Part shown: positions 1-64,000 of the stretch, in pieces
Position numbering within the stretch: the first letter of the stretch is position 1
How the letters are laid out: the number at the start of each line of letters is the position of its first letter
Source of the DNA: Candidatus Paraprochloron terpiosi LD05
Lineage (GTDB): Bacteria > Cyanobacteriota > Cyanobacteriia > Cyanobacteriales > Prochloraceae
DNA: 64,000 nt
Assembly (NCBI GenBank): GCA_018141785.1
Contig: CP073341.1
Coordinates: 1,067,118-1,131,117, forward strand
Reading direction: 5' to 3'
Made by a program: the position numbers and the translations under genes
Notes under the pieces: model-generated
The model's database searches: none
What the model was told of the DNA's origin: nothing
Seen by the model: the letters and a program-made list of their open reading frames with translations, nothing else

Positions 1-139
1 CGTGATAGACGCTATGAGCCGCGACCATTTTATGTGATATTTCTCACCCTTTACTATTTTGTTCAACTAGCCAACGGGTATAAAGCGATCGCTTTTTATT
101 GAACCTCAAAAATAACAGACTGGAGTTTAGACTAAATAT

Positions 140-877
140 GAGGAGTCACAAGAGTATGTGGAGGAGTTAGAGCGTTTGCTTGATGAAGAAATAAAAAATA
201 ATTCAGAACTTAGCAGACGTAACTGCTGCTGGAGGATATGACTTCCCTTCAGGAAGTGCTAAACTAACTGATGATTTAGAGGACTATAGCACGTCTAAAT
301 CATTTGTGTAAATATATCCTCTTGTGATGGTGTAGGGGCCACCCGGCAATCGCCCTCCCAGGTGTATAATTCATTTAGGCTCGCTATATATCAGTGATAC
401 ACTTGTGAGTAAAATTGAGGAAAATATTAAATAATTTGGTAGTGCCCCAGATGTAATGATGATGGCTCGACGCTGTAGGGATTGAAGCTGCAAATATCAT
501 TACTTGTGGAGGACTACCAAGAATTTGACGTTGACACAGTAGTTGTAATTGGTCATACGGATGGACAAGCTGTGAGTGGTAGTTCCAGTAACCTGGATGT
601 TCTAGTGGAAAGGGTTGCTGCTGGGAGTGAATCTGTAACGGAATTAACCCCAGGTTCTAATGCTGATCTAGGGCTTATGAGAGCTTTAGCAGTTGTCAGA
701 AAATTACAAGACATTCAAAAGTCCGATGGTCGTCTCAAAGGTCTTGACCCACGGAAGGGTTTTCGGGTTTATTCTGCTGATCAGTTAACCTTAAAGAATG
801 GAGAATTTGCCCAACCTGATCCAAATCCTAATCAAGATCGGCGACGTATCGAGATCCGTTTTACCAAATCTGAGTGA
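140..877 (+). pseudogene. Decayed OmpA/MotB-like C-terminal domain protein
   Basis: Pieces of one OmpA-like peptidoglycan-binding domain lie in different frames. The first piece (about 140-230) reads as a charged helix (EESQEYVEELERLLDEE) and stops. After a frame change near 225-310 the typical domain start GYDFPSGSAKLTDDLEDY follows. The third piece (482-877, TTG as first codon, preceded by an in-frame stop) holds the core VVVIGHTDGQ, NADLGLMRALAVVRKL and the C-terminal DRRRIEIRF. The stretch about 310-480 between pieces does not read as protein and carries stops in all frames I followed. The family anchors membrane proteins to peptidoglycan, as in MotB-like stators. With no intact start or membrane segment this copy is probably dead, though 482-877 alone could still be translated. 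Confidence 0.6.
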
Positions 878-1139
878 GGTTAAGTCCGACAACGTCAGCA
901 TTGTATAACGCAGGTGTGAGAAAAGGATAAAGGCTCTGCTGCTGTCCCGCCCAGCTTAGAATTGCTGGCTCATACGGGAAGTCCACCTACGGTGGACTAT
1001 ACAATTACGATGCTACCGGACTTGATATGAGGTTAAACAACAGGTTCCAATCGTCTGACTCATGAGGTGCAGTACTGGGATTGTCCGATGGTTGTCCAGA
1101 AAGCGTCCTCACCAGATCCACGAAGCTATACCCCTTTAA

Positions 1140-2051
1140 CTAACCCAAGTCAATGGCACTGATCCAATCGTGGTAATTTGGGTCTCGGTTTTCCGTAATT
1201 GCAACCAGCTTGTCACGCAATTGTGTGGTAATGGGTCGTTGGGTGTTTAACTGATAATTTTCAATTCTTTTCACGGGGGTTATTTTCGCCGCCGTACCGC
1301 TGAGAAAAACTTCATCGGCTATCAACAGTTCTGATTTATCAATGGGTCTTTCTACCGTTACCATACCCAAATCTTTGGCAATGGTAAGAATACTATCTCG
1401 GGTAATACCCTCCAGAATATCCTGGTCGAATCCTGGGGTAATTAACTTTCCTTCCCGAACCATGAATATGTTCATTCCCGTAGCTTCGCACACTTTGCCT
1501 TGGGAATTAAACAAAATTGCCTCATCAAAACCTGATTCCACTGCTTCTGTTTTCGCTAAGGCTGAAGTAATATAGGCACCACTAATCTTACCTCGGAGGG
1601 GAAAACTGCGGTCTTCTTGTCGCTGCCAAGAACTAATACGACAGCTAACTTCCCCAGGCAAATAATCTCCCAACTCTAAACCGTAGACAAAAAAATCTTT
1701 CTCCATTTTATGGAGTCTGGGGGCAATACCTAAATCGGAAGTATAGACAAAAGGTCGAATGTAAAAAGATTGCTCTGGTTGATTTTTCTTAACGAAATCA
1801 ATAATAATAGACTGGATTTTACTAGCTGGCAAATGGAACTGAAGGAAATTGGCACTTTGGCTCAACCTTTGGCAATGACGATCCAATCTAAAGAGTAAAA
1901 TCTGCCCTGGGTTTTGGGGATTGGTTATCCCTCGCAAGCCGCCAAAAGCCCCGGTACCGTAGTGCAAAGCATGGGTGGCGATGGAAATATTCGCATGAGT
2001 GAAGGGAACGAATTGACCTTGGAAGTAAGCAATGGGTAAAAAGTTGGGCAT
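1140..2051 (-). CDS. ilvE: Branched-chain amino acid aminotransferase
   Basis: A 303-residue class IV PLP-dependent aminotransferase, the usual length for IlvE. It catalyses the last transamination in leucine, isoleucine and valine synthesis in the cytosol. The N-terminal HALHYGTGAFGGLRG is the substrate-side motif. The PLP lysine is K155 in the KISGAY context, as in IlvE proteins. CEATGMNIF, ITRDSI and DEVFLSGTAAKITPV follow in the expected order. It lies 19 bp downstream of the M61 peptidase on the same strand, so the two may be cotranscribed. The start ATG at 2051 gives the standard N-terminus. Confidence 0.93.
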   Translation of the reverse strand: MPNFLPIAYFQGQFVPFTHANISIATHALHYGTGAFGGLRGITNPQNPGQILLFRLDRHCQRLSQSANFLQFHLPASKIQSIIIDFVKKNQPEQSFYIRPFVYTSDLGIAPRLHKMEKDFFVYGLELGDYLPGEVSCRISSWQRQEDRSFPLRGKISGAYITSALAKTEAVESGFDEAILFNSQGKVCEATGMNIFMVREGKLITPGFDQDILEGITRDSILTIAKDLGMVTVERPIDKSELLIADEVFLSGTAAKITPVKRIENYQLNTQRPITTQLRDKLVAITENRDPNYHDWISAIDLG

Positions 2052-2070
2052 GGTTATTGTTTCTAATTAA

Positions 2071-3864
2071 TTATTGTCGAAGCCACCCAGCAAAATTCTG
2101 CTTTTGGCTCCCAGTTGGATGGGTACAAGTTACCACTTGATAGCGACTGGGTTGGGATTCTGCTAGTGTAACTGCTAGAGTTTTCAGTTCATCTCCTTGG
2201 AATAGGGTTATGGCAACCGTATCCCCAGCCCGGTAATTTCCCAGTCGCTCATTTAATTGTTCAGCAGTAACCCGTATTCCGTCAAGAGCCAGCAACTCCG
2301 AACCCGGATCAATACCTGCTACAGCAGCAGGGGAACCAGCGGTGACAAACAAAATCTTATAGGAGCCATTTTCTACTTTAGCTTTAATTCCCAGGTAAGG
2401 AACGGGTTCTTTCTCCATTACGGGAGAAAGTTCCAAACCAAAGTTGGACAGGTATTGGGCTAAAGGTAACTCGTCAGTACCGTAAATATAGCAAGCGAAG
2501 AAATCTGTCAAGTCTATTTCGGCTACGGATTCAATTACAGCTTGCAGTTGGGAGGGTGTGTAGCCAATTTCATCTTTGCCAAAATCCTGCCACATTTGCT
2601 TCATGACATGGTCCAGGGAGCGCCGATTTTCGTGACGAAACCGAATCAGCAAATCCAGCACCAGGGATACCATTTCTCCTTTTAAATAATAGGAAATTTG
2701 AGAATTATCGCTGTGAGCATCTCGGCGATAAAGCTTGATCCACGCATCGAAACTGGACTCGTGTAGGGGCTGGACTTTCCTTCCTGGAGTGGTGAGAAAT
2801 CTGCTAATTTCTTTGCTTAGGATTTCTAAAAAAGTGGGAATGTCGTAAATTTTTGCCCGCAGGGGAATGACTATATCATAATAGCTCGTAACTCCTTCAC
2901 AAAACCATAAAGATGTGGTATAATTCTCTCTATCGTAATCAAATTCTTCCAAGGCTTTGGGGCGGATTCGCTTGATATTCCAGAGGTGAAAAAACTCGTG
3001 GGCGATTAATTGCATGAAGCGATTATATTGCTCTGTCTTGCGAAAACCGAAGCGAGGGTAATTTAAAGAACAGCAATTTTTGTGTTCCAAACCGCCAAAG
3101 CCCTGGTAGGATAAATGGAGTAAAAAAAGATAGCGATCGTAAGGCAACCCGCCGTATAATGCTGCTTCGGTGGCAATAATTTTCTTCGTATCTTCTATAA
3201 TCTTTTCTACTTGAGCATTACCTTTGCCCCAGATAGCTAATTGATGGGATTTGCCTAATACTTCAAAATTATATACTTGGTGGCTGCCAATTTCAAAGGG
3301 ACTATCCACTAAGGTATCAAAATTTTCTGCCTCGAAGGTATGGGGAGAACCTTCTAGTTCAGGGAGAGGGGTAGTAACCTGCCAATGGGGATAGGGGGTT
3401 GCTATTTTCACCCTAATCCGTTGCTTTTCCCAACCAGGGAGATAGAAAAATAAGGCAGCACCGTTAAAATAACCGTGGGTAGTATCCAAATGGTTGGTGC
3501 GCACGGATAGGTCGTTGGCAAATACCCGATAGCGGATAGTAATGGCGGTAATATCTTTAGTGCTAAGTTGCCAGTGATTTTTGCTCAGTTTGCGACTGGG
3601 TAAAGGTAGGGAACTATCCCTCGCTGTGGCGGTAAAATCCTGGAGGTGCCTAGAGTATTCCCGCACTAAATAAGAACCGGGAGTCCAGACAGGCATTTTT
3701 AAATCCAAGACGGGGGAGCGCCAATTGCCTATCTCTAAGGTTATCTCAAACAGATGAGATGCTGGGGATGGCATAGCCACGAGATAAGCGATGGTTGGCG
3801 GGGACTTATGGGACTGGGGATGTTTAGTTGGATTCATGCCAAAAATGATATCATGAGTGGGCAT
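2071..3864 (-). CDS. M61 family metallopeptidase with PDZ domain
   Basis: A 597-residue protein with the M61 (glycyl aminopeptidase-like) architecture. The N-terminal beta domain (about residues 25-190) contains MPVWTPGSYLVREYSRH. The zinc site HEFFHLWN is at 289-296, and a C-terminal PDZ-like segment follows from about 490 (YLGIKAKVENGSYKI, GSPAAVAGIDPGSELLALDG). The HExxH histidines and the conserved LWNIKRIRP are present. No signal peptide is obvious, so the location is uncertain. The first ATG (3864) overlaps the decayed Crp gene by 14 bp. An ATG at 3837 (MNPTKHPQSH) is an equally good start. Confidence 0.85.
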   Translation of the reverse strand: MPTHDIIFGMNPTKHPQSHKSPPTIAYLVAMPSPASHLFEITLEIGNWRSPVLDLKMPVWTPGSYLVREYSRHLQDFTATARDSSLPLPSRKLSKNHWQLSTKDITAITIRYRVFANDLSVRTNHLDTTHGYFNGAALFFYLPGWEKQRIRVKIATPYPHWQVTTPLPELEGSPHTFEAENFDTLVDSPFEIGSHQVYNFEVLGKSHQLAIWGKGNAQVEKIIEDTKKIIATEAALYGGLPYDRYLFLLHLSYQGFGGLEHKNCCSLNYPRFGFRKTEQYNRFMQLIAHEFFHLWNIKRIRPKALEEFDYDRENYTTSLWFCEGVTSYYDIVIPLRAKIYDIPTFLEILSKEISRFLTTPGRKVQPLHESSFDAWIKLYRRDAHSDNSQISYYLKGEMVSLVLDLLIRFRHENRRSLDHVMKQMWQDFGKDEIGYTPSQLQAVIESVAEIDLTDFFACYIYGTDELPLAQYLSNFGLELSPVMEKEPVPYLGIKAKVENGSYKILFVTAGSPAAVAGIDPGSELLALDGIRVTAEQLNERLGNYRAGDTVAITLFQGDELKTLAVTLAESQPSRYQVVTCTHPTGSQKQNFAGWLRQ

Positions 3865-4546
3865 TTACTCTTTGGGCTAAATTGGATAGTTTCTCGAATT
3901 GGAGTAAATGCAATATTTGATTGGACAGATCTATTTCCATCCACTCATTTTTGGCTAATTTCTCCAGAATCTGCCTAGTATCGGTAACGGTAATATTGGC
4001 AATATCTGCTAAATCTGACGAGGGAATATTGAATATTTCTACCCCTACTTCAGTTTTTCTGCCGTAGTTTTCTGCTAGATAAACGAGGGTATTCGCCAGT
4101 TTCACTGCTGGAGGCTGATCCTTGATTTGAAAGCGGTGGTTAAAAATCCTTTGTCGGCGAATGAATAATTGTAATAGCCGCCGATTTAGTGCTGGTATCG
4201 AGATCCAAAGCTTCAAGAAAGTGTTCGGCAGGAATTCTGATAATTTTCACAGGGCACATAGAAATGACGTCGCAGGAACGGGGCGCTTCATCGATAACTG
4301 CCATTTCGCCGCAAAACTCTCCTTGTCCAAAATTGCCAGAGTTTGGGAATTGCTCTCCAATAGTAGTCTTACTTTAACCCAACCGTCCACGAGAAAGTAC
4401 ACGGCATTGCCCCAGGTATTTTCCAACAGGATCGTTCTATTTTCTTCATATTCTCGTTGTAGGGCAATGGATAGGAGCCAACTTAATGTCTCTGGCTTGG
4501 TTGTGTTAAAGATAGGAAATTGCTTTCTGAGATAGTTAGGTTCCAT
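3851..4546 (-). pseudogene. Crp/Fnr family transcription regulator, frameshifted
   Basis: Three frames read in succession make one Crp/Fnr regulator. Frame 1 (from ATG 4546) gives the cyclic-nucleotide-binding fold start MEPNYLRKQFPIF up to SQTLAILDK. A second frame continues with GEFCGEMAVIDEAPRSCDV and IIRIPAEHFLEALDLD. A third frame (3851-about 4175) gives the HTH part, IPSSDLADIANITVTDTRQ. At least two indels (near 4325 and 4155) therefore separate the effector domain from the DNA-binding domain. The fold matches the family well, but the gene as written cannot make a full protein unless the assembly is wrong at both sites. Confidence 0.75.
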
Positions 4547-4641
4547 TGAGAGTCAATGAAAAGGAAGATAAATAGTTGCTTGGATATCTTTTAGCACGCT
4601 CCGGGGTATAATGTTAAGAAATTTAAAGTTTACGCCAGAAT

Positions 4642-5688
4642 ATGCCAGTTTCAGTTTCACGCTCAACCGACTTTATTCCAGACTTGCGCCTGGGAGACAT
4701 TATCAAAACACTTCCGCGAGAGGTTTTTATTAAAGATCCGCGCCGCGCTTGGTCTGGTCTAGGTATTAACGTCTTTTTGGTTTGGCTCGGTTATTGGAGT
4801 CTAGCATTTTCCCCCTGGTTTTTGCTCCCCTTTTGCTGGATTTTCCTCGGTACAGCACTGACTGGTTTTTTTGTCATCGGTCACGATTGCGGTCATCGTT
4901 CCTTTGCCAACCGCAACTGGGTCAATGATCTGGTAGGGCATTTGGTCATGCTACCGTTGATTTATCCCTTCCACAGTTGGCGCATTTTCCACAATCACCA
5001 CCACAAGCATACCAACAAGCTGCAAGTTGATAATACCTGGGATCCTTTTACCTCAGAGTTTTATGACAGTTCCCCCAGTCCTCTAAAATGGGGTTATCAA
5101 ATGCTCCGAGGTGGATTTTGGTGGGTGGGTTCCATCGCCCATTGGGCTGTCCTCCATTTTAACTGGTTCTCCTTGGAAGGAAAAGAAAGGGAACAAATGA
5201 GGTTCTCTGTTATTGTCGTGGTAGTAAGTGCGGTGATAGGGTTCCCTATTCTCTTTTACACTGTGGGTATGTGGGGATTTGTCAAGTTTTGGCTCCTGCC
5301 TTGGCTGGTTTACCATTTCTGGATGAGTACTTTCACTATCGTTCACCATACTGTCCCGGAAATTCCTTTCACACCTGCGGCTGAATGGCATGAGGCAGGG
5401 GCTCAGTTAATGGGGACGGTTCACTGTGACTACCCTTGGTGGGTGGAATTCCTCTGTCACGACATTAACGTTCACATTCCCCATCATATTTCTACGGGCA
5501 TTCCTTCCTATAATCTGCGCCAGGCTCACCAAAGTCTGAAGGAAAATTGGGGGGATTATCTCTATGAGACTAAATTCTCTTGGTCTTCTATGCAGCAAAT
5601 TATTGACCACTGTCATTTATACCATGGGGAGGATAACTACCAAACATTCAAGCAGCATGAAGATTCATTCTGTGAGCAGTCAAGTTAG
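4642..5688 (+). CDS. desA: Acyl-lipid delta-12 (omega-6) fatty acid desaturase
   Basis: A 348-residue integral membrane desaturase that introduces the delta-12 double bond into lipid-bound oleate in cyanobacterial membranes. The three histidine boxes are present: HDCGH at 81-85, HNHHH at 117-121 and HIPHH near 285. Hydrophobic segments lie at about 40-75 and 190-225. The N-terminus ([15 protein letters not shown]) and length match cyanobacterial DesA. A TATAAT box at 4607-4612 lies 29 bp before the ATG and is a plausible -10 element. The last 41 nt overlap the end of convergent pdxA. Confidence 0.92.
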
Positions 5689-6733
5689 TGGCTAACTTGA
5701 TGGCTTCTTTCATGCTCCTAGAATTGGCAATGCCACGTCCTGCAATATCAAAGGCTGTACCGTGATCCGGAGAAGTTCGGATGAAGGGCAAACCGATGGT
5801 AGTATTAATTGCTCGGTCGAATGCCATCAATTTGACCGGAATTAAACCTTGGTCGTGATATAAAGCTAGATAGGCATCAGCGGGGTAGGTCTTACTACCA
5901 TTACCGTACCAAGCTTGACCTGGTTCCACCCACATAGTATCCGGGGGAACAGGTCCGATTAACTCAATGTCAGACCGTTTTTCCCGTTCTTCTGCTAACC
6001 AGGGAAGTAACCAATCTTGCTCTTCTGTCCCTAGTTTACCTTCTTCCCCGCTGTGGGGATTTAAACCAGCAATGACAATTTTGCTATAATTCAGTCCAAA
6101 ATCTCGATGCAAGGATTCTAGGAGCAAATCCAGCTGACCTGTCATCAGTTCTCGGTTCAGGGTTTTGGAAACTTGAGCTAAGGGAATGTGGGTGGTGGCT
6201 AAGAGGGTGCGCAATGTCCACCCTGTATGGGGCGATCGCCCCACAAAGACCATGGCGAATTTTTCCACCCCCGCTGCTTCTGCTAGCACTTCTGTTTGAC
6301 CAGGATAATTATATCCTGCTGCTTGCCACAAGGATTTGGCAATGGGGGCAGTGACGATACCCTGGTATTTTCCTGTTAGAGTTCCGGCGATCGCCTCTTG
6401 TAAGTAAGTAAAACTCGCTGCTCCGGTAACCGCAGATCCCCTTCCAATTTCCAGCTGCCTCTCTAATGAGATATCTACAATGGATAGTTGTTCGGGGTCA
6501 ATCATAGCATCTGCTGATATAATCTGTTTTAGATGCTGGTATGTTTCCTCTAGTATCTTGCGACTACCAATAACTGTAATTTGACAATGGGTCCGTAGGG
6601 ACTCCTTAGCTAGTGCTTTCAGCACTATTTCCGGTCCTATAGAAGCTGGATCTCCCATAGGGATAGCTAAATGGGGTGTGCTTGGCAAAATTTTTCCTGA
6701 CGGCTTGTAATTGATTACCTTTTTATTATACAA
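5648..6733 (-). CDS. pdxA: 4-hydroxythreonine-4-phosphate dehydrogenase
   Basis: A 361-residue PdxA, an NAD-dependent enzyme of the DXP-dependent pyridoxal phosphate pathway. The N-terminal [16 protein letters not shown], the metal-ligand contexts TTHIPL and [11 protein letters not shown], and the C-terminal [16 protein letters not shown] are all present. The C-terminus overlaps desA by 41 bp tail to tail. It starts 38 bp from divergent petM, so the two share a short promoter region. Confidence 0.93.
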
Positions 6734-6771
6734 TATTTATTAAACTTTTGTCTATATCAGGAGAAATACTT

Positions 6772-6882
6772 ATGACTGGTGAAAGCCTAATGTTCAATGG
6801 AGCCATATTGTCCTCTACTCTTATTTTAGTTGGTTTGGCTTTGGGATTTTTAATTCTTAAAATTCAAGGCGGCGAAGGATAA
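6772..6882 (+). CDS. petM: Cytochrome b6f complex subunit PetM (subunit VII)
   Basis: A 36-residue single-span membrane protein. After a short N-terminus ([11 protein letters not shown]) comes one hydrophobic helix ending in [12 protein letters not shown], the diagnostic PetM tail. It is a small structural subunit of the thylakoid cytochrome b6f complex. An AGGAGA ribosome binding site lies about 8 nt before the ATG. It is divergent from pdxA. This gene is direct evidence for an oxygenic phototroph. Confidence 0.9.
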
Positions 6883-7009
6883 ATCAGTTAACAGTTAACA
6901 GTTACCAGTTTTATGAACTATTAGAGTGGGCATAAAATCATAAAATTTGCTGGTATCTTTATCTGGTATAAACCCTATGCCCACCTAATAACAACTGACC
7001 AATAATAAA

Positions 7010-7933
7010 GTGAAAATAGCAATAACTGGAGCTACAGGATTTGTCGGCACTCGTTTAGTTAGTAAACTAACAACAGCAGGACATAAAATAATTGTTTTTA
7101 CTCGGGATGAAAAGCGAGGCAGACGTGTTTTTCCACCCTCAGCTTTTCCTAACTTGGAAATAGTAGCATATCAACCTACAAAATCCGGTGACTGGCAAGA
7201 GGTACTCGCCAAATGTGATGCTGTGGTAAACTTGGCAGGGCAGCCTATTGCAGAAGAACGTTGGACACCACAAATAAAGGAAAAAATCTTGCATAGTCGC
7301 CAAGGGGGAACGGAGAAAATTGTGGAGGCCATAGCCCTTGCTAACCCCAAACCCAAAGTATTGATTAATGCTTCCGCTATCGGCTATTATGGTACCAGCG
7401 AAACTGCTACATTTACCGAAACCAGTCCCCCTGGAGATGACTTTCTTGCCCAAGTTTGTCAGAAGTGGGAAGCAGCAGCAACCAAGGTAACAGCTGAGTC
7501 GGTGAGGTTAGTTATTCTGCGTATTGGTATTGTTTTAGGTAAAAATGGAGGTGCTTTAAGTAAGATGCTCCCTGTGTTTAAACTATTTGCTGGTGGACCT
7601 CTTGGCAACGGTAGACAGTGGTTTTCCTGGATCCATCAAGATGACTTGGTTAGTTTAATTATAGCAGCTTTGGAACAGGAGGATAAGAGAGGCACTTTTA
7701 ATGCTACCGCACCCAATCCTGTCCCTATGAATGAGTTGTGTCAAACTCTGGGGGCAATTATGAAACGACCTTCTTGGTTACCAGTACCTAGTTTCGCTTT
7801 AGAAATGCTCTTAGGAGATGGTGCTAAGGTAGTATTAGAAGGTCAACAGGTGTTGCCCCAACAAACTCTGGCTGCTGGTTTTACCTATCAATATCCTACC
7901 ATTCAAGCTGCTTTAAAGGAAATCCTTTCCTAA
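7010..7933 (+). CDS. TIGR01777-type NAD-dependent epimerase/SDR protein
   Basis: A 307-residue extended SDR-like protein beginning with GTG. The N-terminal Rossmann motif is [12 protein letters not shown]. The family blocks [41 protein letters not shown] and [10 protein letters not shown] follow in order, and the C-terminal domain has [13 protein letters not shown]. This set is characteristic of the TIGR01777 (YfcH-like) family, whose substrate is mostly unknown. The translation starts directly at the nucleotide-binding strand ([10 protein letters not shown]), which supports the GTG start. Confidence 0.88.
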
Positions 7934-7943
7934 AGGGGATATA

Positions 7944-7985
7944 TTGTGCTAGACTGGAAATTGAAGAAATTGAGGTTTAGCACAA
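7944..7985. terminator. Inverted repeat downstream of the SDR gene
   Basis: Perfect 8-bp arms TTGTGCTA (7944-7951) and TAGCACAA (7978-7985) are separated by 26 nt, starting 11 bp after the SDR stop codon. There is no T-run, so it could be a transcript-end structure or the edge of a small inserted repeat. Confidence 0.3.
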
Positions 7986-8055
7986 TGGCTAACACTAAGT
8001 AGAGGGAGAAAATTGTTTCACTTTCCTCTCACAAACTGTTACTATCAAGTACAAG

Positions 8056-8355
8056 ATGAGGATTATTGCCCGTAAAACCTTGCGTAACTTCTGGGAACAG
8101 CCTCAATACGCAGATTCTGAGAAACCTTTAGAAGCTTGGCACTATGAAGTTAAGAAGGCAGAATGGGATAATCCAGCTGACATTAAAGCTCAGTACCGTC
8201 ATGCCAGTATCCTTAAGAACAATCGGGTAGTTTTCAATATTGCTAGGAATAAGTATCGGCTTGTGGTGGAAATCAAATACGTTCGTGGAATAGTCTATAT
8301 TCGCTTTATAGGCACTCACAAACAATACAACAAAATTGATGGGTCGAAAATATGA
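8056..8355 (+). CDS. higB: HigB-type mRNA interferase toxin
   Basis: A 99-residue HigB/RelE-superfamily toxin of the kind that cleaves mRNA on ribosomes. The family pattern is clear: an N-terminal basic MRIIARKTLRNFWEQ, the middle WDNPADIKAQYRHASIL, then NRVVFNIARNKYRLVV and the C-terminal VYIRFIGTHKQYNKID. It overlaps the downstream antitoxin-like gene by 4 bp (ATGA), so the two are translationally coupled in toxin-first order, typical of HigBA. Confidence 0.88.
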   Translation: MRIIARKTLRNFWEQPQYADSEKPLEAWHYEVKKAEWDNPADIKAQYRHASILKNNRVVFNIARNKYRLVVEIKYVRGIVYIRFIGTHKQYNKIDGSKI

Positions 8356-9557
8356 TGAGCAATGCCGCAATTAAACCAATTACAACCGAAAAGGAATACG
8401 AAGTTGCACTCTCAAGGATTGAAGTACTCATGGACGCCGAAGAAGGGACTCCTGAGGCTGAGGAGATAGAAGTTCTTGCAACACTGGTTGAGCTGTATGA
8501 AGAAGAGCACTATCCGATTGATTTCCCTGATCCAATTTCAGCTATTAAGTTCCGAATGGAGCAATCAGGACTTTCTCCAAAGGACTTAATTCCCCTAATT
8601 GGTAGTAGAGCCAAGGTATCAGACATATTATCCGGTAACAGGGCGCTGACACTCTCCATGATTAGAGCATTACACGAACACCTGCATATTCCCGCTGAAG
8701 TGCTATTAGGTAAACCAGGAGCCACATTACCTGAAACAGATGTAAATATAGATTGGTCCAAGTTTCCTCTGTCTGCAATGGCAAAGCTGGGTTGGATAGA
8801 GTCTCGCAAGAATTTGAAAGACTATGCAGAGGAAATCATGAGCAATCTAATCCAGCGGGCAGGTGACTTTAACAATTTTTCCGCTGCACTTTATCGAAAA
8901 AATGATGGTGCTCGGCAAAATGCTAAAACCGATCCCTATGCCTTAAAAGCATGGTGTTATCAACTTCTTGCCACTGCTAATGAAACTACATTGCCCGCTG
9001 AATACCAAGATGGGAGCATCACTAAGGAGTTTGCCCAAACATTGGTTAAACTGAGCTGCTCTCAAAATGGTCCCAAGTTAGCGAAAGAATACCTAGCTAA
9101 ACATGGTATTCACTTGATTCCATTACGCCATTTACGACACACCCACCTAGATGGTGCCCTATTGAGCTTGGCAGATGGCACTCCTGTAATTGGACTGACT
9201 CTTCGATACGACAGGTTGGACAACTTTTGGTTCTCTCTATGTCACGAAATTGCTCATATTGCCTTGCACTTGAAGAAAGACTCTCATAACTCCTTCATTG
9301 ACGATCTGAGTGTGGAACCTGTTGATAAAATTGAAGTGGAGGCGGATGAATGGGCAAAAGAAGTACTTATTCCCTCTAAATTGTGGAACGAGAGTTCCCT
9401 AGGCCCTAAACCTAGTTCAGCCTCACTCGAAACCTTTGCTGATAAACTTGGAATTCATCCAGCAATTGTGGCTGGACGTATACGTAAGGAACGGAATGAT
9501 TATTCGTTATTAGCTCGTCACGTTGGAAAGGGAAAAGTCCGTGAGTGTTTTTGGTAA
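8352..9557 (+). CDS. HigA-like antitoxin fused to an ImmA/IrrE metallopeptidase domain
   Basis: A 401-residue protein encoded directly after higB. Residues about 1-115 form a HigA-type antitoxin: an acidic helical start, then an HTH with FRMEQSGLSPKDLIPLIGS and LSGNRALTLSMIRALHEHLHIP. Residues about 200-390 are an ImmA/IrrE (DUF955) domain with the zinc motif HEIAH at 298-302 and the downstream acidic ligand context EVEADEWAKEVLIP. Most HigA proteins are about 100-130 residues, so this is a long fused form. A protease on the antitoxin may cleave a repressor or control its own stability; that is inference. Confidence 0.85.
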   Translation: MMSNAAIKPITTEKEYEVALSRIEVLMDAEEGTPEAEEIEVLATLVELYEEEHYPIDFPDPISAIKFRMEQSGLSPKDLIPLIGSRAKVSDILSGNRALTLSMIRALHEHLHIPAEVLLGKPGATLPETDVNIDWSKFPLSAMAKLGWIESRKNLKDYAEEIMSNLIQRAGDFNNFSAALYRKNDGARQNAKTDPYALKAWCYQLLATANETTLPAEYQDGSITKEFAQTLVKLSCSQNGPKLAKEYLAKHGIHLIPLRHLRHTHLDGALLSLADGTPVIGLTLRYDRLDNFWFSLCHEIAHIALHLKKDSHNSFIDDLSVEPVDKIEVEADEWAKEVLIPSKLWNESSLGPKPSSASLETFADKLGIHPAIVAGRIRKERNDYSLLARHVGKGKVRECFW

Positions 9558-9584
9558 TAAAGAATACGTTCTTCCTCAAACCAG

Positions 9585-9666
9585 AGCTGAAACCAGGGAA
9601 AAACCCAAGGTAAAAGTGACTGGTTTACCTCTTGAAAGGGTGATACAATTACAGGGAGATAATTAA
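9585..9666 (+). pseudogene. C-terminal relic of an Rpn-family gene
   Basis: This stretch reads ETREKPKVKV followed by TGLPLERVIQLQGDN and a stop. It corresponds to the last 17-20 residues of the two full Rpn-family genes that follow. It ends TAA immediately before the next ATG, the same junction as between the two full copies. It is the remains of a first unit in a tandem array. Confidence 0.75.
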
Positions 9667-10458
9667 ATGCCTTACGACAACACCTGCAAATTCTTGGCAG
9701 AGACTTTTCCCGCTGACATTGCTACCTGGTTGTTAGGAAAACCAGTTGCTCTGACTAAACTGGAACCCTCAGAGCTGTCTCTAGAACCTATTCGCGCCGA
9801 CTCTCTCATTTTACTTCAGTCTGAGAAAGAAATTCTGCATTGCGAATTTCAAACGAACCCGGTTATAGAGATTCCGTTTCGCATGGCTGACTATAAACTG
9901 CGGGGCTATCGGTGTTATCCTGACAAGGAAATGCGCTCATTTGTCATCTATTTGCGTAAGACAAATTCTCCTTTAGTCTATCAGGATAGTTTTTGTATTT
10001 CCGGTTTACGGTATGACTACCAAGTTATAAGACTTTGGGAACAACCAACAGAGTTGTTTTTAGAGTTGCCAGGTTTACTGCCTTTTGCTAGTCTAAGTAA
10101 AACTGACAACCAAGAGCAGGTGCTCAGGGAAGTAGCAAGACGCACCCAAACTCTTCCACTAAACTCAAGCACCAGGAACATTATTGCTGCTTCCGCTGTA
10201 TTAGCTGGGTTAGTATTAAAGAAAGACTTTATTTGGCAAGTATTGAGGCAAGATATTATGCGAGAATCAGTGATTTATCAACAAATTGAAGCTGAAGCTG
10301 AAGCGAGAGGTTTAGCTCTAGGGGAAACCAGAGGTAAAGAGGAAAAAGCGCAAGAAATTGCCCTCTCTTTACTCAAGACTGGAATGAAACCCCAACAAGT
10401 GGCTCAAGTGACTGGTTTACCTCTTGAAAGGGTGCTTCAGTTACAAGGAGATAATTAA
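9667..10458 (+). CDS. Rpn-family PD-(D/E)XK nuclease, tandem copy 1
   Basis: A 263-residue member of the Rpn (recombination-promoting nuclease, formerly putative transposase) family, common in cyanobacteria. The N-terminal nuclease core contains RADSLILLQ and ILHCEFQTNP, the expected aspartate and glutamate positions. A C-terminal helical tail contains EAEAEARGLALGE and TGLPLERVLQLQGDN. It is nearly identical to the next gene, with which it abuts (TAA then ATG), so the pair is a recent tandem duplication. Family members cut DNA and promote RecA-independent recombination. Confidence 0.8.
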   Translation: MPYDNTCKFLAETFPADIATWLLGKPVALTKLEPSELSLEPIRADSLILLQSEKEILHCEFQTNPVIEIPFRMADYKLRGYRCYPDKEMRSFVIYLRKTNSPLVYQDSFCISGLRYDYQVIRLWEQPTELFLELPGLLPFASLSKTDNQEQVLREVARRTQTLPLNSSTRNIIAASAVLAGLVLKKDFIWQVLRQDIMRESVIYQQIEAEAEARGLALGETRGKEEKAQEIALSLLKTGMKPQQVAQVTGLPLERVLQLQGDN

Positions 10459-11262
10459 ATGCCTTACGACAACACCTGCAAATTCTTGGCAGAGACTTTT
10501 CCCGCTGACATTGCTACCTGGTTGTTAGGAAAACCAGTAACTCTGACTAAACTGGAGGCGAAGGAGCTATCCCTAGAACCTATTCGTGCCGACTCTCTTA
10601 TTTTACTTCAATCTGAACAGGAGATTCTCCATGGGGAATTTCAAACTAACCCAGTGGGAGAGGTTCCTTTTCGTATGGCTGACTATCGACTGCGGTGCTA
10701 TCGATATTATCCTGACAAGGAAATGCGCTCATTTGTCATCTATTTGCGTAAGACAAATTCTCCTTTAGTATATCAGGATAGTTTTTGTATTTCCGGTTTA
10801 CGGTATGACTACCAAGTTATAAGACTTTGGGAACAACCGACGGAAATATTTCTAGAGTTGCCAGGTTTACTGCCTTTTGCTAGTCTAAGTAAAACTGACA
10901 ACCAAGAGCAGGTGCTCAGAGAAGTAGCAAGACGCACCCAAACTCTTCCTCCTTCCTCCAGCACTAGGAACATTATTGCTGCTTCGGCTGTGTTGGCTGG
11001 GTTAGTATTAAAGAAGGACTTTATTTGGCAAGTATTGGGACAAGATATTATGCGAGAATCAGTGATTTATCAACAAATTGAAGCTGAAGCTGAAGCGAGA
11101 GGTTTAGCCATAGGGGAAGCGAGAGGGGAAGCGAGAGGTTTAGCTCTAAAAGCGCAAGAAATTGCCCTCTCTTTACTCAAGACTGGAATGAAACCCCAAC
11201 AAGTGGCTCAAGTGACTGGTTTACCTCTTGAAAGGGTGCTTCAGTTACAAGGAGACAAGTAA
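10459..11262 (+). CDS. Rpn-family PD-(D/E)XK nuclease, tandem copy 2
   Basis: A 267-residue paralogue of the preceding gene. Differences cluster at residues 28-70 and in the tail, where the charged repeat is expanded (GEARGEARGLALKAQE). The nuclease core RADSLILLQ and ILHGEFQTNP is intact. The start ATG follows directly after the stop of copy 1 without a separate leader, so expression probably depends on reinitiation or on a promoter within copy 1. Confidence 0.8.
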   Translation: MPYDNTCKFLAETFPADIATWLLGKPVTLTKLEAKELSLEPIRADSLILLQSEQEILHGEFQTNPVGEVPFRMADYRLRCYRYYPDKEMRSFVIYLRKTNSPLVYQDSFCISGLRYDYQVIRLWEQPTEIFLELPGLLPFASLSKTDNQEQVLREVARRTQTLPPSSSTRNIIAASAVLAGLVLKKDFIWQVLGQDIMRESVIYQQIEAEAEARGLAIGEARGEARGLALKAQEIALSLLKTGMKPQQVAQVTGLPLERVLQLQGDK

Positions 11263-11325
11263 GAGGCAAGGCTGTGCCCCAGTCACTATGCTATAGTAAT
11301 GAAGTGATTTGAGAGAGCAAAACCT

Positions 11326-12198
11326 ATGGCATTGGCAAAAATTGGTATTATCGGTGGTAGCGGGCTGTATCAAATGGACAGTCTGAAAGATGTCCAAGAA
11401 GTTAGGCTAGAAACCCCCTTTGGTTCCCCCTCCGATGCATTTATTCTGGGTACCTTACATGGTACTACGGTAGCTTTTCTCTCACGTCACGGTAACTCCC
11501 ACAGCCTTATTCCTTCTGAATTGCCCTTTCGCGCCAATATCTACGCTATGAAGCAGCTAGGGGTAGAATATCTCATTTCTACTTCAGCAGTAGGTTCCCT
11601 CAAAGAAGAGGTTAAACCGCTGGATATGGTGGTTCCGGATCAATTCATCGATCGCACCAAAAATCGCCCTTCTACTTTTTTTGGGGATGGTATTGTGGCT
11701 CATATTGGTTTCGGGGATCCTATCTGTCCTAATTTAGCAGCTATCTTAGCCAATGCAGTGGCTAGTCTCCAATTAAAGGACGTTAAACTTCATCGCAGTG
11801 GTACTTATCTTTGCATGGAAGGACCAGCTTTTTCCACTAAAGCAGAATCTAATCTCTATCGTAGCTGGGGGGCGACTATTATTGGCATGACTAATTTACC
11901 GGAAGCCAAATTAGCTAGAGAAGCGGAAATTGCCTATGCTACCTTAGCTTTAGTTACAGATTACGATTGTTGGCATTCAGAGCATGGTAGTGTTACAGTG
12001 GAGATGATAATGACAAATCTCCAACGGAATGTTACTAATGGGCAAAAGGTGATTCAGGAAACGGTGCGACGTCTCAGTAATAATCCTCCTGCCTCAAAGG
12101 CACATTCTGCTTTAAAATATGCTCTTCTTACCCCCTTAGATAAGGTATCCCCAGGGCGGAAGGATAAATTAGCTCCCTTGCTACAAAAGTATCTTTAG
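11326..12198 (+). CDS. mtnP: S-methyl-5'-thioadenosine phosphorylase
   Basis: A 290-residue purine nucleoside phosphorylase family 2 enzyme. It phosphorolyses methylthioadenosine to adenine and methylthioribose-1-phosphate (methionine salvage, polyamine by-product recycling). Phosphate-binding GGSGLY is at the N-terminus. [58 protein letters not shown] and TDYDCWH are typical. A TATAGT box at 11292-11297 sits 28 bp before the ATG. Confidence 0.92.
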
Positions 12199-12264
12199 TC
12201 TCGCGCTCTACGCCCCGGCGCAAAGTTGGAGTGCAAGGCTTCAGAAATCAAGAATGAGTGAATT

Positions 12265-12865
12265 ATGACACAAGTTAAAGCTCACTGCCCTAATTGTGGC
12301 TCGACGGACATTCAGTTAAAGCGAAACACGAAAACTATTTCAGTTCGTGCTCATGAAAGCGGCTCTAATATCACTGTAACAAAGGGGAAAACTAGAGAAG
12401 ATTTGACAAACTACTGTTTAAATTGTGGTAATACCTGGAACGCAGAGTATTTGTATAATAAATATACAACGCATAAAAGAGCTTACAGGTGCCACCCTCG
12501 ATATGTCCTTAGAAAAGCATCGAGATTACCGGAAGTCGTTTAATAAGGAAATACTCAATGTATACAACGACAGTGTACAGACTCTCAAAAGAAAGTCCTT
12601 TATTTCAATAGTGAAATACTCGTGTATATGTGTTCCTATAATTTTAATATTAAGACAGATTATGATTACTTTAGACATATTGACATCATTAACTATATTA
12701 ACACTGCTTGGCTTAGTTATGCTAGATTGGGGAGATCGCATCATGGATAGGGTAAAAATCATGTTTCGGATAATAGGAAGGGATGAGTTCAATCGACAAA
12801 GGAACAAGTTGGAAGTTGACATGAAAGAGAAAGCTAAGGCTTTTCATAGTAGTCGGGAATTGTAA
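12265..12865 (+). pseudogene. Zinc-ribbon plus membrane-helix protein, frameshifted
   Basis: The first frame (12265-about 12480) encodes a zinc ribbon with CPNC and CLNC knuckles. The downstream continuation lies in the +1 frame (ELTGATLDMSLEKHRDYRK through to 12865). It contains two close hydrophobic stretches (about 12600-12720) and a charged tail ending KAKAFHSSREL. Reading the two together gives one plausible protein of about 200 residues: zinc ribbon, linker, membrane hairpin, cytosolic tail. A single indel near 12475 splits it. I do not recognise the family. If the frame change is real the gene is broken; a programmed or sequencing shift cannot be excluded. Confidence 0.5.
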
Positions 12866-13021
12866 ACAAGGATTAGACGAAGAAAGTTCAATAGTTCAGC
12901 AATCAAGACTGACGCAGACACGCCTAGCCCCCCTTTTTTAGAGTCAGAGGGTGGTATGATAGATTAATATAGGTCTTGGGAATAACCACCCCCAACCAAT
13001 AACGAATGAGGATGATTTAAA

Positions 13022-13909
13022 TTGAAGCAACTTAGAAATTTATTTTCCCGGAGAATAAGAAGGAGGAACCAAGGGCAGCCAACAGGACTTCCTCCCCTGA
13101 GAAAAAGCCGTCGTGGTATCGAAATTAAGTCCCCGCGAGAAATTGAAATTATGCGCCAGTCTGGTAAAATAGTAGCCACGGTGCTGAAGGAAATTGAGGA
13201 AATGGTGGCTCCAGGAATGACTACCGCAGACTTAGACGCTTATGGGGAAAAGCGCATTAGAGAAATGGGAGCAACTCCTAGCTTTAAAGGATATCATGGC
13301 TTTCCTGCTTCCCTTTGTACTTGTGTCAATAATGAAGTAGTCCATGGTATTCCTAACAGGAAAAAGGTAATTCGGGCTGGGGATATTTTAAAAGTAGATA
13401 CAGGAGCCTATCAAGGAGGTTATCACGGGGATTCTTGCATTACCATTGCAGTAGGAGAAGTACCCCCAGCTGCTGCTCGTTTAATACAGGTGGCTGAGGA
13501 AGCTTTATATAAAGGAATTGAACAGGTTAAAGCTAACAATTACCTCTTAGATATTGCTGGAGCCATTGAAGACCATGTGAAGGCTGCTGGTTATACTGTA
13601 GTAGAAGATTATACTGGCCATGGAGTGGGCAGAAATTTGCACGAAGAACCTTCCGTGTTTAATTTCCGCACCAAAAAGTTACCCAATGTAAAATTGCGTC
13701 CAGGAATGACTTTAGCCATTGAACCAATCGTAAATGAAGGTTCTAAATTCACTAAAGTATTGCGCGATCGCTGGACTGTAGTGACTACGGATAATCGTCT
13801 TTCTGCCCAGTTTGAGCATACGGTGTTAGTAACTAATGAGGGCTATGAAATCTTGACCGATCGCTCGAAAATCCGTACTCCCTCTCCGCGCCTCTGGGCC
13901 TCTGGGTGA
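13022..13909 (+). CDS. map: Type I methionine aminopeptidase
   Basis: A 295-residue MetAP that removes N-terminal methionine from nascent proteins. The metal ligands are visible: two Asp in [14 protein letters not shown], His in [14 protein letters not shown], and Glu in IEPIVNEGS and in [11 protein letters not shown] at 13022 gives a basic N-terminal extension of about 35 residues before the conserved [16 protein letters not shown]. The last residues (RLWASG) and the stop codon come from a short dispersed repeat (13888-13912), so the original C-terminus has been replaced by repeat sequence. Confidence 0.92.
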
Positions 13910-13912
13910 AAC
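13888..13912. repeat. 25-nt dispersed repeat, copy 1 (map 3' end)
   Basis: A 25-nt sequence beginning GCGCCTCTGGGCC is identical at 15655-15679. Here it encodes the last codons and the TGA of map. A related, less exact form lies upstream of purL (about 20996-21025). Confidence 0.8.
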
Positions 13913-14541
13913 TATAAAGAAGGACGCCAGCAGAGATAAATCAACGGTCCCAAGAGAGGTACCAGGGACACTGACCAGAATACAACAGAATTATTAATTC
14001 CCCTTCTGGTCATATCATCCCTTAAAAGAGTAGGAAACAAGAGAGAAAGGAGGCAAAAATCTAAACTCATTGCATTGATAAAACGACTGGTTTGCCACTG
14101 GGAGATAAATTCGCTCCAATTCCCTGTAAACAAGCCAAAACTTAGGAGAGCTAATGCAGCCAAAGTGATAAACAAACCAAACCAGCGGGAATCTTGTACT
14201 TGGAGAAACCAGTCTTTTTCCCCCTGGAAACCAGGGTTAGACTCCCGAAGTGCCAAATAGGGTAATAAAGCAAAAGTACCCACAGCAAAAGTACCCACAG
14301 CAAAGGGCCATGCAGGAATTTTCTGCTCCCTACCATCTGCAAATAAGAGGCAGCCATATATTAAAGGCCAAATGCCCATTAAGTTAAACAGAGCGATAAT
14401 CAAGGGGTTGATACCTTCCCATTGTACCAAAAAAAGGTGTCTAATTAACTCCAAAGTATCCGGTGCATTAGGGGGTGCTAAGATAAAAGCATAACCCATA
14501 AAGCCAACCCAGAGCAAGCCAAAAGCAATTTTTCTCATCAT
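13912..14541 (-). CDS. Conserved cyanobacterial multi-span membrane protein
   Basis: 209 residues with about five hydrophobic segments: 5-25, 45-65, 80-95, 115-138 and 180-200. It matches the general pattern of a conserved cyanobacterial/plastid membrane protein (LAPPNAPDT, INPLIIALFNLMGIWPL, LLPYLALR), but I know no function. A 15-bp direct repeat at about 14268-14297 duplicates five residues (AVGTF AVGTF) in the third helix, a recent slippage event. It is convergent with map. Confidence 0.7.
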   Translation of the reverse strand: MMRKIAFGLLWVGFMGYAFILAPPNAPDTLELIRHLFLVQWEGINPLIIALFNLMGIWPLIYGCLLFADGREQKIPAWPFAVGTFAVGTFALLPYLALRESNPGFQGEKDWFLQVQDSRWFGLFITLAALALLSFGLFTGNWSEFISQWQTSRFINAMSLDFCLLSLLFPTLLRDDMTRRGINNSVVFWSVSLVPLLGPLIYLCWRPSL

Positions 14542-14696
14542 GTGCTACCATTACAACCAGATCTAACAGTTTATACTAATGCTCAATGTACTTATTTCAA
14601 CTGGATTTAAGGAAATCTTTAAATTTGTCACTTATACTACGATAACGATTAGCTAATTTGGCAACATTTAGGGTACAACAATATTAATATATAACA

Positions 14697-15617
14697 GTGG
14701 AACTCAACCAAGTAATTATTGCCTATAAAGCGGGACACCGGGAAAGTAGAGCCATGGCAGAAAAATGCGCCAGCCAGTTAGAAGCCCGGAATTGTAAAGT
14801 ATTAATGGGTCCCAGTGGCTTTAAAGATAATCCTTATCCCGTATTTCTTTCCTCCAACCTAGGTCAAATTGATTTAGCTTTGGTATTAGGAGGTGACGGT
14901 ACAGTTCTCACAGCAGCGCGACATTTAGCAGCCGAAAACATCCCCATTTTAGCAGTAAATGTGGGGGGACACCTGGGATTTTTGACCGAACCTTTCGAGA
15001 TATTTGCAGATACAGAAGCAGTGTGGGATCGGCTAGAGTCAGATATTTATGCCGTAGAACGGAGGATGATGTTGCAAGCCCGTTTATTTACAGGCAGTCC
15101 TACAGAACCAGAACCCGAGAGCCATCGCTTTTTCTGTCTCAATGAAATGTGTATCAAACCAGCCAGCATTGATCGCATGCCCGCATCTATTTTAGAAGTA
15201 GAAGTAGATGGAGAAATGGTAGACCAATATCATGGAGATGGTTTGTTAATAGCCACCCCCACAGGTTCCACTTGTTATACTGCTTCTGCTAACGGTCCTA
15301 TTTTACACCCCGGTATGGACGCCATCGCCGTTACTCCCATTTGTCCCCTTTCCCTCTCCAGTCGTCCCATCATTTTACCTCCCGGTTCCGTGGTCAAAAT
15401 TTGGCCTTTAGCAGACTTAGAATTGAATAGTAAACTGTGGACTGATGGAGTTTTAGCCACCTCAATTTTCCCTGGACAGTGGGTAGCAGTGCGCATGGCT
15501 GACTGCCGTGCTAAGTTTATCATCCTGCGGGAAAGTTATTCCTTTTATCAGACTCTAAGAGAGAAGTTGCAGTGGGCTGGAGCGCGAGTACACTATGATA
15601 ATCATAACCACAATTAA
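14697..15617 (+). CDS. nadK: NAD kinase
   Basis: A 306-residue NAD(+) kinase making NADP(+) from NAD(+) and ATP. The catalytic GGDGT motif is at 65-69. HLGFLTE, LNEMCI, YHGDGLLIATPTGSTCYTASANGPI and TPICPLSLSSRPIILP follow in order. The start is GTG at 14697. The length matches the shorter of the two NAD kinases usual in cyanobacteria. The next gene starts 9 bp later. Confidence 0.92.
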   Translation: MELNQVIIAYKAGHRESRAMAEKCASQLEARNCKVLMGPSGFKDNPYPVFLSSNLGQIDLALVLGGDGTVLTAARHLAAENIPILAVNVGGHLGFLTEPFEIFADTEAVWDRLESDIYAVERRMMLQARLFTGSPTEPEPESHRFFCLNEMCIKPASIDRMPASILEVEVDGEMVDQYHGDGLLIATPTGSTCYTASANGPILHPGMDAIAVTPICPLSLSSRPIILPPGSVVKIWPLADLELNSKLWTDGVLATSIFPGQWVAVRMADCRAKFIILRESYSFYQTLREKLQWAGARVHYDNHNHN

Positions 15618-15626
15618 ATAGCTACC

Positions 15627-15905
15627 ATGGAAAAATCTCTCCCAACCTCTTTCTGCGCCTCTGGGCCTCTGGGTGAAACAAAATCATCAGAACAAGTCCT
15701 CTCCCTGGTAAAACAACTGCCCTTGGAGCAACAGGAAGAAATCTTACATTTCCTATTATTACAGCCTTGGGCGTCCTGGCTCAATTTAACTTATGATGCC
15801 CCTGAAAAAGCAAGACTTGCTGCTACCAAGCGAGGTCAAAATTGGGATGCAATGACTGAAGATGAACGGGAAGCTTTTATTGATGATCTGGTTCATGAGG
15901 CTTGA
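15627..15905 (+). CDS. Probable antitoxin partner of the PIN toxin
   Basis: A 92-residue acidic protein placed directly before a PIN-domain gene (3-bp spacing). The C-terminal half, RLAATKRGQNWDAMTEDEREAFIDDLVHEA, resembles toxin-binding tails of small antitoxins. The N-terminal [10 protein letters not shown] is encoded by the second copy of a dispersed 25-nt repeat (15655-15679). The native N-terminus was therefore altered, or the true start is further in. Function is inferred from context only. Confidence 0.6.
   Translation: MEKSLPTSFCASGPLGETKSSEQVLSLVKQLPLEQQEEILHFLLLQPWASWLNLTYDAPEKARLAATKRGQNWDAMTEDEREAFIDDLVHEA
15655..15679. repeat. 25-nt dispersed repeat, copy 2 (antitoxin N-terminus)
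   Basis: Identical over 25 nt to 13888-13912 but read in another frame. It encodes CASGPLGE in the antitoxin, whereas in map it encodes RLWASG and stop. Confidence 0.8.
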
Positions 15906-15908
15906 GAC

Positions 15909-16322
15909 ATGAAGCCTATCGTGGTTTTCGACACCAATATTCTTATCTCTGCTGTCCTTTCTCCCACTGGTAAGCCCTTTCAATGTACTGCCCTAGCCAA
16001 AAGAGGTGCGATCGAGTCTGTCACTTGTGCTGAAATCCTTGCAGAATTTCAAGAAAAACTCATTGCCAAACTTAAGTTTGATCCTCAACGCGCTGAAAGC
16101 TTGATTCATGAAGTGTTGGATTATTCAAAAACGGTAACCCTGCCCCGAACTTTAAAAGTTGTGTCCGATGATCCCGATGATGACATGGTGGTTGAATGTG
16201 CTGTGGAAGGCTTTGCCACTCATATTGTGACGGGCGATCGACATTTGTTGTCATTAAAGGCTTATCAAAACATTGCCATCCTCAAAGCATCTGATTTCCT
16301 GTCGTTGTTTTTCCAGCGTTAG
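15909..16322 (+). CDS. PIN-domain toxin (VapC-like ribonuclease)
   Basis: A 137-residue PIN-domain protein of the COG1569 toxin type. Acidic catalytic residues are at FDTNILISAVL (Asp8), ILAEFQEKL (Glu), SDDPDDDMVVECA (Asp cluster) and VTGDRHLL. PIN toxins are metal-dependent RNases. It follows its probable antitoxin by 3 bp. Confidence 0.88.
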   Translation: MKPIVVFDTNILISAVLSPTGKPFQCTALAKRGAIESVTCAEILAEFQEKLIAKLKFDPQRAESLIHEVLDYSKTVTLPRTLKVVSDDPDDDMVVECAVEGFATHIVTGDRHLLSLKAYQNIAILKASDFLSLFFQR

Positions 16323-16400
16323 CTATGGTATGATTACCCTGTTAAATAGGGTGTTACGAACACATTCTACATTGTTAGTGAATTTCAAGGAGATGAGCCC

Positions 16401-16981
16401 ATGAAAGAAATCCAAGGTCACACTTATACCGTTCAACAACTGCTGAGTGGCAATAAATATGGGATTGATTATTACCAGCGGGAATATCAATGGCAGTCAA
16501 AACATATGGCTGAGTTAGTGAATGATTTAACAGGGCGCTTTCTGGAGGACTATAACCCGGATAACCATCGCAAAGAGGTGGGGGATTATGGTCACTATTT
16601 TTTAGGCTCCATCATCACTAGCCAACAGGGCAACCAAAAGATGATTGTGGACGGGCAACAGCGGCTCACTTCCCTCACCCTCCTCTTGATCTATCTGCAT
16701 AATCTGCAAAAGGGAAAGCGCAACGGAGTATCCATTGAACAGCTGATTTTCTCCGAAGATTATGGGGAGAAATCCTTTAACTTGAATGTACCGGAGCGCA
16801 ATGACTGCATGGAGGCTCTGTTCCAGGGCAATAATTTTGACCCCACAGGAAAAGCTGAATCCTTAAAAAATCTGGTAGGACGATATGAGGATATTGAAGA
16901 AAATTTCCCCTATGACCTGAGGGACAAGGCATTGCCCTATTTCGTCGATTGGCTGCGCAAAAAAGTGCAATTGGTAGAAAT
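16401..16981 (+). CDS. DUF262/DUF1524 (GmrSD-like) defence protein, exon 1
   Basis: The N-terminal 193 codons plus 2 nt of a DUF262 protein, family of the GmrS half of type IV modification-dependent restriction systems. Visible motifs are YYQREYQW and the nucleotide-site motif DGQQRLTSLTLLL. The coding frame breaks at 16981 where a group II intron starts. Joining 16981 to 19548 continues the frame as VEI-TASSDDDAYSIFETVNNRG, exactly the next DUF262 block. The spliced product is 614 residues (581 + 1264 nt). Without splicing, translation ends at 17015 after a few intron-encoded residues. Confidence 0.88.
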
Positions 16982-17110
16982 GTGCGGCTCGTTTCCTGTG
17001 AAGGTCGCGGCGTAAGCCAAACATAAGCAGGAACAAGGTTTCCGGGACAACGTCCCCGATAATCTAAGTCATCCGACTGCGGGCTGAAAACGGATAAACG
17101 TTCCCTTGCC

Positions 17111-17129
17111 ACCCGCGATGCCGGGGGTT
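17111..17129. repeat. Palindrome element, half copy in A1
   Basis: The 3' half (GATGCCGGGGG) is complete and the 5' arm is truncated. It lies at the same intron position as the copy at 36409-36433 in A2, so it spread with the intron. Confidence 0.55.
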
Positions 17130-17628
17130 ACCGAACCTTGATAACTGAATGAACTATGAGAGTGAGGACACAGTCAGAAATTGTGCAACCAAGCCTCTCC
17201 CATGAAGGAATCATGTGAATCCCCACCTGTCCACTGTGAGGTTAATTACCAGGCAGAAGCTGGAAACAGGGCGGAACCGGAGCTATCGAGCGGTTCGATG
17301 GTAACGCCGCTAATAGGGAGAACACCGGGATAACTTAATGTGAATCATCTACGGAAAGACCTAACCAGTGACACTGCCAAGCCGCGCATTGCAGAAGAGA
17401 CACCGAAAGAAACTCGTAAGGCCGAATTTCTGACACTTACATTCCTGAGTTGGTGATAGGTCAAAGGATGAGTCCCAAGGGTTCGTAACAATAGTTCGTT
17501 CGGAACGAGTAAAAACTCGCTCAACTTCCACTGAAACAAGGGGTTCCAAACCCGACACGCAATGTGGTGGGGTCGCTTGATTAACGGCCTAACGGAAGAG
17601 CGAGGGTAAGAGAAGGCGTAACTGCCTG

Positions 17629-19463
17629 ATGGTTTCTACAGAAAAGATACCCAATGTAATTATCAGAGCGATTAATGAAGGTCAAAACTGTGAATATCAC
17701 TAACCAGACTCCAATCGAATACCGCAGTTTAAAAGCCCTGAGACTTCATTTAGCAGCATTCCTGCTAATGGGGAAGATTGGCCGGAGGGCTGACGATGTC
17801 TGGAAAGACCTGCCATGGAAGAAATTCCGGCAACATGTATTTCGGTTACAGCGGAGTATCTTCAAAGCGCAAAAGAACGGTCAAAAAGCCAAGGTCAAAC
17901 GTTTACAACGGCTTTTATTACAAAGTCGTGCAGCTCAAGCTCTGGCCGTCAAACAAGTAACACAGCTGAACACAGGGCGTAAGTCCCCCCGGAGTTAATG
18001 GTAAAACAGCGCTTTCTCCCAAGGAGCGTCTAGTGTTGTGCCAAAGGTTGAACAAGCATTGGTACCACTGGAAACACCAACAACTGAGAAGGGTAAATAT
18101 CCCCAAGCCAAACGGCAAAACAAGGGGATTAGGCATCCCGACAATGGCCGACAGGGCGTGGCAGGCTCTGCTCAAATTAGCAGCCGAGCCAGCCTACGAG
18201 GCAACTGCCGGAGAAAGAAGCTACGGCTTCCGACCCGGTCGCTGTACTGCGGACGCACAAAAGCTCATCTTTGACAACCTAAAGAGCCAAACAAATGGTA
18301 AGGACAAGCTGATACTGGAAACAGATATCAGCAAATGTTTTGACGAAATTAACCACAAGGTCATGCTCGATGGAGTAGTCCTACCAATTGAAGCTTTAAA
18401 GGGGTTAAAGAAAGCCGTAAAAGCAGGCGTTCGTGGTGAATATCCCTCCAGTATGAAGGGTACCCCCCAAGGCGGGGTTATCTCACCCCTACTGGCCAAT
18501 ATCGCCCTAGATGGATTCGAGAACCTAGGGTCTGACCAGAAGGTCAGGACAGAATACACGCACAAAAGCGGGAAAAAGTCCGGTGAAAAGTACTACAAAT
18601 GGTCAGAAGGTATAAGGGGTATTCGTTACGCGGATGATGCGGTCTTTATCTGTAAACCCGGAGCTGATACCAAGAGGCTACGGGAGGATATCGACGAATT
18701 TCTAAAGTCCAGAGGGCTACGAATTAACGAAACCAAGACTAAGGTGAGTAAAGCTACGGAAGGATTCGATTTCCTGGGGTGGCGCTTTCGTGTCAATTCC
18801 CGTGGAGTCTTTAAGTCCACACCGAGCTCCGAGAATTATGCGGACATAAAGGCCAAGGTTAAAGCTACTTGGAGAAATGGCGCAACCACGGAGGCTCGCC
18901 TGAAAAGGATAGAGTCACAAATCCGAGGTTGGAGGCAATATCACAAAAACTGCGACATGAGCAAGCACTCGCTATGGTCGCTCAATCACTGGGTATGGCG
19001 TAAGCTGAGGGCTGAAAAAAGCAGGATGGCAATTAAGGAAGCTGAGAAAGCAAGGCGTCTGGCTATCAAGGGTAAACCCTTAGGGGCGGCTAAACGCCAG
19101 CTCACATCAGAGCAGATTAAGAAAGCTTTTCCAGCAGTTTCCTGGAAAGTCAATGACCACGTAATGGTCAAAGGTGATGCCTCACCCTTCAATGGGAATA
19201 CTTCCTACTGGGTCGGTCGCAACTCTAAACTATATAGGGGCCCAACCGCTGAAGCCCTCAGGCGACAGAAGAATATATGTCCGCATTGCAATCGTAAGTT
19301 CATGGAGTTGGATGGTGCCGTGGAATTGCACCACATTGACGGCAACCATAACAACTGGAAACCTAAGAATCTAGTTGCTCTCCACCGAGAATGTCACCAG
19401 GCGCAAGCAATACATTGCAAGCGTATTAAAGACGGACTCGCGAAGCGCGTCGTAAAGACATAG
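17629..19463 (+). pseudogene. Intron-encoded RT/maturase/HNH protein of A1, two frameshifts
   Basis: Homologous along its whole length to the intact 597-residue protein of intron A2. Reading from ATG 17629 (MVSTEKIPNVIIRA), one extra base near 17670 shifts the frame. A second extra base lies in the C-run near 17989. The span of 1835 nt equals 611 codons plus 2, which fits two single-base insertions. The RT motif RYADDAVF, a maturase X region and the C-terminal HNH (CPHCNRKF, ELHHIDGNHNNW) survive in the long open part 18033-19463. As written no full-length maturase is made. Confidence 0.85.
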
Positions 19464-19547
19464 GAGCACCTGAGCTGTATGAGGTGAAAGTCTCACGTAC
19501 AGTTCGTAGGAGAGGGGCGAGGTGGCAACATCTCCCTCGACTCTAAT

Positions 19548-20811
19548 CACCGCTTCTTCCGATGACGATGCCTACAGTATTTTCGAGACGGTGAACAATC
19601 GCGGCCTATCTCTATCGAACACGGATATGTTGAAAGGCTATTTGCTGGCCAGCATTGAGGATGAAGACAAGCGAAGTGAAGCGAACAACTGCATTAAGCA
19701 ATGGCTCCTAAAATTTGCAGAACAGGGCAAAGACAAAGAAACCGATTTCTTCAAGACCTGGCTACGGTCTCAGCATGGGAAGACTGTGGGGGATAGGAAA
19801 AAGGAAAAGTCCCAGGATTTTGAAGGAATCGGGGAGTATCATTATCGTTGGGTTCGCAACAATGTTCAATCCATTGGCTTAACCAATAGTGAAGCCTTTT
19901 ATAAGTGGGTCACAAAGGATTTGAATTTTTATGCCAAGGTGTATTGGAAGCTGGTCCAAGCTTCTCAGACTCTCACAAAGGGACTGGAGAGCCTTTTCTA
20001 CAATGAGGGTAAGATTCCTAGTCTGCAATATCAACTGTTACTGGCTCCATTACAACCAAGTGATGATGAGGCAAACATTAAGGCCAAGCTGAAGTTAGTA
20101 GCTGACTACATCGACTGTTGGCTAAATCGCCGCTTGTGGAATTACAAATTGATAACATTTAGCTGGGTAAAGAGCGAAGTATTTCAGCTAACTAAAGAGC
20201 TACGGAGGAAATCCCTGGAGGAGTTAAGGGACAAGCTAGTGTTGAACCTGCGAGGGCACAATGTAAAACTGAACTTTAGGGAAGCACCTCGTCTGCATAA
20301 AAGGAATCGTACAAACTTGAAGCGACTGCTTGCTCGCCTGATTGATTGGGTGGAGAAAGAAAGTCACCTACCAGGTAATTACACCAACTACATTAAATCG
20401 GGCAAGTCTGGCTATGAGATTGAGCATATCTGGGCCGATAAGTATGAGCGCCATCAAGATGAGTTTAACAACCAAGAGGAGTTTAGCGAATATCGCAACT
20501 GTTTGGGGGGTTTGCTGTTGCTACCGAAGAAAGTTAATGCTAGTCTGAAAGATAAGGACTATGATGATAAAGTTGAGCATTACCTGAAGGAGAATTTGCT
20601 GGCCAAATCCCTCCACCAGGTATGCTATGAAAACAACCCTGGATTTCTGCAAATGATAGAGCGCACAGGGTTGCCCTTTAAGCCATATTATAAAGCCAAT
20701 GGGAAAGAAAAATCAGTATTTAAGAATACTGACTTGAAAGAGCGGTCAGAACTTTATCGGCAGATTGCCGAACAGGTTTGGTCTGTTAAGCGTTTGGAGG
20801 GGGATAAATAA
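19548..20811 (+). CDS. DUF262/DUF1524 (GmrSD-like) defence protein, exon 2
   Basis: The remaining 421 codons of the gene begun at 16401. It starts with the conserved DUF262 block SIFETVNNRGLSLSNTDMLKGYLL. It ends in a DUF1524 HNH-like nuclease region with YEIEHIWADKY and NCLGGLLLLPKKVNASLKDKDY, the GmrD-type half, so this is a fused GmrSD-like protein. Such proteins cut foreign modified DNA. The single gene follows a toxin-antitoxin pair, consistent with a small defence neighbourhood. Confidence 0.88.
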
Positions 20812-21053
20812 GTGGAGTGCTACGTTATTTTCACCACCATTTTCCCTTCCATGTTAACATTTTAAAGCACACCTTACCCCCTAAGAGCAATGTTTAACAA
20901 ATTGTGGTATCTTGACTTTAAGTCCAGCTTTATCCTATCCTAGATAGCGGTAGCAGATCCGGTGTTTCACCCCGGATCGCCTCCCACTCTTCCTCTCTCT
21001 GTGCCCTCTGCGCCTCTGTGGTTAAATAAAAAAAAACGAACCCTATCTCACCT

Positions 21054-24000
21054 ATGGCCACCCCCTTTACCCCAGCAGAAATCGCCTCACTTGGTCTCAC
21101 AGAAGAAGAATACGCCGAAATTTGCCGCCGACTCCGTCGTCATCCCAACAAAGCAGAGTTAGGCATGTTCGGTGTCATGTGGTCGGAACACTGCTGTTAC
21201 AAAAACTCCAAACCCCTACTGAGTCAATTTCCAACAAGAGGGGAGCGCATTTTAATGGGACCGGGAGAAAATGCTGGGGTGGTGGATCTGGGAGACGGAT
21301 TGCACCTAGCTTTCAAAATCGAATCCCACAACCACCCCTCTGCTGTGGAACCCTTCCAAGGGGCAGCCACGGGAGTAGGAGGTATCCTGCGGGATATCTT
21401 TACCATGGGTGCTCGTCCCATTGCTATCTTAAACTCTCTCCGCTTCGGTTCCCTGACAGACCCCAAAACACGCAGACTATTTGCCGGGGTAGTGAAAGGT
21501 ATCTCCCATTATGGCAATTGCTTAGTTGGAACTGAAACCCTAGTCTGGCGGGATCAGGATGGTATTCATTTCGACACTATTGGGGAGTTTGTGGAATCTC
21601 GTTTACCTGCAAACCTTGGGTATTGTGATGTAGATCCCAACAAGAAAGTTGAAGTGTTGTCATGGGATCCCACTACAACTGATGCAACCTGGCAACCCTT
21701 GCGTCGGTTATTTCGCAGAACTTCAACGGAGTTATTACAGATTAAAACCGCCCTCGGTCGGCAGATAACGGTAACCCCTGACCATCCCAGTCTAGTGTGG
21801 GCTGAGGGGCAGTGGCAGACAAAGCCAGCCCAAACCTTACAAGTGGGCGATATGCTTCCCATTCTCCGGGTTTTGCCCCAGGAAACCCAGCAACCAGAAC
21901 CGCTCCAAATCGATTTCCTCGATATTCTGGCTCAAGATTTATCTTCTCAAAAAGCAACCTATGTATCTCTGCCAGAGACATGGCAAGTGACTGATGAGGT
22001 GCGCCAAGCACTTTTGACAACTGTTTCTTCTGCCCAGAGTCGCCATCGCTATTTGCATAAGACCTATTTACCCTTAGCTCATTTTCTGGAGCTGGAGCCA
22101 CTTCTTCAGGTTCAACGGGCTGATTTGAAGCTGTATCGTCGGAGTGGAAAGGCAAACTACATGAAAGCTGTGGTGAATGTAGATCATCGCTTTGCGCGGT
22201 TGTTAGGTTATTACCTATCAGAAGGATGTGTTTCTGAAAATGGTAACACCTATAAAATAGTACTCACATTTGCCTTGCACGAAGACGAGTATGTGGAAGA
22301 TGTGGCCGCTGCCTTCAAAGACTTGGGTCTGAAACCTTGTATCGAACGGCTGCCTTCCACCATCGCCGTCTCTGTAACCTCTTGGCTACTGGGATATTTG
22401 CTCAAAGATGTCTGGCACTGTGGCACTTTAGCCTTTGAGAAGGCACTACCTGATATTTTCTTTCAATTTCCATCTGACATCCGCTATGAAACTCTCAAAG
22501 GGTTACTACGAGGGGATGGCTCTTTTTCCGCCAAAGTCACGTTTGCCACTACCAGCCACAAACTGTTTGAACAAACTCTCATGCTCCTCCAAGAGCGGGG
22601 GATCGTTCCGTCTATACACGTTAGACCCCCATACACAAGGGAAATTGAGGGCAGAACGGTTAACTGTCACAAACTGTGGCTATTAGAGATTCAAAATATT
22701 CGTGCTCTGACAGCACCCACCCCCATCCCCTCCCGGGAGGGGAGAAAGAGGAGGGTTGGGCAAGAACGAAACGCTGAACTAGCCGCCGCCCTGGGGCAGT
22801 ATCAAACAGGTTGCCGCCATTCTTTCCCTCGGTATACTGATTTAGATAAAGTTGCCTTGGTCAAAATTACAGATATTCAATCGGTGACGGTGGAACCGCA
22901 AATGGTTTATGACATTGAAGTGGCGAACACCCATCTCTTTATCACCACTTCTGGTTTAATCACCCATAATTGCGTTGGCGTTCCCAACGTAGGTGGTGAG
23001 GTGTACTTTGGACCTGCCTACACTGGGAACCCCATAGTAAATGCCATGGCTATAGGTTTAATAGAGACCCCAGAAATAGTCACTTCCGGCGCATCAGGTG
23101 TGGGGAACCCAGTCTTATATGTAGGTTCCACCACTGGGAGAGATGGTATGGGGGGTGCAAGTTTTGCCAGCGCTGAACTTACCGAACAATCTCAAGACCA
23201 ACGCCCCGCCGTGCAGGTAGGGGATCCTTTCCTGGAAAAGTGCCTCATTGAAGCATGTCTGCTGGCTTTTCAAACTGGTGCAGTAGTAGCAGCCCAGGAC
23301 ATGGGAGCCGCAGGTATTACCTGTTCCACTGCGGAAATGGCAGCTAAAGAGGGTTTAGGTATTGAACTTGATTTAGATAAAGTGCCAGTGCGGGAAACCG
23401 GCATGGTTCCTTACGAATACCTGCTCTCCGAATCTCAGGAACGAATGCTCTTTGTAGCCCAAAAAGGTCGTGAGCAAGAATTAATTGATATTTTCCACCG
23501 CTGGCAACTTCATGCTGTGGTGGCTGGGACAGTGATTGCTGAACCCATCGTGCGCATTAAGAGCCAAGGTAAGGTAGCCGCAGAAGTCCCCGCTGCTGCT
23601 TTGGCGGATAATACCCCCATTTACGAAAGAAAAGTCTTGACAGAACCGCCTTCTTATGCTAAAGAGGCTTGGGAATGGACAGCCAATTCCTTACCCGCCC
23701 CTACAGACTGGAATGACATCCTTTTGCAACTCCTAGCCACCCCAACCATCGCCTCGAAACGTTGGGTATATCGCCAGTACGACCATCAGGTACAAAATAA
23801 TACAGTAGTACTACCAGGTGATGGGGATGCAGCAGTAATTCGAGTCAAGGGATATCGGGGTGTAGCCGCCACCACCGACTGCAATAGTCGCTATGTCTAT
23901 CTGGATCCCTATGAAGGAGCCATGAGCGCCGTGGCTGAAGCAGCCAGGAATTTAAGCTGTGTGGGAGCAGAACCCCTAGCAGTCACCGATAACCTCAATT

Positions 24001-24755
24001 TCGGCAGTCCGGAAAATCCTGTGGGTTACTGGCAACTAGCCTCCGCATGTCGTGGTATTGCCCAAGCTTGCCGGGAATTGAAAACTCCCGTCACCGGAGG
24101 AAACGTCTCTCTCTATAACGAAACTGTAGACTCCGCTGGCAATCAGATAGCAATCTATCCTACCCCAGTAATTGGGATGATAGGTTTAGTAGAAGACGTG
24201 AGGAAGGTTTGTCCAACAGGATGGCAGACACCAGGGGATATCATTTATTTACTTGGTTCCAACACCCCCACTTTAGGTGGTTCGGAATATCTAGCCACAA
24301 TTCATGGTATAGTTGCTGGGAAACCCCCATGTGTAGATTTTGATTTAGAACGGGCTGTGCAAAAAGCAACTCGTGTGGGGATTAAAAGGGGTTGGATTAA
24401 TTCGGCTCACGATTGTAGTGAAGGAGGAATTACTGTTACTCTAGCAGAATGCTGTCTTCCCAACAACCTAGGGACTGAGATCCACTTAAACCAAGCACAA
24501 ACACAACAACGATTAGACGAATTGCTTTTTGGCGAAGCTGCTAGTAGAATCTTGGTGTCAGTTTCCCTGCACGTAGGGGCAACTTGGGAAAATTATTTAA
24601 CAGAAAATTTAGGTGAGCATTGGCAAAAACTGGGTTTTGTTAGCAATAAAGGGGAGAATATGCGTATTTTAATTGAGAGTGTCCCTGTTATTGATGTGAA
24701 GATAGAAGAAATGGGCGATCGCTTTTTGAAGGCAATTGAAAAATTGATGTCTTGA
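21054..24755 (+). CDS. purL: Phosphoribosylformylglycinamidine synthase II with intein
   Basis: 1233 codons encoding PurL interrupted by a 484-residue intein (residues 156-639). The extein parts join as GISHYGN | [17 protein letters not shown], giving a mature PurL of 749 residues, normal for the small-subunit PurL of cyanobacteria. PurL converts FGAR, glutamine-derived ammonia and ATP to FGAM in purine synthesis. Motifs include [41 protein letters not shown] and [11 protein letters not shown]. purF lies 3.4 kb downstream with unrelated genes between. Confidence 0.95.
21519..22970 (+). other. Intein with LAGLIDADG homing endonuclease inside PurL
   Basis: 484 residues beginning with Cys156 (block [11 protein letters not shown]) and ending with [12 protein letters not shown] ... 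LITHN followed by the +1 Cys640. Block [10 protein letters not shown] supplies the Thr and His. Two LAGLIDADG-like motifs, LLGYYLSEG and LLRGDGSF, are present, so the homing nuclease looks complete. All splicing residues (Cys1, block B His, penultimate His, Asn, Cys+1) are present, so autocatalytic removal is expected. Insertion lies at a conserved active-site-proximal PurL position. Confidence 0.93.
22726..22743. repeat. Perfect 18-bp palindrome inserted in the intein
   Basis: TCCCCTCCCGGGAGGGGA is a perfect palindrome within a proline/arginine-rich stretch ([16 protein letters not shown]). It is in frame and sits between the second endonuclease motif and the C-terminal splicing block, and looks like a small repeat inserted into a loop. 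Confidence 0.6.
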
Positions 24756-24766
24756 AATAATCGTAG

Positions 24767-24791
24767 GTTGGGTTGAGGGACGAAACCCAAC
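24767..24791. terminator. Hairpin between convergent purL and rarD
   Basis: Perfect arms GTTGGGTT (24767-24774) and AACCCAAC (24784-24791) with a 9-nt loop, placed between two convergent genes. A bidirectional transcript end is likely. The arms are also typical of a widespread cyanobacterial interspersed repeat. Confidence 0.55.
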
Positions 24792-24802
24792 AAAGCCCCT
24801 GT

Positions 24803-25720
24803 TTAAGTTGATTGCTTTGAGCGCCGGAGCCAAAGTAAATTGGTGGAATAAATGACTAGCCCACTCCAAATACAACCAAATGCAATTATATGGGTTTTGC
24901 TAAAGGGTTCATGGTATAAAAATACCCCCAAGAGTAACTGCAAGGTGGGTGCTAAATACTGTAAAAAACCCAAAGTTGAGAGGGGAAGTCCCTTAGCAGC
25001 ATTGTTAAACCAGAGCATGGGTAGGGAGGTGATTAGACCACAGCTAATAAATAGCAAAGTGAGAGGAACACTGGCTCCAAAATTGCTTTGACCCAAGGTC
25101 GTCCAATAACCAACTAATATCAGGGCAATAGGGGTTACAAGCACAGTTTCCACCGCTAACCCCACCATAGGAACCACCGGAGTAACTTTCCGGATCAATC
25201 CATAGGAACCAAAAGTTAATGCCAATCCCAGAGCAATCCAAGGTATGGAACCAAAGTCCCGGATAAAAACACTAACCCCAAGGGTAGCCAATGCAACGGC
25301 CACAATTTGCCAAAAGTTCAATTGTTCCTTGAGGAAAATAGCCCCTAGCAAAATGCTGAGTAACGGGTTGATAAAGTAGCCTAAACTGGTTTCAACCACT
25401 CGATTGACATTAACTCCATAAATAAAAGTTCCCCAGTTTAATGCTAACAATGACGCAGTGGTGAATAATGTACCTAAAATGCGAGGAGATTTCCACAGTT
25501 GAGAAAATTCAGTCCAACGCTTTTGGAGTAACAGGACTATAATTAATAGGCAGGCAGACCAGATAATGCGATGACATAAAACTTCTACAGCAGGGGTTGT
25601 GCCAAACAATTTCCAATATATGGGTAATAAACCCCAAGTCCCATAGGCCAAAATTGCATATAAAATACCAGAGGCTGTAGGTAAATCAGCGTTTGAGGGT
25701 GAAGATGACTGTTTTTGCAT
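24803..25720 (-). CDS. rarD: RarD-like EamA-family transporter
   Basis: A 305-residue inner-membrane protein with ten predicted hydrophobic helices, of the RarD/EamA drug-metabolite transporter superfamily. The N-terminal GILYAILAYGTWGLLPIYWK, then HRIIWS, NWGTFIYGVN, ETSLGYFINPL and LQYLAPTLQLLLGVFLYHEP are RarD signatures. The substrate is unknown; RarD is loosely linked to chloramphenicol resistance. It is convergent with purL. Confidence 0.9.
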   Translation of the reverse strand: MQKQSSSPSNADLPTASGILYAILAYGTWGLLPIYWKLFGTTPAVEVLCHRIIWSACLLIIVLLLQKRWTEFSQLWKSPRILGTLFTTASLLALNWGTFIYGVNVNRVVETSLGYFINPLLSILLGAIFLKEQLNFWQIVAVALATLGVSVFIRDFGSIPWIALGLALTFGSYGLIRKVTPVVPMVGLAVETVLVTPIALILVGYWTTLGQSNFGASVPLTLLFISCGLITSLPMLWFNNAAKGLPLSTLGFLQYLAPTLQLLLGVFLYHEPFSKTHIIAFGCIWSGLVIYSTNLLWLRRSKQST

Positions 25721-25767
25721 AAACTCCAGAGATATTTTGTCCTGTTTATGAGCAATATCTACTTTGG

Positions 25768-26714
25768 TTAGCCGTAGTTCCAGATGCAGTCTCTAGTGAG
25801 TTCAGAAATCGACGTTACCCCAAGAAAAGACATAGTTATTTCTAGTTCATTTACGAGAATATCTATTACTTTCCTTCTAAGTTCCTTCCTCCATGATTTG
25901 AAATCATAATTCCTGCCACTCCAGCATTCATTGCCCTGATAGCATCCTTCGGATTCAAAACTCCCTTAAGAAACACAGGGATGGAAGAATTTGTAATCAA
26001 CCATTCGATATCATTCCAATTTTGTGTAGGGTTAAAGAACAGATAGTGATACGACCGCCTTTGGATACGGCTTTGCTGCGCAGCAGTTGGGACATAAGCT
26101 TTAAAATTCACTCGCTCAATACCTGGAGGAAGTGTAACGCCTACCTCAACTTTTCGAGAATGGAGACTTCTAACAGGTTGATCCACTGTAACGACAAGGG
26201 CTTTAACACCTGAGCTGATCGCATTTTCTATTACTCCCTTGGTAAATAAGCGGTCTTCGTGAACAATAAGGTTAAGTAGCAAAGGAACCTTAGATATGTG
26301 CGCCAGCTCAGCTAGGGCAGTACTTGAGTACTCACTAACAACATAAGGGGTCTTCGACAGATTAGCTCCAGACACAGTTTCTACTTCTTTATTTGGATGA
26401 TAAAGCCCGTGATAAGCAGTAGGAGCTAGGAGTATGGGGGATGAAAGCTTGATTCCCAGTAGCTCTGTAGATACGGATACCATGCCAACATCTCGAAGAA
26501 CAGAAGGGCAAAACCGAATCCGTTCATAAGCTTTCTCGTTATCCTCTAGAGTTTGCTCTCGTGACGCTCCTCTAAATAGGACATCCCGCGCAACTTGCGG
26601 CAATGCTGCAAATGCCTCCCTCTCTATTTCTGAGACTGTCTTCAGTTTTTCTATATTCCGCTCGCTCATAATCTCACATCCTGCAACGGCTGCTGCAATA
26701 AGGTTTTCACTCAA
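25768..26714 (-). pseudogene. FMN-dependent alpha-hydroxyacid oxidase, internally deleted
   Basis: The first 282 codons match the (S)-2-hydroxyacid oxidase/lactate oxidase family: ALPQVARDVLFRGA, PILLAPTAYHGLYHP, VDQPVRSLHSRKVE and ISNHGGRNLEG. Translation then stops at 25866, where the family continues with the catalytic-loop DGGIRRG segment, which is absent. Just beyond the stop, another frame encodes ILVNELEITMSFLGVTSI, the recognisable C-terminal helix of the family, ending at 25768. So 60-70 residues including FMN/phosphate-binding residues are missing, and I call it a pseudogene. The true start is probably MSERNIEKLK, 15 codons inside the open frame. Confidence 0.7.
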
Positions 26715-26750
26715 GTCAATTCCGAAAACTGTGGCTCCGGCTTCTTAGAA
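26667..26750 (-). pseudogene. Scrap of a SAM-dependent methyltransferase
   Basis: Immediately upstream of, and in frame with, the hydroxyacid oxidase fragment reads EAGATVFGIDLSENLIAAA, a textbook motif I/II of class I methyltransferases. An in-frame stop lies directly before it. It is a short relic fused to the next gene by deletion. Confidence 0.45.
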
Positions 26751-26779
26751 ACGAAGCCAGCCTTACCACTTACTAACAA

Positions 26780-27106
26780 TCAGCTTATCTTTGCAATGTA
26801 GTTCGTGTTGGGCCAAACACTGTTGATTTCTTCTGCTTGCTGGGATGCACTGAAATTTTCCCAAACAATGCCATTGATGTCTTGATCTTCAGTGAATCCA
26901 TCAGCCGATGGATCTTCCCAACCGAGATGACGTAGCTTTTCCTGTGTTTGACCGGTTTGTCTGATGGAGAGGTTAACTCCCTCAGTACGCCATAATGCGT
27001 ATTCATTTGGAACTACCACACAAGGGCTACAGTTGAGACGTTTGGTATAATCTACAACAGATTTTTCCACATTTTCCACAGACAGGGCAATATGAATTCT
27101 ACGCAT
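26780..27106 (-). CDS. VOC (glyoxalase-like) family protein
   Basis: A 108-residue single-module vicinal-oxygen-chelate protein. The N-terminal RIHIALSVENVEKSVVDYTKRL is the classic first beta-alpha unit of the fold. RHLGWEDP and the acidic FTEDQDINGIVWENF follow. Family members bind a metal and act on varied substrates, and nothing here identifies the reaction. It directly abuts the DapF-like gene (stop 27107, start 27106), so the two form one transcript. Confidence 0.7.
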   Translation of the reverse strand: MRRIHIALSVENVEKSVVDYTKRLNCSPCVVVPNEYALWRTEGVNLSIRQTGQTQEKLRHLGWEDPSADGFTEDQDINGIVWENFSASQQAEEINSVWPNTNYIAKIS

Positions 27107-27982
27107 TTACTCCTCCATGAGAGAATTTATTTGGTTGAGAAAATCTTCTAGGAAATGGCCTTTTGTGACACTTGTTACTGGGCCTGTCATATACGCATTA
27201 CCTGATTCATCGAATGCAATATTCAGGTTTCCCCCTGGCATCTGGACTAATACATCATCATCTATTAGATCCAGCTTTCTAGCCACACTGGCAGCAGCAG
27301 TGCTACTACTGCCTGAAGCCAATGTGTAACCCGCCCCCCTTTCCCATATCATAATACCAACTTTTGCTCTATTTATGACTTTCATAAACTGAACATTTAT
27401 TTTGTTGGGAAATATTGGATTGCTTTCCAGGATTGGTCCCAATTTTCGTACTCTGGATTCAGAAAGTTCATCCGACAAAATAACACAGTGTGGGTTTCCT
27501 ACGGAGACACAGTTTATTAATATCTCTTCATCTCCAATCAGGATTCTTTCCTCAATTACTTCCCGCTCTTCTCCAGCAACAGGAATTTCTTTACTTTTAA
27601 AGTTTGGTATTCCCATATTTACTTGTATGCCTTTCCCATCTATCTCTATGTCATTTGCACCGGCAGGTGTCCATACTTGGAATTTGTCACTATTAACATA
27701 GCCTGTATCTTTAAGATACCTTGAGAATATGCGCAGACCATTGCCACTCTTCTCTGCTTCGCTACCGTCAGGATTGAAAATCCTCAAGTGAAACTGGTTA
27801 TTTCTTAAAGTTGGACCGTAGAGTATACCATCGCTACCAATGCCAAAGTTTCTATTGCAAATTAGCCTAATTATAGGACCATTCATCAAAAATTTGGTTT
27901 TATTTGGATCGATAACTATGTAATCATTACCCAATCCATTATATTTGTAGTAGTCAAAGTTTGTACTTGAGCCATGCATCAT
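27107..27982 (-). CDS. Diaminopimelate epimerase-like protein lacking both catalytic cysteines
   Basis: 291 residues with the full two-domain DapF fold: KYNGLGNDYIVID, RNFGIGSDGI, RIFNPDGSEAEKSGNGLR, VNMGIPNF, VGNPHCVI, ERGAGYTLASGSSSTAAA. In true DapF the two acid/base residues are cysteines in CGNG and ACGTG contexts. Here both are serine (Ser79 and Ser223). The two-base epimerisation of LL-diaminopimelate should therefore fail or be much altered, so I name it DapF-like. Its partners (VOC protein, decayed oxidase) suggest a specialised pathway rather than lysine or cell-wall synthesis. Confidence 0.82.
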   Translation of the reverse strand: MMHGSSTNFDYYKYNGLGNDYIVIDPNKTKFLMNGPIIRLICNRNFGIGSDGILYGPTLRNNQFHLRIFNPDGSEAEKSGNGLRIFSRYLKDTGYVNSDKFQVWTPAGANDIEIDGKGIQVNMGIPNFKSKEIPVAGEEREVIEERILIGDEEILINCVSVGNPHCVILSDELSESRVRKLGPILESNPIFPNKINVQFMKVINRAKVGIMIWERGAGYTLASGSSSTAAASVARKLDLIDDDVLVQMPGGNLNIAFDESGNAYMTGPVTSVTKGHFLEDFLNQINSLMEE

Positions 27983-28167
27983 TTTCTTTATTAATTTATA
28001 GTAAGTTTACTCTGGTTAAATTTATAGAAAACCCCAAGGCCGGGTTAGGAAACCTAAATGAATTATACAACTAGCGGGTCGTCCGAAGTACCGGGAGGCT
28101 GATCGTTATCCCATGCAATGGTACCATGCAAATAACGAGCAACCAAAATGACTAACCTTCCTAAATC

Positions 28168-29664
28168 ATGAGCCAAGTCCAGAAGACAATCCCCCTCAAA
28201 TCTCTCAACTCTGCACCAAGGTTGGACAAGCCCCAAGAAGCCTGCGGCGTCTTCGGGATCTATGCACCAGAATTTAAAGTAGGGAGACTGACTTATTTTG
28301 GTCTCTATGCCCTCCAGCATCGAGGACAAGAATCGGCGGGAATAGTCACCTATGACGGAGACACAATACATTGTCACAAAGACATGGGGTTGGTATCTCA
28401 AGTCTTTAGTGAATCAGTTTTGAATCAGTTGCCTGGTTCCTGGGCAGTGGGTCATACCCGTTATTCTACCACAGGTTCCAGCTTGAAAGTCAATGCCCAG
28501 CCAGCAGTGATTTCCACCCGTTTAGGTACTCTCACCTTGGCTCACAACGGTAACTTAGTCAATACCATGGAACTGCGGCAGCAATTAGAAGAGCGCAATC
28601 ATGATTTTCAAACCACCACTGATTCGGAAATGATTGCCGGACTTATGGCTCAAGAAGTGGATGGGGGTAAAGATTGGACTGAGGCAGCAATTAAGGCTTT
28701 ACAATCCTGTTCTGGGGCTTACAGTCTCGTTATCGGAACTCCCGCAGGGTTAATGGGAGTGCGAGATCCTAATGGCATTCGTCCCTTGGTCATTGGTATT
28801 TTAGAAGGCAATCGTTATGTGTTAGCATCGGAAACCTGCGCTTTAGATATTATCGGTGCAGAATATGTGCGGGATGTAGAACCAGGAGAATTGATGGTAA
28901 TCAATTCAACAGGGATGACGTCTTTCCGGATTCAAAGTCAGCCAGAACCAAAACTATGTATCTTCGAGATGATTTATTTTGCTCGTCCCGATAGCATCAT
29001 GCAGGATGAAACCCTCTATAGTTATCGCCTGCGCTTAGGAAAGCAACTGGCTACAGAGTCAAGAGTGGATGCAGATTTGGTCATGGGAGTGCCCGACTCT
29101 GGTATTCCCGCCGCCATCGGATTTTCCCGAGAATCTGGTATTCCTTACGGGGAAGGACTGATTAAAAACCGCTACGTTGGTCGCACCTTCATTGAACCCA
29201 CTCAACGAATGCGTGAACAAGGCATTCGCATGAAACTCAATCCCCTGAAAGATGTTTTAAAGGGGAAACGAGCCATTATTGTGGATGACTCCATCGTGCG
29301 GGGGACTACTAGTGGCAAAATAGTTAAAGCACTGCGGGATGCTGGAGCGAAGGAAGTACATATGCGCATCTCCTCCCCCCCAGTCACTCACCCCTGTTTC
29401 TACGGTATCGATACAGACAGTCAGGACCAGCTCATTGCCGCTATTAAGTCCGTAGAAGAGATTGCTGGGCACATAGGGGTAGACTCTCTAGCTTATCTTA
29501 GCTGGGAAGGTATGCTCCAAGCCACTGGAAAAAATCCAAAACATTTTTGCTCTGCTTGTTTTTCCGGAAAATATCCCATTGCTATTTCCGACCGGATCAA
29601 GGGTTCTAAGTTGATGTTAGAAGAGTTAAAAGTATTCTATGGCAATCATGAAATTTTGTTGTGA
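28168..29664 (+). CDS. purF: Amidophosphoribosyltransferase
   Basis: A 498-residue PurF, the first committed enzyme of purine synthesis (PRPP plus glutamine to phosphoribosylamine). A 25-residue propeptide precedes the catalytic Cys26 (EACGVFGIYAPE), which becomes the N-terminal nucleophile after cleavage. GHTRYSTTG, LAHNGNLVNT, IRPLVIG, GVPDSGIPAAIGF and the PRPP loop IIVDDSIVRGTTS are present. Cys residues in CIFEMIYFARPDS and ACFSGKYP fit the Fe-S type. The 3' end overlaps the next gene fragment by 17 bp. Confidence 0.94.
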   Translation: MSQVQKTIPLKSLNSAPRLDKPQEACGVFGIYAPEFKVGRLTYFGLYALQHRGQESAGIVTYDGDTIHCHKDMGLVSQVFSESVLNQLPGSWAVGHTRYSTTGSSLKVNAQPAVISTRLGTLTLAHNGNLVNTMELRQQLEERNHDFQTTTDSEMIAGLMAQEVDGGKDWTEAAIKALQSCSGAYSLVIGTPAGLMGVRDPNGIRPLVIGILEGNRYVLASETCALDIIGAEYVRDVEPGELMVINSTGMTSFRIQSQPEPKLCIFEMIYFARPDSIMQDETLYSYRLRLGKQLATESRVDADLVMGVPDSGIPAAIGFSRESGIPYGEGLIKNRYVGRTFIEPTQRMREQGIRMKLNPLKDVLKGKRAIIVDDSIVRGTTSGKIVKALRDAGAKEVHMRISSPPVTHPCFYGIDTDSQDQLIAAIKSVEEIAGHIGVDSLAYLSWEGMLQATGKNPKHFCSACFSGKYPIAISDRIKGSKLMLEELKVFYGNHEILL

Positions 29665-29947
29665 ATCAATGAACTTTGCCATCCAATTTGATTGTGATAT
29701 CCATGAATCAAAATATGACTGTCCAGATGTTTTAATAAATTACATTCGTGAATTCGATGAATAGGTCATACTTATAAAAGACGGTGGTACCAGCTATCTT
29801 ATAATTAGTTATTGTCCTTGGTGTGGGATAAAACTTCCAAACAGCAAACGCGATGAATGGTTTGAAACTTTAGAGTCTCTTTGTTTTGACGATCCTTGGG
29901 AGCAAAACATTCCTGAAAAGTTTAAATCACGAGACTGGTATCTCTGA
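29648..29947 (+). pseudogene. Small cysteine-rich protein (DUF6980-like) with an in-frame TAG
   Basis: From ATG 29648 the frame reads MKFCCESMNFAIQFDCDIH ... NYIREFDE, then TAG at 29762-29764, then VILIKDGGTSYLIISYCPWC GIKLP ... EWFETLESL ... FKSRDWYL and TGA at 29947. The whole is one 99-codon small metal-binding-like protein with CC, CDIH, CPD and CPWCG motifs, interrupted once. The stop replaces one residue and the frame is kept on both sides. It is thus a nonsense pseudogene, or, less likely, read through. The start overlaps the purF end. Confidence 0.6.
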
Positions 29948-30036
29948 TATCACCCGCAGCTCTAATTAGAACCCAAGTTGCACTACCGCAGTTGGTTCTT
30001 GTATACTACTTATAGAGAGTTAACAGGTTAAGGGAA

Positions 30037-30924
30037 ATGGGTAAAGTCATCGCTTTTGGTTGGTATGGTGGAAAATTTAATCATTTGAACTGGCTCCTAC
30101 CTTTGCTGCCAGAAGCGACTCATTACTGTGAACCATTTGGTGGTTCAGCGGCTGTTTTGTTGAACAGAAAGCCAGCTTTGGTGGAAACCTACAATGATAT
30201 TGATGAGGAAGTAGTCAACTTTTTTCGTGTTCTTCGAGATAAGCAAGAGGCGCTCATTAAAGCAATAGGTTTGACGCCATTTTCTAAGGAAGAGCTGAGG
30301 ATTGCAGTAGAAGAATCCATTGAGAATCTCTCAGAGTTGGAGCGAGCCCGTCGCTTTTTTGTCCGAGCGCGACAAGTGAGAACGGGTTTAGCCCAAACCG
30401 CCAGTGTAGGACGATGGGCCCATTGCAAACTAACTAGCCGTGCGGGGATGGCAGGTGCAGTTTCTCGCTGGCTTGGTAGTGTGGAGGGATTAGCTGAGAT
30501 TGTCCAAAGACTTTTGCGAGTTCAAATAGAAAACTCCACCGCTATCGAAGTTATTAAGCGATATGACAGTGAAGAAACTCTATTTTACTGTGATCCTCCC
30601 TATCCACATGACTCACGGGGTGATACAAATGCTTACGGATATGAGATGACTGATGATGAGCATCGGCAATTTGCTGAAGTGCTTAAAAACGTTAAAGGTA
30701 AAGTTGCTCTATCCGGTTATCACTGTGATTTGTATTCGGATCTCTATAGAGACTGGGACTACATAGAGAGTCCCACAAAACGGTGCCTCTCAGTGAAGCA
30801 ACCTCGAACTGAGGTACTTTGGGTTAATTATGATGTTCCAAAGCATGAAATCCAATGGATGAATCCAAAACAATCCTCACTACCGCTTTTCGACACGCAT
30901 CCAGTACCCTGGGAAAATCATTAA
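30037..30924 (+). CDS. D12-class DNA adenine N6-methyltransferase
   Basis: A 295-residue Dam-like (MethyltransfD12) enzyme that methylates adenine N6. The N-terminal AdoMet site appears as FGWYGGKFNHLNWLLPLLP and CEPFGGSAAVLLNRKP. The catalytic DPPY is at 186-189 (FYCDPPYPHDSRG). The C-terminal half carries the variable recognition region. Its last 70 bp overlap the restriction gene in another frame, so the pair is tightly coupled. A plausible RBS (AAGGGAA) precedes the ATG. Confidence 0.9.
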   Translation: MGKVIAFGWYGGKFNHLNWLLPLLPEATHYCEPFGGSAAVLLNRKPALVETYNDIDEEVVNFFRVLRDKQEALIKAIGLTPFSKEELRIAVEESIENLSELERARRFFVRARQVRTGLAQTASVGRWAHCKLTSRAGMAGAVSRWLGSVEGLAEIVQRLLRVQIENSTAIEVIKRYDSEETLFYCDPPYPHDSRGDTNAYGYEMTDDEHRQFAEVLKNVKGKVALSGYHCDLYSDLYRDWDYIESPTKRCLSVKQPRTEVLWVNYDVPKHEIQWMNPKQSSLPLFDTHPVPWENH

Positions 30925-31991
30925 TTGATGATGAGGAAATGAGAGAGGGTGTTGAATATGTAGCTTGTAATTTGAAGAATCGGGCTGGTGTGCGTCTCTT
31001 GATGGCGTGTTTACTTGCCAAAATTCATCGCCCCCAAGTAGACGTGAGAAAGCCCTATACGTCAATTGGCGGCTCGGATACTTTCTCCGGCAGAACTTAT
31101 GATGAGCGTTATCTTACTCCTTTCATTAATGAACACCACCTACCTTGTAATAGCACTACTGCTTTTCTCACACCCGCATTAAGGAATCGGAACGTGATGC
31201 TGGCAAGAGATCTAAATCTTGTGGGCAAACCACCTCAACTATATCAATTCTTGCTTCAACTATTGGATGATGTCAGCAACAATCGAATTACACCGGACAA
31301 CCTCTTAGCAGAAACAATACGCTTCCTTATTATTCACCGAAACAACCAACAACTAAGGATTAAAGGTTTGATTCAAGAGCTGAAAACTACAGAGGGTTCT
31401 TTACCTCTATCATCTGAGGATATTGTTAATCTGATCCAGCAACATTTGAGTCTCAGCAAAGGAACCAGCCGCTTACCTGTTCTTATTGTTGCTTCTGCAT
31501 ATCAATCGGCGCAGGAACACCTTGGTGAAAAGTTTCTTGCGTTGCAGTCTCACAATGCTGCTGATATACAAACAGGTGCATTAGGTGATGTGGAGATAAC
31601 TTTACTAGGAGACAATGAAATAATAACCAGCTATGAAATGAAAGATAAGCGAGTGACGGTTGAGGATATAGATAGAGCACTACAAAAATTATCTTCAAGC
31701 GGAAAAAAAGTTGACAACTATATTTTCATTACCACAGACATAATTGATGAACAAGTTCAAAACTATGCCCGCTCCTTATACCAAGAGACTGGAGGTATTG
31801 AGTTTGTTATTTTAGATTGCATTGGTTTCATTCGGCATTTTCTCCACTTATTCTATCGATTGAGAAGCAAGTTTCTTGAAAATTACCAGTCTATGATTTT
31901 AGAAGCAGCCCAAAGTTCAGTAAGTCAGCCAGTCAAAGAAGCTTTCTTGGTTATGCGGCGAACAGCAGAATCAGAGCTGGAGATTGGTTGA
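30855..31991 (+). CDS. Type II restriction endonuclease, probably SacI-like family
   Basis: 378 residues, encoded overlapping the end of the methyltransferase gene, which strongly implies the cognate nuclease. The N-terminal GGSDTFSGRTYDERYLTPFINEHHLPCN and LTPALRNRNVMLARDLNLVG recall restriction enzymes of the SacI family; this is recognition from memory. A possible PD-(D/E)XK site is DVEITLLGDNE ... YEMKDKRV (Glu261-Met-Lys263). The recognition sequence cannot be deduced. Translational overlap after the methylase fits protection before cutting. Confidence 0.65.
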   Translation: MDESKTILTTAFRHASSTLGKSLIDDEEMREGVEYVACNLKNRAGVRLLMACLLAKIHRPQVDVRKPYTSIGGSDTFSGRTYDERYLTPFINEHHLPCNSTTAFLTPALRNRNVMLARDLNLVGKPPQLYQFLLQLLDDVSNNRITPDNLLAETIRFLIIHRNNQQLRIKGLIQELKTTEGSLPLSSEDIVNLIQQHLSLSKGTSRLPVLIVASAYQSAQEHLGEKFLALQSHNAADIQTGALGDVEITLLGDNEIITSYEMKDKRVTVEDIDRALQKLSSSGKKVDNYIFITTDIIDEQVQNYARSLYQETGGIEFVILDCIGFIRHFLHLFYRLRSKFLENYQSMILEAAQSSVSQPVKEAFLVMRRTAESELEIG

Positions 31992-32155
31992 TCAGTCACC
32001 AGTTACCCGCCCCCTTCTCCTGTACTTTGTTTCTAGGGTTTCAGTCACTGTTTCCTGAATATAGCAAGCTATCATGAGTTGTTAGCATTGTTTTATATTG
32101 TGTGATGAGCCATCAATGATTACCCTGGACGAAATCGAAGCTGCTATCTGAGTGC

Positions 32156-33865
32156 CTAAAAAAGGAAGTATCGTTGAGCTAAAGGCAAAACTGTAGCTGG
32201 CTCACAGATTAGTAGCTCCCCGTCAGCTCGCACCTCATAGGTTTCAGGATCTACCTCAATGTGAGGTAAAGTATTATTGAGCTTCAAATCCTGCTTGCGC
32301 ACTTGACGAGTTCCTTGAACTGCGATCGTTGGCTTAGTCAAGCCAATTTGTGCCCCAATTCCGGCAGCCTGAGCAGCTTGGGAAACAAACGTGCAGGAGG
32401 TTGCTGCGATCGCCCCACCAAAACTAGCAAACATGGGGCGAGCATGAATCGGTTGAGGGGTGGGAATACTAGCATTGGGGTCACCCATTTGGGCATAGGC
32501 GATCGCCCCACCCTTCAGAACAATATGAGGACGCACCCCAAAGAATGCAGGTTTCCAGAGACAAAGATCCGCTAGTTTACCCACCTCAATGGACCCCACA
32601 TGGTCGGCAATACCATGGGTGATTGCCGGATTAATGGTGTACTTGGCGATATAGCGCTTGGCACGATTGTTATCATTTCTCTCAGTATCCGGTGCTAAAG
32701 GACCACGCTGCACCTTCATTTTGTGAGCGGTTTGCCAAGTGCGTGAGATAACCTCTCCCACCCGACCCATAGCCTGAGAATCGGAGGCAATCATACTAAA
32801 GGCACCCAAGTCATGGAGAATATCCTCCGCCGCGATGGTTTCTCTGCGGATCCGAGACTCAGCAAAGGCTACATCTTCGGGAATATTAGGATCTAAATGG
32901 TGACACACCATCAGCATATCCAGGTGTTCATCTAAGGTATTGACAGTATAGGGGCGCGTGGGGTTCGTAGAAGAGGGCAAAACTGAAGCCTGACCACAGA
33001 CTTTAATAATGTCTGGAGCATGACCTCCACCTGCCCCCTCCGTGTGATAGGTGTGAATTGAGCGATTTTGAAACGCCGCGATGGTATCCTCCACAAATCC
33101 CGCTTCATTCAGGGTATCCGTATGAATAGCCACTTGTACATCGAATTGCTCTGCCACCTCCAAGCAGGTATGGATTACACTGGGTGTGGTACCCCAATCT
33201 TCATGGAGTTTCAATCCCATTGCTCCAGCCCGCACCTGCTCTTCTAACCCCTGGCATTGGCTACTATTACCCTTACCGAGGAAGCCTAAGTTCATAGGAA
33301 AAGCATCTGCTGCCTGTAACATACGATGAATATTCCAGGGACCGGGAGTGCAAGTTGTGGCATTAGTACCAGTGGCAGGTCCAGTACCACCCCCTAGCAT
33401 AGTTGTGATCCCAGAAACCATAGCTGTCTCAATTTGCTGTGGACAAATGAAGTGAATATGGGCATCAATACCTCCCGCTGTCAGGATCATCCCTTCTCCA
33501 GCCAAGGCTTCCGTACCGGGGCCAATTATAATATTGACATCATCTTGAATGTAAGGATTGCCTGCCTTACCTATTTTATATATCCTTCCATCTTTAATGC
33601 CTATATCAGCCTTAATAATTCCCCACCAGTCTAGAATCAGGGCATTGGTAATTACCAAGTCCACAGCCCCATCACTGTTAGCAATAGGCGATTGTCCCAT
33701 ACCATCCCTAATTACCTTGCCACCACCAAACTTAACCTCATCACCATAGGTAGTGTAGTCTTGCTCCACTTCAATCAGCAATTCTGTATCCGCCAACCGA
33801 ACCCTATCCCCCACAGTGGGTCCATAGGTTTCAGCATAAGCCCTGCGCTCCAGATGAAAACTCAT
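32156..33865 (-). CDS. ureC: Urease alpha subunit
   Basis: The 569-residue catalytic subunit of nickel urease. All active-site residues occur at the expected +2 offset from the Klebsiella numbering: His136 and His138 (AHIHF), carbamylated Lys219 and His221 (GLKLHEDWG), His248, His274, and the flap Cys321-His322 (MVCHHLDP). It follows ureB exon 2 by 46 bp on the same strand, so its expression may depend on read-through of the intron-containing transcript. Confidence 0.97.
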
Positions 33866-33911
33866 TAACCTTCATCTCCTTATGGTCAACTATCTTCTCA
33901 AACTCATTTCT

Positions 33912-34004
33912 TCAAAGTGGACCATTAACCAAACCGTTGAAACCATAGACCTGTCGCTCACCCTTAAACGGAATGAGAGTCACTGTCTTCTCGTCTCCCG
34001 GCTC
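33912..34004 (-). CDS. ureB: Urease beta subunit, exon 2
   Basis: The last 30 codons plus stop of UreB ([20 protein letters not shown] ... LVNGPL). The sequence directly continues exon 1 (AGTAVRF | EPGD), the most conserved UreB junction. Intron A2 ends at 34005 on this strand. Joined with exon 1 the protein is 113 residues, close to the usual 101-110. Confidence 0.93.
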
Positions 34005-34088
34005 ATTAGAGTCGAGGGAGATGTTGCCACCTCGCCCCTCTCCTACGAACTGTACGTGAGACTTTCACCTCATACAGCTCAGGTGCTC

Positions 34089-35882
34089 CTATGTCTTCAC
34101 GACGCGCTTTACGAGTCCGTCCTTAATGCGCTTGCGATGTATTGCTTGCGCCTGGTGACATTCTCGGTGGAGGGCAACTAGATTCTTGGGTTTCCAGTTG
34201 TTATGATTGCCGTCTTTGTGGTGCAACTCCACAGCTCCATCCCTCTCCATGAACTTACGGTTGCAATGCGGACACGTACCCTTCTGTCGCTTAATGGCGT
34301 TAGCGGTTGGGCCACTATATAGTTTAGAGTTGCGACCGACCCAATAGGAAATATTCCCATTGAAGGGTGAGGCATCACCTTTGACCATTACGTGGTCATT
34401 GACTTTCCAGGGAACTGAGGGAAAGGCTTTCTCTATCTGGGCTATTGTAAGTTGGCGTTTTGCTGCTCCTACTAGGGGTTTCCCTTTGATAGCCAGACGT
34501 CTTGCTTTCTCCGCTTCCTTAATTGCCATCCTGCGTTTTTCTGCCCTTAGTTTGCGCCATAACCATATCCGCAGTGACCATAGAGCGTGTTTACCCATAT
34601 CGCAGTTTTTATGATATTGCCTCCACCCTCGGACTTGTGACTCAATCCTTTTCAGGCGAGCCTCCGTGGATGCGCCATTTCTCCAAGTAGCTTTAACCTT
34701 GGCCTTTATGTCCGCATAATTCTCAGAGCTCGGAGTGGACTTAAAGAGCCCACGGGAGTTGACACGAAAGCGCCACCCCAGGAAGTCAAATCCTTCCGTA
34801 GCTTTACTCACCTTAGTCTTGGTTTCGTTAATTCGTAGCCCTCTGGACTTTAGGAATTCATCGATATCCTCCCGTAGCCTCTTGGTATCAGCTCCGGGTT
34901 TACAGATAAAGACCGCATCATCCGCGTAACGTATACCCCTTATGAGAGTGCCATCTCGGCGTCTCCTTTTCCATTGATTCAACCCCAGGTTCTCAAATCC
35001 ATCTAGAGCGATATTGGCCAGTAGGGGTGAGATAACCCCACCTTGGGGGGTACCCTTCATACTGGAGGGATATTCACCACGAACGCCTGCTTTTACAGCT
35101 CTCTTTAATCCCTTTAAGGCTTCGATTGGTAGGACTACTCCATTGAGCATGACCTTGTGGTCAATTTCGTCAAAGCATTTACTGATATCTGTTTCCAGAA
35201 TCAGCTTGTCCTTGCCGTTACACGTCTTCTTAAGTTGGTCAAAGATGAGCTTTTGTGCGTCCGCAGTACAGCGGCCGGGTCTGAAGCCATAGCTTCTTTC
35301 TCCGGCGGTTGCCTCATAGGCTGGTTCGGCTGCTAATTTGAGCAGTGCTTGCCATGCCCTGTCGGCCATTGTAGGGATGCCTAATCCACGAGTTTTGCCG
35401 TTTGGCTTCGGGATATTTACCCTTCTTAGTTGCTGGTGTTTCCATTGGTACCAATGCTTGTTCAGCCTTTGGCACAACACTAGACGTTCCTTGGGAGAAA
35501 GCGCTGTTTTGCCATCAACTCCGGGGGACTTACGCCCTTGGTTTAGCTGTGTTACTTGTTTGACGGCCAGAGCTTGAGCTGCACGACTTTGTAATAAAAG
35601 CCGTTGTAAACGTTTGACCTTGGCTTTTGCTTGTTCTTTTTGCGCTTTGAAGATACTCCGCTGTAACCGAAATACATGTTGCCGGAATTTCTTCCATGGC
35701 AGGTCTTTCCAGACATCGTCAGCCCTCCGGCCAATCTTCCCCGTTAGCAGGAATGCTGCTAGGTGGAGTCTCAGGGCTTTTAAACTGCGGTATTCGATTG
35801 GAGTCTGGTTAGTGATATTCACAGTTTTGACCTTGTCAGTCGCTCTGATAATTACATTGGGCATCTTCTCTGTAGAAACCAT
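34089..35882 (-). CDS. Intact intron-encoded reverse transcriptase/maturase/HNH (family A)
   Basis: 597 residues, uninterrupted. The N-terminal RT-0/1 region (VTQLNQGRKSPGVDGKTA, NIPKPNGKTRGLGIPTM), the palm motif RYADDAVF (YADD at 319-322), TPQGGVISPLLANIALDG, the maturase X domain (about 390-470) and a C-terminal HNH (CPHCNRKF, ELHHKDGNHNNW) are in the usual order. The protein should both splice and mobilise A2. It may also serve the defective family A copies A1, A3 and A4 in trans, since their ORFs are broken; that is inference. Confidence 0.93.
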   Translation of the reverse strand: MVSTEKMPNVIIRATDKVKTVNITNQTPIEYRSLKALRLHLAAFLLTGKIGRRADDVWKDLPWKKFRQHVFRLQRSIFKAQKEQAKAKVKRLQRLLLQSRAAQALAVKQVTQLNQGRKSPGVDGKTALSPKERLVLCQRLNKHWYQWKHQQLRRVNIPKPNGKTRGLGIPTMADRAWQALLKLAAEPAYEATAGERSYGFRPGRCTADAQKLIFDQLKKTCNGKDKLILETDISKCFDEIDHKVMLNGVVLPIEALKGLKRAVKAGVRGEYPSSMKGTPQGGVISPLLANIALDGFENLGLNQWKRRRRDGTLIRGIRYADDAVFICKPGADTKRLREDIDEFLKSRGLRINETKTKVSKATEGFDFLGWRFRVNSRGLFKSTPSSENYADIKAKVKATWRNGASTEARLKRIESQVRGWRQYHKNCDMGKHALWSLRIWLWRKLRAEKRRMAIKEAEKARRLAIKGKPLVGAAKRQLTIAQIEKAFPSVPWKVNDHVMVKGDASPFNGNISYWVGRNSKLYSGPTANAIKRQKGTCPHCNRKFMERDGAVELHHKDGNHNNWKPKNLVALHRECHQAQAIHRKRIKDGLVKRVVKT

Positions 35883-36408
35883 CAGGCAGTTACGCCTTCT
35901 CTTACCCTCGCTCTTCCGTTAGGTCGTTAATCAAGCGACCCCACCATCTCACATACTTGCTCTTGCGCGGTCGCGCCTGAGCAAGGCTTGGAATCCCTTG
36001 TTTTGATGGAAGTTGAGCGAGTTTTTACTCGTTCCGAATGAACTATTGTTACGAACCCTTGGGACTCATCCGTTGACCTATCACCAACTCAGGAATGTAA
36101 ATATACAGTTCGGTTTTTACGAGTTTCTTTCGGTGTCTTTTCTGCTCTATAGCGGTTTTGGCAGTGTCGCAGTTTAGGTCTTTTCACTGATGATTCACGT
36201 TGTTATCCCGGTGTTCTCCCTATTAGCGGCGTTACCATCGAACCGCTCGATAGCTCCGGTTCCGCCCTGCTGCCAGCTTCAGCCTGATGATTAATCTCAC
36301 TGTGGCCAGATAAGGATTCACATGATTCCTTCATGGGAGAGGCTTGGTGACACGATTTCTGGCCGTGCCCTCACTCTCATAGTTCATTCAGTTGTCAGGG
36401 TTTGGTAA

Positions 36409-36433
36409 CCCCCGGCATCGCGGATGACGAGGG
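36409..36433. repeat. Palindrome element in A2
   Basis: CCCCCGGCATC - GCG - GATGACGAGGG, a slightly decayed member of the dispersed family, within the intron 5' domain. Orthologous by position to the half copy in A1. Confidence 0.7.
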
Positions 36434-36550
36434 AACGTTTCCGTTTTCAGCCCCTTTCAGTGCTTATATGTTCGGAGACGCTGTCCCTAGAACCCTGCTC
36501 CTGCTTATGTTTGGCTTACGCCGCGACTTTCACAGGAAACGGAGCCGCAC

Positions 36551-36799
36551 AAACCGCACTGCTGTACCAGCAGGAATGTCTAGGCGTTTGCCTCTTGCTT
36601 GGTCTCGCTCGAAAATTAGCGCTCGGTTCACTTCAAAAAAGTGAAAATGGGACCCCACTTGAATGGGACGATCCCCCGTATTTGCTACCGTCAGTTCAGT
36701 GGTTTCTGCACCAGCATTCAGTTCAATGGTGCCCGGTGTTGTCAAAATTTCCCCTGGAATCATGAGGGTGGGACCTCTTGGTAGTATTTGCTCGAACAT
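36551..36799 (-). CDS. ureB: Urease beta subunit, exon 1
   Basis: The first 83 codons of Ure[62 protein letters not shown]. UreB is the second structural subunit of urease. The exon ends on a codon boundary at 36551. Without splicing, translation runs a few codons into the intron (VRLRFL) and stops, losing the C-terminal 30 residues. The ATG lies 3 bp after the ancestral ureG stop (36803). Confidence 0.94.
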
Positions 36800-36802
36800 A
36801 TG

Positions 36803-36829
36803 TTATATCATCTGGGATTTGATGACTTT
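36803..36829 (-). other. Ancestral 3' end of ureG, separated by an intron relic
   Basis: KVIKSQMI followed by TAA, placed 3 bp before the ureB ATG. It looks like the original ureG tail. Exact removal of the 104-nt relic leaves it one base out of frame with the upstream ureG codons. Confidence 0.45.
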
Positions 36830-36933
36830 ATTAGAGTCGAGGGAGACGTTACCGCCTCGCCCCTCTCCTACGACACCGAAGGTGCCGCCTTTGGCGTCCC
36901 GGACGTGCGACTTTCACAGAGAACGAGCCGCAC
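36830..36933 (-). mobile_element. 104-nt relic of a family A group II intron in ureG
   Basis: It starts like a family A intron (GTGCGGCTCG, then CTGTGAAAGTCGC) and ends with its domain VI (GTAGGAGAGGGGCGAGG ... CTCTAAT). About 2.4 kb of interior is missing. Only a piece of domain V (GTGAAAGTCGCACGTCCGG) remains, followed by an extra hairpin with arms GACGCC and GGTGTC. It cannot self-splice in a normal way because domain I and most of V are gone. It alters the ureG C-terminus. Confidence 0.8.
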
Positions 36934-37519
36934 TAATAAATGTAATAACTTCATCCAAGCCCTGCTGAGTCTTGAGATTGGTGAACACAAATGGCTTTTT
37001 CCCTCGCATCCGCTTTGCATCCCGCTCCATAATATCCAAATCTGCTCCTACCAGGGGAGCTAAGTCGATTTTGTTAATAATTAGCAAATCTGACCGGGTA
37101 ATCCCAGGTCCCCCCTTGCGGGGAATTTTATCTCCTGCTGCCACATCAATCACATAGAGAGTTAAGTCCACTAGTTCGGGGCTGAAGGTAGCAGCGAGAT
37201 TATCCCCTCCGCTTTCCACAAACAATAAATTCAGTTGTGGATATTTTTGCTCTAAGGTTTCCATCGCCACTAGATTAATTGATGCATCCTCACGAATGGC
37301 AGCGTGAGGGCATCCTCCGGTTTCAACTCCAACAATGCGCTCCTCAGACAGAGCCTTTGCTCTGACCAAAAACTGAGCATCTTCACGGGTATAAATGTCA
37401 TTGGTCACCACCGCCAGTTCAGTGGTTTGACGCAGTGCTTTACACAATGCCTCAATCAATGCTGTTTTTCCAGACCCCACTGGTCCTGCTACACCAATTC
37501 GCAAAGGAGTTTTAGACAT
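36914..37519 (-). CDS. ureG: Urease accessory GTPase UreG, C-terminus altered
   Basis: 201 codons as read. UreG is the GTPase that drives nickel delivery to urease with UreE, UreF and UreD. The P-loop GPVGSGKT is at 12-19, with [44 protein letters not shown] and INKIDLAP. The last residues (SAARSL) are encoded by an intron relic starting at 36933. The original tail (KVIKSQMI) lies beyond it. All GTPase and metal motifs precede the junction, so activity is likely kept. It starts 4 bp after ureF. Confidence 0.93.
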
Positions 37520-37523
37520 AGAT

Positions 37524-38258
37524 TTAACTTTGAAATAAGCGCACGGTCAAGGTTTCATGTTGACTACTAGCCAAAGCCGAGCCAATATTACAACTACTCA
37601 ACTTATCATCCGGTCGGGCCATGGCCTCAGTCACGGCCCCTATAATGTTGGGAGTCAGGTTCAACAAAAGCTGCTGACCTGCTGTTTGCCCTAGGGGCAC
37701 CAACTTTACCCCGGCATTAATGAGGTTACTGACCCAACTGTGAAAATAGGCCAGTAAGGCAGACTGGAGGTCAATTTGCCAGTGGGCAGCAGCTCCCCCA
37801 AAGGCGATCGCCCAGTTACAAGGGGTGCCACAGACTTCTAACCAGTCCATCACAGTGGGATCCAGGGAGCTAAGCAAACGAGACAGGGAGCGACCCATAT
37901 GCCAACTTTGCCGCCGAAGTTCTTCAGTTTCCCGTGCGGCAGACCACCATTTATTCCAGTACACTAGCTCTGTGGTATCCTCCTGGTGTACAGCTCTATA
38001 GGCTCGCACTGCAATGGCTCCCTCAACCACTATACTGCCCCACTGCAATTCTCGCTCCAACCAGTGTTGTAAGGTTTCCATAGAGTTAATAACACATCCA
38101 GCTACTAGGGTTTCTAGTCCTTCAGAATAACTGTAGGCTCCCACTGGCAGGGTTGGACTACCTAGCATTAGCAAGTGCAACAGGGCTGTAGGGGTGAGGG
38201 CTAGGTCCGTGCCTAAACTAGCTGAGAACGCCTTGGAACCTTTAGGAGGAAGATGCAT
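37524..38258 (-). CDS. ureF: Urease accessory protein UreF
   Basis: A 244-residue, mainly helical protein that, with UreD and UreG, forms the nickel-loading complex. [20 protein letters not shown] is the family signature; GAAAHWQID and [12 protein letters not shown] are also typical. The ATG at 38258 overlaps the ureE stop (TGATG), supporting this start rather than the longer upstream frame. Confidence 0.9.
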
Positions 38259-38746
38259 CAGTTTGGAGTTCTCAGAGAGGATCTTTCGGAATGTAGATGG
38301 TGATATGCTCCCGTTTCTGGACAAAAGGGTGCGACCTCCTCAACCACATGGACCTGGAGATGCTCTACCAGCAGCAGAGACTTCAACACTGGGTTTAGCC
38401 CTAACCGTAAATGGGTCACGGTCACTTCTAGGGGAACATGGCGGTTGCCCAAATGGTAGGCGGCTCGGAGGAGGGCCAGAGTTGTCTTAGCGGTCACGGT
38501 CAGGACAGGCTCAGGCTTGGCAACAACTCGCACTAACGCCCGTCCGGTGTCGGACTGGAGCAGATCCCCATTCCTTAGGACTGTGCCCCGTGGCAGCTGT
38601 AAGTAAAGGGTACGCCCTCCCGACCAGTCATAACGATAACGGGCGCGGGTTCGTTCTTCGGCGGTCAGGGAAAGTTCACCCAACACGGCAACAGTGGGAT
38701 CGGGAGGAAGTCGTTGTTGCAGAATGATTATATTATGGGGATTCAT
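38258..38746 (-). CDS. ureE: Urease accessory nickel chaperone UreE
   Basis: 162 residues with the UreE N-terminal domain (LSLTAEERTRARYRYDWSGG, LPRGTVLRNGDLLQSD) and the metal-binding C-terminal domain (AAYHLGNRHVPLEV). It has no His-rich tail. A start five codons upstream (38761) is equally possible. The frame stays open further upstream but that part is repeat-derived. It is the first gene of the minus-strand ureEFGBC run. Confidence 0.9.
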   Translation of the reverse strand: MNPHNIIILQQRLPPDPTVAVLGELSLTAEERTRARYRYDWSGGRTLYLQLPRGTVLRNGDLLQSDTGRALVRVVAKPEPVLTVTAKTTLALLRAAYHLGNRHVPLEVTVTHLRLGLNPVLKSLLLVEHLQVHVVEEVAPFCPETGAYHHLHSERSSLRTPN

Positions 38747-38783
38747 GGCTATGGAAACCATTTTGCACACTATTCTTGACACT

Positions 38784-38810
38784 CCCCCCGGCATCATCGA
38801 TGGCGGGGGG
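38784..38810. repeat. Palindrome element upstream of ureE
   Basis: CCCCCCGGCATC - ATC - GATGGCGGGGGG. A good copy outside any intact intron. The adjoining 38828-38845 shares 18 nt with the extra hairpin in the ureG intron relic. Confidence 0.8.
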
Positions 38811-39260
38811 ATTCTTGGGACGCCTTGGGCGGCACCTTCGGTGTCAGCTACCTTCCTTAAATTGCAACAGAGAGTTTGACTCAAACTCAGCAACCTCGCA
38901 CCAAACAGCCGCACCTCAATGGTCGAACTCTCTAGCTCTGAGCTGTGCAACCCAGCGGGAACGATATCCCCAAGCGTATTTTTACCCTGTTTCCGAGTGC
39001 CCCTCGGTACAGCATTTCGTATCCAAAAGTTAACTTTCGCTGGTATTCGGTACTCCTTCGAGTCCATACGTTTTTAAAGAGGTTTTTCGCGCCTCTGGGT
39101 GCAGACTGAACTCTGCTTTCAGGTTCCAGGGTGCCGACTCTCGCCGCTTCACAACCGCCCACCTTGGGGATTCAAACCACACTTATTCTAGCACAAGTGA
39201 GTCAGCAAGGACGGCAGCTAAAGCGGCCAACGCTACATCCCACGCTTAAAAGACGTGGGT
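38811..39260. other. Degenerate repeat-rich region between ureE and urtA
   Basis: No supported gene. The minus strand reads as broken protein-like fragments resembling the sequence often found after cyanobacterial tnpB genes. A hairpin CCCACG/CGTGGG (about 39239-39259) resembles an IS200/IS605 right end. I regard it as an old transposon relic, low confidence. A separate inverted repeat TTGAAGGGT / ACCCTTCAA lies at about 39340-39373. Confidence 0.3.
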
Positions 39261-39449
39261 TTTGCTCCAAAACCTATAATCACCCACTCTCAACTTATAA
39301 AAATCTGCCCAATTTTCAGATTAAGCAAGATTGTTGATATTGAAGGGTATCGAATTGTTTATCAACCCTTCAAATCTTCGCGCTTTCTTTTATACGATCC
39401 TTTGAGAGTATACGTCCATCTAGTCTTAGGACTTTCAAAAAATTATTTT

Positions 39450-39463
39450 GTATCGTAAGACAC
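39450..39463 (+). promoter_or_regulatory. NtcA binding site upstream of urtA
   Basis: GTA-TCGTAAGA-CAC matches the NtcA consensus GTA-N8-TAC at five of six fixed bases. It is exactly 22 nt upstream of a TATAGT -10 box, the standard class II NtcA-activated promoter spacing. NtcA activates nitrogen-assimilation genes, including urt in other cyanobacteria. Confidence 0.75.
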
Positions 39464-39485
39464 AGTTATCCATCGCCGAAAAATC

Positions 39486-39491
39486 TATAGT
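39486..39491 (+). promoter_or_regulatory. -10 box (TATAGT) of the urtA promoter
   Basis: TATAGT placed 22 nt after the NtcA site, with no good -35 box, as expected for an NtcA-dependent promoter. It implies a 5' leader of about 80 nt before the urtA ATG. Confidence 0.65.
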
Positions 39492-39575
39492 GCCTGAATA
39501 ATATCTCTAACTGTGCCTGTAATTTCAGCTTTAGAAATAAGAAATATGTGTTAGTGCGAGGAGAAATATACACCT

Positions 39576-40859
39576 ATGAATCTGAATCAGTTTAATCGCC
39601 GTAAATTTTTACTTTATGGTTCTGCCGCATTTGGTACCAGCCTCTTCTTAAAAGCCTGTGGCGGCTCCTCTCCCTCAGACTCTGGGAGCAGTGGTGGAAG
39701 TGATACCATCAAGGTAGGAATCCTCCACTCCTTGAGTGGTACCATGGCCATTAGTGAGACCACGGTTGTGGACGCTGAAGAACTCGCCATCGAAGAAATT
39801 AACGCTGCTGGTGGCGTTCTGGGTAAAAAGATTGAAGCTATAAAAGAAGATGGTGGCTCTGACTGGCCCACCTTTGCTGAAAAAGCTAAAAAGCTTATTG
39901 ACCAAGACAAGGTTGTGACTATATTTGGCTGCTGGACTTCCGCCAGTCGCAAAGCAGTGAAGCCAGTTTTTGAGTCAAAAAACCACATGCTCTGGTATCC
40001 GGTTCAGTACGAGGGGCAAGAATGTTCCAAGAATATTTTCTACACCGGAGCCGCACCAAACCAACAGATTGAGCCTGCTGTTGATTGGCTCCTGGAAAAC
40101 AAGGGGAAGGATTTCTTTTTAGTAGGTTCTGACTATGTCTTCCCTCGAACTGCCAATACTATTATTAAAGAACAGCTCAAGAAAAAAGGTGGTGAAACAG
40201 TGGGTGAGGACTACCTACCCCTAGGTAATTCAGAAGTCACACCTATTATTGCCAAAATCAAACAAGCTTTCCCTAATGGTGGTGTTATCTTCAATAGCCT
40301 TAATGGTGACAGCAACGTGGCCTTCTTTAAACAGCTCCAAGGAGCAGGCATGGGACCGGACAAGTATCCTGTCATGTCTGTCAGTATTGCAGAGGAAGAA
40401 GTTCGCCAAATTGGTAAAGATTTTCTGATTGGTCACTACGCAGCATGGAACTACTTCCAGACCGTTGAAACCCCAGCAAATAAAAAGTGGGTGGCAGCTT
40501 TTAAGGCAAAGTACGGCCAAGACCGGGTAACCAACGACCCCATGGAAGCCGCCTACATTATGGTCTACCTTTGGAAGCAAGCTGTAGAAGCCGCAGGAAC
40601 CACTGACGTGGAAGCAGTGCGGGCTGCCGCTATTGGTCAGGAATTTGATGCACCGGAAGGTCCTGTGAAAATGCAGGCAAATCACCATATTTCCAAGACT
40701 GTACGCATTGGTCAAGTCCGTGAGGATGGCCTCTTCAATATTGTCAATTCAACAAAAGGTCCAGTTGACCCCATTCCTTGGAACCAATATGTGCCTGAGA
40801 CCATTGGTTATGCTTGTGATCACTCCGATCCAGCTAAAGGTGAGAAGTACAAAACCTAG
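39576..40859 (+). CDS. urtA: Urea ABC transporter substrate-binding protein
   Basis: A 427-residue periplasmic lipoprotein that binds urea with high affinity. The N-terminus has a twin arginine (RRKFLLYG) and a lipobox ending at Cys28 (FLKAC), followed by a Gly/Ser linker. The type I periplasmic-binding fold starts at [18 protein letters not shown]. The UrtA motifs [30 protein letters not shown] and [13 protein letters not shown] are present. A GAGGAG RBS precedes the ATG. First gene of the urtABCDE-ureD-ureA operon. Confidence 0.96.
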
Positions 40860-40871
40860 GCAGGATCTACC

Positions 40872-42062
40872 ATGTCTTTATTGATCAGTAGCTTGTTTAA
40901 CGGTGTGGGCATTGGGGCAGTACTCCTGATGTCTGCCCTGGGGCTAGCCATTGTCTTTGGCCTCATGGGGGTGATTAATCTTGCCCATGGGGAAATGATG
41001 ATGCTAGGGGCTTACACCACCTACATTGTGCAAAACGGTGCCAAGGCTCTGGGGGAACCTTGGACGGACATTTATATTTTTCCGGCGTTATTTCTGTCCT
41101 TTGCCATTGCTGCGGGAATTGGCTTAATTTTAGAGCGGAGTATTATTCAAAAGCTCTATGGTCGTCCTTTGGAAACCCTCCTAGCCACCTGGGGAGTCAG
41201 TTTGATTTTGCGCCAGTTTGTCCGCAGCGTCAGTTGGGGCTTTGTAGCTGGCTTAGTAATTTTTAATCTGCTCTTCTTCGGGGGACGCGCCATCGGGCTG
41301 CAACGCTTTCGGAAGGCACGGTCTCGGTTGCCATCATGGTCTAATACACTCCTCTTTGCACTTTCCGCAGCTATCGGCATCACCGCAGGTCTGCTGTTCC
41401 TAAATCAAGGGGAGCAGTCATTCTGGGGCAAGCTCTGGTTTAGTGCCCGTAATGTGGATGTTACCCCACCAGCTTGGTTACGGGGTGGCCTAGAAGTGGG
41501 TGACGTTACCTTTCCCTATGCCCGTCTATTTATCATTGCCCTCATGGTGGTTTGTGTGGTGGGAACCTACTGGTTTCTCCAGGGATCAAGGTGGGGTTTA
41601 CGAATTCGCGCTGTGACCCAAAATCGCGACATGAGTTCCTGTTTGGGAATTCCTACAGCTACGGTGGATGCTTTGACCTTTGCCCTAGGGTCAGGTTTAG
41701 CCGGGGTTGCAGGCTGTGCTGTCACCCTATTGGGTTCCGTGGGACCGAACCTGGGCAGCAACTACATTGTGGATGCTTTCATGGTAGTGGTGGTTGGCGG
41801 TGTAGGTAAGCTGGTAGGCACAATTTTCGCCGCCATGGTTATTGGGATTATCAGCTACTTGATCGGCTCTGGCACTTTTGCCTTTCTGTTGAGTAATATG
41901 GTCTCCAGCAAGAGCTTGGGGATTGTGTGGCTAATGGATGTACTCAACTTTTTTGCAACTTCCAGCATGGCAAAAGTGATGGTGTTTGCCCTCATTATTG
42001 GGTTCTTGCAACTGCAACCTGGGGGGTTGTTTCCTCAGAAAGGTCGGGCAGTTGATGCTTAG
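40872..42062 (+). CDS. urtB: Urea ABC transporter permease UrtB
   Basis: A 396-residue LivH-type permease with about eight to ten membrane segments. MGVINLAHGEMMMLGAYTTY near the N-terminus and LGIPTATVDALTFALGSGLAG with VDAFMVVVVGGVGKLVGT are signatures of the family. It follows urtA by 12 bp and precedes urtC by 6 bp. Confidence 0.95.
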   Translation: MSLLISSLFNGVGIGAVLLMSALGLAIVFGLMGVINLAHGEMMMLGAYTTYIVQNGAKALGEPWTDIYIFPALFLSFAIAAGIGLILERSIIQKLYGRPLETLLATWGVSLILRQFVRSVSWGFVAGLVIFNLLFFGGRAIGLQRFRKARSRLPSWSNTLLFALSAAIGITAGLLFLNQGEQSFWGKLWFSARNVDVTPPAWLRGGLEVGDVTFPYARLFIIALMVVCVVGTYWFLQGSRWGLRIRAVTQNRDMSSCLGIPTATVDALTFALGSGLAGVAGCAVTLLGSVGPNLGSNYIVDAFMVVVVGGVGKLVGTIFAAMVIGIISYLIGSGTFAFLLSNMVSSKSLGIVWLMDVLNFFATSSMAKVMVFALIIGFLQLQPGGLFPQKGRAVDA

Positions 42063-42068
42063 GGAGAT

Positions 42069-43220
42069 GTGGCAAGGATGAGCTCAACTAAATCTCAACA
42101 ACCGCAAAGCTTCGCAATTGAAGTCGCCTTGGTCCTGGCGATCGCCTTTTTTCTCGCATTCATATTGCCCCTCCTATTGTCCGATTTCCGTCTCAAGTTG
42201 GTAGGTAGATTTTTGGCCTTAGCCATCGCTGCCCTGGGAATTGACTTAATTTGGGGCTATACAGGACTACTAAGCTTAGGTCAGGGTATCTTCTTTGCCT
42301 TGGGAGGCTATGGCTTTGCTATGCACCTGAAATTGCAGCTTCCCGAAGGAGAGCTACCTGAATTCTTTACCTTGTACGGGGTTAAAACCTTGCCCTGGTT
42401 TTGGCAGCCCTTTCACTCCTTTCCTTTCACCCTCATCAGCATCTGGCTGATTCCCATGATTGTAGCTGGGCTATTGGGGTACCTCGTCTTTCGCAATCGG
42501 ATTCGTGGGGTTTACTTCTCCATCCTCACCCAGGCCATGCTAGTAGTTTTTTTCAACTTCTTCAATGGCCAGCAAAAACTGATTAATGGCACCAACGGCC
42601 TCAAAACAGATACGGATACCCTCTTTGGGGTTGTAATGGGGTCAGATACTGCCCAAAAATTCTTCTATGTCCTGACTGTTCTAGTCTTGGTGGGAGCCTA
42701 TGGTCTCTGTCGGTGGTTGACCCAAGGTCGATTTGGCCGCCTATTGATTGCAATTCGGGATGATGAGAGCCGGGTGAGGTTTTCCGGCTACAATCCCACC
42801 AGCTTTAAAACCCTAGTATTTGCAGTATCCGGTGCTTTAGCTGGCATCGCTGGGGCACTTTACACAGTACAGTCTGGAATTGTTTCTCCCCAATATATGG
42901 AAATTGCTTTATCCATCGAGATGGTAATCTGGGTAGCCGTGGGAGGACGGGGTACATTAGTGGGAGCCATTCTCGGTGCATTGGTGGTCAATTTAGCCCG
43001 CAGCTTACTGAGCGAAAAGTTTCCCGAAGTGTGGTTATTTTTTCAAGGTGCCTTATTTTTGTTGGTGGTCACAGTATTGCCCCAGGGCTTAATTGGTTGG
43101 TTGCGAAAGGCACTAGATAGAGTGCTAAGGATGTGGGGATATGGTCCTCATGCTACAACATACCCGAGTTTGGAAGAAGATTTAGAGCAGCAGCATGAGC
43201 AACAAAATCTTGGTCACTGA
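42069..43220 (+). CDS. urtC: Urea ABC transporter permease UrtC
   Basis: A 383-residue LivM-type permease. DLIWGYTGLLSLGQGIFFALGGY and RIRGVYFSILTQA are diagnostic, and the C-terminal WVAVGGRGTLVGAILGAL is conserved. The first possible start is GTG at 42069; ATG at 42078 is the alternative. The end overlaps urtD by 26 bp. Confidence 0.94.
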   Translation: MARMSSTKSQQPQSFAIEVALVLAIAFFLAFILPLLLSDFRLKLVGRFLALAIAALGIDLIWGYTGLLSLGQGIFFALGGYGFAMHLKLQLPEGELPEFFTLYGVKTLPWFWQPFHSFPFTLISIWLIPMIVAGLLGYLVFRNRIRGVYFSILTQAMLVVFFNFFNGQQKLINGTNGLKTDTDTLFGVVMGSDTAQKFFYVLTVLVLVGAYGLCRWLTQGRFGRLLIAIRDDESRVRFSGYNPTSFKTLVFAVSGALAGIAGALYTVQSGIVSPQYMEIALSIEMVIWVAVGGRGTLVGAILGALVVNLARSLLSEKFPEVWLFFQGALFLLVVTVLPQGLIGWLRKALDRVLRMWGYGPHATTYPSLEEDLEQQHEQQNLGH

Positions 43221-43950
43221 AGATTTGACCGTAAATTTTGACGGATTCAAAGCACTTAATCAGCTAAACTTTAGTATCAACGTTGGAGAATTGCGAGTCA
43301 TTATTGGCCCCAATGGTGCAGGCAAAACCACATTTCTGGATGTGATTACCGGTAAAGTTAAACCCACGGAAGGCCGGATCACGTTCAAGCAACACAGTAA
43401 TTTACGCCAACTCTCAGAACATCAGATTGCACAGCTCGGTATTGGTCGCAAGTTTCAAACTCCACGGGTTTACCTAAACCTAACTGTGCGAGAAAACTTG
43501 CAACTGTCTTGCCATAGACCTAAGACGGTTTTCTCAGCCTTGTTGAGTCCACCTTCTAAAGCAGCACGGCAAACTGTTCAAGGCTTATTGGAGACCATTG
43601 GTTTAGTCCTATCAGCAGATAAACCTGCTCAGTTTTTGTCCCACGGGGAGAAGCAGTGGCTAGAAATTGGCATGTTAGTTGCCCAGTCCCCTGATTTGCT
43701 CCTTGTGGATGAACCCGTGGCTGGTCTGACAGACGAAGAGACATTTCAGACGGGAGAGTTACTTCTCTCCCTTGCCCAAAGTCATTCCATTATTGTTATT
43801 GAACACGACATGGAATTTGTTCGCCAAATTGCCAGCCATGTTACTGTGTTACATCAAGGCTCAGTGCTCTGTGAAGGCAGTATGGAGTCCATCCAGGCAG
43901 ACCCACGGGTTGTGGAAGTGTATTTGGGCCAGACACCAGAGGTAGCTTAA
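43195..43950 (+). CDS. urtD: Urea ABC transporter ATPase UrtD
   Basis: A 251-residue LivG-type ATPase. Walker A is GPNGAGKTT, the signature LSHGEKQWLEIGML and Walker B LLLVDEPVAGLTDEE are intact. The start ATG lies inside urtC (26-bp overlap), so translation is coupled. A 71-bp AT-rich gap separates it from urtE. Confidence 0.95.
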   Translation: MSNKILVTEDLTVNFDGFKALNQLNFSINVGELRVIIGPNGAGKTTFLDVITGKVKPTEGRITFKQHSNLRQLSEHQIAQLGIGRKFQTPRVYLNLTVRENLQLSCHRPKTVFSALLSPPSKAARQTVQGLLETIGLVLSADKPAQFLSHGEKQWLEIGMLVAQSPDLLLVDEPVAGLTDEETFQTGELLLSLAQSHSIIVIEHDMEFVRQIASHVTVLHQGSVLCEGSMESIQADPRVVEVYLGQTPEVA

Positions 43951-44021
43951 AGTACCTTTCGATTTTTATTCTATAGTTATTAGTTTTAATTATATTTAGC
44001 AATAAGTTATGTTCTATCCTT

Positions 44022-44792
44022 ATGTCCTTCAATACTCAATCTAAAGATCTCCGTAATTGTGACGGAGTACAATCAACCCCCAATCCCTTGTTAAAAGTCA
44101 CCAACCTAGATGTGTACTACGGTGAAAGTCATATTCTGCGTCAGGTAGATATAACTGTGTTTCCAGGACAAATAGTATGCTTAATCGGAAGAAATGGGGT
44201 AGGCAAAACAACTATGTTAAAAACAATCATGGGATTGCTAAAGCCTCGACGAGGGCAAGTGATTTATGAAGGGCAACCCATTACCCAACTCCCTCCCCAT
44301 GGACGGGCAAAATTAGGCATTGGTTATGTGCCTCAGGGTCGGGAAATTATTCCACGTTTAACAGTTCAGGAAAACTTATTCTTAGGTCAAGAAGCACTAC
44401 CATCGAGCATGGGTGCTAGATCCGTTGACAAACTGGATCAAGTTTTTGAGCTATTTCCGGTGTTGAAAACCATGCTGACCCGCATGGGTGGTGACCTCAG
44501 TGGGGGTCAACAGCAACAGTTGGCGATCGCCCGCGCCCTGATGGGCCAGCCCCGACTCTTAGTCTTAGATGAACCCACAGAGGGAATTCAACCCTCGATT
44601 ATTTTGGAAATTGAGGCCGCTGTCCGCCGCATTATTCAAATCTCAGGAATTGCCGTGTTGCTGGTGGAGCAACATCTGCATTTCGTGCGCCAAGCAAATT
44701 GGTATTACGCCATGCAAAAGGGAGGCATTGTAGCATCTGGTCCCACTGAGCACTTAAGCCAAGATGTAATTGGGCAATTTCTTTCTGTCTAA
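44022..44792 (+). CDS. urtE: Urea ABC transporter ATPase UrtE
   Basis: A 256-residue LivF-type ATPase: Walker A GRNGVGKTT, signature LSGGQQQQLAIARAL and Walker B LLVLDEPTEGIQPS. UrtE proteins usually begin at the LLKVTNLDVYYGESHIL block, so the first about 22 residues may be an extension; a TTG at 44089 is an internal alternative. ureD begins 4 bp after its stop. Confidence 0.94.
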   Translation: MSFNTQSKDLRNCDGVQSTPNPLLKVTNLDVYYGESHILRQVDITVFPGQIVCLIGRNGVGKTTMLKTIMGLLKPRRGQVIYEGQPITQLPPHGRAKLGIGYVPQGREIIPRLTVQENLFLGQEALPSSMGARSVDKLDQVFELFPVLKTMLTRMGGDLSGGQQQQLAIARALMGQPRLLVLDEPTEGIQPSIILEIEAAVRRIIQISGIAVLLVEQHLHFVRQANWYYAMQKGGIVASGPTEHLSQDVIGQFLSV

Positions 44793-44796
44793 GCCT

Positions 44797-45639
44797 ATGT
44801 CAACTGCAAAACCCAGTCCCTGGCAGGGTAGTCTTGCCCTAGTTTTTGCCCATAATGGTGGGAAAACCAGAGCAATTCAACGAGCAAGCAAAGCGCCCTT
44901 GAAAGTGCAAAGATCGCACTATCCAGAAGGTCCTGGAATCTGCTATACTACTATTGTACATACAGCAGGAGGAATGGTAGGGGGAGATGGTTTGGATCAA
45001 TCTATTCACCTGCATCCCCAGAGCAAAGTTTTTATTACAACCCCAGCAGCAGGAAAAGTCTACCGATCAACTGGTGCAACAGCTTCTCAATCTATTAAAA
45101 TTCGGGTGGAGGCTGATGCCTGTTTAGAGTGGTTGCCCCAGGAAACAATCCTTTTCAATGGTGCCCAATACCATCAACAGCTGTATATAGACCTAGCCCC
45201 CGGTGCAACGGTGCTGCTATGGGATATTACCCGGTTTGGTCGCAGTGCTAGGGGTGAGCAGTTTTTGCAGGGAACCTGGCAATCATATGTAGATCTCTGG
45301 CTTGGGGATACACCCCTATTCATTGACCACCAGTCCTTGTCCGGTGGGGCTGAAGTGGTTGCTTCTCCTCATGGTCTCCATGGTTACTCAGTGATTGGCA
45401 CCTTGACTCTAGCAGGTCTTGATATGACCAACTCAGCCCTAGCAGCCCTCAGGAAACAGCTTACCACAACGGGGGTAGAGATGTCGCATCACTGGCTCAC
45501 TCGCACTCTCAGCGGCTTTGTCTGTCGCTATCGTGGTCCCTCTTCTCAAGCTGTTCGCCGTTGTTTTACAAGCCTGTGGCAACACCTCCGTTTCTCCCAA
45601 TACGGTAAAATACCTTCCATTCCCCGTATTTGGAGGTAG
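44797..45639 (+). CDS. ureD: Urease accessory protein UreD
   Basis: A 280-residue UreD (UreH) scaffold protein for urease nickel activation. LKVQRSHYPEGPGICYTTIVHTAGGMVGGD, ITTPAAGKVYRS, LEWLPQETILFNGA and WDITRFGRSARGE are typical. The ATG at 44797, 4 bp after urtE, is preferred over in-frame codons inside urtE. Its location in the transporter operon, apart from ureEFG, means nickel-assembly genes are split over two divergent transcripts. Confidence 0.93.
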   Translation: MSTAKPSPWQGSLALVFAHNGGKTRAIQRASKAPLKVQRSHYPEGPGICYTTIVHTAGGMVGGDGLDQSIHLHPQSKVFITTPAAGKVYRSTGATASQSIKIRVEADACLEWLPQETILFNGAQYHQQLYIDLAPGATVLLWDITRFGRSARGEQFLQGTWQSYVDLWLGDTPLFIDHQSLSGGAEVVASPHGLHGYSVIGTLTLAGLDMTNSALAALRKQLTTTGVEMSHHWLTRTLSGFVCRYRGPSSQAVRRCFTSLWQHLRFSQYGKIPSIPRIWR

Positions 45640-45699
45640 GTCACAACTGTGCCCAAAAAAATCCCAACTCGTCAACTTTAAACCCACCCCAACAAGACT

Positions 45700-45999
<300 letters not shown>

Positions 46000-46221
46000 T
46001 AATATTGGTCATTTTAGGAAAAATCCAAAACATTAATAAATTGATTAATTATTAGAATTGCGCCCAAAAATAATATTGTGTTATAATATCCCTTTATTAA
46101 AAACTATAGCAGTTAGCGATCGTGTGTTTATAAAATTATTAAAATGAACAACTCAAAAAAATTGACTTTTTTAACATCCTAGGTTATAATAGGTATATAA
46201 ATATAAATTGTTAACTGCTTT

Positions 46222-46992
46222 ATGGCCATTATCCCACTCAAAGCTTGGTATATAGAACATTATGAACCCATTGAGCAAATCATAAAACGACCTCACGATT
46301 TGCGTTTGAACCGCAATAGCTTGCTCAAATCTGGTTTAAGATCTGACTTCTTAAACGATAGTTTGGAAGTAGAAAAGTCTGTCTGGTTCCCACGTTATTT
46401 AGAAGGAGAAAAAGTTGAGTTTTACATTGAAGGAAGCGGTGGTTATACTATCGCCAATATCGATTTAATCTCTCAGGAAGTCTATTTTACCAAACAGAAT
46501 CCCGTAGCCACCGGATCCCCAATTATCTTCTTTAGCTATCAAAGAGAATATGCCACAGGTTCAGAATCTTTAACCGAAATCCTCACCCAAGTCATCGACA
46601 ATCTGAACGAAAAATCTCGCCTCCCCCTCACCCTAGAACTATCTGTACGTCCCCACGACGCACCAATGCGTCTGAACAAGACCGGACTGCGCAAAATCCG
46701 CAAAAGTCTGCTCTTCATCGCTGACAGTACCCCCATAGCTCACTTACCGGGTTCATATCAGCCTCAGTTACTTCTGGACCCTACTGTTTGCGTCGAAATA
46801 GGCTATGCTGTTTCCACCAAAGATCCAGGACAAATTTTACTCCTGGAAAGGTCACGTCCAGACTTAACGGGACAATTACCCTTTGACTTACCCCTCTCAC
46901 AGCAGCTAAAATTTCAAGCTAGTTCCGAATTAGCTCAAACCCTACAGCCAGTAATGGAAATTCTACTCAAGCGGTTTAATTTATTGATATAG
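46222..46992 (+). CDS. Conserved protein of unknown function
   Basis: 256 residues, soluble, no signal peptide or membrane segment. The N-terminal MAIIPLKAWYIEHYEPIEQIIKRPHDLRLNRNSLLKSGLR looks conserved. VYFTKQNPVATGSPIIFFSYQREYATG lies mid-protein, and PQLLLDPTVCVEIGYAVSTKDPGQILLLERSRPD precedes the end. The latter resembles the pattern in proteins that hold a list of known partners or nucleotides, but I cannot assign a fold. Preceded by a 220-bp AT-rich region. Confidence 0.6.
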   Translation: MAIIPLKAWYIEHYEPIEQIIKRPHDLRLNRNSLLKSGLRSDFLNDSLEVEKSVWFPRYLEGEKVEFYIEGSGGYTIANIDLISQEVYFTKQNPVATGSPIIFFSYQREYATGSESLTEILTQVIDNLNEKSRLPLTLELSVRPHDAPMRLNKTGLRKIRKSLLFIADSTPIAHLPGSYQPQLLLDPTVCVEIGYAVSTKDPGQILLLERSRPDLTGQLPFDLPLSQQLKFQASSELAQTLQPVMEILLKRFNLLI

Positions 46993-47021
46993 TCCCCCAA
47001 GATAGAAAATTAGAGTGTTCT

Positions 47022-47288
47022 ATGCCCAGAAAAGCAGAGCGAAGAAAACCAGACGAGTTCGCGGTCCATCTTTTTCTTTCCAGTGGTCATAAAGAAGAAG
47101 TGCGTTTTACCAAAATTCAAGAATTTCAGAAATGGTACAGTGGGGAACTGTTGCCTAAGTTCGACGCCCACAACTTTATTACCGTGCCCATTAAAAATAT
47201 CCAGGGGGAGTATATGGTAGTGCGTCCAGCAAGTGTAATGGCTATTCGAGTCGAACCCGTATTTTTTGGCAGCGTGAAACGTTACTAA
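47022..47288 (+). CDS. Small conserved cyanobacterial protein
   Basis: 88 residues, basic N-terminus (MPRKAERRKPDEF), then one compact domain (FLSSGHKEEVRFTKIQEFQKWYSG, VPIKNIQGEYMVVRPASVMAIRVEP). It starts 30 bp after the preceding unknown gene, suggesting cotranscription. It reads like a small single-domain cyanobacterial hypothetical; no function known to me. Confidence 0.65.
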   Translation: MPRKAERRKPDEFAVHLFLSSGHKEEVRFTKIQEFQKWYSGELLPKFDAHNFITVPIKNIQGEYMVVRPASVMAIRVEPVFFGSVKRY

Positions 47289-47331
47289 CCCCTCTGACGT
47301 CAACTGAAGGCTGAAGGACACACATTTGCCA

Positions 47332-48489
47332 ATGAAACAAACAATCGCTTTAATTTCCCTGAGTTTAGGTCTCACTCTCGGACACCCCAGCTTGCTCTAT
47401 GGTGCTGAGGTACCCCTGCGACAGGTTCAACCCAGAAGTAATTCCCTTGGGGTAGACGAACAGTTGTGGCAAATGTACGGTACTGTTGGGGATCGAGAGA
47501 ATCTTATAAAATCAATCGACCACAGTCTAACTTATCTCAATACCCCCAAGGCAGTAACAGACTATGAAAATTATCCAGTGACCGGAATTACTCGGGAACG
47601 CATTGTTCGCTCTCTGCACCGCTTCCGGGAGTTGCTGATTAATTCTCCTTCAGCAGAAGCACTTCAAGCAGCAGTAGAAAGGGAGTTTGTCTTTTATAAG
47701 TCCGTGGGCAATAATCAGGGAGAGGTGATTTTTACCGGTTATTTCGAGCCTATTTACGAAGCTAGTCCAGTACTCACAGCAGAGTACCGCTATCCTCTCT
47801 ATCGTCTACCAGTCAACTTAGAGAGTTGGCCCAAACCTCACCCCACTAGAGCAGAATTACAAGGAGTAGATGGTTTGGGGAGACAAAGTCCCTTAGCAGG
47901 GAATGAGTTGGTTTGGCTGCGGGATCGCTTTGAGGCATATTTAGTGGAAATTCAGGGTTCTGCCCGACTCCGTTTTCCCGACGGCAGGATCATGGGGATA
48001 AAATATAATGGCAATACAGACTATACCTACACCAGTATCGGTCGCCAAATGATTAAAGATAAAGTGTGTACCGAAATAGGTGAATTGAGTTTACCCGTGA
48101 TGATCCAATGTTTTAAGACCTATCCGAAATTACTGGACAAATATTTGCCTCTCAATAATCGCTTTATTTTCTTCCAGGAAACTGAAAACCCCTATCCCGT
48201 AGGCAACCTCGGCGTACCTGTAACGGCAGAGCGTTCCATTGCCACCGATTATCCCTTGATGCCTCCCGGTGCTCTAGCCTTAATTAGAACCCGCATTCCT
48301 TATTATAACCAACGAGGAGGAATTGAAACCCGTTTTGTTAGTCGTTATGTGTTAGATCAGGATACGGGCGGTGCCATTAAAGGACCAGGGAGAGTGGATA
48401 TTTTTATCGGAACAGGTCCTACTGCTGGCGATCGCGCTGGAGTGATTCATGATAAAGGAGAACTTTATTATTTATTACTCAAAAATTAA
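47332..48489 (+). CDS. mltA: Murein transglycosylase A (MltA)
   Basis: 385 residues from ATG 47332. A signal sequence (KQTIALISLSLGLTLGHPSLLYGAE) implies export. The MltA domain shows TGYFEPIYEASPV, YPLYRLP, LVWLRDRFEAYLVEIQGSARLRFPDG and KYNGNTDYTYTSIGRQM. The C-terminal 3D domain has DQDTGGAIKGPGRVDIFIGTG with the catalytic aspartates. It is a lytic transglycosylase that cleaves peptidoglycan to 1,6-anhydro products. An ORF two codons longer exists at 47326. Confidence 0.92.
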   Translation: MKQTIALISLSLGLTLGHPSLLYGAEVPLRQVQPRSNSLGVDEQLWQMYGTVGDRENLIKSIDHSLTYLNTPKAVTDYENYPVTGITRERIVRSLHRFRELLINSPSAEALQAAVEREFVFYKSVGNNQGEVIFTGYFEPIYEASPVLTAEYRYPLYRLPVNLESWPKPHPTRAELQGVDGLGRQSPLAGNELVWLRDRFEAYLVEIQGSARLRFPDGRIMGIKYNGNTDYTYTSIGRQMIKDKVCTEIGELSLPVMIQCFKTYPKLLDKYLPLNNRFIFFQETENPYPVGNLGVPVTAERSIATDYPLMPPGALALIRTRIPYYNQRGGIETRFVSRYVLDQDTGGAIKGPGRVDIFIGTGPTAGDRAGVIHDKGELYYLLLKN

Positions 48490-48530
48490 TAATATACAGC
48501 ATGTATGCATTGTAATATTACCTAGGGAAA

Positions 48531-48556
48531 CCCCCGCCATTAATCAATGCCGGGGG
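48531..48556. repeat. Palindrome element downstream of mltA
   Basis: CCCCCGCCATT - AATC - AATGCCGGGGG, outside introns, between mltA and a convergent hypothetical gene. It could act as a terminator here. Confidence 0.8.
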
Positions 48557-48573
48557 TGCCCCTACCCCTATTA

Positions 48574-48954
48574 CTAGTACTTTTGTAGCAGTTTTTGGTA
48601 AGTATCAGTATACCATGTCAAAGTCAGAAAGGTTAATTTAGCACCTTCACCTACCAACCTATTTAGTCCGACAAAAGGGTCGTTTCCCCAAAATGGGTCG
48701 ATTAGGGCTGATTTTATTAATTTGCCATAGTCAGTGGTTGTTAAGATGGCAAATAAATCCAGATCAGCCTGTTTTTGAATACCATATTCAATGCAAAAAT
48801 CCACTAAATCATTACAATACTTAACAAACTCATCCAAGTCCGGATCTGTTATCTTGAGAGTGTCTATTTCGCTAAGTATAGCGCGGGCTTCATAAAAAGT
48901 TTTCGCTACAGTAGCACTTTTGACGAGAGCAAATGATTCTTGATTGTATTCCAT
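48574..48954 (-). CDS. Hypothetical protein
   Basis: 126 residues, acidic and helical (KSATVAKTFYEARAILSEIDTLKI, EFVKYCNDLVDFCIEYGIQKQADLDLFAIL), ending LTWYTDTYQKLLQKY. I do not recognise a family. An isolated gene between mltA and an IS200/IS605 element. The C-terminal half resembles helical small immunity-type proteins only in composition. Confidence 0.5.
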   Translation of the reverse strand: MEYNQESFALVKSATVAKTFYEARAILSEIDTLKITDPDLDEFVKYCNDLVDFCIEYGIQKQADLDLFAILTTTDYGKLIKSALIDPFWGNDPFVGLNRLVGEGAKLTFLTLTWYTDTYQKLLQKY

Positions 48955-49077
48955 CTATCCCATGAACATATTTTGATATTTTTTTTGCAGCAGTTAGATG
49001 ATATAGCAATGGGCAAGGTATATAGGGCATCATAAAGGCGGACGGATTCAAGAACTGATTGAACAAATGCGCGGCAG

Positions 49078-49106
49078 TCCCCACCCCGCTACGCTGAGGG
49101 TGGGGA
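49078..49106. repeat. Subterminal hairpin at the IS200/IS605 left side
   Basis: Perfect 9-bp arms TCCCCACCC (49078-49086) and GGGTGGGGA (49098-49106) around an 11-nt loop, lying just beyond the 3' end of tnpA. Elements of this family are recognised by TnpA through subterminal hairpins, so this is a candidate left-end hairpin. Confidence 0.6.
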
Positions 49107-49121
49107 AGGATAGCGCCCCAA

Positions 49122-49544
49122 TTAAGCTGTAGGTTTGTCCTGGGATTTAATATATTGCCGCAACTTTTCAATTGGCGCTGGGCCACTAGAAGCTACATAG
49201 TAAGAACTGGACCAAAAAGAAACATCAGACCAATAAAATCTGTTGACTTCGCTTTTAAACTCCCGTCTTATAGTTCGGCTGGTAGATGCTTTCAAAGATC
49301 CAACAAGTGCTGAGATTGAGTTCTTAGGATGAAAATCCACCAATAAGTGAACATGGTCAGATTCTCCTGAAAACTCAACTAGCTTGCACCCCATTTTCTC
49401 ACAAACCTGATTACACATGGTTTCTATGCGGGCAAGCATAGGAGTATTGATAACTTTTCTTCGATAATGTGTCACAAATACATTTATTAACCCAGTGTGC
49501 AGTAGCACACTAAAAACGCTATGGGAACCTTTCCGGGGTCTCAT
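49122..49544 (-). CDS. tnpA: IS200/IS605 family TnpA (Y1 HUH transposase)
   Basis: 140 residues. HUH motif HVHLLV (His64, His66) and catalytic Tyr131 in LRQYIKSQD, with the N-terminal YRRKVI and the WSSSYYV strand typical of Y1 transposases. It moves single-stranded DNA through hairpin recognition. It is divergent from tnpB, whose ATG is at 49600, the arrangement of IS605. The enzyme looks intact while its tnpB partner is disrupted. Confidence 0.9.
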   Translation of the reverse strand: MRPRKGSHSVFSVLLHTGLINVFVTHYRRKVINTPMLARIETMCNQVCEKMGCKLVEFSGESDHVHLLVDFHPKNSISALVGSLKASTSRTIRREFKSEVNRFYWSDVSFWSSSYYVASSGPAPIEKLRQYIKSQDKPTA

Positions 49545-49599
49545 TTTGACAACTTACACCAAAACTGCTATAGTCTGAGTATCTGACCCAATAGTTCTG

Positions 49600-49639
49600 A
49601 TGCCAACCCGCCGAATTACATACCGACTTTATCCAAACG
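49600..49639 (+). CDS. tnpB: tnpB exon 1 (RNA-guided nuclease of IS605)
   Basis: Thirteen codons plus one base, MPTRRITYRLYPN, a standard TnpB N-terminus, 55 bp from the divergent tnpA start. The sequence then changes to a family B group II intron (GCGCGACC at 49640). The frame resumes at 61148 (G | CC TCC ...), giving ...YPN-A-SCSRKLQLARKM. Confidence 0.82.
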
Positions 49640-50331
49640 GCGCGACCTGAATCGGTCGCTTAGTACGGGACACCAAGTCCCCTAGGGAGTTCCACCCCTA
49701 GCCCTCGCGTAAAAGACTCTATGAGTCTGGCCACAGCCGAGTAGGTAACGAAACAGCTGGAATGCAGGTCACGAAAGTAGCCGAAGCTCTAGGGATTAAA
49801 GAGTTAGGAGCAAGAGGGAAGTAGCTGGAAGGTTGAACGAAAGTGAAGTAAAAGGACTGTGAACCCAGTCCCTCCGTATAAACCTCGTTATAAAGGAACG
49901 GCGAAATTATCCCTGTATAACGCCGTAGCCAAAAGGCAAGTAGACAAGACTCAGTGCTCGTTTGTCACTGGGATGTGGAATCGAAGCTCTACCGGGGAAG
50001 AGGAACCAACCTAATCAACTCGCATAAAACTAAGCGGGGCGACTCGTTCTGGGCGAAAAGTCGCGGCTCAATAGCCGAAGCATATAACCCCAGGCTAGGT
50101 ACGAAAGTACCTTGACAACTAAATCAGGAATGTTGGTGAGGAGCTGGTCAGTCATCAGTTATCCAAGTCCAACCGCTTAGGGGATAAGCGAATCTCTATC
50201 TGCCCACACGCAACTGTGAATTCAAGCAGGCTTGCCGGGTTAGCCACCGGGGCGTGAAGCTGGGGACAGGGCGGAATCAGACACGAAAGTGACCCTGCCG
50301 CTAATGAGGAGAACCCACGGTCAACAGGCAT

Positions 50332-50356
50332 CCCCCGGCATCGCGTATGGCGGGGG
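50332..50356. repeat. Palindrome element in C1
   Basis: CCCCCGGCATC - GCG - TATGGCGGGGG. It lies at the C-family position where C2 instead carries intron D3. Confidence 0.8.
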
Positions 50357-50528
50357 TGAAGCGAATCACCGGAAAAAGCGTCTAATTTTAAGGAGTACAG
50401 CGTTTAGTTTGGGGGGACACCTCCTTAATGGGCAACAAGAACCGATAATCAAAACCCTGCTGCATTTTCGCTTAGATAGCAGCTTCCTTAGGGGGTCGGT
50501 GGGCGAATTGGTGAGACCTAAAGGTTCC

Positions 50529-51345
50529 GTGCGGCTCGAAAGTCGCAGTAGTTAGTGGGTAAAACCCCATGGGAAGTGTCTTCCCCGGTTCCCGCCCGAA
50601 GAAGCTTTGGCAGTAATGCCGGAGTTTCACAGCTAGAGGGTTAAATGGCCAAGCTACTATCAGTCCGATGATGGTAGCGGCCTAGGGAAAGTCTGATATG
50701 GTGAGCATAAAGCAAAGCTTGCAACCTCGTCATAGGTAATGAGTGAAAGCGGTACTGTTACACTCTAACCAAAACGGTATGCGGCATATGTGAAAGATGG
50801 ACTGGAATCGTCATCGCGTAGACACCACGCCGCCGGGGGATGGAGCAGCCCGCCGTCAGACGTATCTAACTATTGTGGAACGAGTTAACCTCCACAGGGT
50901 CTGAGAAATCAGTAGGGAAGCTGTAAAGCGAACCAACTCCCTGGGGAGAAAGGACTCTCCTAAAAAGCGAACGCTGCCAGGACGAAAGTTCAGGGGAATC
51001 AATAACCCGGCAGATAGGCAAATGTCTACTCGAAAGGGGAGCTGACGTAGGAGAGGGTGAAACGTAACGGTAAAATCCCTTATCACTTGCGATTTTGCCT
51101 TTCCATTAGCTGGAACTTGAAACTCAAAGCTCCTCAGAAGTTAGAGGCGTCGGGCAAACGTCAATGGCGAGGAGGTTGGAATTTAAGGACTCAAAGCCCA
51201 ATCTGAATGAGACCTGAAAGCCGACACAAGTAATGAGGAGTAAACGCGCCAGCGAGTAGGATGATACACCAGGAGCCGGGTGCTTAGAAACTTGCACGCC
51301 CGGTACTGTGAGGGGGAAAACCTGTAAGGGTCTACCTATCTCGAC
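50529..51345 (+). mobile_element. ORF-less group II intron D1, inside C1
   Basis: 817 nt beginning GTGCGGCTCGAAAGTCGC and ending CTACCTATCTCGAC, domain V at 51273-51306 (GAGCCGGG ... GCCCGGTAC). No ORF of useful length in any frame. The same boundaries are seen in D2, D3 and D4. Confidence 0.9.
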
Positions 51346-51555
51346 AAACAATTTCTGATTTGGAACGAGGAAAAACGAGTGGTTCTTTCTCCCAGGGGTG
51401 GTACCCGGAGAGGGAGGGCAGGCATACCTCTATCGAGGCCATTCGGATAGGACGCGGGAACGAAAGCCACGATGCAAAACAATTGCCCGCAATGACCAAG
51501 AGCTGATTTCTATCCAATAAAGGTGATACCTAGGCTGAAAATATGCCACATACAG

Positions 51556-51579
51556 CCCCCGGCATCGCGGATGGCGGGG
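51556..51579. repeat. Palindrome element in C1 (second)
   Basis: CCCCCGGCATC - GCG - GATGGCGGGG, in the C1 segment between D1 and B2. Confidence 0.75.
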
Positions 51580-52092
51580 AATGAGAAGATAATCTAGTTC
51601 TGAATTTTAGGTCGGGGTAAGATGATAGCCGAGTAGGAATTTAATCCGAATTTTGGCTCCTGTAAATCCGAGTAAGAACCAGTAAAACTGATGCCGGATA
51701 GAATAGCGCGACCTGAACTGGTCGCTTAGTACGGGACACCAAGTCCCCTAGGGAGTTCCACCCCTAGCCTTCGCGTAAAAGACTCTATGAGTCCGGCCAC
51801 AGCCTAGTAGGTAACGAAACAGCTGGAATGCAAGGTCACGAAAGTAGCCAAAGCTCTAGGGATTAAGAGTTAGGAGCAAGAAGGAGATAGTTGGAAGGTT
51901 GAACGAAAGTGAAGCTCTGCTTAAACCTCGTAACCGGCGAATGGCGAAATTATCCCTGAGTAACGCCATAGCCAAAAGGCAAATAGACAGGACTCAGTGC
52001 TTGTTCTTCACTGGGTCGTGGAACAGAAGCTCTATCGGGGGATAGGAACCAGCCTAACCAACTCGCAAAACTAAGCGAAACAACAGGATAAG

Positions 52093-52117
52093 CCCCCGCC
52101 ATCGCGGATGCCGGGGG
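52093..52117. repeat. Palindrome element in B2
   Basis: CCCCCGCCATC - GCG - GATGCCGGGGG, upstream of the maturase ORF. B1 lacks it at the same place (about 54304). Confidence 0.8.
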
Positions 52118-52327
52118 TCTAGCGGAAGGTCGATAACCGCTAGTAGGCCAAAGGCAACAGAGGCGGAACTCCCTGGAGGGTAGAGGATGAGTGAAAAAGC
52201 GAATGCTCTCTTGTAATGAGAGGGATAGGGATTCAAAATTTGTCCCTGACTGAAAGGAATAGCAGACTTCACTTGGGTCTCATACGAAATAGAAAACAAC
52301 TAGAAACCAAACCGAAGGAAAAGTTAG

Positions 52328-54040
52328 ATGATAGCGGCAACGCTAGAAAATGGACCAGAAGGACAATTAACTGAGTGGGGCGACATAAACTGGCGTCGTA
52401 CTCGGAAGATTGTTAGGAATTTACGCGGTCGGATATTTCGTGCCCGAAAGCTTGGATTGTGGAGACAACTATTATCTCTACAGAAATTAATGAAAAGATG
52501 TCGGTCGAACCTATTACTGAGCATCAGACAAATCACACAGGTAAATACCGGAAAGCGAACAGCTGGAGTAGACAAGGAGGTAATAGAAACACCAGCACAG
52601 CGTGTGAAACTTGCTAATAGTTGGAGAATGCCTAAGGCAAAACCTGCCAGACGGATATACATTCCGAAAGCGAATGGTAAGAAACGTCCCCTCGGAATCC
52701 CCACGATGAAGGATAGAGTCGCTCAGGCAATAGTCAAAAATGCACTGGAACCTGAATGGGAAGCCATGTTTGAAGCTAACTCCTACGGCTTCAGACCCGG
52801 TCGAAGTTGCCAAGATGCTATTGGACAATGTTACATTAGGCTGAGAGGGGACTATAAAACAAAAACCGGAAAGTGGGTAAGAAAGGATAAATGGGTTCTG
52901 GACGCTGATATCAAAGGCTTCTTTGATAACATTGACCATAAATCCATCTTGAGCACAGTTAGAGAAAATTCTTTAATTGAAGGATGGTTAAAAGCTGGAT
53001 TTGTCGAAAGTAGGAAGGGATACAGCCCAACTGAAAAAGGAACTCCACAGGGTGGCGTAATAAGCCCAATGCTCGCAAATATTGGACTCCACGGGTTAGA
53101 AGAATACATTATAAGATGTAACCCAAAGGTAGGCGTCATCAGGTATGCAGATGATTTCGTAGTCACTGCAAGAGACAAGGAATCCCTGGAGAAGTTGAAA
53201 ATCCAGATAAATCAATGGCTATCAGAACGAGGTCTTGAGATTAGCGAGGAGAAGACGCGGATAGTACACATAAGAGACGGATTTGATTTCCTGGGGTTTA
53301 ACCTGCGGCATTATGAGGTTAAAGGTGAGAACAGAACTCCAAGAGGGAAGTTAGTCATTAAACCCCAGAAGTCGAAGGTACTGGAATTCTGCAAGAAAGT
53401 CGGTGCAACCATCGACAACATGAAGACAAAAACACCAGAACAGGTCGTCCGTAAGATAGAACCACTTCTGGGAGGTTTTGCTAACTACTACAGAGGTGTA
53501 TGCAGCAAAGAAACCTACGAATATATAAGTTACCGACTATGGTGGTACCTCTGGCGATGGGCAAAAAGACGACACCCCAACAAAGACAAACAGTGGGTTA
53601 AAGATAAATACTTCCGAACCGAATATAAAAAGGGTGGTAAAAGAGATTGGCGGTTTTACTATGAAGGCAAAGACCGGAGGGGCAAGAGAATAGTACACAA
53701 TCTGCACGATATAGCAGCTGTCCCGATTGTAAGACATGTCAAAGTTAAGGGAACTTACTCCCCAGACGACCCTGAACTGGTGGAATATTGGCAGACGCGG
53801 CGAAATAAGTCTGGAAATAAAAGATGGGCGTGCAGGTCAAAATATGAGACAGTAGCCATCAATCAGAACTGGAAATGCCCAGTTTGCCATGACCACTTGT
53901 TCAATGGTGAGGAAATCGAAACCCATCACATAGTACCTGTAAGGGATGGAGGCTCTGACGACGAGAGCAACCTGAGACACTTGCACAAAGCATGTCACAA
54001 ACAGGTGCATTCAAGAAAATCCAAGCAGGGCTTGAAGTGA
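52328..54040 (+). CDS. Intact intron-encoded reverse transcriptase/maturase/HNH (family B)
   Basis: 570 residues, uninterrupted. RT blocks ITQVNTGKRTAGVDKEV, YIPKANGKKRPLGIPTMKD, EANSYGFRPGRSCQDAI, TPQGGVISPMLANIGLHG and the palm VIRYADDFVV (YADD 273-276). The maturase domain has LGGFANYYRGVCSKETYEYI, and the C-terminal HNH has CPVCHDHLF from 517 and ETHHIVPVRDGG. Distinct from the family A protein. It probably splices B2 and could act in trans on B1 and on the ORF-less C and D introns; the trans role is inference. Confidence 0.93.
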   Translation: MIAATLENGPEGQLTEWGDINWRRTRKIVRNLRGRIFRARKLGLWRQLLSLQKLMKRCRSNLLLSIRQITQVNTGKRTAGVDKEVIETPAQRVKLANSWRMPKAKPARRIYIPKANGKKRPLGIPTMKDRVAQAIVKNALEPEWEAMFEANSYGFRPGRSCQDAIGQCYIRLRGDYKTKTGKWVRKDKWVLDADIKGFFDNIDHKSILSTVRENSLIEGWLKAGFVESRKGYSPTEKGTPQGGVISPMLANIGLHGLEEYIIRCNPKVGVIRYADDFVVTARDKESLEKLKIQINQWLSERGLEISEEKTRIVHIRDGFDFLGFNLRHYEVKGENRTPRGKLVIKPQKSKVLEFCKKVGATIDNMKTKTPEQVVRKIEPLLGGFANYYRGVCSKETYEYISYRLWWYLWRWAKRRHPNKDKQWVKDKYFRTEYKKGGKRDWRFYYEGKDRRGKRIVHNLHDIAAVPIVRHVKVKGTYSPDDPELVEYWQTRRNKSGNKRWACRSKYETVAINQNWKCPVCHDHLFNGEEIETHHIVPVRDGGSDDESNLRHLHKACHKQVHSRKSKQGLK

Positions 54041-56148
54041 GGCTTGAGCCGGATGATTGGTAACAGTCACGTCCGGTTCTTAGGGGAGGGGAGAGAAGCG
54101 ATTCTCAAACCTTACCCGACAGCAAAGATTGCCACAACCCCTAATACCAATTAGATAGAGGCAATCAATGGATTTTCTGCCACGGCAGGTTTCAATCCAC
54201 AGGTCATAGGAGCCGTGTGAGGTGAAAGTTTCATGCACGGTTCTGAAAGGGAGCTGGGGTGGGCGACCACTCCTTCGACCCGAACAAACAACAGGATAAG
54301 CCCTACAGAGTCTAAAAGGCGGTCGATTCTTTTTTAGTAGGCCAAAGGTAACGGAGGCGGAATTCTTTGGAGGGTTGCATGATGAGTGAAAAAGCGAATG
54401 CTCTCTTGTAATGAGAGGGATAGGGATTCAAAATTTGTCCCTGTGATAAAGGAATAGCAGACTTCACTTGGGTCTCATACGAAACTATTCGACAACTAGA
54501 AACCAAACGAACGGAAAAGTTAGATGACAGAAGAAATTCTGGAAAATGGACTGAACGGACAATTAAAAGAGTGGGGCGACATTAATTGGCGTCGCACAAA
54601 GAAGATTGTTAGGAATTTACGCGGTCGGATATTTCGTGCTCGAAAGCTTGGATTGTGGAGACAATTGGTGTCTTTACGGAAACTGATGAAAAGATGTCGG
54701 TCGAACCTATTACTGAGCATCAGACAAATCACACAGGTAAATACCGGAAAGCAAACAGCTGGGGTAGACAAGGAAGTTATAGAAACACCAGCACAGCGTG
54801 TGAAACTTGCCAACACCTGGGAAATGCCTAAAGCAAAACCTGCTAGACGGCTGTATATTCCCAAGACAAATGGGAAGAAACGTCCTCTTGGAATCCCAAC
54901 CATTAGAGATAGAGTCGCTCAAGCAATAGTAAAAAATGCACTGGAACCCGAATGGGAATCCATGTTTGAAACCAACTCCTATGGCTTTGAGACCCGGTCG
55001 AAGTTGCCAAGACGCTATAGAGCAATGTTACTTAAGGCTACGCGGCGACTATAAAACAAAAACCGGAAAGTGGGTAAGAAAGGATAAATGGGTTCTGGAC
55101 GCTGATATTAAGAGCTTCTTTGATAACATTGACCATAAATCCATCCAGTGAGCAGTTAGAGAAGATTCTTTGATTGATGGATGGTTAAAAGCTGGATTTG
55201 TCGAAAGTAGGAAGGGATACAGCCCGACTGAAAAAGGAACCCCACAGGGTGGCGTGATAAGTCCCTCCCCCCGCAAATATCGGACTCCACGGGTTAGAAG
55301 AATATATTACAAAATGTAACCCAAAGGTGGGCGTCATCAGGTATGCAGATGACTTTGTAGTAACTGCAAAGGACAAGGAATCCAAGGAGCAAGTTGAAAA
55401 TCCAGATAAATCAATGGCTATCAGAACGAGGTCTTGAGATTAGCGAGGAGAAGACGCGGATAGTACACATCAGAGACGGATTTGACTTCCTGGGGTTTAA
55501 CTTGAGACATTATGAGGATAGTGCGACTCGAAAGTCGCAGTAGTTAGTGGTTCAGCCACCTGAACCCAATGGAGAGTGTCTCTCCAGTTCCCGTCCGAAG
55601 GAGTTTTGGCAGTAATGCCGGAGTTTCACAGCTAGAGGGTTAAATGGCCAAGCTACTATCAGTCCGATGGTGGTAGCGGCCTAGGGAAAGTCTGATATGG
55701 CTCGCTATCAGCGAAGTTTGCAGCCTCGTCAAGTGTGAAGAGTGAAAGCGGAACTGACACACTCTAACCAAAATGGTATGCGGCACATGTGAAAAATGGA
55801 CTTACCTCGCCATCACGTAGACACCACGCCGCCGGGGCATGGAGCAGCCTAAGTCAGACGTATCTAACTATTGCGGAACGAGTTAACCTCCACAGGGTCT
55901 GGTCTTGCACCAGTAGGAAAGGAGTAATCTGTACCAATTCCCTGGGGAGAAAGGACTCTCTTAAGAAGCGAATGGAGTCATACTGGACGAAAGTCCGAGG
56001 GAAAACACGACTGTATAACCTGACTCATAGACAAATGTCTACTCGAAAGGGGAGCTGACGTAGGAGAGGGTGAAACGTAATCCGAAAGATGGAACTTGAA
56101 ACTCAATGCTCCTCATAGTGCGGCTCGTTCCTAGCAAGTAAAGTCGCG

Positions 56149-56169
56149 CCCGCCATCGAGGATGCCGGG
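56149..56169. repeat. Palindrome element near the 5' end of A3
   Basis: CCCGCCATC - GAG - GATGCCGGG, 31 nt into the intron; absent from A4 at the same place. Confidence 0.75.
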
Positions 56170-56379
56170 CGAACGAAGCTAGGGCAGGGTTCTAGACAAA
56201 CTGGAGCTGCAATCTAAGCCCGGAAACAGGCTGAAACAGTTCCTGACCAGCTGAACCTTGACAACTGAATGAACTATGAGAGTGAGGGCATGGTCAGAAA
56301 TCATGTAACCAAGCCTCTCCCGTGAGGGAATCACGTGAATCCTTACCTGGCCACAGTGAGATTAATCATCAGGCTGAAG

Positions 56380-56405
56380 CCCCCGCCATCGAGGATGCCG
56401 GGGGG
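56380..56405. repeat. Palindrome element in A3 (second)
   Basis: CCCCCGCCATC - GAG - GATGCCGGGGGG, replacing part of a loop present in A4 and A1 (compare CTGGCGACAGGGCGG in A4). Confidence 0.8.
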
Positions 56406-56770
56406 GCGGTAAAGTGCGGCCAAGCGGTTAGGCAGAGATACTTCCGCTAACAGGGAGAACACCGGGATAACTTAACGTGAATCATCTGAGGAAAGACCTA
56501 AAGCATGACACTGTCGGAAGGCCGTTACAGACGACAGAAGAAACACCGAAAGAAACTCGTAAGGGCAGATGAGGCCACTTACATTCCTGAGTTGGTGATA
56601 GGTCAATGGATGAGTCCCAAGGGTTCGCAACAATAGTTTATTCCCAACGAGTAAAAACTCGCTTAACTTCCACGGAAACTAGGGATTCCAAGCCCGACAA
56701 GTGAAGTGGTGGGGTCGCCCGATTAACGGCCTAACGGAAAAGCGAGGGTAAGAGAGGGCGTAACTGCCCA

Positions 56771-58614
56771 ATGGTTTCTACAGAGAAGAAGCCCAATGTA
56801 ATTATCAGAGCGATTTATAAGGTTAAACTTGTGAATTTCACTAACCAGACTCCAAGCGAATACCCTAGTCTGAAAGCCCTGAAACTTCACTTGGCAGTAT
56901 TTCTGTCAATGGAGAGGATTGGTCGGAAGGCTAGCGATGTCTGGAGAAACTTGCCATGGAAGCGATTCCGGCATCATGTTTTTCGATTACAGCGGGCAAT
57001 CTTTAAAGCGCAAAAGGATAATCATAAAGCCAAGGTCAAACGTTTACAACGGCTCCTACTTCGGAGTCGTGCAGCTCAAGCTCTGGCCGTCAAACAAGTA
57101 ACACAGCTAAACACAGGGCGTAAGTCCCCCGGAGTTGACGGGAAAACAGCGCTTTCTACTAAAGAGCGCCTAGTGCTGTGCCAAAGGCTGAACAAACACT
57201 GGTACCACTGGAAACACCAACAACTGAGAAGGGTAAATATCCCGAAGCCAAACGGCAAAACTCGTGGATTAGGCATCCCTACAATAGCCGACCGGGCATG
57301 GCAAGCGTTGCTCAAGTTAGCAGCCGAGCCTGCCTACGAGGCAACCGCCGGAGAAAGAAGCTATGGCTTCAGACCCGGTCGCTGTACTGCGGACGCACAA
57401 AAGCTCATCTTTGATAACCTCAAAAGCAATGCAAACGGTATGGATAAGCTGATACTGGAAACAGATATTAGCAAATGCTTTGACGAAATTGACCACAAGG
57501 TCATGCTCGATGGAATAGTCCTACCAAAAGAGGCTCTCAAAGGTCTCAAACTTGCTGTGAAAGCTGGCGTTCGTGGTGAATACCCCTCCAGTATTAAAGG
57601 TACGCCCCAGGGTGGAGTGATTTCACCCCTACTGGCCAATATCGCCCTAGATGGATTCGAGAACCTAGGGAATGACCAGAAAGTCAGGACAGAATACACG
57701 CACAAAAGCGGGAAAAAGTCCGGTGAAAAGTACTACAAATGGTCAGAAGGTATAAGGGGTATTCGTTACGCGGATGATGCGGTCTTTATCTGTAAACCCG
57801 GAGCTGATACCAAGAGGCTACGGGAGGATATCGACAAATTCCTGGAGTCTTCCGGGCTAAAAATCAACGAAACTAAGACTAAGGTGAGTAAAACTACGGA
57901 TGGGTTCGACTTCTTAGGGTGGCGCTTCCGCGTTAATTCCCGTGGAGTCTTTAAATCCACACCGAGTTGGGAGAATTATGCAGACATCAAATCCAAGGTT
58001 AAAACCACTTGGAAGAACGGCACAACCACGGAGGCTCGTCTGAAAACGATTGAGTCACAAATCCGAGGTTGGAGGCAGTACCACAAAAACTGCGATATGA
58101 GCAAGCACTCGCTATGGTCACTCAATCACTGGGTTTGGCGTAAGCTGAGGGCTGAAAAACGCAGGATGGCTCAAAAGGAAGCCGAGAAAGCAAGACGTCT
58201 GGCAATTAAGGGTAAACCCTTAGGAGCGCGCCTCGCGCGCTCACATCAAAGCAGATAGAGAAAGCCTTCCCAAAAGTTCCCTGGAAAGTCAACAGCCACA
58301 CAATGGTAAAGGATAACGCCTCACCCTACGATGGCAACATAAAATACTGGGTTAACCGCAATTCCAAATTATACAGTGGTCCAACCGCTGAAGCCCTCAA
58401 GCGACAGAAGAATATATGTCCGCATTGCAATCGTAAGTTCATGGAGTTGGATGGTGCCGTGGAATTGCACCACATTGACGGCAACCACAACAACTGGTTT
58501 CGCTTGAATCTAGTTGCTCTCCACCGAGAATGTCACCAAGCGCAGACGGTACACCGGAAGCGTATCAAGGACGGACTCGTGAAGCGCGCCTCCCATTGGC
58601 ATAGGGACACCTGA
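56771..58614 (+). pseudogene. A3 maturase gene, frameshifted near its 3' end
   Basis: Open from MVSTEKKPNVIIRA through the RT (RYADDAVF) and most of the maturase domain to 58258. There a small palindromic change (GAGCGCGCCTCGCGCGCTC, about 58230) shifts the frame. The HNH part (CPHCNRKF, ELHHIDGNHNNW) continues in another frame from 58303 to 58614. The RT/maturase part might still be made without the HNH. Confidence 0.85.
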
Positions 58615-58615
58615 G

Positions 58616-58641
58616 CCCCCGGCATTGATTAATGGCGGGGG
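58616..58641. repeat. Palindrome element inserted in domain V of A3
   Basis: CCCCCGGCATT - GATT - AATGGCGGGGG sits between GAG and GTGAAAG of domain V, breaking the catalytic hairpin whose 3' strand (GCACGTCCGGTTC) remains. Confidence 0.8.
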
Positions 58642-59606
58642 TGAAAGTTGCACGTCCGGTTCGTCGGAGAGGGGCGGGGTGGCAACATCCCCCTCGACTC
58701 TAATAGTTAGAGGCGTAGGGCAAAACGTCAATGGAGAGGAGGTTGGAATCTAAGGACTCAAAGCCCAATTTGGATGAGACCTGAAAGCCGATACAAAGAA
58801 AAATGAGGAGTAAACGCGCCAGCGAGTAAGATGATACACCAGGAGCCGGGTGCTTTGAAAGTGTACGCCCGGCGGTACTGTGAGGGGGAAAACCTGTAAG
58901 GGTCTACCTATCTCGACAAGGTGAGAACGGAACTCTGAGAGGGAAGTTACTCATTAAGCCCCAGAAGTCAAAAGTACTGGAATTCTGCAAGAAAGTCGGT
59001 GCAACCATCGACAGCATGAAGACAAAAACACCAGAGCAGGTCGTCCGTAAGATAGAACCACTTCTGGGAGGTTTTGCGAACTATTACAGAGGAGTATGCA
59101 GCAAAGAAACCTACGAATATATAAGCCACCGACTATGGTGGTACCTCTGGCGTTGGGCAAAAAGACGACACCCCAACAAAGACAAAAAGTGGGTCAAAGA
59201 TAAGTATTTCCGAACCGAATATAAAAAGGGTGGTAAAAGAGATTGGCGGTTTTACTACGAAGGTAAAGACCGGAGGGGCAAGAGAATAGTACACAATCTG
59301 TACGAGGGCGACTCGTTCTGGGCGAAAGGTCGCGGCCTAATAGGCCAAAAATTATAACCCCAGGCTAGGTACAATGTACCTTGACAACTAAATCAGGAAT
59401 GTTGGTGAGAAACTGGTCGGTAATCAGTAACCCAAGTCCAACCGCTTAGGGGATAAGCGAATCTCTACCTGCCCACACGCAACTGTGAATTCAAGCAGTC
59501 CCGCCGGGTTAGCCTCCGGGGCGTGAAGCTGGGGACAGGGCGCAATCAGAGCCGAAAGGCACCCTGGCGCTAATGAGGAGAACCCATGGTTAACAGGTAT
59601 CCTAGA

Positions 59607-60440
59607 GTGCGGCTCGAAAGTCGCAGTAATTAGTGGGTGAAAGCCCCATGGGGAGTGTCTTCCCCGGTTCCCGCCCGAAGGAGCCTCAACAGTAATGAGG
59701 AGGTTTCACAGCTAGAGGGTTAAATGGCTAAGTTACTATTAGTCCGATGGTGGTAGCGGCCTAGGGAAAGTCTGATATGGTGAGCATAAAGCGAAGCTTG
59801 CAGCCTCGTTAACCTGGAAGAGTGAAAGCCCAACTGAAACACTCTAACCAAAACGGTATGCGGTATATGAGAAAGATGGACTTCTAGGGTCATCATGTAG
59901 ACACCTCACCGCCGGGGTATAGAGCAGCCCGCCGTCAGACGTATCTAACTATTGTGGAACGAGTTAACCTCCACAGGGTCTGGTCTCGACCAGTAGGAAA
60001 GGAGTAATCTGTACCAACTCCCTGGGGAGAAAGGACTCTCCTAAAAAGCGAATGCTGCTAGGACGAAAGTTCAGGGGAATCAATAACCCGGCAGATAGGC
60101 AAATGTCTACCCCCGCCATCCGCGATGCCGGGGGGAGCTGACATAGGAGAGGGTGAAACGTAACGGTAATATCCCTTACCACTTGCGATTTTGCAATCTA
60201 AAAGTTGGAACTTGAAACTCAAAGCTCCTCAGAAGTTAGAGGCGTCGGGCAAACGTCAATGGCGAGGAGGTTGGAATTTAAGGACTCAAAGCCCAATCTG
60301 AATGAGACCTGAAAGCCGATGTCAGAAATGAGGAGTAAACGCGCCAGCGAGTAGGATGATACACCAGGAGCCGGGTGCTTGGAAACCTGCACGCCCGGTA
60401 CTGCGAGGGGGAAAACCTGTAAAGGTCTACCTATCTCGAC
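59607..60440 (+). mobile_element. ORF-less group II intron D3, inside C2
   Basis: 834 nt, begins GTGCGGCTCGAAAGTCGC, ends CTATCTCGAC, domain V at 60368-60401. A palindrome (60110-60135) replaces a short loop that reads TCGAAAGG in D1. Confidence 0.9.
60110..60135. repeat. Palindrome element in D3
   Basis: CCCCCGCCATC - CGC - GATGCCGGGGGG, at a loop tip of the intron. The D1, D2 and D4 copies are uninterrupted here, so the insertion is recent. Confidence 0.82.
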
Positions 60441-61147
60441 AGGGATAACTCTAGTTCCGAATTTTAGGTCGGGGTAAGATGACGCCGAGTAGGAATATAA
60501 TCCGAATTTTAGGCTCCCGTTAAATCCGAGTAGGAACCAGAAAAAACTGAAACTGGACAGTATTCAAGGCGAAGATTGCCACAACCTGACGCACCAAACT
60601 AGATAGAGGCAGTCAACGGATTTTCTACCTTTTGCGGTAGGTTCAATCCACAGGTCATAGGAGCCGTGTGAGGCGAAAGTTTCATGCACGGTTCTGAAAG
60701 GGAGCTGGGGTGGATGACCACTCCTTCGACCCGAACTATAGCAGCTGTCCCGATTGTAAGACATGTCAAAGTTAAGGGAACCTACTCCCTAGACGACCCT
60801 GAACTGGTGGAATATTGGTTAAAGCGGCGAACGAAGTCGGGCAATACCATATGGTCTAAAGGCTCGAAGTATGAGCAAGTTGGAAAGTCGCAAGACTGGA
60901 AATGTCCAATCTGCCACGACCATCTCTTCAACGGTGAGGAAATCGAAACCCATCACATAGTACCTGTAAGGGATGGAGGGTCAGATGATATCGACAATCT
61001 TCAGCACTTGCATAAAACATGTCACAAACAGGTACATTCAAGAAAATCCAAGCAGGGTTTGAAGTGAGGCTTGAGCCGGATGATTGGTAACAGTCACGTC
61101 CGGTTCTTAGGGGAGGAGAGGGAAGCGATTCCTGAACCTTACCCGCC

Positions 61148-61611
61148 CCTCCTGCTCACGCAAATTGCAATTGGCGCGAAAAATGCATTGCGACTTATAT
61201 AATGCCGCTATTGCTAATCGTCAAACTCAATATAAGCGTTTCGGGCATTCGGTAGATTACTTCGAGCAGCAAAACTCGCTTCCTGCATTTAAAGAAGTTT
61301 GGCCAGAATACAAAGAGCTAGGTTCTCATACTCTGCAAGCAACTTTAAAACGAGTAGATTTTGCTTATCAGCGCTTTTTTAAGGGTTTAGCAAAATATCC
61401 TCGATTCAAAGCAAAACGTCGCTATAGAGGATGGACATATCCAGACAGTGCCGGATGGAAAGTTCAGACCAACATGGGGGTCAACGGGATGCTCTTTCTG
61501 AGAGATTTAAAACTGTCAATTCCTATGCGTGGTCGTGCTAGAACCTGGGGAAAACCAACAACTTGCACTCTAGTTTGGAGCAACAATAAATGGTATGCAT
61601 CTATCACGGTT
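61148..61611 (+). CDS. tnpB: tnpB exon 2 (N-terminal half of TnpB)
   Basis: 464 nt; with exon 1 it makes 504 nt, exactly 168 codons. It reads SCSRKLQLARKMHCDLYNAA, then FGHSVDYFEQQNSLPAFKEV, HTLQATLKRVDFAYQRFFKG and NNKWYASITV, the unmistakable TnpB N-terminal half. The RuvC catalytic region and guide-RNA end lie beyond the next intron, outside the window. The ORF without splicing stops at 61635 in intron A4. Confidence 0.88.
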
Positions 61612-61768
61612 GTGCGGCTCGTTCCTAGCAAGTAAAAGTCGCGGGGCAACCCGAACGAAGCTAGGGCAAGGTCTCAGACAAACTGGAGCTGCAATCTAAG
61701 CCCGGAAACAGGCTGAAAGAGTTCCTGAACAGCTGAACCTTGACAACTGAATGAACTATGAGGGTGAG

Positions 61769-62616
61769 GTGCGGCTCGAAAGTCGCAGTAGTTAGTGGGT
61801 AAAACCCCATGGGGAGTGTCTTCCCCGGTTCCCGCCCGAAGGAGCCTCAACCCTCTTTGAGGGGGTTTCACAGCTAGAGGGTTAAATGGCTAAGTTTTCT
61901 ATTAGTCCGATAGTGGTAACGGCCTAGGGAAAGTCTGATATGGTGAGCATAAAGCGAAGCTTGCAGCCTCGTTACGTAGGAAGAGTGAAAGCCCAACTGA
62001 AACACTCTAACCAAAAATGGTATGCGGTATATGTGAAAGATGGAATCTCACCGTCATCGCGTAGACACCACGCCGCCGGGGTATTGAGCAGCCCGCCGTC
62101 AGACGTATCTAACTATTGTGAAACGAGTTAACCTCCACAGGGTCTGGTCTTGCACCAGTAGGAAAGGAGTAATCTGTACCAATTCCCTGGGGAGAAAGGA
62201 CTCTCTTAAGAAGCGAAGGTCGTCATAGGCGAAAGTCCGAGGGAAAACACGACTGTATAACCTGACTCATAGACAAATGTCTACTCGAAAGGGGAGCTGA
62301 CGTAGGAGAGGGTGAAACGTAATTACAAATCCATTCGTACAGGATTTGTAATCTGAAACTGGAACTTGAGACCCAATGTTCCCCATAAGTTTGAAGCGTT
62401 ATGGCTAATCGCTAATGGCGGGGATGACTGGTCAAATCTAAGGATTAATAAAACCACTTGACTGCCTGACGGCAGGAATAGTCCTGAAAAACCAGTCCTA
62501 GAAATGGGAATTAACGCACCGGGAGTAGGATGATACACCAGGAGCCGGGTGCTTTGAAAGTGTACGCCCGGCGGTACTGTGAGGGGGAAAACCTGTAAGG
62601 GTCTACCTATCTCGAC
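61769..62616 (+). mobile_element. ORF-less group II intron D4, inside A4
   Basis: 848 nt, begins GTGCGGCTCGAAAGTCGC, ends CTACCTATCTCGAC. Part of the interior (about 62330-62510) differs from D1/D3 and contains an extra hairpin (TACAAATCC ... GGATTTGTA). It shows the reverse nesting order to D2/A3. Confidence 0.9.
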
Positions 62617-63061
62617 AGTCCCTCCCGTGAAGGAATCACGTGAATCCTTATCTGGCCACAGTGAGATTAATCATCAGGCTGAAGCTGGCGACAGGGCGGT
62701 AAAGTGCGGCCAAACGGTTAGGCAGAGACACTTCCGCTAACAGGGAAAACACCAGGGACAACTTAACGTGAATCATCTGAGAAAAGACCTAAATAGAGAC
62801 ACTGTCGGAAGGCCGTTACAAACGACAGAAGAAACACCGAAAGAAACTCGTAAGGCGAAAACGTGGCACTTACATTCCTGAGTTGGTGACAGGTCAATGG
62901 ATGAATCCCAAGGGTTCGTAACAATAGTTCGTTCGGAACGAGTAAAAACTCGCTCAACTTCCACGGAAACAAGGGATTCCAAGCCTGGCATGTGAAGTGG
63001 TGGGGTCGCCTGATTAACGGCCTATCGGAAGAGCGAGGGTAAGAGAAGGCGTAACTGCCCG

Positions 63062-64000
63062 ATGGTTTCTACAGAGAAAGATACCCAACGTAATTATCAG
63101 AGCGACTAACGAGGTCAAAATTGTGAATATCACTAACCCGACTTCAATCGAATACCGCAGTCTAAAAGCCTTGAGGCTCCACTTAGCCCCCGGCATCCTC
63201 GATGGCGGGGGGCGGGGAAGATTGGCCGGAGGGCTGACGATGTCTGGAAAGACCTGCCATGGAAGAAATTCCGGCAACATGTATTTCGGTTACAGCGGGA
63301 AATCTTTAAAGCGCAAAAGGACAAGCACAAAGCCAAAGTCAAACGTTTACAACGGCTCCTATTACAGAGTCGTGCAGCCCAAGCACTGGCCGTCAAACAA
63401 GTAACACAGCGAAATCTTGGACGTAAGTCCCCTGGAGTTGATGGGAAAACAGCACTCTCTACCAGAGAGCGTCTAGTGTTGTGTCAAAGGCTGAACAAGC
63501 ACTGGTACCACTGGAAACACCAGCAACTGAGAAGGATAAATATCCCCAAGCCTAACGGTAAAACAAGGGGATTAGGCATCCCAACAATAGCCGACCGGGC
63601 GTGGCAAGCCTTGCTCAAGTTAGCAGCCGAACCAGCCTATGAGGCAACCGCCGGAGAAAGGAGCTACGGCTTCAGACCCGGACGCTGTACTGCGGACGCA
63701 CAAAAGCTTATCTTTGATAACCTCAAAAGCACAGTAAATGGCAAGGATAAGCTGATACTGGAAACAGACATCAGTAAATGCTTTGACGAAATTGACCATA
63801 AGGTCATGCTCCACAGAGTAGTCCTACCAATCGAAGCCCTAAAGGGGTTGAAGATGGCTGTAAAAGTTGGTGTACGTGGTGAATACCCCTCCAGTATAAA
63901 GGGTACTCCCCAGGGCGGGGTTATCTCACCCCTACTGGCCAATATCGCCCTAGATGGATTTGAAAACCTAGGGTCTGACCAATGGAAAGGGAGACGTCGG
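63062..64000 (+). pseudogene. A4 maturase gene, disrupted by frameshift and palindrome (partial)
   Basis: The start MVSTEKDTQ shifts frame within 15 codons. A palindrome at 63187-63212 replaces the codons for about five residues near LRLHLA and moves the frame again. From about 63400 the correct frame is open to the window end (RKSPGVDGKTA, YGFRPGRCTADAQ, TPQGGVISPLLANIALDG). It cannot make a full protein as written. Confidence 0.85.
63187..63212. repeat. Palindrome element inside the A4 maturase ORF
   Basis: CCCCCGGCATC - CTC - GATGGCGGGGGG inside coding sequence. Compared with A1/A2 it replaces about 15 nt, so insertion was coupled to a small deletion. Confidence 0.82.

Follow-up and report, generated by a model that had tools for sequence, protein, structure and literature searches.

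The stretch of DNA analyzed here (hereafter, the window), 64,000 nucleotides from Candidatus Paraprochloron terpiosi LD05, encodes a homolog of diaminopimelate (DAP) epimerase, DapF, with serines, Ser79 and Ser223, in place of both catalytic cysteines. The best explanation, to which we assign a probability of about 0.7, is a working DAP epimerase that replaces the ordinary enzyme with two catalytic cysteines (Cys/Cys) and has Ser79 and Ser223 as its acid/base pair. Three observations, namely, that this is the sole DapF homolog found in its genome, that the ordinary dapF was deleted, and that relatives with the same two serines (hereafter, Ser/Ser) lie in DAP/lysine gene clusters, together point to a DAP epimerase with altered catalytic residues; on this genomic evidence, the window protein very probably functions as a DAP epimerase. 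The same observations leave mostly unsupported the proposal of the initial annotation that the protein has either a different isomerase chemistry or a binding role: the difference in chemistry survives solely as a difference in acid/base groups. The features of the locus are as follows.

27107–27982, minus strand: Ser/Ser DapF, 291 amino acids, the single DapF homolog found in its genome
27746–27748, minus strand: Ser79 codon AGT, place of the first catalytic cysteine (Cys75 of Anabaena DapF)
27314–27316, minus strand: Ser223 codon TCA, place of the second catalytic cysteine (Cys224 of Anabaena DapF)
27749–27751, minus strand: Lys78 codon AAG; Met or Leu in 25 ordinary proteins, Ile in two clostridial Ser/Ser members
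27305–27307, minus strand: Ser226 codon AGT; Gly in 25 ordinary proteins and in one clostridial Ser/Ser member
26780–27106, minus strand: VOC-like ORF, a probable passenger; its start adjoins the stop codon of DapF
25866–26714, minus strand: truncated FMN-dependent alpha-hydroxyacid dehydrogenase/oxidase (Pfam), probably a passenger

In the open frame of 291 amino acids obtained by minus-strand translation of 27107–27982, Ser79 sits in NPDGSEAEKSGNGLR and Ser223 in ERGAGYTLASGSSST. The protein matches the Pfam DAP_epimerase family (PF01678) with 187.9 bits and the NCBIfam DapF equivalog TIGR00652 with 249.5 bits, above the cut-off of 114.65; the latter profile is matched at E ≤ 0.001 by all 26 aligned Ser/Ser members, the comparison with the cut-off being for the window protein only. 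The score against the bifunctional DapF/glutamate racemase profile (NF038284) is 71.9 bits, below the cut-off of 350, and the CntK-type histidine racemase profile (NF033599) gave no match to the window protein at E ≤ 0.001 and weak matches to 2 of the 26 Ser/Ser members (best E 0.00039). The AlphaFold model, built with 51 aligned sequences, has a mean pLDDT of 95.1 and a pTM of 0.91; its best matches in the PDB are DapF structures, with Anabaena DapF (9mro) at the top (TM 0.87, 35% identity). Thus, the DapF fold is predicted to be intact, in agreement with the initial annotation.

Examination of the 51-protein alignment confirmed that the two serines occupy both catalytic positions, as had been read from the window: the two columns contain Ser in all 26 Ser/Ser rows and Cys in all 25 ordinary rows, so that neither chance nor sequencing error is a plausible cause. 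A sequencing or frame error is further ruled out by the presence of both serines in the genes of 32 of the 34 genomes with such a gene, that is, in all 32 genes that are complete (the genes of G352 and G367 are incomplete as read, and each shows the one serine that is covered). Recoding is ruled out as well because AGT and TCA are plain serine codons.

On either side of the Ser/Ser gene are purL and purF, which are encoded on the opposite strand. With 38.8% G+C, the Ser/Ser gene is below both the window (45.9%) and the ordinary dapF of a congener, G001 (48.6%), which, together with the phylogenetic tree, suggests that the gene arrived by horizontal transfer. A mobile-element origin was rejected: a scan of viral contigs with a profile of the aligned Ser/Ser members detected no relative, and the 118 matching plasmid records are all below 60% identity (35–37% in the 15 listed). 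A promoter scan of 26600–28300 yielded 2 sites, compared to 4.6 expected in shuffled sequences, with none on the strand of the gene. The window has several other features of note. The purL gene (21054–24755, plus strand) contains an in-frame intein (Pfam Intein_splicing, 56 bits; LAGLIDADG_3, 41 bits), and two near-identical ORFs (9667–10458 and 10459–11262) form a direct tandem, neither of them matching a Pfam family at E ≤ 0.001. ORFs resembling group II intron reverse transcriptases/maturases are found at five places:

18033–19463
34089–35882
52328–54040
54524–55054
56771–58258

The first of these, the only one scanned for domains, contains RVT_1 and GIIM (Pfam) and seems to interrupt a GmrSD-type gene, with the N-terminal part at 16401–17015 and the rest, identified by eye, at 19522–20811.

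The neighboring VOC-like ORF is co-directional with the DapF gene and its ATG abuts the DapF stop codon, so the co-transcription claimed in the initial annotation is plausible; the VOC identity fared less well, with a partial NCBIfam match of 27.3 bits (cut-off 116) and no Pfam match. The hydroxyacid oxidase gene is indeed broken, as noticed from the sequence: the FMN_dh match spans positions 3–255 of the 350 positions of the profile. These two genes and the EamA-like gene beyond gave no tblastn match at E ≤ 1 in 30 context loci, 28 of which contain a Ser/Ser gene; therefore, the VOC-like ORF and the oxidase were rejected as functional partners and are treated as passengers.

The window genome consists of one contig of 3.84 Mb that is 98.66% complete. 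The second, cysteine-containing dapF envisaged by the initial annotation was not found: no further DapF was detected by protein search, PF01678 (E ≤ 10) or TIGR00652. Among the 40 genomes comprising the window genome and 39 relatives, 37 have DapF. In the congener G001, an ordinary Cys/Cys dapF adjoins an hfq-type gene; after dapF come a gene for a GNAT acetyltransferase and one more ORF. At the same place, the window genome retains the hfq-type gene (Pfam Hfq_1) but lacks both dapF and the acetyltransferase gene; about 30 bp past the hfq-type gene, there is a remnant of the last ORF, 24 codons long. Because the hfq-type gene and the remnant are both retained, the ordinary dapF of the window genome was deleted rather than missed through an assembly gap. 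The rest of the pathway calls for epimerization of LL-DAP to meso-DAP, with the Ser/Ser protein as the only DapF found: the genome encodes DapL (614 bits, cut-off 365) and a MurE with the DNPR motif, which marks the meso-DAP-adding MurE, and a profile search for DAP dehydrogenase found none. Hence, LL-DAP needs an epimerase in this organism.

Relatives with both serines were identified in 34 genomes of cyanobacteria, Desulfobacterota, Clostridia and the phylum of genome G312. Of the 292 genomes of the window's phylum, 4 carry the gene. G312 belongs to a phylum with 16 such genomes among 82, G310 to one (Desulfobacterota) with 7 among 345, and G311 to a class (Clostridia) with 6 among 391 in a search at E ≤ 1e-40; the gene is also present in a second L. 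phytofermentans genome, G313. In the open-access literature, we found no description of a natural Ser/Ser DapF; the original work on DapF mutants lies outside that scope. The family tree proposed in the initial annotation recovers one clade: in a tree of 73 DapFs (27 Ser/Ser and 46 of the Cys type, built with a quick method without bootstrap and leaving out two incomplete Ser/Ser genes, one Cys row and five further clostridial genes), all Ser/Ser proteins lie on one side of a branch with SH-aLRT support of 100. The cyanobacterial members from G058, G111 and G259 group with one Desulfobacterota member (support 96), and the window protein branches away from them, so that the Ser/Ser gene probably arrived in the window's phylum at least twice. 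The first serine is encoded by AGY in most members and by TCN in G349, G355, G356 and G348; since a switch between these codon classes has to pass through another residue or involve a double change, serine at this position seems to be actively kept.

As to DISPLACEMENT of the ordinary enzyme, 24 of the 27 Ser/Ser genomes in the three phylum searches have no other DapF match, compared to 36 of the 692 other genomes (the remaining 656 have a match). Fisher's exact test gives p = 2e-25 for the pooled searches and, phylum by phylum, 1e-4, 1e-8 and 4e-7, under an assumption of independence that genomes do not satisfy. The protein search could miss a second DapF that is very divergent, and in the phylum of G312, where 15 of the 16 Ser/Ser genomes lack any other match, some ordinary DapF matches are as weak as E 1e-6. 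A further DapF match at E ≤ 0.001 was obtained in three of the 27 genomes, G058, G379 and G477; in G352 and G367, the second matches are pieces of one gene, and no further DapF was counted. The second copy is of the Cys/Cys type in G058, which looks like an intermediate state, and in G379. In G111 and G259, which belong to one genus, the Ser/Ser DapF is alone, a second displacement within the window's phylum. Six genomes of these searches (G065, G108, G114, G139, G226 and G291; genus g98, family f47; 97–99% complete, 1.7–1.8 Mb) gave no DapF match at all.

Both L. phytofermentans genomes also hold a Cys/Cys DapF along with DAP dehydrogenase, and G477 and G851 have a second DapF match. Thus, at least 6 of the 34 Ser/Ser genomes have a further DapF, a count to which the clostridial cut-off (E ≤ 1e-40) was too strict to add any from G981, G990, G761 and G969. 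The Ser/Ser protein may accordingly do something else in these genomes, and it may have another role in those that retain a Cys/Cys enzyme and in Clostridia generally. Clostridia also encode a fusion, CarB-DapF, in which an ordinary-type DapF domain ends long frames (about 930 to 1350 amino acids) and is preceded by carbamoyl-phosphate synthase large-subunit and MGS-like domains (Pfam, three stretches), and the clostridial search returned about 20 more DapF matches in open frames of 900 to 1370 amino acids. The three fusion frames, from G777, G869 and G1094, are:

L215, 1465–3792, minus strand
L219, 1–2337, plus strand
L220, 1–2334, plus strand

Among the 24 sole-copy genomes, DapL scores above the cut-off in 16; in G356, the gene is divided between contig ends and scores 358 bits, under the cut-off of 365, and no match above the cut-off was obtained in G111, G259, G310, G404, G588, G673 and G352. 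A bypass through DAP dehydrogenase was rejected: this enzyme is above the cut-off in G311 and G313 alone and in none of the 24, five of which gave weak matches far below the cut-off. At E ≤ 1e-60, 15 of the 24 gave a MurE match, always with DNPR; the nine genomes without a MurE match at this strict threshold (G349, G353, G347, G354, G355, G356, G348, G352 and G367), which counts against the favored explanation, all belong to the phylum of G312 and nevertheless contain clusters of DAP-pathway genes. These data bear on the possibility that the Ser/Ser protein is a catalytically dead DAP-binding or regulatory protein, as might be expected from engineered Cys-to-Ser enzymes of the DapF fold, which are described as close to dead (PMC8225329, PMC11602996). 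Such a protein would mean that 24 genomes, of which 16 have DapL above the cut-off and none has DAP dehydrogenase above the cut-off, possess no known route from LL-DAP to meso-DAP; besides, one would not expect a dead pocket to retain both serines across codon classes. We consider this explanation highly improbable.

The gene neighborhoods of the Ser/Ser variants, which the initial annotation suggested inspecting, point in one phylum to DAP epimerase. In the phylum of G312, dapA, dapB or dapL lies within 1 kb of the Ser/Ser gene in all 16 genomes, and the full gene order is lysC-dapB-dapA-[Ser/Ser]-dapL-lysA. In this phylum, dapL is the next gene in 13 of the 16 (in the other three, L142, L144 and L153, a contig end lies less than 300 bp from the Ser/Ser gene), the gene immediately upstream is dapA in 11, and lysA comes after dapL in 9; for locus L006, the Pfam domains are consistent with the names of the lysine-cluster genes. 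Against the favored explanation, the cyanobacterial and Desulfobacterota genes lie outside DAP clusters: when the L006 genes served as tblastn queries against the fetched Desulfobacterota, cyanobacterial and clostridial stretches, the only DAP-gene matches next to the Ser/Ser gene were weak aminotransferase ones in L156 (24% identity) and L223 (22%). Two clostridial copies speak for the favored explanation: in G981, the Ser/Ser gene shares one base with a D-Ala-D-Ala ligase gene, and in G969, an alanine-racemase-like gene is located two genes upstream.

The pocket itself is largely unchanged. In Anabaena DapF, a DAP analog is reported to contact Asn13, Asn66, Gly76, Asn77, Asn164, Asn197, Glu215, Arg216, Gly225 and Thr226, with the catalytic sulfurs touching the backbone NH of Gly76 and Gly227 (PMC12039745). 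The equivalents of the DAP-contacting residues, mapped by motif and alignment, are identical in all 26 Ser/Ser rows except that Thr226 is replaced by Ser225. This conservation, the position of the gene between dapA and dapL in one phylum, the loss of the ordinary dapF from the window genome and the lack of any other match in 24 of the 27 genomes all argue against the possibility that the protein acts, as an isomerase or otherwise, on another substrate and that DAP is epimerized by a non-homologous enzyme. Substrate switches are on record for the DapF fold, to histidine, O-ureidoserine and diaminobutyrate (PMC12039745), a further DapF is present in six of the 34 genomes (a lower bound), and the clostridial members are the most divergent in the two motifs; even so, a change of substrate appears improbable.

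Several changes accompany the serines in the aligned Ser/Ser rows: Lys78 (26 of 26; Met or Leu in ordinary rows), Ser225 (for Thr), Ser226, which replaces the Gly whose NH contacts the second catalytic sulfur in the ordinary enzyme, Tyr219 (25 of 26), Gln198 and Glu211 (25 of 26; Met in the window protein). Lys78 or Ser226 as a required new base is a weakened candidate: among the five clostridial members that lie outside the 51-protein alignment, both serines are kept in L194 and L198, where residue 78 is Ile, and in L198, residue 226 is Gly as well, so that Lys78 and Ser226 would be dispensable.

We propose the following mechanism. LL-DAP made by DapL would be converted to meso-DAP for peptidoglycan and lysine. 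Substrate binding would close the two domains and exclude water, as in DapF, and Ser79 and Ser223, each located at a helix N-terminus and together standing in for the thiol/thiolate pair, would flank the alpha carbon as general base and general acid in a 1,1-proton transfer. The helix dipoles and the backbone NH groups at the helix N-termini would stabilize an alkoxide-like serine on one face, which would take the alpha proton, with the serine on the opposite face donating one. The proline racemase superfamily includes serine-type enzymes whose catalytic serine is held by the residue three positions further along (PMC4113996); residue 226, three after Ser223, may play this part here.

The main difficulty for this mechanism is the near-dead state of Cys-to-Ser mutants of related enzymes: single mutants of PddB are reported to have less than 0.1% activity (PMC8225329) and those of HisR greatly reduced activity (PMC11602996). 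A natural enzyme, arguably, has had time for compensating changes. No precedent for a catalytic Ser/Ser epimerase pair was found in the open-access literature. Alcohols are poor bases (pKa of about 16 for the hydroxyl and about 10 for the thiol, according to PMC8225329), and Lys78 is a new basic residue beside Ser79 in all 26 aligned rows; hence the alternative of a DAP epimerase in which the serines, or one of them, do not carry protons and Lys78, or His165/Glu214 through water, acts in their stead. We regard this as unlikely, if less so than a change of substrate, given that two clostridial members have Ile in place of Lys78 with both serines intact, that both serines are retained across codon classes, and that His165 and Glu214 are not new, being present in all 25 ordinary rows as well. 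On balance, we lean toward a joint conclusion on the entire Ser/Ser clade, namely, that these are DAP epimerases that perform two-base C-alpha epimerization with a serine/serine pair and no thiol that gene transfer has carried them into at least four bacterial groups, and that they are essential where they are the sole copy.

DapF is a model for the removal of an alpha proton with a pKa of about 29 by a weak thiolate and a long-standing antibacterial target that is attacked via its thiols (PMC12039745); the C. glutamicum enzyme is described as inactivated by a disulfide between the catalytic cysteines (PMC5296763). If the Ser/Ser enzymes catalyze the DapF reaction as well, the mechanism would not require a thiol/thiolate pair, pre-organization, desolvation and helix dipoles would do most of the work, and the accepted chemistry of DapF may be incomplete. 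Such enzymes would provide a natural, oxidation-proof comparison for Cys/Cys DapFs, in a form beyond inactivation by thiol reagents or disulfide formation, and annotation would be calling their genes DapF without flagging the missing catalytic cysteines. To our knowledge, the Ser/Ser DapF would be the first all-hydroxyl cofactor-independent amino-acid racemase.

Natural pairs with a single hydroxyl residue, Ser/Cys (PMC4113996) and Cys/Thr (PMC8142540), are reported to be active. In the proline racemase superfamily, the 4-hydroxyproline 2-epimerase (Ser/Cys) resembles the window protein in that it has a natural serine for one catalytic cysteine and a DapF-like fold and epimerizes its substrate, but it retains one cysteine and acts on another substrate (PMC4113996); the trans-3-hydroxyproline dehydratase (Ser/Thr) of the same superfamily differs in being a dehydratase with another substrate (PMC4113996). 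The aspartate/glutamate racemases EcL-DER and MMP0739 (Cys/Thr) likewise have a hydroxyl residue for one cysteine and are cofactor-independent; in contrast to the window protein, they have the glutamate racemase type of fold, keep one cysteine and are one-directional or predicted to be so (PMC8142540). The H. influenzae DapF mutants C73S and C217S (PDB 2q9h and 2q9j), which are among the top fold matches of the predicted model, carry serine at the equivalent positions but are engineered, with a single serine each, and such mutations are stated to hinder catalysis (PMC12039745). With the DapF family, represented by Anabaena DapF (9mro), the window protein shares the predicted fold (TM 0.87), length, family score and DAP-contacting residues, and the Ser/Ser gene, in one phylum, shares the place in the pathway gene cluster. 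The differences are Ser for both catalytic cysteines in the clade of the window protein, Ser-Ser for the Thr-Gly that follows the second cysteine in the 26 aligned Ser/Ser members, and Lys for Met before the first catalytic position. Lacking the two cysteines, the Ser/Ser protein is filed as a variant that probably does the job of DapF and not as a canonical member of the family.
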